Below, one piece after another: positions 1 through 39,128 of a stretch of 39,128 nt of DNA. Location of the stretch: the NCBI GenBank assembly GCA_902772635.1, contig CACYBK010000045.1:1-39128 (forward strand), read 5' to 3'. Positions within the stretch are counted from its first letter, which is position 1, and each line of letters opens with the position of its first letter. The DNA is from an uncultured Lachnospiraceae bacterium. GTDB taxonomy: Bacteria > Bacillota > Clostridia > Lachnospirales > Lachnospiraceae. The notes beneath the pieces were generated by a model, which was given only the letters and a program-made list of their open reading frames with translations, had not been told where the DNA came from and searched no databases. The position numbers were made by a program, and so were the translations under genes.

Positions 1-86
1 GGTGGCATCGCTGACCGAAAACAACGCAGCAGCAAGTAATTCTGGCAAGCAGAAAGTGTATAGCTAATTGTAAAGTGCCACACTAG
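1..86 (+). mobile_element. Partial insertion sequence, right end
   Basis: Read on the minus strand from position 86, this stretch starts CTAGTGTGGCACTTTACAA and runs into AGAATTACTTG near 44-34. The right edge of the window carries the same landmarks in inverted orientation (CTAGTGTGTCACTTTACAA at 39042-39060, AGAATTACTTG downstream). Two imperfect inverted copies fit the left and right termini of one IS type. Plus-strand codons 1-39 (GGIADRKQRSSK, then TAA) could be the C-terminus of the last transposition gene. The TGTG ends and an open end before the terminus would fit an IS21-like element, but the family is not proven. The edge lies 6 bp from the stop codon of the next gene, which stays intact. 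Confidence 0.6.
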
Positions 87-92
87 TTTCGA

Positions 93-1139
93 TCAATCCT
101 CTTTGAAGGGGAAACACCGGTCGAGCATCCTTATCGTCTCAAACCTTCCCCTGGCGGTCATGTCACCCGTGGAAAAGGCCCTCTGAAAGGTCTCCCGACC
201 GGATGTGATATTTGTAAGAACATTCAATGTGATCCGAAGATACAGGTCATACTGCTCTGTTTCGCTGTCATAAGCATCCGCGGCCTCACTCTTTGAAAGG
301 AAGCGGCATTCAACCTCCTGCCCCTTTGCCGCGACGAGCATCGATTTTTCCTCATCCGTGATCTCAAAAACAAAGCTGAGCCACTCGTCTGTCTGAGGAA
401 CATAAGCCCCCACAAAGCCTCTGATAAGCTCGTTTTCAGTCTCTTCAGACGTGTCTCCAGCCCCGCCGAGAAGGTTCCGGTACATGGAGGAAAGCTCGAT
501 GATGTCCTCCTTCTGCTTCTTCACATATCTGTCATCCGTCACGTACTGCGAAAGCTGCTCTGACTCCTGCGGGGTAAGGATTATCCTCTGTGTCCTCTGA
601 ACACTCTGGGATACCGCCTGCTTACTGGACGGCAGGGCCTTCGGTTTCTGGGACAGCGTCCTGTAGAGGTTTTCCGCCTTCTTTTCTATTATCTTTTCAA
701 AATCCCGGTTTGCGGAAAACTCCGCCGCATCAGCGACATAACCGCAAAGCCCCTCACAGAGCGGTCCTCCAAGTGTCTCCCAGGCGTTCTCCAGCGTCAG
801 CATGGCTTCCCGCTCTCCAGTGGTTGTCGAGAGCACCACAGGCTGCATATATATGGCCGAGATCAGATCCCGATTCCCGTAAAGCCACAGGGAATCCAGA
901 AACTCCATCATATAGCCCCCGATCCCGAGCCACTCCACCGTAGTCGCGAGGATAATGCCGTCGCAGCCCTCGATGGTCTGAGGCAGTGTCGGTATCTGGC
1001 TCTTTTGCTCATGGATATCATATCTCGTAACATCCACATTGACATTCAGCGATTTCAGAACATCCGTCATCCTGTCAAGAACCGCTATGGTCGGATCAAC
1101 AAGCTCGCCCCTTCCCCCGTAATAAATATTGATCTTCAT
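93..1139 (-). CDS. Flavodoxin-fold reductase fused to an SCP2-like domain
   Basis: This 348-residue soluble protein is the last gene of the Tad operon. Residues 1-165 look like a flavodoxin or NADPH-dependent FMN reductase fold: an opening beta strand followed by a phosphate-loop-like turn, a CDGIILATTVEWLGIGG segment at 59-75, and a strand then STTTGE at 104-109. A low-complexity linker (about 166-200) leads to a C-terminal domain (about 240-345) whose pattern matches sterol-carrier-protein-2-like lipid-binding folds, including an ITSGRETFQRAFSTGDM stretch with the usual small-residue turn. It would move electrons or sense redox while binding a hydrophobic ligand. The substrate is unknown. 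The gene follows the rhomboid gene by 21 bp, so it is probably co-transcribed. The N-terminal call is firm and the SCP2 call moderate. Confidence 0.75.
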   Translation of the reverse strand: MKINIYYGGRGELVDPTIAVLDRMTDVLKSLNVNVDVTRYDIHEQKSQIPTLPQTIEGCDGIILATTVEWLGIGGYMMEFLDSLWLYGNRDLISAIYMQPVVLSTTTGEREAMLTLENAWETLGGPLCEGLCGYVADAAEFSANRDFEKIIEKKAENLYRTLSQKPKALPSSKQAVSQSVQRTQRIILTPQESEQLSQYVTDDRYVKKQKEDIIELSSMYRNLLGGAGDTSEETENELIRGFVGAYVPQTDEWLSFVFEITDEEKSMLVAAKGQEVECRFLSKSEAADAYDSETEQYDLYLRITLNVLTNITSGRETFQRAFSTGDMTARGRFETIRMLDRCFPFKED

Positions 1140-1160
1140 GAAATAATCCCTCTTTTGTAT

Positions 1161-1982
1161 TCACTGGTTCCTGCTGCCGGGAATGCGCCTGTCCTGACTC
1201 CCGGACAGCTTTTCAGTATAGCACTTTCGTATGATAAAGGGTATTCCGTAAATCAAAAAGCAAAGAACAAAGCCTCCAACCAGCCCTCCCACATGTCCGG
1301 CATTGTCTACAGAACCGCTTGTAAAACCAAAATACAGGGAAAGCGCTATCATCACAAGAAGCCTCCTTACGGTGTAGCGCTCGTACCTCCCCTTGTGAAC
1401 CACTATCACCACAAGCATCATCCCCATAATGCCGAATATGGCCCCGCTGGCGCCGCAGGCAAGCGCATATTCACCTGTTCGCATCATGTTGAAAAAAGAC
1501 AGAAGGCTTCCGGACAAGCCTGACAGAGGATAGCATATCAAAAATCTGACATGCCCTACCGGAATCTCGACCTCGTGCCCTAAGACAACGAGCATCAGCA
1601 TATTGTTCAAAAGATGAACGGGACCGAAATGAAGAAAGGTTGCGGTGAACAACCTGTAGTATTCGCCCGAAAGGACGCTCTCCGGCCACATCGCACCGTG
1701 AGCAAACATGAAGCGGCTGCTCTCGGTATCGCCCTGAATGGCAAGCACTATCCAGACCAATACATTTGCCGCGGCAAGAGCCACAGTGACGGGACATTCC
1801 TTCAGGAACTTTTTGACGCCGGACTGCGGGGCATCCGGACTCCCCTGCCCCCTGTAACCGGGTGTATAGCCATCCTGACTCCTCTGATCACTATAACCGT
1901 AGCCGCCCTGCCCCCGCAGGTCTTTGCAGCCGTATCCGTTTTCATTTCCATCGTATTGCGACGGTCTTTCATTCATATCCAT
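1161..1982 (-). CDS. Rhomboid-family intramembrane serine protease
   Basis: This 273-residue membrane protein has a Gly/Tyr/Gln-rich cytoplasmic N-terminus (about 1-55) followed by six predicted TM segments. The rhomboid catalytic pieces are all present: HLLNN at 123-127 (HxxxN), the GASG nucleophile motif with Ser179, and the general base His230 in NAGHVGG. Rhomboids cut substrates within or next to TM helices. Here the gene lies in a Tad pilus operon, 10 bp after the FHA gene and 21 bp before the flavodoxin gene, so pilus-assembly membrane proteins or pseudopilins are candidate substrates; that is inference. No good ribosome binding site precedes the ATG at 1982, so translation may depend on coupling to the upstream gene. 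Family identity is secure. Confidence 0.9.
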   Translation of the reverse strand: MDMNERPSQYDGNENGYGCKDLRGQGGYGYSDQRSQDGYTPGYRGQGSPDAPQSGVKKFLKECPVTVALAAANVLVWIVLAIQGDTESSRFMFAHGAMWPESVLSGEYYRLFTATFLHFGPVHLLNNMLMLVVLGHEVEIPVGHVRFLICYPLSGLSGSLLSFFNMMRTGEYALACGASGAIFGIMGMMLVVIVVHKGRYERYTVRRLLVMIALSLYFGFTSGSVDNAGHVGGLVGGFVLCFLIYGIPFIIRKCYTEKLSGSQDRRIPGSRNQ

Positions 1983-1992
1983 GTGGACAAGT

Positions 1993-3333
1993 TTACACTA
2001 TCCGAAAGACTTCGTCAGCAAATATTATCTTGTCCATCCTTTTCAATCTGACGCTTTCCCTGTAGGAGAGCATCTTCCCGTTCACAAATGTTCCGTTCTT
2101 TGAATTCAGATCCTCGATGAAATAATCCTCCCCCTGTTTCACTATCTTTGCGTGATGCCTTGAAACGACAGGCGAGTCGATGACCGCATCATTCCCTTTC
2201 TCTGAGCCTATCCGAAATACCTCTTTTGAAAGAGGATAATCCCTCCCTCTCCCGCCCCCCTCATAGGAGAGGAGAAGCGGCCCTCCTGCTGCCGCCCCGC
2301 TCATAAGAACCGTGGGCTTTTCAATACTGTCTGTCTCCTCATAGAGGAAATCCAGGGCTTTGGGGCTGTCCCTTTCGGAAGGAAAAAGCGACTTGAACCT
2401 GCCCTTCAGCTTCTCCCCTCCCTCCTTCGCTTTTTTTGAGAAAAGACCTTTGAATGAGGCAAAGAGCTTAGAGACTATGCTTTCATCCTCTCCGTCAGGG
2501 TAAGTGTCATCCTCTCCATCCTCATATTCGTCCTCATACTCATCGCCCGATCCGTCGCGATATCCGCCCCTTTCATGCCAGGCATCCTCATCATAGTCAT
2601 AAGAGCCGCTTTTTATGCGCCTTTCAAAGACTTCAGATGTTCTTTCCCTTTTGCCCCTGATCTTCCTGTCAGGCAGCGCCGGACTCTGTTGCTCTCCGGG
2701 AGTCTTTTTCTCATTAAAGTGTTCTTCCTCCAAAAAGAAGTCTCTTTCCTTTTCCCGCGCGGGAGGTATTCCTTCACTGCTTTCCTTTTCCTCATATCTT
2801 GAAAGTACCGAAAGAAGCGCCTCAAAAGAATCCTTCTCTCTAAGGCTCGCGTCATACAGGCTGTAGATAAGCTCGGTAAGACGCATGTCTCCCCTTACCG
2901 GCTTTTCCGTAAGAAACCTCATGACAGCTGAAAGCCCGAACTCACCCCCATTATCCTCAAATGGCATATAGGAAAGGAACAGCCGAAAATCCCCCGAAAG
3001 CCTTTCAACAAAGATGGTATCCGGACTCAGCCTGATATTTTCAGGGGAGATCAGGTACCTGTCAGTCTGGTCGAAGGCTTTTTTGAGCTTTCTTATCACC
3101 CCGGATACTACAGAAACCGAAAGTCCCTCCTCCTCAAGAAAGTCACGAAGTGAGCTCTTTCCCGTGATGTCATAACAGAACCTGACTTCCCCGTTCATAG
3201 TTGATGTATAGAATGAAAGGAGCGAGGGGATATCATTTTCCCTGAGCATCTCCTCCTCATAGGGCTTCATCACCGGCCGCCCTTCAACCGTCATCAGGCT
3301 TTCCTTAAGATTTCTCTCATAGCTTATCTTCAT
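1993..3333 (-). CDS. FHA-domain protein with DUF6382-like N-terminus
   Basis: This 446-residue cytoplasmic protein has three parts. The N-terminal half (about 1-185) resembles DUF6382, a domain often paired with FHA in Clostridia. The middle (about 190-335) is charged and disordered, with a run of Asp/Glu near 260-285. The C-terminus (about 360-446) is a forkhead-associated domain, with RIGS at 374-377, SRHHA at 391-395 and SKNGTFVNG at about 411-419. FHA domains bind phosphothreonine peptides, so the protein probably docks a Ser/Thr-phosphorylated partner at the pilus machine. No kinase is present in this window. Its start overlaps the upstream pseudopilin gene by 4 bp (ATGA), which indicates translational coupling. 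Confidence 0.85.
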   Translation of the reverse strand: MKISYERNLKESLMTVEGRPVMKPYEEEMLRENDIPSLLSFYTSTMNGEVRFCYDITGKSSLRDFLEEEGLSVSVVSGVIRKLKKAFDQTDRYLISPENIRLSPDTIFVERLSGDFRLFLSYMPFEDNGGEFGLSAVMRFLTEKPVRGDMRLTELIYSLYDASLREKDSFEALLSVLSRYEEKESSEGIPPAREKERDFFLEEEHFNEKKTPGEQQSPALPDRKIRGKRERTSEVFERRIKSGSYDYDEDAWHERGGYRDGSGDEYEDEYEDGEDDTYPDGEDESIVSKLFASFKGLFSKKAKEGGEKLKGRFKSLFPSERDSPKALDFLYEETDSIEKPTVLMSGAAAGGPLLLSYEGGGRGRDYPLSKEVFRIGSEKGNDAVIDSPVVSRHHAKIVKQGEDYFIEDLNSKNGTFVNGKMLSYRESVRLKRMDKIIFADEVFRIV

Positions 3334-3596
3334 CTCTTCCCCTGCTCCTTCAGCTTTTCGATCATATCCTTCCCGCCTGCGGCGATACGAAAGGTCTTTA
3401 CGGCATCATACTTAAGAATATCCTTGTCCTTGATATATTTTTCCGTATCATAAAAAACCCTGTAGGAAAGCATCATGAGACCCATCAGGATAATGATGCA
3501 GAATGATATGATGAAGGACCCCTCTACCGTGTAGCTCGCCTTGAGGTACAGAAAATCAGTACTCTTTTGGATCCCGTTTTTGTCCTTTATCTTCAT
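3330..3596 (-). CDS. Small TadE-like pseudopilin
   Basis: This 88-residue protein has a short charged leader, then ASYTVEGSFII at about 20-30, then one hydrophobic helix (about 28-50) and a short polar tail. The SYTVEGSF block is what TadE/TadF-type pseudopilins of Firmicutes carry at the prepilin-peptidase site, with Glu at position 5 of the mature helix. It is therefore probably processed by one of the two A24 peptidases here and inserted as a minor pilin. Overlaps of 4 bp with the genes on both sides show it belongs to the operon. It is shorter than classical TadE proteins (about 120-200 residues) because the extracytoplasmic domain is nearly missing. Confidence 0.75.
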   Translation of the reverse strand: MKIKDKNGIQKSTDFLYLKASYTVEGSFIISFCIIILMGLMMLSYRVFYDTEKYIKDKDILKYDAVKTFRIAAGGKDMIEKLKEQGKR

Positions 3597-4081
3597 GTGA
3601 ATAATCCTCCAAAATATTCCACTGCCGCTCCAATCAGGGTGAATGGGACGAAGGGAAGCTCTTTTCCTTTGATCCCTGTTTCACTTTCACTGATATCAGG
3701 CCCATTACAAAGAGCCGTCTTCTTCCTCTTCTGCCTTATGATATAAAAAACCGAAAACACTGCGGATGAAAGTGATGCAGTAAAAAGCACTGCAAGAGAC
3801 TTTAATCCCCCAAAAAACGGTCCTGCCATACACGCATATATTACAGCGTCTCCCATGCCTATCCTGCCTTTGGTCAAAAAAGAAACTCCCATCATTATTC
3901 CCCCAATCAGAACGCCAAAAAGCATCTCCGATATTTCCAGCGTTGGGGAAAATATATGCACTGTAAAAATATAAGAGCAGAACAAAAGAGGCGGGATTAT
4001 ATTGATCTTCTTCTCCCTGATATCCTCGATTGAAAGTATAACAAGCAGGGAAAAGAAAACTGCCGCATTAATGATCTCCAT
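3593..4081 (-). CDS. A24 prepilin peptidase, second copy
   Basis: This is a 162-residue polytopic membrane protein of the TadV/CpaA type, lacking the N-terminal methylase and zinc domain of PilD. The two catalytic aspartates are Asp20 (SIEDIREKKIN) and Asp78 in the GMGD motif. The C-terminal LPFVPFTLIG block is also typical of the family. The ATG at 4081 was chosen because GGAG stands 6 bases upstream; an ATG at 4138 in the same frame would overlap tadE by 71 bp. From 4081 the overlap is 14 bp. It would cleave and possibly methylate prepilins. It sits between the two TadE-like genes, unlike the first copy at 11082, so it may be dedicated to them. Confidence 0.85.
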   Translation of the reverse strand: MEIINAAVFFSLLVILSIEDIREKKINIIPPLLFCSYIFTVHIFSPTLEISEMLFGVLIGGIMMGVSFLTKGRIGMGDAVIYACMAGPFFGGLKSLAVLFTASLSSAVFSVFYIIRQKRKKTALCNGPDISESETGIKGKELPFVPFTLIGAAVEYFGGLFT

Positions 4082-5081
4082 CCTTTTCTCCATTCTTTTC
4101 GCATTTGCTGCAGAGAGGATAGCCTTTGTCAATGGCATCCTGAAGCTTCATCCGATTGATCGTCCGCTTGAGTCCCGGACAGCGCAGCGTTGTATGATAA
4201 TTTGTCCCGTAATCCGTCACGTACCATATACCGGAAAAGCCTTTTTTCCTGCACGAGGGACACGGATAATATATGGCTCCGTTCACATTTCTCTCATCTG
4301 AAAGCTGCTCATCAAAAACGCCCCTTATCGAAGGATTGAGATAAGCGCAGGAAAGATTTGTATGATATACGCTCCCCGACTCTGTCACATAGACATATTT
4401 GTCAGCTTCGTCAGCGTCCCCGGGGTCATCTCCCACCCAGCGCCTTGCAAGTGCGCGCTGAGAGATATGCCAGTGCTTCCAGCCAAAGAGGGTCGTCGGG
4501 ACCTTCATTACATATGAGGCCTTTATAGAGATCTCCTGATCATCAACCGTTGTACCTGAAAGGTTGATCCCGACGGGACCTCCGAGCACGAATTTGTACG
4601 GGACCTGTTTCACCGCGATCTCTGCGGCGCAAAGAGCCTGGATCGGCCCCGGCTTCATCTCCGAAAAAACATTGCCGGATATCGCCGCAGAACGCGCCAC
4701 ATCCGATATGGCAGTCTGCACTCCCCACTCAACCTGGATCACCCTGAAAAAAAATATCACAGCGATCCCGGCCAGCAGAAACATTGGGAGCACAAACGCG
4801 GCCTCCACGGTATAGCTCGCATCTGCCTTCGGGGAAGCAGAAGGGCGCCCCTTTCTGAAAAAGCCGTTTACCTTCCGCCGTATAAAGGATTCGACCGGCC
4901 TTGAGACTGGCTGCCTCCGACTTCTCTCCCGCTGCAGATCCGCTGATGCGGCAGTTTTTGCTTCTGCCAAACGCTCTGCTCTTTTTGATTTCTCAGGATT
5001 ACATCCGGATATGATTTTAGAAACAGCCATATGTTTTTTCTTCACACACCATGTCTTCTGACCTGATCCAGCAAGAGACAC
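4068..5081 (-). CDS. TadE-like pseudopilin with two Cys/His modules
   Basis: This is a 337-residue protein. A long basic N-terminus (1-87) precedes DASYTVEAAFVLP, the expected prepilin-peptidase site, and one TM helix (about 94-113). The extracytoplasmic part ends in two related modules: His240, Cys245, then Cys274-x2-Cys277; and His296, Cys301, then Cys324-x2-Cys327. Both read as YHTxLxC followed by a CxxC knuckle, resembling Ada-type zinc-binding modules. They could bind metal or be redox active outside the membrane. The start is GTG at 5081, supported by GGGGAG seven bases upstream. An ATG at 5030 has only a weak site. TadE membership is firm. The function of the modules is inferred. Confidence 0.8.
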   Translation of the reverse strand: MSLAGSGQKTWCVKKKHMAVSKIISGCNPEKSKRAERLAEAKTAASADLQRERSRRQPVSRPVESFIRRKVNGFFRKGRPSASPKADASYTVEAAFVLPMFLLAGIAVIFFFRVIQVEWGVQTAISDVARSAAISGNVFSEMKPGPIQALCAAEIAVKQVPYKFVLGGPVGINLSGTTVDDQEISIKASYVMKVPTTLFGWKHWHISQRALARRWVGDDPGDADEADKYVYVTESGSVYHTNLSCAYLNPSIRGVFDEQLSDERNVNGAIYYPCPSCRKKGFSGIWYVTDYGTNYHTTLRCPGLKRTINRMKLQDAIDKGYPLCSKCEKNGEKDGDH

Positions 5082-5157
5082 CCTTCTGCTCCCCTCCTTT
5101 CCAACAGATTCTTTAAGCCGCGTTATTGAGCAAATTCAGCCATTTTTTTACCTTCCC

Positions 5158-6693
5158 TTACCCCGCCTCCTGCGGCGGCCCCTTTGAAGCAGTCAAAAGC
5201 TCCTCCCCGTCTACATAAGAAAGCCTCCTCCTGTAAGAAAAGTCATAGACCTTCCACTCCCCGGTAAACAGGGGCACAAAGGACAAAAACAACGGCTTTG
5301 CCTGATATTCAGCCAACAGGTCCCCTCTGTAGAGCAGCCTGTCCATCCTTATATTTTTGTAATCCTCAGACCTTCTTATATGCTCCTCCATAAGGTCACA
5401 GGCTCTGCCCGCGCTCGTCTTCACAGGCGTCATGGCTGCAAAAGCAAGAAGATATCCGTTGTAGTCGACCTTCAGGCCTGAACCTTCCTTTGCCTTCCTC
5501 CCGGTATAAATATCAGTGATAAGGGTCCACAGGTCAGAGTTCCAGTCAGCCGGGCTTTTGATCAGTGGCACCTTCCCGCCGTCTGTAAGCGTCCGGAGGT
5601 CCAGGATAGACTCGACATAGGACCAGAGAGCAAGTATCACATACTTCACTACATCCTTTAACTCAGGCTGGGTGAGAAGAGTAGCTATGATAAGAGCCAG
5701 CGTCTCCGTCTCCCCGACTCTCGCGCTGTCTTTACAGATAGAGGCCATATTGAGACCTTCCCGAAGGAGAAGGAGCCGCCAAACCGTGCCCTTCAGGTTT
5801 TCAACATCAGAATCCTTGCCGCATATGACATACTCCATCTCGTACTTCACGCTGTTTTCCCGTGCTTCCTGCGTATATGTCCGAAAGGTCTTTGAAAGCC
5901 AGTAATCATAAAGCAGCTTCTCGTGGGCCTTTGGGGCATCGGTCTGCATTGTCCCGCTTTCAAGTGTTCGTCTTGAAGCCCTCTCACTCTTTGATATCAT
6001 TAGGCTTTCTTTTGATATATCAGCATCTACAGGAAGGACTGTCTTTAATATCCCTCCGATACCTACCGGAAATACATTGATCAGCGGGTTTGGACACCCT
6101 CGTATCTTTTCCTTTGTTTCTTCGCTGGGCTCACTTCCCGGAACGGTGCTTACAGAAGCCGGGGGAGCGTTTCCGTTCATCACGTCCTCTCCGCTCTCCG
6201 CAAGATCGGACAACCCACCGCTCCTTTCCTCCGCGCTTTTCACCTTGTCAGTAAGCTCTGAGAGCATCGAGATCATATCGCTTCCGACATTGTTCTCAAC
6301 ACTTTTTGCTGCCTCCCTGACAAGTCCCGAAAAATCATTGTCAGTGAGCACTGAATAATCAAGAAGCCCTGCCTTCTTGGGATAAGCTTGAAAAAAGTGT
6401 GTTCCGTCAGCGTTTCCGTTCTCATCAAGATACCGGTAGAAGCGCTTTTCAAAGGTCTCCTTGTCAAGTTCAGACTTCCCGTAGGACAGGTCGACCCCGA
6501 GAAGCCCGTATTCCTCCCAAAGAGGCCTGCAATAGTCCGCAAAACAGCTTTCAACCGAGATCAGAGACGCCCTGTCCGTCTGCTTCTTCAGGCAGAAGAA
6601 CCTCAGCACCTCACTCATGGTAAAGAAGAGCCCCAGTACCATTGTCAGGACAAAGGAAAGAAATACGGTTATGCTTCCGGAAAGTCTCTTCAT
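5158..6693 (-). CDS. DUF5702 protein, TadG-like minor pilin component
   Basis: This 511-residue protein starts MKRLSGSITVFLSFVLTMV, giving one N-terminal TM helix (about 7-28) followed by a large extracytoplasmic domain. Layout and sequence match the DUF5702 family, found in Tad loci of Firmicutes where TadG would be expected. The SITVFLS segment resembles a pseudopilin processing site without the usual Glu5. A Ser/Pro/Glu-rich disordered stretch occurs around 165-195. It probably forms part of the pilus base or tip in the cell wall. An AGGTG ribosome binding site lies within the end of the Flp gene, 3 bp upstream, so the two are co-translated. Molecular function is unknown. Confidence 0.75.
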   Translation of the reverse strand: MKRLSGSITVFLSFVLTMVLGLFFTMSEVLRFFCLKKQTDRASLISVESCFADYCRPLWEEYGLLGVDLSYGKSELDKETFEKRFYRYLDENGNADGTHFFQAYPKKAGLLDYSVLTDNDFSGLVREAAKSVENNVGSDMISMLSELTDKVKSAEERSGGLSDLAESGEDVMNGNAPPASVSTVPGSEPSEETKEKIRGCPNPLINVFPVGIGGILKTVLPVDADISKESLMISKSERASRRTLESGTMQTDAPKAHEKLLYDYWLSKTFRTYTQEARENSVKYEMEYVICGKDSDVENLKGTVWRLLLLREGLNMASICKDSARVGETETLALIIATLLTQPELKDVVKYVILALWSYVESILDLRTLTDGGKVPLIKSPADWNSDLWTLITDIYTGRKAKEGSGLKVDYNGYLLAFAAMTPVKTSAGRACDLMEEHIRRSEDYKNIRMDRLLYRGDLLAEYQAKPLFLSFVPLFTGEWKVYDFSYRRRLSYVDGEELLTASKGPPQEAG

Positions 6694-6696
6694 GTA

Positions 6697-6861
6697 TCAC
6701 ACCTGGTCGCTCTGTGTCGTGACCTTGTTGAAGATCGAACTTACAAGCGAAGTGATCTGCTTCTTGAAAATAAGCACAAGTCCTATCAGCACCACCAGGA
6801 TCAATATGACCTCAACGACCCCGATACCCTCTTCATCCTTAATAAATTCCTTAATTTTCAT
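6697..6861 (-). CDS. flp: Flp-type major pilin (Flp1 family)
   Basis: This 54-residue gene is below usual size cutoffs. The product starts MKIKEFIKDEEGIGVVEVIL, continues with a strongly hydrophobic helix (about 16-32) and ends with a short polar tail that finishes SDQV. The EEGIGVVEVIL block is the Flp1/Flp cleavage site: Gly before the mature helix and Glu near position 5 of it. It is the only small pilin-like ORF in the locus and lies after tadC, so it is the probable major subunit of the fibre. A GAGGGGG ribosome binding site stands about 7 bases upstream. The 144-bp gap before it may hold its own promoter or an RNA-processing site, which would explain high pilin dosage. Confidence 0.9.
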   Translation of the reverse strand: MKIKEFIKDEEGIGVVEVILILVVLIGLVLIFKKQITSLVSSIFNKVTTQSDQV

Positions 6862-6946
6862 ACAATACCCCCTCTCAAAAATAATGATTTACAGTTACTA
6901 TCCGGTTCTCCCGGAGTTTATACGCATTGCGTGATGACAGCCATTC

Positions 6947-6998
6947 CGGCAAAGTCCCTTCAAAGTTTCTTCAAAGCCCCTTCAAAGCCTCTTCATAC
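6947..6998. repeat. 11-bp tandem repeat, about 4.5 units
   Basis: The octamer CTTCAAAG starts at 6958, 6969 and 6980, with a variant CTTCATAC at 6991 and a partial unit before the first (GGCAAAG). The period is exactly 11 bp, about one helical turn, with variable three-base spacers. The array lies in the noncoding gap between tadC and the flp pilin. Same-face spacing suggests iterated binding sites for a regulator, or a slippage-prone tract; neither is shown. Confidence 0.6.
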
Positions 6999-7005
6999 TC
7001 CCTTT

Positions 7006-8202
7006 TCAGATCCCCGTCCCCAGAAATGCCGGGACAAGGAGCATTATCATTACTGAGCCAAGAAGCAGGATCATCGGAAAGACCAGCTTCGTGGACGCCT
7101 CCTCACCGAGCCTTATGGCGCGGTTTTTCCTCTCTTCGAATGCATCAGCCTCCTCTCTTGAAAGCTCAGCCGACAGGAAGCGGTCGCCCTTCTTCATATT
7201 CTCGGTAAGAAGAAGGGTCAGCCTCCTGTAATCCTTGTGTCCGGTCCTCTCGGCGATTGAAAAGTAAGCATCGCCCTCTCCGATGCCCTTTTCCATATCG
7301 CGGCAGGCCCTTTCTATCTCTTCAAAGCCCTCAGACCTGGGTGCTCCCCGCCGACGGTTCTCTTCATAGGAGGTTGACATCCTCTTGAACGCCTCGCGCG
7401 GTCTTATCCCTGCCCCTACAAGAAGCGAAAGCTTTGAAGCTATAGCGGGATAATCCTTTGAAAGCGCGTCATTATAAGCCTTTCTCCTCTTTTCATCCTT
7501 TTTCCTGTCAAAGAGTATGAGGACCGGAATAAGCGCGATCCCTATGAAGGCAAAGGCAATGCCCCGAAACTCCGGCTTTCTCTTAAAGCTTACAGGGCTC
7601 TCCAGAACAGAGGAAGGAAGCGTTAATGTATCCCCGCCTTCGGAATCAGCCGCTTTAAGAGCGCTCTTCAGGTTGAAGAGAAAACCGCTCTTTGTCTCAT
7701 TCCCGGGTTTCACTGCCCTGATATAGCTTATATAGCGGTCCTGTGTCTCCCCGCAGACAAGGTCAGCCCTCGCCTCTATCAAAAGCTCATTCCCTTCTTT
7801 GAAGTCTATGTTTCCCTCCGCGTCCACGACCATGGGCTCAAAGGTCCAGAAGGCCTGCACCTTTGACGACGCATAGGAGGATCTGGTGTCAAGCGGCAGA
7901 TATACTTCGTCGACGCTCTCGTTTTTACCCTTTATCGTCTCGTCGATCTCCTCCTCGGCAAGCCTGATCATCTCTTCCTCCTCTTCAGAAGAAAGCTTTC
8001 TCTCGGAGATCGGAACCTCAAGGCTTCCGCTTCTTTCCCCTCCGGAAAAATCAAGCTCTTCAACAGCCTTTCCCTCGCCCTTTTCAGGGCGCGAAAGCTC
8101 TGTCACCGCCCCGCTGTCTATTATGAAATCGTAGAGGATCATGAATAATGCAATGACCTCGATCACGATTATTATCTTTTTGTATTTCTTAAGAGTTTTC
8201 AT
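7006..8202 (-). CDS. tadC: TadC-like type II/IV secretion F-domain membrane protein
   Basis: This 398-residue inner-membrane platform protein of the Tad pilus has an unusual order: TM1 at about 9-28, then an extracytoplasmic region of about 180 residues rich in Ser/Glu, TM2 at about 214-232, a cytoplasmic GspF-like helical domain (about 235-370: KDYPAIASKLSLLVGAGI, the RPREAF turn) and a C-terminal TM segment (about 373-395). Typical TadC proteins lack the large outer insert. With TadB it should transmit TadA motion to the pilus base. The start at 8202 has AGGA seven bases upstream. Its reading frame overlaps the end of tadB by 4 bp. Confidence 0.85.
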   Translation of the reverse strand: MKTLKKYKKIIIVIEVIALFMILYDFIIDSGAVTELSRPEKGEGKAVEELDFSGGERSGSLEVPISERKLSSEEEEEMIRLAEEEIDETIKGKNESVDEVYLPLDTRSSYASSKVQAFWTFEPMVVDAEGNIDFKEGNELLIEARADLVCGETQDRYISYIRAVKPGNETKSGFLFNLKSALKAADSEGGDTLTLPSSVLESPVSFKRKPEFRGIAFAFIGIALIPVLILFDRKKDEKRRKAYNDALSKDYPAIASKLSLLVGAGIRPREAFKRMSTSYEENRRRGAPRSEGFEEIERACRDMEKGIGEGDAYFSIAERTGHKDYRRLTLLLTENMKKGDRFLSAELSREEADAFEERKNRAIRLGEEASTKLVFPMILLLGSVMIMLLVPAFLGTGI

Positions 8203-8936
8203 ACCTCAATCCTTATGATCCTGCTTCCCCACCATGCCGCGAAAAGGTAGATCGCAATGGCAGAGAGCACGGCAGCAAAGCCGATAGCTGTCTGATAAAG
8301 AGTTTCAACAAATTCGGGTGAACAGAGCCTGATATAGGTCAATATCCCCGGAGGCAGGATGAGCATCATGGTGAGTTCAAGCCGCTTTTCCGCGGACTTC
8401 GCCTTGATCTCCGACTTGAGCTGCAGGGACTGCCTGATCTTTTCCGCGGCCCTGCTGATGTTTTCCGTATAGTTCCCGCCCATGCGCTTTCCGATCGTAA
8501 GTACCTCCGCCATATCAAGAACCTCATCAAAGGGATGCCTCTTCGCAAAATCCCTGAAGGCCTCCTCCACCGGCACATTCATTGAAATCTGTCGAAGGAG
8601 CTTTGAAAGCTCGTTTACAAATCCGTCCCTTTTCCCATAGAGCATGATAAGAGCCTCTCTTGCGTCCTTCATCGAGTTTTCGAGGGAGTGGCCGGCCCGA
8701 AGTCCCGTGGAAAGCCCCGAAAGAAACTCCCGGTAGCGAAGGAAGAAGTCATCAAGCGCCTTTTCCTTTTCCCTTTTTTCGTGAAAACGCCTGTGGATCA
8801 TGTAAACCGGAATAAATGCTATGAGGCCGAAAACGGAATTAAAGACAAAATATGACATCCAAAGCGTGATCCCGCAATCTATCAGGAATACGACAGGAAT
8901 TTTTCCGTGCACCTTACCGGATTTTTCTTTTTCCAA
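8199..8936 (-). CDS. tadB: TadB-like F-domain membrane protein, TTG start
   Basis: This 245-residue Tad platform protein has two N-terminal TM helices (about 9-45), a cytoplasmic T2SSF domain (about 55-175, with LRAGHSLENSM and GKRMGGN, both family hallmarks) and two C-terminal TM helices. The longer frame opening at 9008 would overlap tadA by 127 bp. A TTG at 8936 has a near-perfect AAAGGAGG six bases upstream and gives the normal family N-terminus, so it is taken as the start; the overlap with tadA is then 55 bp. The protein works with TadC and TadA. Confidence 0.88.
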   Translation of the reverse strand: MEKEKSGKVHGKIPVVFLIDCGITLWMSYFVFNSVFGLIAFIPVYMIHRRFHEKREKEKALDDFFLRYREFLSGLSTGLRAGHSLENSMKDAREALIMLYGKRDGFVNELSKLLRQISMNVPVEEAFRDFAKRHPFDEVLDMAEVLTIGKRMGGNYTENISRAAEKIRQSLQLKSEIKAKSAEKRLELTMMLILPPGILTYIRLCSPEFVETLYQTAIGFAAVLSAIAIYLFAAWWGSRIIRIEV

Positions 8937-10072
8937 ACCACTCCTCCTTTTTCCTCTGAAAGCGACAGGACTGTGGAAAGCACTACCTCCCCTTTCTCGA
9001 TCCCGCATACCTCGTCTATCGAAAGTAATTTTCGACTCCTGTCCCGTCTGCGCCCCACATGGACGAAGAAGTCCACCCCGCCTGCGATCTGCCGTCTGAT
9101 GGCTTCAACCGGAAGGTCCATTCCCATAAGGACCATGGTCTCAAGACGTGCTATCATATCCCTTGCAGAGTTTGCATGGCCGGTCGAAAGTGAACCGTCG
9201 TGACCGGTGTTCATAGCCTGGAGGACTTCAAGAGCCTCGCCGCCCCTGCACTCTCCAACCAGGATCCGGTCCGGTCTCATCCTCAAACTCGCCTTTACAA
9301 GGTCTCTGATAGACACCGCAAGCTTTCCTTCAAGCGTCGCTGCCCTGGCCTCAAGCGTTACGAGGTTTTCTATCCCCATTACACGAAGCTCAGCCGAATC
9401 CTCTATCGTGATGACCCGCTCATCCCTGGGGATGAAGTCTGTCAAAGCATTCAGCATTGTGGTCTTGCCGCTTCCGGTCCCTCCGCTTATGAAGATATTG
9501 CATTTGGAGCGCACCATGCGCTCAAGAAAGCCTGCCGCCTCTTCGGAAAGCGAGTTGTTTTTGACAAGTCTTTCCATGGTCCATGGCTCCTTTGGAAAGC
9601 GCCTTATCGTAACTGTCGGGCGGTCTACGGAAACCGGGGGAAGGACTATTGAGACACGGGAGCCGTCGGGGAGCCTGGTATCCACTATAGGTGAGCTCTC
9701 GTTTACCATTTGATTGTTTGATGCGACTATGAACTGGATTATGTCATTAAGCTTTGACTCTGAAGAAAACTGTCTGTCAAGCCGCACGAGCCTTCCGGAG
9801 CGTTCAATGAAGATGTCCTTCGCGCCGTTTATCATGATCTCCGTGATACTGTCGTCCTCGATCAGGTCCTGAAGGATATCAAGCTTTCGGAGGGAATTGA
9901 AAACATCATGCTCGAGCGAAAGCCTGTCAGAGACGGAAAGCTTTTCTGCGGTGCTGCTCTTGAGCTCAGCCCTTATCACCTCATAGAGCTCCTCGTCCGA
10001 GATGTTTCTGTCCATGTCGATCCTTGAGAGGACACCCTGCCTCACAAGGTCGGAGATCTCAGCGTAGCTCAT
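8882..10072 (-). CDS. tadA: TadA/CpaF pilus assembly ATPase
   Basis: This 396-residue member of the VirB11-like secretion ATPases powers Flp pilus extension. Motifs present are Walker A GGTGSGKT (197-204), an Asp box around ITIEDSAELR (221-230), Walker B ILVGECRG (270-277) and a His box TGHDGSLSTGHANS (289-302). The N-terminal domain (about 50-165) with LPDGSRVSIVLPP is also typical. All catalytic residues are intact, so it should hydrolyse ATP. It overlaps tadZ by 4 bp. This gene is unrelated to the tRNA deaminase also called tadA at 18973. Confidence 0.96.
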   Translation of the reverse strand: MSYAEISDLVRQGVLSRIDMDRNISDEELYEVIRAELKSSTAEKLSVSDRLSLEHDVFNSLRKLDILQDLIEDDSITEIMINGAKDIFIERSGRLVRLDRQFSSESKLNDIIQFIVASNNQMVNESSPIVDTRLPDGSRVSIVLPPVSVDRPTVTIRRFPKEPWTMERLVKNNSLSEEAAGFLERMVRSKCNIFISGGTGSGKTTMLNALTDFIPRDERVITIEDSAELRVMGIENLVTLEARAATLEGKLAVSIRDLVKASLRMRPDRILVGECRGGEALEVLQAMNTGHDGSLSTGHANSARDMIARLETMVLMGMDLPVEAIRRQIAGGVDFFVHVGRRRDRSRKLLSIDEVCGIEKGEVVLSTVLSLSEEKGGVVWKKKNPVRCTEKFLSYS

Positions 10073-11085
10073 CCCGCACTTGCCACCTTTTCACGGACGA
10101 ATTTCCCGAGATTCCCTTCTATCAGGCTTTCCAGATACCAGGTGCCATCTGAAAGGTTTGCGGCGGACATTGGCAGGGATATTATCTTTTTTCTTACCTC
10201 CGGAAGCCTTTCCGAAAGATAATCCTCATACCGCCGAACGCTCTTCCTGTAATAATCTCCGTCTTTAGAGAGCATAATGACCTCGCCCCTTCTTCCCTTC
10301 CATTCAACAAAATGTCCCGGGAGCCTGTCTGAAAGGATCACTACACAGTCAAAGCCGGAGTGACTGACAGCATCCATGAAATGAAGCCATTGCGGCTTTG
10401 TGACCTCGGAAAGGAGCTCCGGATCCCGGGCGCTCGGTAGATAGGAAAAGCCGCCGCATTTTTTTATGAAGCGCTCACTCACGCGCTTTATGCCTGTACT
10501 TTCTATGTCGTAGATGACATCCAGAAGATCCGGCCCGTTTTCATAAGGCTGTATATTTTCCTCATCATCCGGATACATATCCTCCCTGTCCTCGAATGAT
10601 GCCTTGTCGCTGAAGAGCTCCGGCATTATCGATGCCTCGGTAAGGTCTATGAATAATGTCCTCTCTTCCTCCGAGCATATCTTCGCAAGCGCAAGAGAGA
10701 ATGGCAGTGAAAGCTCATGATGTATGGGGGAAACGACCCCGAGAAGCCTCGGACCTCCGGGAGTTGCCTGTAAAGTGTCTATCTTCAGGAGCCTTTCCAC
10801 AAAGACATCCATAGGCTGAAAGCGATAGACCGCCTCCGCGTCCTCGGGCGCCATTTCCCCGGATGAAAGGAGATATACTGTCCTCTTAGCACTCACCCTT
10901 TCCAAAGCGGCTTTTGCCATATCGGGTGAGGTGAGAAGGATATCAAAGGATTGTTCGACCGGAAGATGGGCGCTGTCCGAACAGGCAGAGACAGACAGGT
11001 TTTTCCGGGATCTGAGAAGATAATTTGTAACTGCGGAAAGATAGGCTTCATCGCTGTCCGCAATGAATAGAGATATTTTTTTCAT
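10069..11085 (-). CDS. TadZ/CpaE-like pilus protein without a P-loop lysine
   Basis: This 338-residue cytoplasmic protein has a receiver-like N-terminal domain (MKKISLFIADSDEAYLSAV, about 1-110) and a MinD/ParA-like C-terminal domain. Where the deviant Walker A (KGGxGKT) should stand, the sequence reads SPIHHELSLP, with no P-loop Gly cluster and no Lys, so ATP binding is probably lost. TadZ normally marks the pole and recruits TadA. A non-binding version may act as a scaffold only. The ATG at 11085 was chosen because GGAGG lies seven bases upstream and the stop of the preceding gene overlaps as ATGA; the open frame up to 11193 lacks support. Product is inferred from position and domain order. 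Confidence 0.75.
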   Translation of the reverse strand: MKKISLFIADSDEAYLSAVTNYLLRSRKNLSVSACSDSAHLPVEQSFDILLTSPDMAKAALERVSAKRTVYLLSSGEMAPEDAEAVYRFQPMDVFVERLLKIDTLQATPGGPRLLGVVSPIHHELSLPFSLALAKICSEEERTLFIDLTEASIMPELFSDKASFEDREDMYPDDEENIQPYENGPDLLDVIYDIESTGIKRVSERFIKKCGGFSYLPSARDPELLSEVTKPQWLHFMDAVSHSGFDCVVILSDRLPGHFVEWKGRRGEVIMLSKDGDYYRKSVRRYEDYLSERLPEVRKKIISLPMSAANLSDGTWYLESLIEGNLGKFVREKVASAG

Positions 11086-11585
11086 GATATGACCTCCGTC
11101 AGGATAAAAGAAATGAAGATTGGCACGGAAAAATGGATTACCGCATTTTTCCCGACTCTCTGATAGGGAAGGAGCTTTTTTTCTCGCAAACACAGGGATG
11201 CATAGCCGGAAAAATACGCTATGCGTGTCGCCAATTCACGAGTAAAGAGCATTCGAAAGAGTGCCCATATCGCGCCAAGCACAAAGGAAAAAATAATGAC
11301 AGTACTTGTTTCTTTGATAGTCAGGAATGTTGATAATACAGAAATCAGCTTGATATCGCCGGCGCCGAGAACACCGATGACAAAGAGTATGTAGAAAAGG
11401 GCTATCGGAAGGAGGGCCCGACCGAAGAAAATCGGGATCCCGGGAACACCCTGTCTGAATATAATATACCAGAAGCCTGCTGCATAACCTGTTAGGATGA
11501 GGGGATTTCTGATCTTGTGATCCTGAAGGTCGCTGATGCAGGCAGCGGCGGCTATTGTCGCCGGGATGAGAATAAACTGCTGCAT
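11082..11585 (-). CDS. tadV: A24 prepilin peptidase, first copy (TadV/CpaA type)
   Basis: This 167-residue polytopic membrane protease opens the pilus operon. The catalytic aspartates are Asp19 (ISDLQDHKIRNP) and Asp77 in GAGD. As in other TadV/CpaA proteins there is no methylase domain. It should cleave the Flp prepilin and perhaps the TadE-like pseudopilins. An AGAGGA ribosome binding site stands about seven bases before the ATG. A TATAAT element about 50 bp upstream probably marks the operon promoter. A second enzyme of the same family lies 7 kb further down the operon. Confidence 0.9.
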   Translation of the reverse strand: MQQFILIPATIAAAACISDLQDHKIRNPLILTGYAAGFWYIIFRQGVPGIPIFFGRALLPIALFYILFVIGVLGAGDIKLISVLSTFLTIKETSTVIIFSFVLGAIWALFRMLFTRELATRIAYFSGYASLCLREKKLLPYQRVGKNAVIHFSVPIFISFILTEVIS

Positions 11586-11636
11586 GAAATGTCCTCTTTT
11601 CGATTTCCACGAAAAAATTTTTTCGAGGTGAGTCGG

Positions 11637-11642
11637 ATTATA
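11637..11642 (-). promoter_or_regulatory. Putative -10 element of the Tad operon
   Basis: TATAAT on the minus strand lies about 50 bp before the first Tad gene. No convincing -35 stands 16-18 bp upstream, so a helper activator may be needed. Upstream sequence to 11735 is AT-rich and otherwise unremarkable. It is preceded by the terminator of the flagellar genes. Confidence 0.4.
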
Positions 11643-11735
11643 CGCAGATTTTTTTCAAAAAATCTCCCCAAAGACTTTGCTCCGGTGCGCCGGAATAGTC
11701 CATAGTTCCAAAATTTGTTTTTTGTAAAGCACTAA

Positions 11736-11762
11736 CAAAAATGCCCGGAACAATTCCGGACA
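11736..11762 (-). terminator. Intrinsic terminator after the fliS region
   Basis: On the minus strand a 9-bp stem TGTCCGGAA/TTCCGGGCA (one G-U pair) with a TTG loop is followed by ATTTTTG. It separates flagellar transcription from the Tad operon downstream. The stretch 11763-11900 between it and fliS is very AT-rich and holds no ORF. Confidence 0.75.
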
Positions 11763-11900
11763 TTTTCGCCAAAAATAAATGAATCTCGATTCCGATACGG
11801 CAGCGCTCAGGGAAGGGATGGAAAATTTCAACTACCGTATCGTTTTCGTCGATTTTTTTTATATTTTTTTATTATTTATTTTTACGAGGCAAAAAAGCCT

Positions 11901-11920
11901 CAAAAACGCACGCGCTGCGT
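11901..11920 (-). terminator. Weak terminator directly after fliS
   Basis: On the minus strand ACGCA/TGCGT pairs around a GCGCG loop and is followed by TTTTG, 16 bp after the fliS stop. A second small stem (GAGGC/GCCTC, 11886-11901) follows without a U tract. The stem is short, so it may only attenuate. Confidence 0.4.
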
Positions 11921-11935
11921 ACTTCAAATTCTCTT

Positions 11936-12418
11936 TCAGGCAAGAAAACCCCTGTTCCTGTCGTAGTTTTCGGTCTCCTCGGAAAGCCCTGCCCTGCCGT
12001 AGGTCATCCCGGCGACTGTCTTTTCAGCTTTCTCCATTGCAGCAGGCCTTTTGTCTCTGGAAGCAACCTCCAAAAAAGCCTCTGAAAGGGGAATGATAAC
12101 AGAAAGTGACTCGTTTATAAGCTTTCCCCTCTCATCACTTTTTTCGCCCTTCAGTCTTGCCATCGAAAGGAGCCGCCCGACATAGTCATAGAGGGAAAGA
12201 AGGTTTGATGATGTTTCATAGCATTCCCTTGAAAAATCAAGGGAAGCGCGAAGATGGCTTATCACAAGCTCCGCATGGTCTATTGCCTCTTCAAAACCCT
12301 CGCCCGACGAGGCTTCTGAAAGATCGTCAAGCAGCATATCATAAAGGATCACTACGATCCCGCTCGGATTCGCAGAACCAATGCGCATTGAGTATGCTTT
12401 TTTCTTTTCATCAGTCAT
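11936..12418 (-). CDS. fliS: FliS-like flagellin export chaperone
   Basis: This 160-residue, mostly helical, cytoplasmic protein has the FliS pattern: an N-terminal tyrosine segment, ANPSGIVVILYDMLLDDLSEA (about 16-36), then helices with HAELVISHLRASLDF and a LYDYVGRLLSMA segment. FliS binds the C-terminal D0 helix of flagellin and keeps it export-competent. The gene lies 32 bp downstream of flagellin, the usual place for a dedicated chaperone, and is probably translated from the same mRNA. At 160 residues it is longer than most FliS (about 125-135); the extra part is the C-terminal tail. Homology is moderate but the context is strong. Confidence 0.8.
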   Translation of the reverse strand: MTDEKKKAYSMRIGSANPSGIVVILYDMLLDDLSEASSGEGFEEAIDHAELVISHLRASLDFSRECYETSSNLLSLYDYVGRLLSMARLKGEKSDERGKLINESLSVIIPLSEAFLEVASRDKRPAAMEKAEKTVAGMTYGRAGLSEETENYDRNRGFLA

Positions 12419-12450
12419 TCCTTACTGCCTCACAAACTGTCCAATGCCCT

Positions 12451-13941
12451 TTACTGCAGCAGCTGAAGCGCCATCTGCGGGAGCTCGTTCGCCTGGGAAA
12501 GCGCGCTGGTGCCGGCCTGGGCGAGAACATTGTCTTTTGTATATTCCGTCATTTCCTTTGCCATATCGGTGTCCTTGATCCTTGAAAGAGCACCGGTAAC
12601 ATTCTCTGCGGTTGCGTCAAGCGAAGTTCTTGCATACTCCAGACGGTTTGAATATGCGCCTATCTTTGAACGGATCTCTGAAACCCTTGCAATAGCTGAG
12701 TCAAGGCTCGTGATGGCGCGGTCAGCCCCGCCGACCTCCACGACATTGAGGTCGTCTATATAGAGGGACTTTGCGTCTGTGGGAGGTATCTTCACCGAGA
12801 GTATCTGATTCTCGTTCGCTCCGATCTGAAGATCCATGGGACCCTTGTCTGTGACATCAAGGGTGACTTTGTCACTGACCTCTCCGCCGTCCTTAAGAAG
12901 AAAGCTGATCTTGAAATCATTTGTATCGGTAATGGTCACAATGCTTCCGCTGTCATTTCCGGAATAGGTGACCGTGGCATTCGGATGATCCTTGAAAGCG
13001 GAGGGCTCTGCCGTATCGATCGTCACCTTCGGATCCCTTCCGATCCCTATACGAACATAATGCCCGTCCTCGTCCGTTCTGTGATCGTCCTCGCCTAAGC
13101 CAAGAAAATCATTATTGGCCCCTTCAAGACCCGTGGTAACGATCTCAAGTGTAGCGCCACTGCCGTACAACTGGCTGGTGATATAATAATCAGTGCTGCC
13201 TTTTTTTTCGAGACTCGCGCCCGCTATCTCCGCGGTCTTTCTGATCTCTTCATAAGCCTCGGCATTTGTCATCGCGGTAGTAAGGACGCAGGACACTCCG
13301 TTTATCTTCAGGATTCCGTTGTGGCCGTATTTGTTTACACTGTCGTTAGGATCCGGAAGGCTGCCAACCAGCATATCCGCCCTTGCTCCCGCGCCGTCGG
13401 TCACTGAAGCCGGAGTTGCCGGCTTTTCGATCTTGAAAGAATACTTCCCGACCTCCACATTGTCGGAAACCTGTATCCTTTCCACATAGTCAGCTTCCCT
13501 GTTCGGATAGACCTGCGTATTCAAGGAGCCGTTCAAAAGCGACTTTGTATTGAATTCAGTAGTTTCTGAAATACGCGTGACCTCGGACTTGATCTGATCG
13601 ATCTCTACCTGGATAGCCCTTTTGTCCTCAATAGTATTGGTGTCATTTGCAGCCTGAACCGCAAGTTCCCTCATCCTCTGGAGCATCTCGTGGACCTCGC
13701 CCAGAGCGCCGTCCGCGATCTCCATCACGGAGGTACCGTCAAGGGAGTTCTGGGATGCGCGGTCAAGCCCGTTGATCTGTGACTGCATCTTGTTTGAGAT
13801 CGCAAAACCGGAAGGATTGTCCTTTGCGTGATTGACCTTGAGGCCGCTTGAAAGCCTCTCCATAGAGGCCTTGAGATTGTCCTCGGTCCGAAGAAGGTGC
13901 TTGTTTGAAACGACTGCGGAAATATTGTGATTGATCTTCAT
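12451..13941 (-). CDS. fliC: Flagellin
   Basis: This 496-residue flagellin has conserved D0/D1 regions at both ends: MKINHNISAVVSNKHL, then RLSSGLKVNHAKDNPSG at about 32-48 and ELAVQAANDT; the C-terminus has SRIRDTDMA-type KDTDMAKEMTEY and ends in ALQLLQ. The central part (about 165-400) is a variable D2/D3 insert, so the filament outer surface is elaborate. Firmicutes often call this gene hag. The ATG at 13941 (frame opens 15 bp earlier) gives the standard N-terminus and has a GGGGGT site. A sigma-28 promoter and two CsrA-like hairpins precede it. No second flagellin is present in the window. Confidence 0.95.
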   Translation of the reverse strand: MKINHNISAVVSNKHLLRTEDNLKASMERLSSGLKVNHAKDNPSGFAISNKMQSQINGLDRASQNSLDGTSVMEIADGALGEVHEMLQRMRELAVQAANDTNTIEDKRAIQVEIDQIKSEVTRISETTEFNTKSLLNGSLNTQVYPNREADYVERIQVSDNVEVGKYSFKIEKPATPASVTDGAGARADMLVGSLPDPNDSVNKYGHNGILKINGVSCVLTTAMTNAEAYEEIRKTAEIAGASLEKKGSTDYYITSQLYGSGATLEIVTTGLEGANNDFLGLGEDDHRTDEDGHYVRIGIGRDPKVTIDTAEPSAFKDHPNATVTYSGNDSGSIVTITDTNDFKISFLLKDGGEVSDKVTLDVTDKGPMDLQIGANENQILSVKIPPTDAKSLYIDDLNVVEVGGADRAITSLDSAIARVSEIRSKIGAYSNRLEYARTSLDATAENVTGALSRIKDTDMAKEMTEYTKDNVLAQAGTSALSQANELPQMALQLLQ

Positions 13942-13994
13942 GGCGCGTACCCCCAAAGCAAACTGATATTATTTTGCCTTTTTTTAAGCCTGTT

Positions 13995-14008
13995 ACGCGT
14001 CCATGCGT
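13995..14008 (-). promoter_or_regulatory. CsrA-like hairpin, flagellin leader, proximal
   Basis: In the leader RNA, ACGC and GCGT form a 4-bp stem around the six-base loop ATGGAC, which displays GGA as CsrA binding requires. It lies about 55 bp before the flagellin ATG. CsrA represses flagellin translation in Bacillus subtilis; use here is inferred. Confidence 0.45.
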
Positions 14009-14038
14009 CTTGGAATTATTTTGAAAGATAATATGACC

Positions 14039-14052
14039 CGGCATCCTTGCCG
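14039..14052 (-). promoter_or_regulatory. CsrA-like hairpin, flagellin leader, distal
   Basis: CGGC and GCCG pair around the loop AAGGAT, matching the core CARGGAU-G of CsrA sites closely. It begins a few bases after the predicted sigma-28 start site and lies 44 bases from the proximal hairpin (first base to first base), a spacing that could let one CsrA dimer bridge both. Confidence 0.5.
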
Positions 14053-14063
14053 TTACAGATAAT

Positions 14064-14091
14064 ATATCGGCCAAGTGACAGCCAAACCTTA
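14064..14091 (-). promoter_or_regulatory. Sigma-28 (SigD) promoter of flagellin
   Basis: The -10 GCCGATAT (14064-14071) is a full match to the Bacillus SigD element. A 16-bp spacer leads to TAAG (14088-14091), one base off TAAA. The -35 overlaps the stop codon of the upstream DUF6240-like gene. Transcription would start near 14056 and leave a leader of about 115 bases. Confidence 0.8.
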
Positions 14092-17000
14092 GTCCCTTGC
14101 TCTTGAAAGCACTGAGATTATCGCCCTTGCTATACCGTAAAGGCGTCGGGTGGAAATCCCCTCATCGTCAGAGAGTGATGGTGTCTGCGAAAAGCCAAAG
14201 TCCGCTTCCTCTCCCGCCGAGGGAGAGTCCGTGAATATGGCATTGGTATTGACCTTAGTCTTCAGAGAGACGGAAAGCTCGCACTCTGCACCCGACTCCC
14301 TTGCTATCGCTTCATTAAGGGCTTCCTCGGCGCTCTTAAGTATCGCGTCGGTCTTCGCTGAGTCGCTTTCAAATGCGCCCTTTATATGTCCGTCCTGATA
14401 TTTCAACGTCGCGGTGATCGAGCCCATATTGTCAAAGACCATCGAAAGGTCGACTGCACCCTTTTCCTCTTCGCCGCGCACGATCTTCAGCATCATTGTG
14501 CCGTTCTCATCCGCAACAAGGATCGGCATTTCGTAGGTCTCGCGTTTTTGTGCCATATCTGAAAGTATCTCAAGCTGCTTTGATATCTGCTTCATTCCGC
14601 GGACATCGACTGATGAAACCTCCTGCTCGATAAGCATATCGTCCATGGCATGCTCCGCCGTGTCGGCAAGCTTTCTCTGTGCCTCCGCCATCTCCTTCGG
14701 AGTCTTGACAGCCTCGCCGAAGGCCCTCATCAGGTCCTCCATCACATCGGAAAGCCCCTTATTTTCTGCCTTTTCATTCGTTTCGCTAAATACATTCCTT
14801 TCCTGCGACGGTCTCTTCCCAAAAAGAGTGCGGTACATCCGGTTCCTGTCGCTCATGAGCCCCTGCATCGCTGAAAGGAAGACCGGAGATTCCGGGATAT
14901 CAAGGCGTTCAAGGGCCTTATATACCTCTTTCTCCGAGGAAACAGCCCTCTTTATCTCTTCAAGACCTTCGTTGTCATATTCTTTTCCAAGACGCTCTTC
15001 CTCAGCAGCGTAGCTTTCTTCAGAAGACAGCCTCCCGTCCTCTCTCTGAAGCCTGTCTGCAAATTCCTCCGGTGTATATGAAAGATAATCGGTATCCGAC
15101 GCTGCCGCGTGGAAGGTCGCGGGATTTAGATAATCCGCGCTCTCAACCATCTTTCCCGCCTGGAAAGCCTTCTCTATCTGCTGTGAGATCGAAAGAGAGC
15201 CTAAGTCCTTTGCATTAACTCCGCCGAAATCATCATCCACGGTATAATCCATACCCCGGTGATGCCTTGAGCGAAGGCCTGTCAGCATATTCTTTAGATT
15301 GATATCCGCGCCCTCGAGCATGAGCTGCCCTATCACGGCACCGTCGGTCTTTTCAACAGAATAGATGAGGCGGGCTATGCCTTTGTAGGCGGAAAGCTCG
15401 TCGTCGGAAAGCTCTCCCGTCCTCTCGGCCTTGTAGAGGAATTTCCCGAAGCCTTCCTCGGGAGTGTTGTTTTCATCATTTATCCTCTTTGCAGTTTCCT
15501 TAAGCTCTGAAAGGCTCATTTCAAGAGGATTTTGACCGTTCCGTATCATCGAAGCCACGGTTCCCGGGCGAAGGAGGTTTAGGGTTTGGCGAACCTCAAG
15601 CAGGGAGGCCTTTGCAGACATTATATTGTCTTTGTTTATTTCTATCGAATTATAACCGAGCACACGCACTGCGGACTGATTGTCCTCATTATCCTCCATA
15701 TCAAGCGAAGAAAGGATGTCAGAGACATTTGAAAAAGCTTTTTTGATGCTGTCGCCAAGGTCTCGGCGAACCTGCGTCCCAATGGTCTCGTAGGTTTCCT
15801 GCGCTCTTTCATAAGAAAGCTTGAAGCTCACGGAATCGTCCCTCACCGTGGAAAGGGACTGTGACATCATCGAAAAACTCTTGTAGGTACCCAGGAACTC
15901 TATCGGAGTGCCCTTTATTTCTGAAACCGCAGCGTTTGTCTTCTCAAAGTTCTCGGAATTTACGGGGCTTTCGCTCTCTGCCTTGAGGAGCTCAAGGACG
16001 TCGGAAAGCGGGGCTGTATCTATATCAAGGCCGTGCCTCATTATCGAGCGGGCGGAAACGCTGGTCATGAGAAGGCTTGCCTCGGCAAGAGTCTTTTTCG
16101 CCGAGTCGATATCAAAGGACAAAGCAGCTTCATCAGTTAAGGAAGAGTGCTCTGACTTCAGGCTTTCAAGCGCTGCAGGATTTCCTGTCGAAAATAATGC
16201 CCTTGCCCTCATCTCCATCCTGAAGGAAAGTGACTGCGAATCGGAGTCCTCCCTGTATGAGAACTCTGCGGAAAGTGTAAGTATGGAAAGCGTTCTGCCG
16301 CGGCGCACCACGTTTTCGGCATCCTCGGGCGCCGCTTCATTTACTGCACGCGCTGCGTCGGCGGAGGCATCATTCAGAGAAAGCCCGCTTATCACATAGG
16401 CTTCTCCGGGCGCCTTTCCTTCCTCTATGGCATCTGTTACGGCAGTAAGTATCTCATCCCCGTTTTCCTTCATTATCCCTTTGTTAAGGATAGTATAGGC
16501 ATTCATATTTTCGGGCGTTACGGGAATGTCGTTTTCTATGAAGTCGGATATCACGTCTTTTCCGAAATCATCCGGCGAAAGATATGCTTTTTCAAAGACC
16601 GGGGAAAGCTGTCCTGAAGCCTCAAGGGCATCGGCCGCCTTCATGCTGTCTGATGAGGCCGCATTTTCAGCCGCTCCGAAGGAAGCGCGATAGACATTGT
16701 CTATCGTGGGCGAAAGAGAGTTCTTTACCATGAAAAGGGCGCTCTCCTTTGTGATGCCGCCCTTGTCCATTATCTCTGAATATTTTGAAAGGGCTGCCTT
16801 GACCTCGGGATGGTCCTCGATCGCCGCCTCCGAGATGTCACCCATCTTTGAAACATCGGCTCCGCCCTTTGCGAGATTGATCTTGATCTTGTCGGCAACG
16901 GTTACGAGTTCATAAGGGTCCTCTGCTGAAAGGTCAAAGCCCTCCTTCTTACCCTCGGAAAAAGCCTCCTCGTTGAGGTCCTTCGCTGCCTTTGCCATCA

Positions 17001-17268
17001 TCTGATTTTTCATCGAGATGTCACTTTCGCTCGCGACGGCAGCATTATTTGCATCATCGATCGCCTCGGAAAGAAGGTCCTTTTTCCCATAAAAAGAATC
17101 CCGCGAGGAAAGAAGTCCCTTTCCCTGCAGGGATTCGGAAAGCTGAAATGTCGCGTCATTTGATGTATCAAGCGTGATGTTTTCGCCTCTTTCAGACGCC
17201 CTTTTGAAAGCGCCTGACGCCATCGCGTCATTCTTCAGCTGCTCATAGCGGATCTCGTTAAGATGCAT
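14089..17268 (-). CDS. Large DUF6240-like flagellar protein with FliK-like C-terminus
   Basis: This 1059-residue acidic, helix-rich soluble protein has no signal peptide and no TM. It is rich in Ala, Ser, Glu and Asp and contains several long heptad-like helices. It appears to match the DUF6240 proteins of Lachnospiraceae flagellar loci. Near the C-terminus (about 915-1010) the run VDLSMVFDNMGSITATLKYQ followed by FESDSAKTDAILKSAEEAL resembles the hook-length-control (FliK) C-terminal fold. A perfect sigma-28 promoter drives it and it directly precedes flagellin, so it belongs to the late flagellar regulon. A hook ruler or an exported flagellar accessory protein are the leading ideas. It is much longer than known FliK (about 400). 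AAGGA lies nine bases before the ATG. Confidence 0.6.
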   Translation of the reverse strand: MHLNEIRYEQLKNDAMASGAFKRASERGENITLDTSNDATFQLSESLQGKGLLSSRDSFYGKKDLLSEAIDDANNAAVASESDISMKNQMMAKAAKDLNEEAFSEGKKEGFDLSAEDPYELVTVADKIKINLAKGGADVSKMGDISEAAIEDHPEVKAALSKYSEIMDKGGITKESALFMVKNSLSPTIDNVYRASFGAAENAASSDSMKAADALEASGQLSPVFEKAYLSPDDFGKDVISDFIENDIPVTPENMNAYTILNKGIMKENGDEILTAVTDAIEEGKAPGEAYVISGLSLNDASADAARAVNEAAPEDAENVVRRGRTLSILTLSAEFSYREDSDSQSLSFRMEMRARALFSTGNPAALESLKSEHSSLTDEAALSFDIDSAKKTLAEASLLMTSVSARSIMRHGLDIDTAPLSDVLELLKAESESPVNSENFEKTNAAVSEIKGTPIEFLGTYKSFSMMSQSLSTVRDDSVSFKLSYERAQETYETIGTQVRRDLGDSIKKAFSNVSDILSSLDMEDNEDNQSAVRVLGYNSIEINKDNIMSAKASLLEVRQTLNLLRPGTVASMIRNGQNPLEMSLSELKETAKRINDENNTPEEGFGKFLYKAERTGELSDDELSAYKGIARLIYSVEKTDGAVIGQLMLEGADINLKNMLTGLRSRHHRGMDYTVDDDFGGVNAKDLGSLSISQQIEKAFQAGKMVESADYLNPATFHAAASDTDYLSYTPEEFADRLQREDGRLSSEESYAAEEERLGKEYDNEGLEEIKRAVSSEKEVYKALERLDIPESPVFLSAMQGLMSDRNRMYRTLFGKRPSQERNVFSETNEKAENKGLSDVMEDLMRAFGEAVKTPKEMAEAQRKLADTAEHAMDDMLIEQEVSSVDVRGMKQISKQLEILSDMAQKRETYEMPILVADENGTMMLKIVRGEEEKGAVDLSMVFDNMGSITATLKYQDGHIKGAFESDSAKTDAILKSAEEALNEAIARESGAECELSVSLKTKVNTNAIFTDSPSAGEEADFGFSQTPSLSDDEGISTRRLYGIARAIISVLSRARD

Positions 17269-17344
17269 AAAATACCGTCCTTTTCAATGCTTCACTCGAA
17301 ATCCGTTTCGAAGATAAGGCTTTATCCCTAAGCCTACATATTTT

Positions 17345-17371
17345 TTATCGGCATTTAGTCCATAAGGTTTA
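17345..17371 (-). promoter_or_regulatory. Consensus sigma-28 promoter of the DUF6240-like gene
   Basis: TAAA (17368-17371), a 15-bp spacer, and GCCGATAA (17345-17352) on the minus strand equal the textbook sigma-28 sequence exactly. It stands about 75 bp before the ATG at 17268. It ties the large unknown gene to motility control. Confidence 0.88.
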
Positions 17372-17393
17372 GTTTTGTGTTATCATATACAGC

Positions 17394-18113
17394 ATGCTGA
17401 TACTTGGATTTCAGAAAACCACGCTCCTGGACTATCCGGGAAAGCTTGCGTCTATCATATTCACAGGGGGCTGCAATCTTCGCTGCCCCTATTGCCAGAA
17501 TTCCGGGCTTGCCTTTGATCCGGATCCCGAAAAAACCAATGCCTTCTCAGAGGAGGAGGTTCTTTCCCACCTCAAAAAGCGCCGCGGCATGCTCGAGGGC
17601 CTTGTGATCACAGGCGGCGAGCCGACTCTTCAGAAGGACCTTATCCCTTTCATCGAAAAGGTAAGGGCTATTGGTCTTTTGATAAAACTTGACACAAACG
17701 GGACAAATCCCGCATTATTAAAGGAGCTTCTCGGCGTGAAGCTCCTTGATTATGTTGCGATGGATATAAAGCAGTCGCAGGATAATTATCCTGCTGCCTG
17801 CGGGCTTTCGGGCAGCGCAGCAGCTTCGCTTACAGAAAAGGTGATGGAGTCTGTCTCCATCCTCCTTAACTGCAGCATCGATTATGAATTTCGTACCACA
17901 ATAGTTTCAGAGCTTTTTAAAGACGAAGATCTTCCAAAGATCGCCTCTATGATCAAAGGTGCGAAAAGGTATTTCATTCAAGGCTTTTTGGAAAGTCCGG
18001 GAGTACCGGAGGGCTGTGCATTTTCATCCCCTTCTCCGGAAAAAATGCATGAATATGAAAAGATAATGAAGTCGTATCTTCCGGAAACGGAAGTCTCGCT
18101 TCGAGGATTATAA
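17394..18113 (+). CDS. Radical-SAM activase, anaerobic RNR type (NrdG2-like)
   Basis: This 239-residue radical-SAM protein carries the [4Fe-4S] motif CNLRCPYC (Cys27, Cys31, Cys34) after a short N-terminus ILGFQKTTLLDYPGK, which is diagnostic of the anaerobic ribonucleoside-triphosphate reductase activating proteins of the NrdG2 (TIGR02495) type. GGEPT (about 76-80) is the SAM-binding GGE motif. It should install a glycyl radical in a partner, probably NrdD, but no reductase gene lies in the window. No Shine-Dalgarno is visible, and an in-frame stop (17370-17372) precludes an upstream start, so translation may be leaderless or weak. GNAT follows after 6 bp. Confidence 0.85.
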   Translation: MLILGFQKTTLLDYPGKLASIIFTGGCNLRCPYCQNSGLAFDPDPEKTNAFSEEEVLSHLKKRRGMLEGLVITGGEPTLQKDLIPFIEKVRAIGLLIKLDTNGTNPALLKELLGVKLLDYVAMDIKQSQDNYPAACGLSGSAAASLTEKVMESVSILLNCSIDYEFRTTIVSELFKDEDLPKIASMIKGAKRYFIQGFLESPGVPEGCAFSSPSPEKMHEYEKIMKSYLPETEVSLRGL

Positions 18114-18119
18114 ATAATA

Positions 18120-18716
18120 ATGAGATCACTTAAAGACCTTAAAAAATCAAAAAAAACCTCAGCCATCTCCCTGAGCGAGAGAGTGTTTTATACTGACCGC
18201 CTGATGCTTCGAATCTGCTCGAAAAAGGACGCGCCCCTCGTATTGTCCTTCTACGACAGGAATCTTGAGGAGTTCGCAAAATATGAGCCTCTCCCGATGA
18301 TCGAGACAAGGACCATCTCCTTCCATGAGCAATGCCTGGAATTTGAAGAAAAGGAATTTGCAGAAATGAAGGAGGTGCGCTTCTTCCTCTTTCTCAAAGA
18401 CAATCCTATGGAGATCATCGGCACTGTGAGCTGTCGCGATATCAAGCACGCCTTCTATTCCTCAACAGAGATCGGTTACAAGATGGATGCCCGCTTCAGG
18501 CGATGCGGCTATATGAGCGAAGCCATTCGCTTTATGCTGCGATATGTAAAGGAAGTCCACCATCTTCACAGAGTGGAAGCCTATGTGATGCCGGACAATG
18601 AAGCGTCTCTGAAGCTCCTTCAAGGGCTTGGCTTCATAAAGGAGGGTTATCTACATGACAAGCTCTGCCTCGATGATGTCTGGTATGACCACGTGCTTCT
18701 GACAAAACTGATCTGA
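18120..18716 (+). CDS. GNAT N-acetyltransferase, RimJ/RimL type
   Basis: This 198-residue protein begins with a basic tail (about 1-22), then TDRLMLRICSKKDA, the opening strand of RimJ/RimL-type acetyltransferases. GYKMDARFRRCGYMSEA (about 120-136) is the acetyl-CoA pyrophosphate loop, and HRVEAYVMPDNEASLKLLQ (about 151-169) is the matching late motif. It transfers acetyl groups, probably to a protein N-terminus or amine-bearing small molecule; the substrate cannot be told. The start lies 6 bp after the activase stop, so it is probably co-transcribed. Confidence 0.85.
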   Translation: MRSLKDLKKSKKTSAISLSERVFYTDRLMLRICSKKDAPLVLSFYDRNLEEFAKYEPLPMIETRTISFHEQCLEFEEKEFAEMKEVRFFLFLKDNPMEIIGTVSCRDIKHAFYSSTEIGYKMDARFRRCGYMSEAIRFMLRYVKEVHHLHRVEAYVMPDNEASLKLLQGLGFIKEGYLHDKLCLDDVWYDHVLLTKLI

Positions 18717-18760
18717 CTCTAAATTAATATGTACATTTAATTCTGCTACAGCTCCCAAAT

Positions 18761-18806
18761 CACAAAAAGGAACAGCCTTCGGATCTCTCCGAAGACTGTC
18801 CTTGTG
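18761..18806. terminator. Strong hairpin, reads as a minus-strand terminator
   Basis: CACAA-AGG-ACAG-CTTCGGA pairs with TCCGAAG-CTGT-CCT-TGTG around TCTC, with one bulged A. On the minus strand it is followed by TTTTTGTG, a proper U tract. On the plus strand no U tract follows. No minus-strand gene ends here, so either an unannotated minus transcript exists or the stem also ends the plus-strand GNAT transcript by another route. Confidence 0.55.
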
Positions 18807-18834
18807 AAGAAACATATGAATGCTCTTTTTCGAT

Positions 18835-18887
18835 ACCGGAGAACCGATGGTTAAAGGGAGGAGGGAGGATCGGTGGTACTCTCCGGT
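18835..18887. other. Long purine-loop hairpin upstream of the tRNA deaminase
   Basis: ACCGGAG (18835-18841) pairs with CTCCGGT (18881-18887). Inside that, ACCGAT (18843-18848) pairs with ATCGGT (18869-18874), with GGTAC bulged on one side. The 20-base apical loop is nearly all purine (AAAGGGAGGAGGGAGG). It lies 85 bp before tadA and may be a leader element or part of a small RNA. I do not recognise it. Confidence 0.45.
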
Positions 18888-18972
18888 TCGACAATGATAA
18901 TTTATCACCTCATTGTGAAGAAAAATCAATCAAATTGTGTCCAAATTGTGAAATGATAGAAGGACCTTATCC

Positions 18973-19512
18973 ATGACAAAAGCAGCTCTTCGCGCTGAAA
19001 AACGAAAGACTCTTCGCCTCTCCCGCGAGCAAAAAGAAATAGAAGAACAGGAAAAAACCGACCTTTTCTTCATGAAGGAAGCCATGAAACAGGCAAAAAA
19101 GGCTCTTTTGATCAGCGAGGTTCCCATAGGCTGCATTATCGTGAAAGATAATAAAATAATTGCCCGGGGCTACAACAAAAGGAACAACGATCACTCGGTA
19201 CTCTCCCATGCGGAGATCATCGCGATCAAAAAGGCGTGTAAAAATCAAAACGACTGGCGGCTTGAGGACTGCACCATGTATATTACCCTTGAGCCCTGCC
19301 CTATGTGCGCCGGAGCAATAGTTCAGGCGCGTATCCCCCGCGTTGTCATAGCCTCCAGAAACAAAAAATCCGGCTGTGCCGGATCTGTAATAAATCTTTT
19401 GAACGAAAAGGGGTTCAATCATCAGTGCTCCGTGACATATTCCGTCATGGAAGATGAGTGCAGCACCCTTCTTTCCGGTTTCTTTAAGAGCATAAGGGGA
19501 AATCAGTCTTAG
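18973..19512 (+). CDS. tadA: tRNA adenosine(34) deaminase
   Basis: This 179-residue zinc deaminase converts A34 to inosine in tRNA-Arg(ACG). HAE (about 76-78) supplies the zinc His and proton-shuttle Glu, and PCPMCAGA (about 104-111) gives the two zinc cysteines. SEVPIGCIIVKDNKIIARGYN and the ARIPRVV segment are typical of TadA. A charged N-terminal extension (1-30, rich in Arg, Lys, Glu) is longer than in Escherichia coli. AAGGA stands eight bases before the ATG. The end overlaps the convergent GGDEF gene by 4 bp. It is not related to the pilus ATPase of the same name. Confidence 0.95.
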   Translation: MTKAALRAEKRKTLRLSREQKEIEEQEKTDLFFMKEAMKQAKKALLISEVPIGCIIVKDNKIIARGYNKRNNDHSVLSHAEIIAIKKACKNQNDWRLEDCTMYITLEPCPMCAGAIVQARIPRVVIASRNKKSGCAGSVINLLNEKGFNHQCSVTYSVMEDECSTLLSGFFKSIRGNQS

Positions 19513-21263
19513 GCCCCTCTGATCTGGTTCGGATCATTCTTCTTCATCTCCGCCTTGTGGATGTACATATCATTGTCGGCATTCTTCAGCACCTCGTGGA
19601 TCGTCCCCGACTCGGTATCGGAAAGCTTTGCAGCGCCTGAAGCAATGCTCAGTGTAATATTCAGCTTCGTATCCCTGTTCCAGTCCTCTTCCTCCATACG
19701 AAGATCATGGAGTGCCTTTCCATAGCACCTGTCAAGATCGTCGCCCGTCATAGTGGCGCAGAATTCATCACCGCCGACCCTGTAAACATTTCCGTACTTG
19801 CTGAACGCCTTGTGTATGAGCGTTGCGGCAGCCTGGATGACCTTGTCGCCAACATCATGACCCAGGGTATCATTTACATGCTTGAAATTGTTGATATCAA
19901 AGTAAGCAATGAGAAGGTCGAAGTGGGAATCGAGATAAGCATTCCCGCTCAGAGTATCCTTGCTGAAATTGTCGCGAAGTATGTCAGAATCACGCTCATA
20001 TGCGGTTCTGTTCAGTATTCCGGTCAGCTGATCCGTATAGGCCTTGTCACGCTCGTTCATCAGATAACCCGTATCCGCGAGATGCTTTCTCGCCTCAAGC
20101 TCTGAATCTATGATCGAGAAGATAAGTGCTATGATCGCGCCAAAGAGCGTTGTGGGAGCGTCCTTTGTGGAGCCGTTGTCACTGATGAAGAAGAAGGCGT
20201 CAAAGACAACAGTCGCCGTAACAACCACCACACCCGCGAACATCCACCAGTCGATATCCGCCTTTACATGCTCCGTGGCTGCATCCCGCAGCGACGCTAT
20301 AAACAGTTCGATGCCGACAATGATCACATAGAGCGCCATGATATAGAAGAAGAACAGGCACTCGTTCCATTCGAGGGTTCCGCCGGTGGTAAGCGCAAGA
20401 GTTCCGACGACGCTTATGACATCCATGACGGCAAGGGTTATCGTCCAGGACTTCGTCTTGTGCGGCAGGATGGAGGCGACGAGGCAGAAGGCCGGAAGCG
20501 GGAAGATCAGCAGAGCCAGATATTTCGTCACCAGAAGAAGCTCCGTGGAATCAGGGAGCATGAGGATCGGTATATTTGATTCTATCATCAGCCAGTAGCC
20601 GCCTGCGATGCCCGAAAGAAAGAGTGAATTCCTAGAATAGCGGTATTTCAGATATTTCTGGGAAATCTCGTTGATAAGCCCTATGATCCCGACCATTATC
20701 AGGAATATGGCCAGAAGAAAAGCAACCCCGCTCTTCGTCATGATGTACTGAATATGAAGATAAGAGGGCCCGATCATAAGACCGGAAAAGTTCATGCGGC
20801 TGGTCCCGCCTGTGTTTCTGGCAAGGAGCCTTATTTCCTTTCCCGACATATCGGGGCTTAAGGGGATGTGATGATAATATGTATCAAAGACGGAACCGGA
20901 AAACCGGTTCTTTGATTCAAAGTTGTATACCTCTTTGCCGTCTATCTTCACGGAAAAATTGATAAAGCGGCCGTTCATATTGAGGCAGTCGCCGGTATTG
21001 ATCTCCGGAAGTACATTGTAAGCCACTATCGTCCCGTCAGCGCTGCTGCTCTTTATATTGTAGAACGCCGAAAGGTTCACACCCCTGCCGTTTTGATCTA
21101 TCCATCCGTCGGAGTATTCCTGGAGTCTCCCTACTGTAGTGAAGTTAAGCCCGGTCGCCGTATTCACCGCGATCAGAATAGCTAAACCAAGTACAAGGAT
21201 GATTACAATGCCGATAGCGCTCTTCAATTTTTGAGACATAAAAGACTTTATCTTGTCAGACAA
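19509..21263 (-). CDS. Seven-TM diguanylate cyclase with outer sensory domain
   Basis: This 584-residue membrane protein has TM1 (about 15-34), an extracytoplasmic beta-rich domain (about 40-185) of the jelly-roll type seen in 7TMR-DISM receptors, seven more hydrophobic helices (about 180-375) and a GGDEF domain. RVGGDEF (GGDEF at 497-501) is intact, so it should make c-di-GMP from GTP. The inhibitory RxxD site five residues before GGDEF is missing (SKYG). The frame opens with TTG at 21263, with AGGA only 3 bases before it. An ATG eight codons on (21239) is possible. It is divergent from the HD-GYP phosphodiesterase across 152 bp. Confidence 0.88.
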   Translation of the reverse strand: MSDKIKSFMSQKLKSAIGIVIILVLGLAILIAVNTATGLNFTTVGRLQEYSDGWIDQNGRGVNLSAFYNIKSSSADGTIVAYNVLPEINTGDCLNMNGRFINFSVKIDGKEVYNFESKNRFSGSVFDTYYHHIPLSPDMSGKEIRLLARNTGGTSRMNFSGLMIGPSYLHIQYIMTKSGVAFLLAIFLIMVGIIGLINEISQKYLKYRYSRNSLFLSGIAGGYWLMIESNIPILMLPDSTELLLVTKYLALLIFPLPAFCLVASILPHKTKSWTITLAVMDVISVVGTLALTTGGTLEWNECLFFFYIMALYVIIVGIELFIASLRDAATEHVKADIDWWMFAGVVVVTATVVFDAFFFISDNGSTKDAPTTLFGAIIALIFSIIDSELEARKHLADTGYLMNERDKAYTDQLTGILNRTAYERDSDILRDNFSKDTLSGNAYLDSHFDLLIAYFDINNFKHVNDTLGHDVGDKVIQAAATLIHKAFSKYGNVYRVGGDEFCATMTGDDLDRCYGKALHDLRMEEEDWNRDTKLNITLSIASGAAKLSDTESGTIHEVLKNADNDMYIHKAEMKKNDPNQIRGA

Positions 21264-21313
21264 CTTTCCTACCGCCTCAAAATCAAAAAAACCAAAAAGA
21301 CCTAGTCTTTTGC

Positions 21314-21322
21314 ATTATAGCA
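21314..21322 (-). promoter_or_regulatory. Extended -10 promoter of the diguanylate cyclase
   Basis: TGCTATAAT on the minus strand is an extended -10 (TGnTATAAT), which can work without a good -35. It lies about 50 bp before the TTG start. No equally clear promoter for the plus-strand HD-GYP gene is seen in this gap. Confidence 0.6.
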
Positions 21323-21415
21323 TTTACGATTATGGAAAAAAACCTTTTTTTACTGATGATTATGTGGTACTTTTTATTTTGGCTCTTTTCTTTATTTTAA
21401 TGGAGGAAGCGCAAC

Positions 21416-22672
21416 TTGAAGCTCTTTAAAGGAAAAACATTTCTGGTATTCTTGCTGACGGCCATCGGCCTGATAGCAGCTTTTATCGCGCTGTTCCTTT
21501 ATGTAGCCAGCGTTTCGATGGCCGATCGGACCTTTTCATGGGACTCAAAAAAGACCGCCACTCCTCCGGGCGAGGGCTCGGGGGTTCCTTATGTTACCAT
21601 GTCCGTTCCCGAAGAAAAGCGCTGGCTTGATTTCACGAATCATACCGCTGCACCCGTCGGCGCGGAATACGATTTTACAATGATAAATGAAGGCACCGGA
21701 ATGCTTGAAGGCTGGACCCTTGATATGACCTTCAACGAGAACCTCCTGATAGACAGCTTCTGGAACGGCACCTATGAGGTCAACGGAAACACCATCCATT
21801 TCACGCCGGACAAGAATGCCGATTTCATGAAACATCTGGAGCCCGCCACCTTCGGCGCCGTGATCTATTCACAGAAGGATCTCGAGCTTGTTGGTTATAC
21901 CATCAAAGGAAGGCTCCCGATAAAGGTTCTTGATCTTCCCGTCTTCTACATCCTGATCGTCCTGGGTCTCGTCTGGATAGTCGCGTTTTTCTCTTATATC
22001 GTAAGCTTCGCCCGGGTCAGCCGGCTTCAGAAGCAGAGAGAGCGTGACCTTCTGATCATCAGCCAGTCCATCATGACCTTCACGAACTTTATAGATGCAA
22101 AAGACCCCTACACAAAGGGGCACTCAGTGCGTGTAGCTCAGTACTCAATGGAGATCGCAAAACGCATGGGCTTCTCTGAAGATAAGGTTCAGGATCTCTA
22201 TTATGAAGCGCTTCTCCATGACGCCGGAAAGATCGGTATTCCGGACGCCATACTTACAAAACCCGGAAAGCTCACAAACGAAGAGTACGCGATCATCAAG
22301 ACCCATACCACCATAGGAAGCGAGATCCTTTCGAATTTCACCACGATCCCCGATATCAAGGACGGCGCGCATTATCATCATGAAAGATATGACGGAAAGG
22401 GCTACCCTTCAGGACTCAAGGGCGAGGAGATCCCGCTGAACGCGAGGATAATATGTGTGGCGGATTCCTATGACGCCATGAGCTCCCACAGAAGCTACAG
22501 GAAGTCATATGACAATGAAAAGATATTGGAAGAGCTTCGGGACAATGCCATGACACAGTTCGACCCGGAGATCGTGCCTATAATGATCTCTATGATAGAG
22601 GACGGTTTTACGGAAAAGATCAGAGCTGAATTTGGGGCGGAGGCGGATTATTTCGGAGCGCCTGTGGTCTGA
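21416..22672 (+). CDS. HD-GYP c-di-GMP phosphodiesterase with CBM2-like outer domain
   Basis: This 418-residue protein has TM1 at about 9-33, an extracytoplasmic domain (about 60-165), TM2 at about 175-197 and a cytoplasmic HD-GYP domain (about 212-405). The catalytic HDAGK (268-272) and HHERYDGKGYP (321-331) are intact. It should degrade c-di-GMP. The outer domain reads INEGTGMLEGWTLDMTF, then FWNGTY, then FGAVI and ends in IKG, the spacing of a CBM2-like cellulose-binding module with Trp100 and Trp116. It may sense plant polysaccharide; that is inference. The TTG start at 21416 follows GGAGG by nine bases; an ATG at 21400 is out of frame. Confidence 0.88.
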   Translation: MKLFKGKTFLVFLLTAIGLIAAFIALFLYVASVSMADRTFSWDSKKTATPPGEGSGVPYVTMSVPEEKRWLDFTNHTAAPVGAEYDFTMINEGTGMLEGWTLDMTFNENLLIDSFWNGTYEVNGNTIHFTPDKNADFMKHLEPATFGAVIYSQKDLELVGYTIKGRLPIKVLDLPVFYILIVLGLVWIVAFFSYIVSFARVSRLQKQRERDLLIISQSIMTFTNFIDAKDPYTKGHSVRVAQYSMEIAKRMGFSEDKVQDLYYEALLHDAGKIGIPDAILTKPGKLTNEEYAIIKTHTTIGSEILSNFTTIPDIKDGAHYHHERYDGKGYPSGLKGEEIPLNARIICVADSYDAMSSHRSYRKSYDNEKILEELRDNAMTQFDPEIVPIMISMIEDGFTEKIRAEFGAEADYFGAPVV

Positions 22673-22682
22673 AAATCATGTT

Positions 22683-24320
22683 TCAGCCAACCCAGGCCTG
22701 CTCATCATCATCGCCGAGGACATGCCCGAGCATGATGGAGTTTCTTGACTTGTTCTTCGCCCGATAGAGAAGCGCATCCGCAGCATGAAGGAAATTCCAT
22801 GCGGTAGTGCCTTCTGTGGGCTTTCCCCAGAATATTCCCTGAGATACAGTGACTATCTTCATATAGCTCTTCGTGAACTTGTGCTCCACGGCGCGCTTCA
22901 AGATATTTTCCTTCAGGCTCTTTGCCATCTCAAAGACCTCAGTGTCTGAATATCCCTCATAGATCACAACGAATTCGTCGCCGCCGTAGCGTGCCGTAAA
23001 TACGCCGGGATTCTTTGAAAGCTCCTTGATCTGACCCGCTACAAAGGTAATGCACTCATCGCCTGCCTGATGGCCGTAATTGTCATTGTACTCCTTGAAA
23101 TAATCTATATCGAGGATCTCTATTGCCCAGCCTATATCCGCTCTGCGTGCCCTATCAAAGGAAAGCCCCGCATAGCCGTTTAATGCAGCCCTGTTCTCCA
23201 TCTGAGTCAGCGGGTCTGTCACCGACTTCTTCTGGAGCTGGCGGTTCTCCTCCTCCACCTCGCGGTTGATCCTGGCAAGGTCATTGAAGGAGCCTCTGAG
23301 ACGCAGCATATTCCTTACCATCAGGCGGTTTTCGCGCTCAGTCGTCTCATAAAGTTCAAAAAACCTTTCGGAAAGCGCTGAATACTCATCCCCCTTGCCC
23401 CTGGCTCTGGCATTCTGAAGCTGAAGCTGAACGAGCCGGCGCTCAAGATTCCTGACGTTGGTCTTTACCACCATTGTGTCCAGTTCTTTCACGATGCGAT
23501 CGAATTCGGCGTTCTGCCCCGTCTCCGAAAGCATTGAAAGATAATCATAAAGATCATCAAAAACATCCATTACCGGGAGCTCATTCATATCCGTGGCGCC
23601 CACAAGGGAGATAAATCTGTCACGCTGATCCCGATCCCCGAGGCTGTTGTAAAGTATGGCTCCGAAGCAGTTCACCGCGAGCTCGTCATGAATCTCAAGC
23701 CTCCCAGCGCACGCAGCCTCAAGCCTTTCAAACATATCCCGGGCCGCATGCATATCGCCGCGCCGCAGCAGTGCCTTTGAGAGCCCGAGCAATGCCGCCG
23801 AAAGATATGAATAATATTCATCCGGGTTGAGATTCACTTCCTCCGTCATATCATAGGAATTCTGGAAACGCCCTATCGCCTCGTCAAATTCATCCACCAG
23901 AAGAAAGAGAGAACCGATGTTGAGGTTCATCATTATCTCAAGCGACTTCAGAGCATGCTGCCTGCAGTAGGAGAGCGCCTTTGAATAATAATCCATCGCA
24001 AATGGCGCGTTACCCCGGTTCATGGAGACTATTCCAAGAAGATTGTTGGCCCTGGCGAGATATTCCCACTCTCCCGCCTTCTCAAAGGGCTCGAGACAGC
24101 CAACCATCTCGGTGTAGAAATCCACCATCTCGTTTGAAATATAATAGCGCTCTCCACGCTTGAACCTCGCGAAGCCGACCAGTGCGTCATCCTCCTGCAA
24201 AAGTCCTACGCTCTCAAGGGTATCGCACTGGGACAGGAAGGTCTTCTCGTCATTTCCAAGCCCGCCTGTGACCGCATCGATCAGGGTTGTTATATTATCG
24301 CCGTATTTTTCCAGATTCAT
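22683..24320 (-). CDS. TPR-like GGDEF diguanylate cyclase, cytoplasmic
   Basis: This 545-residue soluble protein has no TM. Residues 1 to about 345 are repeated helix pairs of the TPR type (NLLGIVSMNRGNAPFAMDYY, a typical repeat). A short coiled coil (REVEEENRQLQKK, about 357-369) links to a GGDEF domain. RYGGDEF (GGDEF at 446-450) is intact; the RxxD inhibitory site is absent (NPGV). The TPR part probably binds protein partners that set enzyme activity. It overlaps rsmA by 4 bp (ATGA) and so is produced from a housekeeping operon. It converges with the HD-GYP gene, with 10 bp between them. Confidence 0.88.
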   Translation of the reverse strand: MNLEKYGDNITTLIDAVTGGLGNDEKTFLSQCDTLESVGLLQEDDALVGFARFKRGERYYISNEMVDFYTEMVGCLEPFEKAGEWEYLARANNLLGIVSMNRGNAPFAMDYYSKALSYCRQHALKSLEIMMNLNIGSLFLLVDEFDEAIGRFQNSYDMTEEVNLNPDEYYSYLSAALLGLSKALLRRGDMHAARDMFERLEAACAGRLEIHDELAVNCFGAILYNSLGDRDQRDRFISLVGATDMNELPVMDVFDDLYDYLSMLSETGQNAEFDRIVKELDTMVVKTNVRNLERRLVQLQLQNARARGKGDEYSALSERFFELYETTERENRLMVRNMLRLRGSFNDLARINREVEEENRQLQKKSVTDPLTQMENRAALNGYAGLSFDRARRADIGWAIEILDIDYFKEYNDNYGHQAGDECITFVAGQIKELSKNPGVFTARYGGDEFVVIYEGYSDTEVFEMAKSLKENILKRAVEHKFTKSYMKIVTVSQGIFWGKPTEGTTAWNFLHAADALLYRAKNKSRNSIMLGHVLGDDDEQAWVG

Positions 24321-25144
24321 TTTTTCTCTTTTCCAGCAAGAAGATCTGCAAGCGCGCCAAAATCTGAAAGAGTAAGCCTTTCGGCGCGGATATTCCTGTC
24401 TATTGAAAGTTCCAAAAGCGCCTCCGATATAATTTCCTTTGAAAAGCGTGCGGCCAGCGCACTGTCAGAGGCTATTGCGTTCACAAAAGTCTTTCTCCGA
24501 AGCTCAAACCCCGCCCTGATGAGCGAGAACATCAACTCCTCATCGGATACATCGAAGAGTGGGGCCTTTCGGATATCAAGCCTTATCAATGCGCTCTCCA
24601 CCTTCGGCACCGGATAGAAGGCCTCGGGCGGAACTTCGAGCATTATCATAGGATGTGCTTTCCACGAGACAAAATATGAGATCGCTCCGCAGTCCTTTGA
24701 GCCCGGAGGCGCTGCCATACGAACCGCAACCTCCTTTTGAACAAGCAGCACAAGGCTTTCAAAGGAAATACCGCAGGAAAGGAGCTTTGTGACCAGAGGT
24801 GTCGTGATGTAATAGGGAATATTCGCAACTACCTTCAGTGAACCGGTATTCTCAGGAAGCAGTGACTCAATATCCGCCTTCATGATATCCGCATTTATGA
24901 CGCGCGTATTTTGAAAGGGTTCAGCGGCCACTGTCACAAAGGGGATCAGATCCCTGTCTATCTCTACCGCTGTGACGGATCTTGCACGCGATGCGAGTAT
25001 CTTTGTAAGGTTCCCTGTCCCGGGGCCTATCTCAAGGATATCATCGTCCTTTGTAATATCGGCGCAGTCCGCTATTCTTGAAAGTACAGTTTCATCCGAA
25101 AGGAAGTTCTGCCCGAATTTTTTCTTTGGAGTAAGACTCTTCAA
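24317..25144 (-). CDS. rsmA: 16S rRNA dimethyladenosine transferase
   Basis: This 275-residue RsmA/KsgA dimethylates A1518 and A1519 near the 3' end of 16S rRNA. SAM motif I is EIGPGTGNLT (38-47) and the adenosine-binding motif is NIPYY (108-112). Length is normal. The start is TTG at 25144, the only choice that gives the standard KKKFGQNFL N-terminus. It overlaps the tatD stop as TTGA, and AGGGTG lies eight bases upstream, so translation is coupled to tatD. The tatD-rsmA order is usual in Firmicutes. Confidence 0.96.
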   Translation of the reverse strand: MKSLTPKKKFGQNFLSDETVLSRIADCADITKDDDILEIGPGTGNLTKILASRARSVTAVEIDRDLIPFVTVAAEPFQNTRVINADIMKADIESLLPENTGSLKVVANIPYYITTPLVTKLLSCGISFESLVLLVQKEVAVRMAAPPGSKDCGAISYFVSWKAHPMIMLEVPPEAFYPVPKVESALIRLDIRKAPLFDVSDEELMFSLIRAGFELRRKTFVNAIASDSALAARFSKEIISEALLELSIDRNIRAERLTLSDFGALADLLAGKEKK

Positions 25145-25938
25145 TCTAACTTCACCCTTGAAAAAAGGGCCCCCGCATTTTCCCGCGTCCGCTCTATCAC
25201 TTCATCTTCCGTGATATGCCTTAGTCTTGCTATCTCTTTTACTATATAGGGAAGATTCGTGGAGTCATTTCGCCTTCCCCGAAAGGGCTCCGGCGAAAGA
25301 TAAGGGCTGTCCGTTTCAAGCAATATGCGGGACAGGCTCACCTTTTCAACGGTCTCCTTCAGCTTTTTTGAATTCTTGAAGGTCACCACTCCGCCTATTC
25401 CAAAATAATAGCCCATCTTCTCATATTCCATCGCCTGCTCCGGCGAATAGCTGTAGCAATGAAGGACGCCCCGTATCCCATCAGCGGCTGCCTTTTTCAA
25501 TATCTCCATCGAGTCCTCAGCGCTGTCCCGAAGGTGAAAGATCACAGGAAGACCATATTCCCCCGCGATCGAAAGCTGGTAGGAAAACCAGTATTTCTGC
25601 GTCTCCTTTGCTTTCTCTTTGTCCTCTTCCTCTGAAAGATAATGATAATCAAGCCCTATCTCGCCGATCGCAGCAACCTTCTCATCATCGAGTTTTGTCT
25701 TCAGCTCATCAAAAAAGCTCTCAGAGATCCCGGAAAGCTCCGACGGATGCACGCCGAGGGCGGCATAAAAATCCGGATATTTATGGGAAAACTCAAGGCA
25801 TTTCTCATTTGACTCCATGGTGGAGGCCACATTGATGACGGGGCTTATCCCATGGGCTGAAAGAGAGGCTATTATCTCTTTCCGGTCACTGTCAAAGGAG
25901 CTGTCGTCATAATGGGCGTGGGTCTCAAAGATAAGCAT
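25141..25938 (-). CDS. tatD: TatD-family metal-dependent nuclease
   Basis: This 265-residue protein has the TatD TIM-barrel metal ligands: HAHYDD (His7 and His9), GEIGLDYHY (about 91-99), FHLRDS (about 134-139), HCYSY (about 159-163) and ETDSPYLSP (about 208-216). These proteins cut DNA, often 3' to 5', or deacylate small molecules. It lies 5 bp downstream of metG and overlaps rsmA by 4 bp, a conserved metG-tatD-rsmA operon. Confidence 0.95.
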   Translation of the reverse strand: MLIFETHAHYDDSSFDSDRKEIIASLSAHGISPVINVASTMESNEKCLEFSHKYPDFYAALGVHPSELSGISESFFDELKTKLDDEKVAAIGEIGLDYHYLSEEEDKEKAKETQKYWFSYQLSIAGEYGLPVIFHLRDSAEDSMEILKKAAADGIRGVLHCYSYSPEQAMEYEKMGYYFGIGGVVTFKNSKKLKETVEKVSLSRILLETDSPYLSPEPFRGRRNDSTNLPYIVKEIARLRHITEDEVIERTRENAGALFSRVKLD

Positions 25939-25943
25939 TATTT

Positions 25944-27599
25944 TTACTCATCCTTTGCGGCTGCAGCCCTCTGCGCCTCTTCAATAGCGGCGACCTTCTT
26001 CATGACCTCGTTCTCGTCAAGCCTCATAAATAATGTGGCGGGATTTTCATTTACGCGTGTCCCCGAAGAGAAATTTCCGAAGGTTGAAAGATCGTCATAG
26101 TTCAATTTCGGGCTTCCAAACTCCTTCAATATCGCATCAGCCGTATCGGGCATGAAGGGAGAAAGAAGGATCGCGCCCTTTGAAGCCGCCTCGATAAGGT
26201 TATAAAGCACCGTGGAAAGCCTTGCAGCCTTGCTCTCATCTTTTGCGAGCACCCAGGGCTCCGTCTCGTCTATATATCTGTTGCAGCGGCGGAATATCTC
26301 AAATATGTCCGTAAGCGAATCGGCGACACGAAGCGCCTCCATGTCACGCTCGACCTTTTCCTTTGCGCCGCAGGCGATCGCCTTCAAGTCGGAATCTGCC
26401 GCCTTCCATTTTTCAAGTTCTTCAGGAGAAGCGTTTTCATAAGCTTCCTTTTCCCTGTTCTCAGCGATCCCGTCAAAATATTTGTTGGTCATTGAAACAG
26501 TCCTCTTTACAAGGTTTCCGAGGATGTTCGCAAGGTCGGAATTGATCCTTTCGATAAGGAGCTTCCAGGTGATGATCCCGTCGTTTTCAAAGGGCATCTC
26601 ATGGAGAACAAAGTAACGCGCTGCGTCTACCCCGAAAAGATCGGCAAGATCGTCGGCATAGATCACATTACCTTTTGATTTTGACATCTTCTCACCGCCC
26701 TGAAGGAGCCAGGGATGGCCGAAGACCTGCTTAGGAAGCGGGATATCAAGAGACATCAGGAATATAGGCCAGTATATGGTATGGAAGCGGACTATGTCCT
26801 TTCCGATAAGGTGGAGGTCGGCCGGCCAGTACTTTTTGTAGAGTTCGCCGTGGTTTCCGTCAACATCATAGCCAAGCCCTGTGATATAGTTTGAAAGGGC
26901 ATCAAGCCAGACATAGACGGTCTGGTTTGTGTCAAAATCCACAGGTATCCCCCATTTCACGGATGACCTTGAAACGCAGAGATCCTGAAGCCCGGGCAGG
27001 AGGAAATTGTTCATCATCTCGTTCTTTCTCGAAACGGGCTGAATAAACTCCGGATGATCATTAATATACTGTATCAGGCGGTCGGCGTACTTGCTCATCT
27101 TGAAGAAGTAGGCTTCCTCGACCTCGGGATGGACCTCCCCGCCGCAGACAGGGCAGCGCCCGTCCTTGAGCTGCGACTCGGTGTAGAAGGCCTCGCATTC
27201 CTTGCAGTAAAGTCCGTCGTACTTTCCCTTGTAGATATCGCCCTTGTCATACATGTATTTGAATATCTTCTGGACCGTCTTTTCATGATAATCATCCGTA
27301 GTCCTGATGAACTTGTCATAGGAGATGTTCATGAGATCCCATATCCTTTTGATCTCTGCTGCGGTACCGTCCACAAATTCCTTGGGAGTGATGCCCTTCT
27401 CAGCCGCACGGCTCTCATTTTTCTGACCGTGCTCATCCGTTCCGGTCTGAAAAAAGACATCATAGCCCTGCTGCCTTTTGAAGCGGGCTATCGAGTCAGC
27501 CATTATGATCTCGTAGGTGTTTCCTATATGGGGCTTCCCCGAAGCGTAGGCTATTGCCGTTGTAATATAATATTTTCCCTTGTCTCCTGCCATATCCAT
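25944..27599 (-). CDS. metG: Methionyl-tRNA synthetase, short form
   Basis: This 551-residue class I synthetase carries HIGN (about 24-27) and KMSKSKGN as the active-site motifs. A zinc knuckle has CKEC and CPVCGGE at about 126-145. The anticodon-binding helical domain ends near the C-terminus. The C-terminal EMAP-like tRNA-binding domain that makes Bacillus MetG about 660 long is absent, as in some other bacteria. The ATG at 27599 is preferred over the adjacent GTG because AAGGA lies five bases upstream. It heads the metG-tatD-rsmA-GGDEF operon. Confidence 0.95.
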   Translation of the reverse strand: MDMAGDKGKYYITTAIAYASGKPHIGNTYEIIMADSIARFKRQQGYDVFFQTGTDEHGQKNESRAAEKGITPKEFVDGTAAEIKRIWDLMNISYDKFIRTTDDYHEKTVQKIFKYMYDKGDIYKGKYDGLYCKECEAFYTESQLKDGRCPVCGGEVHPEVEEAYFFKMSKYADRLIQYINDHPEFIQPVSRKNEMMNNFLLPGLQDLCVSRSSVKWGIPVDFDTNQTVYVWLDALSNYITGLGYDVDGNHGELYKKYWPADLHLIGKDIVRFHTIYWPIFLMSLDIPLPKQVFGHPWLLQGGEKMSKSKGNVIYADDLADLFGVDAARYFVLHEMPFENDGIITWKLLIERINSDLANILGNLVKRTVSMTNKYFDGIAENREKEAYENASPEELEKWKAADSDLKAIACGAKEKVERDMEALRVADSLTDIFEIFRRCNRYIDETEPWVLAKDESKAARLSTVLYNLIEAASKGAILLSPFMPDTADAILKEFGSPKLNYDDLSTFGNFSSGTRVNENPATLFMRLDENEVMKKVAAIEEAQRAAAAKDE

Positions 27600-27610
27600 C
27601 ACTATCCTTT

Positions 27611-27653
27611 ACGAAACAAAATCCCGGAAACCGTAGCGCCTGCGGTTCCCGGG
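27611..27653 (-). terminator. Intrinsic terminator between zinc-ribbon gene and metG
   Basis: On the minus strand CCCGGGAACCG pairs with CGGTTTCCGGG (11 bp, one G-U) around a nine-base loop and is followed by ATTTTGTTT. It ends the zinc-ribbon transcript 27 bp after its stop. Only 11 bp remain before the GTG/ATG of metG, so metG expression needs read-through or a promoter inside the stem region. Confidence 0.85.
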
Positions 27654-27679
27654 TTACGTAGCCATACTTCTTTTTTTGA

Positions 27680-28045
27680 TCAATCCTCGGAGTTGAAAGA
27701 TTCTCCGCATTTTTTGCAGAAATCAGAGTCCGTGGAATTTATTGTGCCGCACTTCTTGCAGACCTTCTCGCCCTTGAGCTCTGATATCTGGTGCTTTAAT
27801 GAAGCGATCTGCCTCTTTGCGGCGTCGATCACCGTAAATTCCTCGGGAGTCTCATCCTTGTGCTCATCATAATATTTCTTTCCAAGCTCTATGAACTTCT
27901 GCTCAAGAAGAGTTTCGTTTTTCCTGACCTCAAGGTTCAGCTTTGCGATATCGAGAACACCGCTGATCTTATCTCCTACGGCCTTTCCGCCGTTCTTTAA
28001 TGCCTCACCGAGCTTATCGAGCTTGTCTGCCATATTATCAGCCAT
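27680..28045 (-). CDS. Small coiled-coil zinc-ribbon protein
   Basis: This 121-residue protein starts with an amphipathic helix (MADNMADKLDKLGEALK), continues with coiled-coil stretches that include an ALKNGGKAVGDK segment and a KRQIASLKHQISELKGEK heptad run (about 78-95), and ends in a zinc ribbon with CKKCG and CKKCGESF. Such proteins are common in Firmicutes with no assigned role. The ATG at 28045 is chosen over one at 28063 because AAGGAGG, eight bases upstream, lies inside the longer frame. It has its own promoter (28105-28133) and terminator. Confidence 0.8.
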   Translation of the reverse strand: MADNMADKLDKLGEALKNGGKAVGDKISGVLDIAKLNLEVRKNETLLEQKFIELGKKYYDEHKDETPEEFTVIDAAKRQIASLKHQISELKGEKVCKKCGTINSTDSDFCKKCGESFNSED

Positions 28046-28104
28046 TTCAAAAACCTCCTTCATAAAAACCCGCCACTCCGGACAACCGCCGGATACAAGT
28101 GGCT

Positions 28105-28133
28105 ATTATACTACAAAAATGCTTCCTTGTACA
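28105..28133 (-). promoter_or_regulatory. Sigma-A promoter of the zinc-ribbon gene
   Basis: TGTACA (28128-28133), 17 bp, TATAAT (28105-28110) on the minus strand. The -35 has four of six consensus bases and the -10 is perfect. The ATG at 28045 lies about 60 bp downstream. Confidence 0.6.
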
Positions 28134-28149
28134 CAAAAACGGCATTTCC

Positions 28150-29172
28150 TCACGCAGGAAGTATGTGAAGGTCCCGAACAATGATATAAGCCGTGTACGC
28201 ACCGTAGCAGATCAGCATCATGATGCCCTCTTTCCGCGACAGCTTCTTGTCCTTCCCGCAGAAGAGGTAGACAAGGAGCGAGAACAGAACGAGGACCACT
28301 ATATCTATGATATTTTCCATGATGAAGCCGATTGGCGAGATCACCGCTGCGGCGCCAAGGATGAGAAGGATGTTGAAAATGTTCGAGCCGACCACATTTC
28401 CGACAGCCATATCAAGCTCGTTCTTCCTGGCAGCGACTATGGAGGTCACAAGCTCCGGAAGGCTGGTTCCAAAAGCCACTATCGTAAGCCCGATCAATGT
28501 TTCCGAAAGACCTGCCATACGCGCGATCCGGACCGCGCCCTCAACTACCCAGTCTCCGCCGAACTTGATTGCTACGATGCCGCCGGCAACAAAGATGAGG
28601 CAGAGCCAGATCGGGCGGACCTTGATATCATTCTCTTCTTTTTCCTCAGTCTCTTTTTCCTCCTGCGTCTTTTCCGGTTTTCGTCTGGCTTTCAGAGCGC
28701 TTCTCACCATCAGCACAAGGAAAAGGGTAAAGAGTGCAAGGAGAATAATGCCGTCAACCCTGTCAAGCTCCCAGGAAAGCGCGCCGTTTGCGAAATTCCA
28801 GCCGAAAAGACCGAGAACCAGAAGCAGCAGTGCGCATATTATGGAAAAGGGGAAATCTCTCTTTAAGGTATCCTTCGCGACCAGTATGGGTGTGAAGAGC
28901 GCGGAGGCGCCAAGCACCACCATGAGGTTGAAGATGTTTGAGCCAACGACATTTGAGATCGCAAGGGAATTGCTGTTGTTGAACGAAGCCGTCACAGACA
29001 CCGCAAGCTCCGGAAGGCTTGTTCCCATGGCAACCACGGTCATTCCTATGATGAGCGCGGGGACTCTCAGTTTTTTCGCAAGAGAGGCTGCGCCCTCAAC
29101 GAAGAAATCCGCTCCCTTTACAAGGAGTATGAAGCCCACTACAAGAAGGAGAAGGGCCTTTACTACTTCCAT
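28150..29172 (-). CDS. CaCA-family Na+/Ca2+ or K+ antiporter (YrbG-like)
   Basis: This 340-residue, ten-TM antiporter has two inverted alpha repeats, each with GTSLPEL: MTVVAMGTSLPELAVS followed by NVVGSNIFN (about 44-85), and LTIVAFGTSLPELVTS followed by NVVGSNIFN (about 226-268). The cytoplasmic loop between them (about 165-185) is highly charged. It exports calcium in exchange for sodium or protons. GGAGG lies eight bases before the ATG. It is third in the tyrS-PAP2-antiporter operon, 25 bp behind PAP2. Confidence 0.92.
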   Translation of the reverse strand: MEVVKALLLLVVGFILLVKGADFFVEGAASLAKKLRVPALIIGMTVVAMGTSLPELAVSVTASFNNSNSLAISNVVGSNIFNLMVVLGASALFTPILVAKDTLKRDFPFSIICALLLLVLGLFGWNFANGALSWELDRVDGIILLALFTLFLVLMVRSALKARRKPEKTQEEKETEEKEENDIKVRPIWLCLIFVAGGIVAIKFGGDWVVEGAVRIARMAGLSETLIGLTIVAFGTSLPELVTSIVAARKNELDMAVGNVVGSNIFNILLILGAAAVISPIGFIMENIIDIVVLVLFSLLVYLFCGKDKKLSRKEGIMMLICYGAYTAYIIVRDLHILPA

Positions 29173-29197
29173 TATTTTGACCTCCGATGATGAACGT

Positions 29198-29782
29198 TCA
29201 AGTATCCTCTTCCCTTATAGGCTTGAAGCTGTGCCAGCCGTCAGTGGTGCTCCAGCCCTTGTATTCAAAGAGGCGCTTCACGATGATCCCGCACAGAAGG
29301 GCACAGGTGATGCCAACAAGGAAGCCGCCGATCACGTCCGTGGGGAAGTGGACGAAAAGATAAAGTCGCGACACAGCAACAAGCGATGCAAGGACAAGTG
29401 CTCCGGCTCCAAGGCCGCGCCGGTACTGGACTATGGTCGCTGCGGCGGCAAAGGAAAAGGCAGTATGTCCCGAAGGGAAGGAAAAGTCATCCGGTCTTTC
29501 CACGAGAAGCGGCACAGAAGTGTCTATCCAGGCCGGTCGATCCCTTGCCACGAGATTTTTCAATATAAGATTGCATATCACAATATCAAGTACCAGAGCA
29601 AGAATTCCGGTGATCCCTATCCTCTTATCCTTTGAGAAGAGAAGAAAGAGAAGTATCACCGCGATCCAGAAAAGCCCCTTTTCGCCGAGAAGCGTGAAGA
29701 ACTTGAACACCCCGTCAAGGATATCGCTGTGAATGCTCTGGAACCAGTAGAGGACATCGCCCTCCCAGCCTGCGATCACCAT
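29198..29782 (-). CDS. PAP2-family membrane phosphatase
   Basis: This 194-residue membrane protein has the three PAP2 motifs: KNLVARDRP, PSGHT with the catalytic His, and SRLYLFVHFPTDVIGG. It has about five TM helices. Candidates for its substrate are undecaprenyl pyrophosphate and phosphatidic acid, and the family does not tell which. The start codon overlaps the tyrS stop by one base (TGATG), so it is translationally coupled to tyrS. Confidence 0.92.
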   Translation of the reverse strand: MVIAGWEGDVLYWFQSIHSDILDGVFKFFTLLGEKGLFWIAVILLFLLFSKDKRIGITGILALVLDIVICNLILKNLVARDRPAWIDTSVPLLVERPDDFSFPSGHTAFSFAAAATIVQYRRGLGAGALVLASLVAVSRLYLFVHFPTDVIGGFLVGITCALLCGIIVKRLFEYKGWSTTDGWHSFKPIREEDT

Positions 29783-31020
29783 CAGATTACCACCTTTATA
29801 AATTTCTTCTTCCCTTTTCTGAGAATAAATTCTTCGGAAAAGGTCTCTTTTTCATAGCGTGTTCTGGGGTCAGAGACCACCTCACCGTTTACTGTCACGC
29901 CGTTTTGGGTAACGGACTGTCTCGCCTCGTTCTTTGAATTTGCAAAGCCGGCCTTTACAATAAGGTCAAGAAGACCGATCGTCCCGTCCTCACCGAGATC
30001 GCTGTCCTCTATCTTGAGGGAAGGGATGTTTTCAGAAGAAGCGCCGCCTGCAAAGAGCGCCCTTGAAGCCTCTCGGGCTTTTTCCGCCTCCGCCTCGCCG
30101 TGAACGAGCTTTGTAAGCTCAAAGGCAAGGATGTCCTTTGCCTCGTTTAGCTGTCCACCCTCCCACGCTTCCATGGGACGGATCTCTTCAAGAGGCAGGA
30201 AGGTAAGCATTTTGATGCATTTGATGACATCTCCGTCATCAACATTTCGCCAATACTGGTAGAAATCATAGGGCGTGGTCTTGTTTTCATCCAGCCAGAC
30301 TGCGCCGCCCGAGGTCTTTCCCATCTTTGTCCCGTCAGCCTTCGTAAGAAGGGTAATGGTCATGGCGTAGGCATCATCCTTTGAAAGCTTCTTTCTGATA
30401 AGGTCGGTGCCCGCCAGCATGTTCGACCACTGGTCGTCGCCGCCGAACTCAAGGTTGCAGCCGAAATCCTGATAGAGCTTGAAGAAGTCATAGGCCTGGA
30501 GCAGCATGTAGCTCATCTCAAAAAAGGTGAGCCCGCCCTCGCGCTCCATGCGGTTTTCATAGGCGCGTGCACGGAGCATATTATTCACATTGAAATGCAC
30601 TCCCACTTCACGCATGAAGTTCATGAAATTGAGGTCTCTCAGCCAGTCGGCATTGTTTACCATCATAGCGTCGGAGGGACCGTCGCCGAATTTGATGAAG
30701 CGGGACATCTGCTTTCTGAAGCATTCGCAGTTGTGGTCGATGATATCGTTTGTCATCATCGAGCGCATATCGCTTCGGCCCGAAGGGTCTCCTATCATGC
30801 CGGTGCCGCCACCGACAAGGGCGATCGGCTTGTTGCCGGCCTCCTGCAGCCTCTTCATAAGGCAGAGCGCCATGAAATGCCCCACATGCAGCGAATCCGC
30901 AGTGGGATCAAAGCCGATATAAAAAGTCGCCTTGCCTTCATTGACAAGCCGTCTGACATTATCCTCATCAGTAACCTGCGCGATCAGCCCGCGCTCCTTC
31001 AGTTCCTCGTAGATACCCAT
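29782..31020 (-). CDS. tyrS: Tyrosyl-tRNA synthetase
   Basis: This 412-residue class I synthetase has HVGH (45-48) as the HIGH motif, KMGKT as the KMSKS motif, and a C-terminal S4 RNA-binding domain (about 345-412, with NGVTVNGEVV). FEMSYMLLQAYDF and GGDDQWSN bind tyrosine. The ATG at 31020 gives the conventional MGIYEELKERG; AAAGG lies seven bases upstream. A longer frame to 31080 adds hydrophobic residues unlike the family. No T-box fits in the 183 bp upstream, where many Firmicutes carry one. Confidence 0.96.
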   Translation of the reverse strand: MGIYEELKERGLIAQVTDEDNVRRLVNEGKATFYIGFDPTADSLHVGHFMALCLMKRLQEAGNKPIALVGGGTGMIGDPSGRSDMRSMMTNDIIDHNCECFRKQMSRFIKFGDGPSDAMMVNNADWLRDLNFMNFMREVGVHFNVNNMLRARAYENRMEREGGLTFFEMSYMLLQAYDFFKLYQDFGCNLEFGGDDQWSNMLAGTDLIRKKLSKDDAYAMTITLLTKADGTKMGKTSGGAVWLDENKTTPYDFYQYWRNVDDGDVIKCIKMLTFLPLEEIRPMEAWEGGQLNEAKDILAFELTKLVHGEAEAEKAREASRALFAGGASSENIPSLKIEDSDLGEDGTIGLLDLIVKAGFANSKNEARQSVTQNGVTVNGEVVSDPRTRYEKETFSEEFILRKGKKKFIKVVI

Positions 31021-31073
31021 TTTCGTGCCTTTCATGATGTAGAATTCACACAACAGAAGTAATACTACCACAT

Positions 31074-31088
31074 CCGTCATTATGACGG
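31074..31088. promoter_or_regulatory. 15-bp palindrome between tyrS and the ABC ATPase
   Basis: CCGTCAT-T-ATGACGG is a perfect 7+1+7 dyad in the divergent gap. It could be an operator for either gene. No U tract follows on either strand, so it is not a terminator. Confidence 0.35.
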
Positions 31089-31203
31089 AAGAAGAATATT
31101 ATTTTTTGTGCAGCGTGAATGTGGAAGGTTACCGGTTCTTTTTGTAGAATAAGCTCGTTGCAAAAGGCAGGGGGCTGACCCTTGAATGTAAAGGAGCAAA
31201 AAA

Positions 31204-32316
31204 ATGGCAGGAATCAAGCTTGACAATGTGTGCAAGGTTTATCCCAACGGCTTTGAAGCTGTTAAGAATTTCAACCTTGACGTAAAGGACAAGGAGTTCA
31301 TTATCTTCGTAGGCCCTTCAGGCTGCGGAAAGTCCACAACCCTTCGTATGATAGCAGGTCTTGAGGACATCTCCTCCGGAACACTCACGATAGACGGTAA
31401 GGTCGTAAACGACGTAGAGCCGAAGGACCGCGATATCGCGATGGTTTTCCAGAACTACGCTCTTTATCCTCATATGACGGTTTATGATAATATGGCTTTC
31501 GGACTTAAGCTTCGTAAGCTTCCGAAGGACGAGATCGACAAGAAGGTCCGCGAGGCCGCAAAGATCCTCGACCTTGACAAGCTCCTCGACAGAAAGCCGA
31601 AGGCTCTTTCCGGTGGTCAGAGACAGAGAGTTGCGATGGGACGTGCTATAGTCCGTAATCCCAAGGTCTTCCTCATGGACGAGCCTCTTTCAAACCTCGA
31701 TGCAAAGCTCCGTGTTCAGATGAGAATCGAGATCTCAAAGCTTCATGACAGACTCGGTGCAACGATGATCTACGTTACACACGATCAGACAGAGGCTATG
31801 ACGCTTGGTACCAGGATCGTTGTTATGAAGGACGGTATCGTTCAGCAGGTTGATTCTCCTCAGAACCTCTACGCAAATCCTATCAACCGCTTCGTCGCAG
31901 GCTTCATCGGATCTCCCGAGATGAACTTCCTTGACGCGAAGATCATCAAGAACGGTGATGATGTCCTCGCTGATCTCGGCGGCGTGAAGCTCCTCGTTCC
32001 TCCGGCAAAGGCAAAGGTTCTTGAGGAGAAGGGCTATGTAAACAAGACAGTAGTATTCGGTATCCGTCCCGAGAACATCTCAGACGAGCAGATGGTGATC
32101 GAGGCTCATCCCGAGAACGTTATCGAAGCAAAGATCCATGTTTACGAGCTTCTCGGTGCTGAAGTATTCCTTTACTTTGATTACAACAACACAGAGATCA
32201 CAGCAAGAGTCAATCCCCGTACAACAGCACGTACAGGCGACACAGTCAAGTTCTGCCTCGATATGGAGAAGGCTCACTTCTTCGACAAGCAGACAGAGGT
32301 TACTATCACGAACTAA
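31204..32316 (+). CDS. Sugar ABC transporter ATPase (MsmK/UgpC type)
   Basis: This 370-residue ATPase has Walker A GPSGCGKST (about 38-46), signature LSGGQRQRVAMGRAI (about 135-149), Walker B FLMDEPLSNLD and the H-loop VTHDQTEAMT. The C-terminal OB-fold regulatory part (about 240-370) is of the MalK/UgpC type. In Firmicutes such ATPases stand alone and power several sugar importers; no permease or binding protein is next to it here. Codon use is unusually biased (frequent CTT, CGT, GTT), as in highly expressed genes. AAAGGAG lies eight bases before the ATG. Confidence 0.93.
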   Translation: MAGIKLDNVCKVYPNGFEAVKNFNLDVKDKEFIIFVGPSGCGKSTTLRMIAGLEDISSGTLTIDGKVVNDVEPKDRDIAMVFQNYALYPHMTVYDNMAFGLKLRKLPKDEIDKKVREAAKILDLDKLLDRKPKALSGGQRQRVAMGRAIVRNPKVFLMDEPLSNLDAKLRVQMRIEISKLHDRLGATMIYVTHDQTEAMTLGTRIVVMKDGIVQQVDSPQNLYANPINRFVAGFIGSPEMNFLDAKIIKNGDDVLADLGGVKLLVPPAKAKVLEEKGYVNKTVVFGIRPENISDEQMVIEAHPENVIEAKIHVYELLGAEVFLYFDYNNTEITARVNPRTTARTGDTVKFCLDMEKAHFFDKQTEVTITN

Positions 32317-32356
32317 AACGAACGACCGCCTCATAAAAAGAAAGAGAGATCAGGAT

Positions 32357-32391
32357 CCGCCGCGTTCTTTCAAAGAGCGCGGCGGTTTGAT
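32357..32391 (+). terminator. Terminator after the ABC ATPase gene
   Basis: CCGCCGCG (32357-32364) pairs with CGCGGCGG (32378-32385), the inner TCTTT/AAAGA extending the stem. TTTGATT follows. The short U run suggests partial read-through into the HIT gene. Confidence 0.65.
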
Positions 32392-32407
32392 TAAAAGGAG
32401 GTTTATC

Positions 32408-32851
32408 ATGTCTTACGGCTTTGACGAAAACTGTGCTTACTGTGCAAAGGGCGCGCTGGTCGAAAAATTCGGCTATTTCATATGCGAGCTGCCCGCTTCG
32501 AATGTTTATCTTTTCAAGGAGCAGTCCCATCCCGGACGCTGCATCGTGGCTTCAAAGCACCATGTTTCGGAGATGAGGGAGCTCACGAAAGATGAACGCA
32601 TTGCGTTCATTGAGGATGTAAACCGCGTCGCTGAGGCGATCCACAACGTTTGTCACCCCGACAAGCTGAATTACGGCATGTACGGGGATACGGGGCACCA
32701 TCTTCATATGCATCTCTGCCCGAAATACAAAGACGGCTTTGAATGGGGCGGAGTATTTCTTATGGATCCGGATCAGAAAAAGATTCAGGATCAGGATGAG
32801 CTTGAAAAGATCGCATCGCCCCTTCGCGACGCGATTATCGATCAGAAATAA
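32408..32851 (+). CDS. HIT-family hydrolase
   Basis: This 147-residue histidine-triad protein has a His98-Leu-His100-Met-His102 triad in GHHLHMHLCPK, which hydrolyses purine nucleotide phosphoramidates or dinucleoside polyphosphates. An N-terminal CAYC (9-12) and an early lysine strand resemble bacterial HIT enzymes with zinc. AGGAGG lies seven bases before the ATG at 32408. The same frame opens much earlier inside the ABC gene but has no support. The cyclophilin gene follows by 14 bp. Confidence 0.9.
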   Translation: MSYGFDENCAYCAKGALVEKFGYFICELPASNVYLFKEQSHPGRCIVASKHHVSEMRELTKDERIAFIEDVNRVAEAIHNVCHPDKLNYGMYGDTGHHLHMHLCPKYKDGFEWGGVFLMDPDQKKIQDQDELEKIASPLRDAIIDQK

Positions 32852-32865
32852 AAAGGAGCAAAAAT

Positions 32866-33390
32866 ATGGCTGCACAAAATCCAATAGTTACCATCGAAAT
32901 GGAGGACGGCGGGATCATCAAGGCGGAGCTCTACCCCGACAAGGCACCGCAGTCCGTGAGAAATTTCATATCACTTATAAACAAGCAATTCTATGACGGA
33001 CTCATATTTCACCGCGTCATCAGAGGCTTCATGATCCAGGGCGGGGACCCTGAGGGAAACGGCACAGGCGGCCCCGGCTATTCAATAAAGGGCGAGTTTT
33101 CATCAAACGGTTTTGAAAATGACATAAAGCACGAGGCCGGCGTTCTTTCAATGGCACGCAGCATGAGACCCGATTCCGCGGGCTCGCAGTTTTTCATTAT
33201 GCATAAAAAAGCTCCCCATCTTGACGGGGAGTATGCTGCCTTTGGAAAGGTGATCGAGGGGATGGATGTTGTGGACCGGATAGCCGAGGAAACTACGGCT
33301 GATGACGACCGGCCCTACAAGAACCAGGTCATGAAGAAGGTCACGGTGGAAACCTTCGGGGTTGATTACCCTGAGCCCGAGAAACTTTAA
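32866..33390 (+). CDS. Cyclophilin-type peptidyl-prolyl isomerase
   Basis: This 174-residue cytoplasmic cyclophilin contains FHRVIRGFMIQGGDP (about 47-61), the core catalytic loop with Arg and Phe, the GTGGPGYSIKGEF segment, and GSQFFIMHKKAPHLDG (about 104-119), all diagnostic. It speeds cis-trans isomerisation of prolyl bonds during folding. There is no signal peptide. AAGGAG lies seven bases before the ATG. It is operonic with the HIT gene. Confidence 0.95.
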   Translation: MAAQNPIVTIEMEDGGIIKAELYPDKAPQSVRNFISLINKQFYDGLIFHRVIRGFMIQGGDPEGNGTGGPGYSIKGEFSSNGFENDIKHEAGVLSMARSMRPDSAGSQFFIMHKKAPHLDGEYAAFGKVIEGMDVVDRIAEETTADDDRPYKNQVMKKVTVETFGVDYPEPEKL

Positions 33391-33391
33391 C

Positions 33392-33579
33392 CCTGTGCAG
33401 TTGCCGTGCATGGCCCCATCTGACTGCTGTTTGCAGCAAGGCAGATGGGGCCATGCACGAGCGACCCACCCCTAAATGAGCAAAATGATTTGCGAAGCAA
33501 ATCTTTAAGCCCGTGAAACGGGCGTTTTTGCGAATGTGGGCGGTGGGTTGGATTGCCAAAGGCAATCCAACCGCACAGG
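33392..33579. repeat. 188-bp multi-hairpin element
   Basis: The gap between two genes is almost entirely inverted repeats. CGTGCATGGCCCCATCTG (33405-33422) pairs perfectly with its complement at 33442-33459. GATTTGC/GCAAATC (33487-33503), GCCCG/CGGGC (33509-33523) and GGTTGGATTGCC/GGCAATCCAACC (33546-33572) follow. The outer ends CCTGTGCAGTTG (33392-33403) and CAACCGCACAGG (33568-33579) also match as inverted repeats with one mismatch, overlapping the last stem. The design suggests a transposable or REP-like repeat, or a structured RNA. Confidence 0.65.
33509..33529 (+). terminator. Terminator after the cyclophilin gene
   Basis: GCCCG-TGAAA-CGGGC followed by GTTTTT on the plus strand, inside the multi-hairpin element. 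It would end the HIT-cyclophilin transcript about 130 bp past the stop. Confidence 0.65.
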
Positions 33580-33588
33580 TAGAAGTCT

Positions 33589-34257
33589 TTATAGAAGAGG
33601 TTTCAAAGCCTTTGGAAGGTCAGAAAGGGACGGTATCACCGCAAAAAGCCGCTCTTCAAGCTCTTTTGGAGCCGGAGTGAGATCCGGGATCATAATGGTC
33701 GAAAGCCCGGCATCAAGAGCAGATCTGGCGCCGTTAGGTGAATCTTCAACCGCAACTGCCTCAGAAGGCTTTAAAGAAATCGTCTCAAGCGCGAAAAGAT
33801 AAGGATCGGGATGCGGCTTCCCACGTGGCACCTCATGGGCTGAGATCACATTATCAAAATATTTATCAATACCGGCGCTCTCCAATATCAGGAGGGCGTC
33901 TTCTTTTCTTGTGGATGTGACTATTATTGCAGGGATATTATTTTCAGAAAGAAAAGAGGCAGCCTCGGAAATGCCGGGCTTTAAAGGGATCCCGTCCCTT
34001 GTGAGCTCATCCACAACAGCTTTTTTCATCCGCTCGTGGATGATATCATAGTCGAATTTCTCACCGAGACGCCCTTTCATAAGGACATTGCCATCTACTG
34101 AATTGATCGATCGAAGTTCGAGTGCGCCGTCGTCGGGAAAATCAGGGAAGCCGAAGTCCCTGATGGTCTTCACCCAATGCTTCTGGTATATCTTTTCGGT
34201 GTCGGTGATCGTGCCGTCAAGGTCAAAGAATACGGCTTTAAGACGCTTAAGGCTCAA
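33589..34257 (-). CDS. HAD-family phosphatase or phosphoglucomutase-like enzyme
   Basis: This 222-residue HAD enzyme has FFDLDGTITDTE (Asp12, Asp14), an alpha-helical cap (about 20-90), STR as motif II (about 114-116), KPHPDPYLFA as motif III and VEDSPNGARSA as motif IV. The cap and size match beta-phosphoglucomutases and phosphoglycolate-type phosphatases. The substrate cannot be told. The start is TTG at 34257, with GGGGAG eight bases upstream, and overlaps the GGDEF stop as TTGA, so the two proteins are co-translated. Confidence 0.88.
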   Translation of the reverse strand: MSLKRLKAVFFDLDGTITDTEKIYQKHWVKTIRDFGFPDFPDDGALELRSINSVDGNVLMKGRLGEKFDYDIIHERMKKAVVDELTRDGIPLKPGISEAASFLSENNIPAIIVTSTRKEDALLILESAGIDKYFDNVISAHEVPRGKPHPDPYLFALETISLKPSEAVAVEDSPNGARSALDAGLSTIMIPDLTPAPKELEERLFAVIPSLSDLPKALKPLL

Positions 34258-36038
34258 GATATCTTCTCCCCGAGAAGATCGTTTTTTCTCATTATCTTTG
34301 AAATGAGGCGGGAGTACATGAGGAGGAAGTTCGGGTCGGAGCTTGCCCAGCGCTTGCTGTTCTCCTTCACAAGGTATTCGTATGAGATGATAATATCGAT
34401 ATTTCCACCATCATCAACCCCCAGGTAAAAGATCGCGGAATTGTCATTCCTTTCGGTAAGCCAGTCAAAGATGACAGGATCCGTCTCCCTGATCCATGCG
34501 GCTCTGTTTATCATCAGGATGCCCTTTTGGTCATAGGAACGGGAGGAAAGGATGCATTTTGTCATCTCTTTGGTGATCTCATCAAGCCCGTCTGAAGCCG
34601 AGGAATATGCGCAGGACAGCTCTTTTCCCGCGAAAACCCTAATGGAATCAAGTCCCATCGTCTCTTTGATCTTTTCGAGGGAAGGTTTGATGGCGGCGGG
34701 ACCGTTGTCAAGGAAGGTATCGTTGATATCTGCCATAACTACAGCAAGACGGCCGGAATAGCCGGTTTCGAACTTGATCTCGGATTCACCCTTCGGAAGG
34801 ACCACATTTCCGTGCATTTCCTCGCGATAGATGATGAAGCGGTTCTTGCCCTTGCCCTTTGCGATATATAAGCCCTTGTCTGCCTTTGAAAAGAGAACGT
34901 CATAGGTCCTTCCGTTCAGGGGGGCGGTAACGGTTCCTGTGGATATCGTGACGAAGCACTTGGACTCTATCTTTCTGACTTCCCACTCTATTGTCCGCTT
35001 GATCTCCGCGAATATGCTCCTCATCTCGATCTCGCCAAGGTTTTGGGTATAGAAGAAGAATTCGTCGCCTCCGAAACGCCCGACCTTGCCGTGATCCCCT
35101 ACAGCAGCCTTTATGCAGCGGGCAACGGCCTTGATGACATCGTCTCCGAAGGCGTGGCCATAGGTGTCGTTGATATTCTTGAAATCATCGATGTCACAGA
35201 TCGTAAGCCAGACATTCTCCCCGTCCTTCATGTCCAGAAGCGCCTTCTCGGCATGGCTTCTGATCCCGTTCTTGTTCAAAAGCCCTGTCATGGCGTCCAC
35301 TTCGGGATCCCTAAGCGGGAATACTGCCGTGCGTGAGCTGTCCTTGACCTGCATCACATAGCCCGCAGTACGGGTCAGCCCGTCATTTCCGGTATGAGTA
35401 ATGCCGGAAAACTGCATGAGCTGCATCGCGTTTTCTTTTGAGAAAAATGAAGTGCGGAAAAGCGCGACGCAGTTTTCAAGCTGTCCCTCAAGAAGCTCCT
35501 GGAAGGCTCCAACCTTCGCGCGGTCCTCATCGGGCACCATGCCGTCGCAAAGCTTCTCGACAAAATCCGAAATCTCTCCCGAAAAGAGGACCACAGGCTT
35601 CAGATCCTTGTATTGATGGATAGTGAATATCCTGGTCGCTTTCGCATATTTGAACACATAATAACCCATGCCTTCAATGAGCTCGATGACCTCGCTGAAG
35701 GAATCCCGCATATGGAAGAATCTCTCCTCGGAAAGATAGATATTGCTTGCCGTAAAGAGGATTATATCCTCCTGGCCAGAGGGCAGAAACCGAAAATGAA
35801 AAGGACGAAAGACTTGATCCGTGCACTCCACATCAAGAATGGCATCTACAGACTCTTCTCCGGAATTGATCCTTTTGAAGGCATCCTTTAAAAGCTCCCC
35901 GCTCTCCTTTGTTATGAGATCACGAAGAGACCTGTGCGGCCTGTCTTTCAGAAAATCAACGCAAGCCTTGTCACAGCTCGCAATGAAATAGTCCGGCTGA
36001 ATGGCACCGGTGAAATAAGAGGGTTCGTCAAAATTCAT
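34254..36038 (-). CDS. GGDEF diguanylate cyclase with extra C-terminal domain
   Basis: This 594-residue soluble protein has a PAS-like N-terminal region (about 1-130, LPSGQEDIILFTASNIYLSE), a central helical region, a GGDEF domain with RFGGDEFFFY (GGDEF at 323-327) and about 185 further residues after GGDEF (about 410-594) that I do not recognise; the pattern is GAF-like. The inhibitory RxxD site is missing (GDHG). It should make c-di-GMP. A C-terminal domain on a GGDEF protein is uncommon. The gene is coupled to the HAD enzyme by a 4-bp overlap. A palindrome lies 70 bp upstream. Confidence 0.85.
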   Translation of the reverse strand: MNFDEPSYFTGAIQPDYFIASCDKACVDFLKDRPHRSLRDLITKESGELLKDAFKRINSGEESVDAILDVECTDQVFRPFHFRFLPSGQEDIILFTASNIYLSEERFFHMRDSFSEVIELIEGMGYYVFKYAKATRIFTIHQYKDLKPVVLFSGEISDFVEKLCDGMVPDEDRAKVGAFQELLEGQLENCVALFRTSFFSKENAMQLMQFSGITHTGNDGLTRTAGYVMQVKDSSRTAVFPLRDPEVDAMTGLLNKNGIRSHAEKALLDMKDGENVWLTICDIDDFKNINDTYGHAFGDDVIKAVARCIKAAVGDHGKVGRFGGDEFFFYTQNLGEIEMRSIFAEIKRTIEWEVRKIESKCFVTISTGTVTAPLNGRTYDVLFSKADKGLYIAKGKGKNRFIIYREEMHGNVVLPKGESEIKFETGYSGRLAVVMADINDTFLDNGPAAIKPSLEKIKETMGLDSIRVFAGKELSCAYSSASDGLDEITKEMTKCILSSRSYDQKGILMINRAAWIRETDPVIFDWLTERNDNSAIFYLGVDDGGNIDIIISYEYLVKENSKRWASSDPNFLLMYSRLISKIMRKNDLLGEKIS

Positions 36039-36110
36039 TGTCTGACCCCATCCTTCCGCGAATGATCAACTTTTCCAAGTAATCCGGTCATATGCGCCTT
36101 TTAAAGCAAT

Positions 36111-36124
36111 TGTAAGTGCTTACA
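36111..36124. promoter_or_regulatory. TGTAAGTGCTTACA palindrome upstream of GGDEF
   Basis: A perfect 6+2+6 dyad about 72 bp before the ATG at 36038. It resembles CcpA/LacI-type operators (TGTAARCGYTTACA) but lacks the central CG on one side. Regulation by a sugar-responsive factor would fit, but is unproven. Confidence 0.4.
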
Positions 36125-36133
36125 CGAAATTCT

Positions 36134-36214
36134 ATCACAAATCAAAGCCTCGCTAAAGTTTTTTTTGTAGAGAATGCACGATTTTTTTGTGAGGTTGTAT
36201 AAATGACCAAAAAT
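36134..36214 (+). repeat. 82-bp repeat block T, copy 1
   Basis: From ATCACAAATCAAAGCC to GACCAAAAAT this block recurs at 38942-39023 with one base change and one extra T. It holds AT-rich sequence with GAATGCACGA in the centre and no ORF. It runs directly into the palindrome at 36213. Confidence 0.85.
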
Positions 36215-36291
36215 CTCAAGTTTTGAAGCAAAACCGGCGCAATCCCTTGCCGTTACTGGGATTGCGCCGGTTTTGCTTCAAAACTTGAGAT
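36213..36291. repeat. 34-bp perfect palindrome H, copy 1
   Basis: Arms 36213-36246 and 36258-36291 pair perfectly around an 11-base loop (TTGCCGTTACT). On the minus strand a TTTTGG follows, so it can end the phosphatase transcript. A partial copy (H2) lies at 38887-38943. Such a long perfect stem is a mobile-element-like or REP-like signature. Confidence 0.85.
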
Positions 36292-36318
36292 CTCTATCCT
36301 ATCCTGATACAAGCCAGC

Positions 36319-37707
36319 TCACGCCGCCTGCTTTGCATCATAGGTCTTTGAAAGCCCATCATATGCATCGATCGCTTTTTTGAAGCGAGAAAGCACCTCT
36401 TCCGCTTTGTACAGCCCGTCTTTTTCTGCTGTAAGTCCTTTGAGGCTGACAGTATAGATCCCGGGCGGATCTTCTTTCGAAAGAAGGGATATGCTGCGAA
36501 GCTGCTCCGTCTTCTGATACACGAGATCAAGGCTTATAAACTCATCGCCACTGCCATTCACCCATTTGCTGACAACAAGCTTGGAGCCTATGGGAGTCTT
36601 TTTTTCTATGGCATCAGGCAGTTCGTAATCCTCCGCCTCAAGCGCTGACAGCACACTCAATAGATTTGAATCATGACCGCAAAGGAATGAAAATTTTCTG
36701 CCGCCTGACGTAAGCTCTTTTCTCATCTCTTCAAGAAGCGGATGGGCAACATTGACAGAAATGTCGTAAACAGTAAAGAGAGCATCTCCATATATATCTT
36801 TGACCTTTGCTATATTATCCCAATCCTCATCAGACAGCTTCTTTCCAAATGCTGCCTTGACCGGATCCTTCTCCTCGTAATACTGCAGGACAAGGGCGTC
36901 ACTGACCTGACATCCCGTCTTAAGAGATCCGCTCACGGAAGGCTCTTTATCCTTTTGCAGTGAAAAAACACTGTCGTCCGTCTTAAAGCCCGAAAAGCTC
37001 CCATTCTTATGAGCCTCAGACTTATCAATGTCAAGAACCTTTGAGATCAGATCATAATTGCCCTGAAGCTCTGCGATTTTTTTGTCAAACTGCGCATGGA
37101 TCTTCTCATCGCAATCCTTCGCATAATCATCAGACATGTATGTAAGAACGGGATTGAATACAGGATCCATGGTGTCATACTCGCCTGAATACTCCACCTT
37201 TGCTTCACCTACCGGAAGCAGTCCCGCCTCAAAAAAATGCGCCGTCGCGATCGTCCTTTGTTTTGAATTCGCATATATCCGGACCGCCTCATCCGAGGGC
37301 TGATAATTCGGCTCAAAAAGCTTCTCAGACTCAAGCCATTTCCTGAAATACTGTCCCATCGCACTTTCAAGGGTACCTCCCTTGACAGAAAGCTGGCTTG
37401 CTTCCGATGACCATTCAAACCAATCGTGAGGAGTCATGCTGTCAAGCGCCGAACCCGCGCCTGAGAGAGGTGAGCGGATGCTGTGCCTGCTCAACACGAC
37501 GGCCCCGGTTAAGGTATATCCCTCCCGCGACAATGTGGTCCTCACATTGGAGGCTTGAGGAAAATCGATAATATTGCTCTTTGCTTTTTCATTAGCAGGC
37601 CCGCTGCAGCCCGTCATTGCCATGCAGCCAAATACCATCACGATCATTAGGATCCATGGTGCTATATGATAAAGCTTCCTGTATTTTCTAATGCTCTTAT
37701 TTTTCAT
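36319..37707 (-). CDS. Lipoprotein histidine acid phosphatase
   Basis: This 462-residue secreted protein has a basic N-terminus, a hydrophobic helix and a lipobox ending MTGCSG (Cys34), so it is anchored outside the membrane. The clade-2 histidine phosphatase motifs are RHSIRSP (74-80, the nucleophile His) and GHD (344-346, the acid). The family covers acid phosphatases, glucose-1-phosphatases and phytases. Substrate is unknown; in a gut or plant-fibre setting, phosphate release from sugar phosphates or phytate is plausible. The ATG at 37707 has GGTGG five bases upstream; a TTG at 37719 is possible. It lies between two repeat copies. Confidence 0.85.
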   Translation of the reverse strand: MKNKSIRKYRKLYHIAPWILMIVMVFGCMAMTGCSGPANEKAKSNIIDFPQASNVRTTLSREGYTLTGAVVLSRHSIRSPLSGAGSALDSMTPHDWFEWSSEASQLSVKGGTLESAMGQYFRKWLESEKLFEPNYQPSDEAVRIYANSKQRTIATAHFFEAGLLPVGEAKVEYSGEYDTMDPVFNPVLTYMSDDYAKDCDEKIHAQFDKKIAELQGNYDLISKVLDIDKSEAHKNGSFSGFKTDDSVFSLQKDKEPSVSGSLKTGCQVSDALVLQYYEEKDPVKAAFGKKLSDEDWDNIAKVKDIYGDALFTVYDISVNVAHPLLEEMRKELTSGGRKFSFLCGHDSNLLSVLSALEAEDYELPDAIEKKTPIGSKLVVSKWVNGSGDEFISLDLVYQKTEQLRSISLLSKEDPPGIYTVSLKGLTAEKDGLYKAEEVLSRFKKAIDAYDGLSKTYDAKQAA

Positions 37708-37761
37708 AAAAACCACCAACTCTTTCTGCTTCCTCTTTACAGCGCCTGCCGGTACGCCTTA

Positions 37762-37920
37762 TTATCTCCCGGGTCTCTTCCCGATCAGCCGTATGATGTC
37801 AGCTTCGGAAGCCTTCGGATACAGATCGATAAAGCTGATGACCACCGTCTTCGTATATCCCTTCAGGCCTTCCGCTATCTGCTTGAAAGCATGAAGATGG
37901 TACTCCAGGATGTATTTTTC
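37762..37920 (-). pseudogene. Fragment of a DUF1848 protein
   Basis: In one frame the minus strand reads LKSEKYILEYHLHAFKQIAE and then TVVISFIDLYPK, the signature core of DUF1848 proteins (usually about 290 residues), and stops at TAA TAA soon after. Both the N-terminal two thirds and the C-terminal end are missing. It joins an unrelated fragment in another frame at about 37921, which points to a deletion junction. Confidence 0.65.
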
Positions 37921-37924
37921 CGAC

Positions 37925-38086
37925 TTCAAAAACATACTGTCCTTCCTTTTTCTTCAGCTCCACGCAAAAATAAGGATAGCGCTTCATTGTAATATCAACC
38001 GCAGCCCGGAGGCAATCAGGATCTATCAGATCCCTCATGCGGATCTTTATCCTGATGACATTCGGACTTTCTTTTGTACTTCTATC
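37925..38086 (-). pseudogene. N-terminal fragment of a condensation/acyltransferase-type enzyme
   Basis: The minus strand encodes PNVIRIKIRMRDLIDPDCLR and then MKRYPYFCVELKK, resembling the start of condensation-domain or alcohol-acetyltransferase-like proteins (about 450 residues normally). An AGGAGG lies before it, but no start codon in frame is clear. Coding identity ends where the DUF1848 fragment begins. Confidence 0.6.
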
Positions 38087-38089
38087 CTC

Positions 38090-38395
38090 CTATTTCAAGC
38101 TTTTTTCGCGTTTGAAGATGATTTTATCACAGGGATGAGCCATTGTCATTGACAGTAAAGCCATAAAATAAAGGAGCCGAAAATAAGGCTTCCGGCTCCG
38201 TGTCACAATTCGATCAGTTATTTTCAGAGTCATATCCGAATAAGAAAACTCCTGCTCTGTCTTAAAATCATAATCCAACGTCTCGCGGAGATCCAATGCT
38301 CCGCCATACATAACCGAGTGCCTGTCCCCATTGCACTTCTTCTGGCTCCATCGCCATAACATATGTGTTGATTTCCGCTCAGGCAACTGCGTCAT
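38090..38395 (-). CDS. Hypothetical protein, doubtful
   Basis: This 101-residue frame on the minus strand has a basic, Trp-containing N-terminus, a central TLDYDFKTEQEFSYSD stretch and a weak hydrophobic segment (FRLLYFMALLSMTMA). No family is recognised. It lies between higA and the acyltransferase fragment in a decayed region and ends just before an AGGAGG that served the next gene, so it may be the end of a once longer gene. It has no good ribosome binding site at the ATG. Confidence 0.3.
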   Translation of the reverse strand: MTQLPERKSTHMLWRWSQKKCNGDRHSVMYGGALDLRETLDYDFKTEQEFSYSDMTLKITDRIVTRSRKPYFRLLYFMALLSMTMAHPCDKIIFKREKSLK

Positions 38396-38434
38396 CCCTC
38401 GGGATTATGGTCTTTCGGTACCACATTATCTGCT

Positions 38435-38737
38435 TTACCCTTCCTGTGCCACACATAGCGAGAAAGGAATCACATTATCAGGCTCATGCTTTCGGGCAGT
38501 CCATAGCGTAAGCTTTTGCTGCATATTCATCCAACTCTCAACAGATGTATTTGTTGCCTTGCTTATTCTTAGAGCCATTTCCGGGCTTAATGAAGATTTC
38601 TCATTAATGAATTCGGACAGGGTTTTCCTACTCACGCCCAGCATGCGCGCAGTGTCAGTAACAGAAAGGTTTAACGGTTTCATAACGTCCTCTAAAAAAA
38701 CAGTTCCCGGATGGGTGGGCTTTCTGGTCATTTTCAT
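38435..38737 (-). CDS. higA: HigA-family antitoxin, HTH regulator
   Basis: This 100-residue protein starts KMTRKPTHPGTVFLEDVMKP, the standard HigA opening, and contains an XRE helix-turn-helix (NLSVTDTARMLGVSRKTLSEF, about 23-43). HigA binds and neutralises HigB and represses the higBA promoter. GGAG lies four bases before the ATG at 38737 and ten before one at 38731. The toxin gene upstream is truncated, so the antitoxin is an orphan. Confidence 0.85.
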   Translation of the reverse strand: MKMTRKPTHPGTVFLEDVMKPLNLSVTDTARMLGVSRKTLSEFINEKSSLSPEMALRISKATNTSVESWMNMQQKLTLWTARKHEPDNVIPFSLCVAQEG

Positions 38738-38749
38738 CTTTCTCCTTTT

Positions 38750-38882
38750 TCAATGGTAATCAACATAATCAACAAGATAAGCATCTTCTTCCTCAAAATA
38801 AAAGTTCATACGCCAATTGCCATTTACCGTAACAGACCACATATCATCTTCATCCCCCAAGAGGCTAATAAGCCATACAGAA
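38750..38882 (-). pseudogene. higB: Truncated HigB toxin
   Basis: On the minus strand a frame ending at TGA 38750-38752 reads GDEDDMWSVTVNGNWRMNFY and ends DAYLVDYVDYH, the C-terminal half of HigB (RelE/ParE superfamily). About 45 of some 92 residues remain. The N-terminal half is lost where the H2 palindrome begins, at about 38883. The toxin lies upstream of higA, the normal higBA order. It cannot form an active RNase. Confidence 0.8.
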
Positions 38883-38886
38883 GAAT

Positions 38887-38943
38887 CGGCACAATCCCTT
38901 ACCGTTACTGGGATTGCGCCGGTTTTGCTTCAAAACTTGAGAT
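38887..38943. repeat. Palindrome H2, copy 2, left arm truncated
   Basis: The right arm (38910-38943) is identical to the right arm of H at 36258. The left arm survives only as 12 bases (38887-38898) with one change, and the loop has one change. It cuts into higB and runs directly into repeat block T2. Confidence 0.8.
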
Positions 38944-39023
38944 CACAAATCAAAGCCGCGCTAAAGTTTTTTTTTGTAGAGAATGCACGATTTTTTTGTG
39001 AGGTTGTATAAATGACCAAAAAT
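38942..39023 (+). repeat. 82-bp repeat block T2, copy 2
   Basis: Same orientation as copy 1 (36134), with CCG for CCT and nine instead of eight T in the poly-T. Here the palindrome precedes the block, whereas in copy 1 it follows. Unique sequence of about 18 bp separates it from the IS end. Confidence 0.85.
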
Positions 39024-39041
39024 AAGTATTATGTGAGAAGC

Positions 39042-39128
39042 CTAGTGTGTCACTTTACAATTGCATATACTTTGTGCGTAGGCAGAATTACTTGATGCAA
39101 GACGTTTGAGGGAGGCGATGCGGTGGCA
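39042..39128 (+). mobile_element. Partial insertion sequence, left end
   Basis: It starts CTAGTGTGTCACTTTACAA and carries AGAATTACTTG at 39085-39095, the inverted counterpart of positions 1-86. GAGGGAGGCGATG at 39108-39120 could be a ribosome binding site and ATG of the first IS gene, cut by the window end. Together with the left edge this fits two directly oriented copies of one IS bounding the 39-kb segment. Confidence 0.6.

Follow-up and report, generated by a model that had tools for sequence, protein, structure and literature searches.

Carbohydrate-binding modules are already known as sensors, and HD-GYP enzymes equipped with sensor domains are known as well. Among the former, the RsgI proteins, the anti-sigma-I factors of C. 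thermocellum, carry outer CBM3 and CBM42 modules that act as substrate sensors; they span the membrane with a single transmembrane (TM) helix and also have a region that crosses the wall and a portion inside the cell that binds sigma (PMC12203970). On the side of c-di-GMP, a review of its sensing describes predicted carbohydrate sensing by DISMED2 and effects of sugars through the PTS, and the term CBM has zero occurrences in the main text (PMC8846402). CBM2a modules in the glycobiome of B. proteoclasticus are assigned to enzymes and two non-catalytic proteins (PMC2914790), and the single genome of S. degradans is reported to be rich in CBM2 proteins and c-di-GMP regulators alike (PMC2386152). 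A search of open-licence PMC full text found no paper joining CBM2 with HD-GYP, and the pairing is undescribed in the literature found, while the supplementary domain tables of PMC8846402 may list the architecture. The preliminary description of the locus discussed here calls its arrangement the most striking new one in the window (the whole 39,128-nucleotide stretch that was analysed, from an uncultured Lachnospiraceae bacterium), which has to be qualified: the arrangement is no local oddity and recurs in at least 21 genera.

The gene in question (21416 to 22672, the whole open reading frame) lies on the forward strand, as do all its parts given below, starts at a TTG codon with GGAGG 9 bases 5' of it, and encodes 418 residues laid out as TM helix, CBM2-like outer part, TM helix and HD-GYP domain. 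TM helix 1 (residues ~9-31; 21440 to 21508) and TM helix 2 (residues ~175-198; 21938 to 22009) reach Kyte-Doolittle window values of up to 2.89 and 2.71, respectively, and enclose about 143 residues (~32-174; 21509 to 21937) that this topology would place outside the cell. Within the outer part, the CBM2-like module covers residues 60-167 (21593 to 21916) and is matched at E 4.1e-39 by the profile of an alignment, A1, of the outer parts of 17 HD-GYP relatives, a set that includes the window protein itself. Inside the cell, the HD-GYP phosphodiesterase domain (residues 222-386; 22079 to 22573) matches PF13487 (HD_5) at E 2.7e-37 and the PDB entries 5z7c and 4mcw, with every motif in place: H236 (GHS), H268-D269 (HDAGK), H297, H321-H322 (HHERYDGKGYP), GYP at 329-331 and D350. 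At the level of sequence, then, the window protein is confirmed as a membrane protein with a CBM2-related outer part and an HD-GYP inner part whose motifs are intact, as had been proposed from the outer pattern, the two TM helices around it and the intact domain. A one-off or a chimeric contig was considered as an explanation and rejected, given that a protein of the same length and 91% identity is encoded, with the same neighbours, in a second genome of the genus (L009/L041), and that 28 proteins of this design were read in all. Rfam at gathering scores gave zero matches across the window.

That the outer part is related to CBM2 can be followed through several kinds of sequence comparison. 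Pfam CBM_2 (PF00553; curated cut-off 24 bits) scores the whole window protein at 24.5 bits, barely above the cut-off, and the outer part alone at 27.3-27.8 bits, with a match that spans profile positions 12-63 of 101 and leaves the last third of the profile unmatched. The same Pfam profile matches all 17 outer parts of A1 at E <= 1 (best 1.8e-11) and, on full-length proteins at E <= 0.001, 27 of the 31 from the first genus and family searches and five of six later HD-GYP relatives (the exception being L166). Turned against solved structures, the 17-row profile finds 3ndy (CBM2 of endoglucanase D) at 2.5e-9, 2cwr (a chitinase) at 4.7e-7 and 1exg (Cex) at 7.1e-6, and its scores on 14 GH5 proteins lie between 41 and 80 bits, whereas 1400 shuffled copies of these 14 reach at most 9.3 bits. 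The pattern INxG...GWTL...FWNG...FG..I, given in the preliminary description, is present beyond chance, and a chance motif was rejected on the CBM_2 score above cut-off, the CBM2 structures recovered by the profile and the ceiling of the shuffled copies. The comparison of folds that had been suggested alongside it was less informative: AlphaFold2, from two near-identical sequences, returned a low-confidence model (pLDDT 40.2, pTM 0.44), and Foldseek found zero matches at E <= 0.001, ranking type IV secretion proteins, a thioester domain and an antibody highest and a first CBM2-type entry sixth (E 0.083), a list that I give no weight as evidence of fold.

How, then, does the window protein compare with the systems named at the outset? 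With RsgI it shares the principle that an outer carbohydrate-binding module is the input of a transmembrane signalling protein, and it differs from RsgI in having two TM helices rather than one and an HD-GYP enzyme in place of the wall-crossing and sigma-binding parts; membership in the anti-sigma factors was rejected, as Pfam up to E 10 yields only HD-type families and CBM_2 on the window protein. The 7TMR-DISMED2 receptors resemble it in a predicted carbohydrate input to c-di-GMP turnover and belong to another domain family with another topology, and membership among 7TMR-DISM proteins was likewise rejected on the two TM helices and the lack of any DISM match up to E 10. GH5 cellulases from within the family and the order carry the same module, as the scores of the 14 tested attest, on a secreted or membrane-held enzyme and with no signalling domain.

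The design is widespread, and the module also sits on cellulases. The first 200 residues of the protein find matches in 48 of 299 family genomes, and the 31 proteins read from the genus and family searches divide into 17 with the TM-module-TM-HD-GYP layout and 14 GH5 cellulases (by Pfam). An order search (57 of 295 genomes) added six HD-GYP proteins from genus g207 (L050-L053, L062, L081), a class search at 1e-8 (5 of 99 genomes) added L173, which lies outside the order, and a family profile search at 1e-14 (54 of 397 genomes) gave 60 places, every one of which was read: 21 HD-GYP proteins, L161, L163, L166 and L178 being new, 35 GH5 enzymes by motif, one cut by a contig end (L204) and three, L179, L192 and L196, lacking HD-GYP, GGDEF, kinase and GH5 motifs. 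In total 28 proteins of the full layout were read, from 28 genomes and 21 genera, with HD_5 recognized by Pfam in 25 and by motif in L050, L052 and L178. No GGDEF protein with the module was seen by motif among the 60 family places, and for this check 48 order-search places (28 loci and 20 fetched stretches) were opened too. Within the window's own genus, two of six genomes have the design and two others (G002, G004) carry the module on GH5 instead (L197, L191); the window genome, 80.9% complete, shows zero further CBM_2 matches and one GH5 match at 1e-10. L179 and L196, which are small or unclassified, combine the module with a hydrophobic segment. In five GH5 enzymes (L035, L038, L048, L059, L162) a hydrophobic segment at the N terminus precedes the module, an arrangement that probably anchors them in the membrane and keeps the module closest to the cell.

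The surroundings of the window gene include GGDEF, flagellin and Tad-pilus-type genes. A divergent GGDEF gene (19509 to 21263, reverse strand; GGDEF E 1.4e-23) lies on one side and encodes an N-terminal outer part with several hydrophobic segments, its first 178 residues having zero Pfam matches, and a convergent TPR-GGDEF gene (22683 to 24320, reverse strand; GGDEF E 1.1e-32, TPR_12) lies on the other; a third GGDEF gene (34254-36038), a flagellin gene (12451 to 13956, reverse strand; Flagellin_N and Flagellin_C) and Tad-pilus-type genes (3593 to 10072, reverse strand; prepilin peptidase A24, DUF5702, two T2SSF, T2SSE, and TadE-like matches below cut-off) complete the context. An FHA/DUF6382 protein and a rhomboid protease stand beside the Tad-pilus-type genes (1161-10072, reverse strand), and a DUF6240 protein of 1059 residues (14089-17268, reverse strand) adjoins the flagellin. 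The two flanking GGDEF genes are kept around the HD-GYP gene in G005 (L041, L107), where the divergent neighbour is 99.7% identical and the HD-GYP protein 91%. A comparison with 18 other-genus stretches, some of them short, through motifs or similarity to 19 proteins of the window, did not find the window gene order, which is not kept in 16 of the 18; a GGDEF gene sits directly upstream on the same strand in L108 and L109, from two g207 genomes, and relatives of the window radical-SAM (48%) and Na/Ca-exchanger (46%) genes lie beside the design gene in L106 and L105. At the scale of genomes, the 18 with the design among the 299 (16 from the family search plus G211 and G289) have flagellin in 17 cases against 139 of 281 others (Fisher p 1e-4) and GH5 in 17 against 148 of 281 (Fisher p 2.5e-4), tests that ignore the kinship of genomes and score incomplete genomes as lacking the gene. 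The exceptions are G124, without flagellin, and G042, without GH5. An association with flagella may also hold for any protein of c-di-GMP signalling.

From these observations I propose, with a probability of roughly 0.5, that the window protein would be a CBM2-derived polysaccharide receptor that controls c-di-GMP breakdown within a single transmembrane protein. The CBM2-descended module, a beta-sandwich in CBM2, would face outward with a TM helix at each end and would contact a polysaccharide, the likeliest being a beta-glucan, for instance the cellulose of plant fibre; contact would move TM helix 2 together with the linker of residues 199-221, a short one, and the activity of the HD-GYP domain would change, a domain expected from its family to degrade c-di-GMP supplied by GGDEF enzymes, among them the products of the two flanking genes. 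As to direction, one can only guess that the free receptor would be an active enzyme, keeping c-di-GMP low and the cell swimming, and that contact with fibre would damp the enzyme, raise c-di-GMP and lead the cell to stop and adhere by its Tad pilus. In favor of the proposal stand the CBM2 kinship, the module common to HD-GYP proteins and GH5 cellulases, the well-kept Trp116, the complete HD-GYP motifs, the associations with flagellin and GH5, the GGDEF neighbors and a PilZ match in the genome; against it stand the low-confidence fold model, the relaxed Trp72 place and the non-aromatic Trp17 place taken up below, the zero further CBM_2 and single GH5 matches in the window genome, a gene order that is rarely kept, and a PDB match to a cGAMP enzyme. 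The decision of fibre-living Firmicutes to stop on fibre, like the inputs of most HD-GYP enzymes, is largely open. If the module does bind polysaccharide, a small soluble domain and an assayable enzyme would allow the idea that c-di-GMP is set by contact with fibre to be put to a direct test in many species, and c-di-GMP would join sigma-I/RsgI as a polysaccharide-sensing route of cellulolytic clostridia.

Much of the case turns on the putative binding face, for which Cex is the guide, its Trp17, Trp54 and Trp72 being what I take to be the residues of the cellulose-binding face. The window module has W70, Y85, W100, W116 and G147 conserved and, beyond the profile match, shares with the CBM2 of 3ndy, 1exg and 2cwr the core tryptophan (W100), a Trp54-like residue (W116, aligned with Cex Trp54) and the FG turn; unlike them it is held between two TM helices, has Asn134 at the place of Trp72 and a non-aromatic residue at the place of Trp17, with W70 sitting 12 residues before G82. 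The full CBM2a aromatic triad was looked for in the window protein, and one canonical place, that of W116, is filled. Across 23 modules of HD-GYP sensors and 30 further ones, of which 28 belong to proteins read as GH5 and the remaining two, L049 and L054, to short frames, the W116 place is Trp in 22/23 and 30/30 and the W70 place in 21/23 and 26/30, the remainder being gaps, whereas the Trp72 place is aromatic in 11/23 sensors against 29/30 others (Fisher p 5e-5, a rough figure as the sequences are related). The sensors keep one canonical aromatic and keep the extra tryptophan, W70, well, and the third place, with just these counts and an Asn in the window, is therefore relaxed. The aromatic counts weaken the case for a flat platform on crystalline cellulose, and the module may instead recognize single chains or another ligand, or may have lost its function. 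The place that decides between 2a and 2b specificity is presumably Cex Gly20, with which G82 of the window protein aligns. Gly occupies it in 17/23 sensors and in 1/30 other modules, and because of the latter count G82 is a poor marker of cellulose versus xylan binding here. In the B. proteoclasticus paper, Gly rather than Arg at the specificity place distinguishes CBM2a from 2b (PMC2914790).

Here the main rival enters, namely that the module descends from CBM2 and no longer binds plant polysaccharide, sensing instead the cell's own wall, its exopolysaccharide or a partner protein and so reporting the state of envelope or biofilm to the HD-GYP domain, a reading I consider a serious contender and somewhat less probable than the plant-polysaccharide receptor. 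The relaxed third aromatic place fits it, and so does descent: in a tree that takes in 52 modules, 22 from HD-GYP proteins and 30 others (the set of the site counts with L009, L051, L053, L054 and L081 dropped and L161, L162, L163 and L166 added), the labels change 4 times, where shuffled labels change 17 times, and good support is confined to 8 of 49 inner branches. The sensors thus look mostly like a lineage apart, not like recent duplicates of the modules on local enzymes, and may have a single origin. That a sister version, lengthened by an inserted loop, serves on kinase-type proteins as well also agrees with an envelope ligand, as would the geometry, a module anchored at both ends near the membrane and reachable by fibre only through a Gram-positive wall. 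What speaks for plant polysaccharide instead is that Trp116 and W70 are conserved in the sensors about as in the enzymes, that the modules of the two are close kin, and that GH5 enzymes accompany the design in all but one of its 18 genomes. Three GH5 modules (L038, L162, L060) are placed among the sensors on the tree with weak support.

The sister version just mentioned widens the picture. It is longer, with WNGxxEIHQ and an inserted loop, and occurs on ten more HD-GYP proteins (L070, L072-L080) and, in the order search, on two kinase-type proteins (L089, L090); a comparison of the short and long-loop profiles gives a probability of 98.3 and E 1.7e-14. Searched in the 299 family genomes at E <= 1e-6, it gave 27 matches, six of them the short version or GH5 and 21 strong, of which 17 have HD_5 and four HATPase_c (one of the 21, L119, being the same gene as L076). 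CBM_2 matches it weakly, at best at E 0.0055 and with no member at 0.001, and because of that its derivation from CBM2 is traced through the short version alone; against CBM2 structures it reaches E 0.2. In all, six kinase-type proteins have a long-loop outer part (L089, L090, L129, L130, L131, L134), response-regulator domains occur in two of the kinase-type set from the family search, and L090 matches kinase families below cut-off only.

Could the outer part be nothing more than a cap that supports dimerisation or stability, with the enzyme run by its expression or by cytoplasmic signals? I think this improbable, even granting that the ligand role of the outer part is itself deduced and that HD-GYP domains in general can function with no outer sensor, since the CBM2 pattern is conserved over 21 genera and the sister module recurs on kinases, proteins in which the outer part typically serves as the input. 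Returning to the receptor reading, the broadest form in which I would put it, and more tentatively than for the window protein itself, is that Lachnospiraceae and their neighbors might use one cellulose-holding module both on secreted cellulases and on a family of short- and long-loop receptors, mostly HD-GYP proteins and sometimes histidine kinases, such that contact with plant polysaccharide would directly reset c-di-GMP and the choice between swimming and attachment to fibre. Four long-loop HD-GYP proteins (L070, L072, L073, L074) have LHNIGNY in place of the LHDxGK of active ones, a replacement that probably breaks the HD motif in proteins that still have the sensor; they are possibly non-catalytic receptors.

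The enzyme at the other end deserves the same scrutiny. The two nearest structures, 5z7c, which I take to be the V. cholerae enzyme, and 4mcw, presumably PmGH, share with the window protein the HD and the HHExxDGxGYP pattern, and neither carries a CBM2-like outer part. The best PDB match of the HD-GYP part is 5z7c, 3'3'-cGAMP-specific phosphodiesterase 3 (4.5e-52 over several stretches), its best single stretch (129 bits) about tying with that of 4mcw (134 bits). On this match the same receptor might work through another messenger, its HD-GYP domain cleaving 3'3'-cGAMP or another dinucleotide in place of c-di-GMP; that I would regard as unlikely, as two GGDEF genes flank the gene, GGDEF making c-di-GMP in most known cases. 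Breakdown of c-di-GMP by the window protein accordingly remains the expectation from its family. Tyr232 aligns with a Glu of 4mcw that I assume to be a ligand of the third metal, and because Tyr stands where 4mcw has this Glu a two-metal site is the likelier one in the window protein. The window genome (2.06 Mb) has 18 places that match the HD-GYP part, the window gene included, a large HD-GYP network that stands beside one PilZ match, a possible c-di-GMP receptor.
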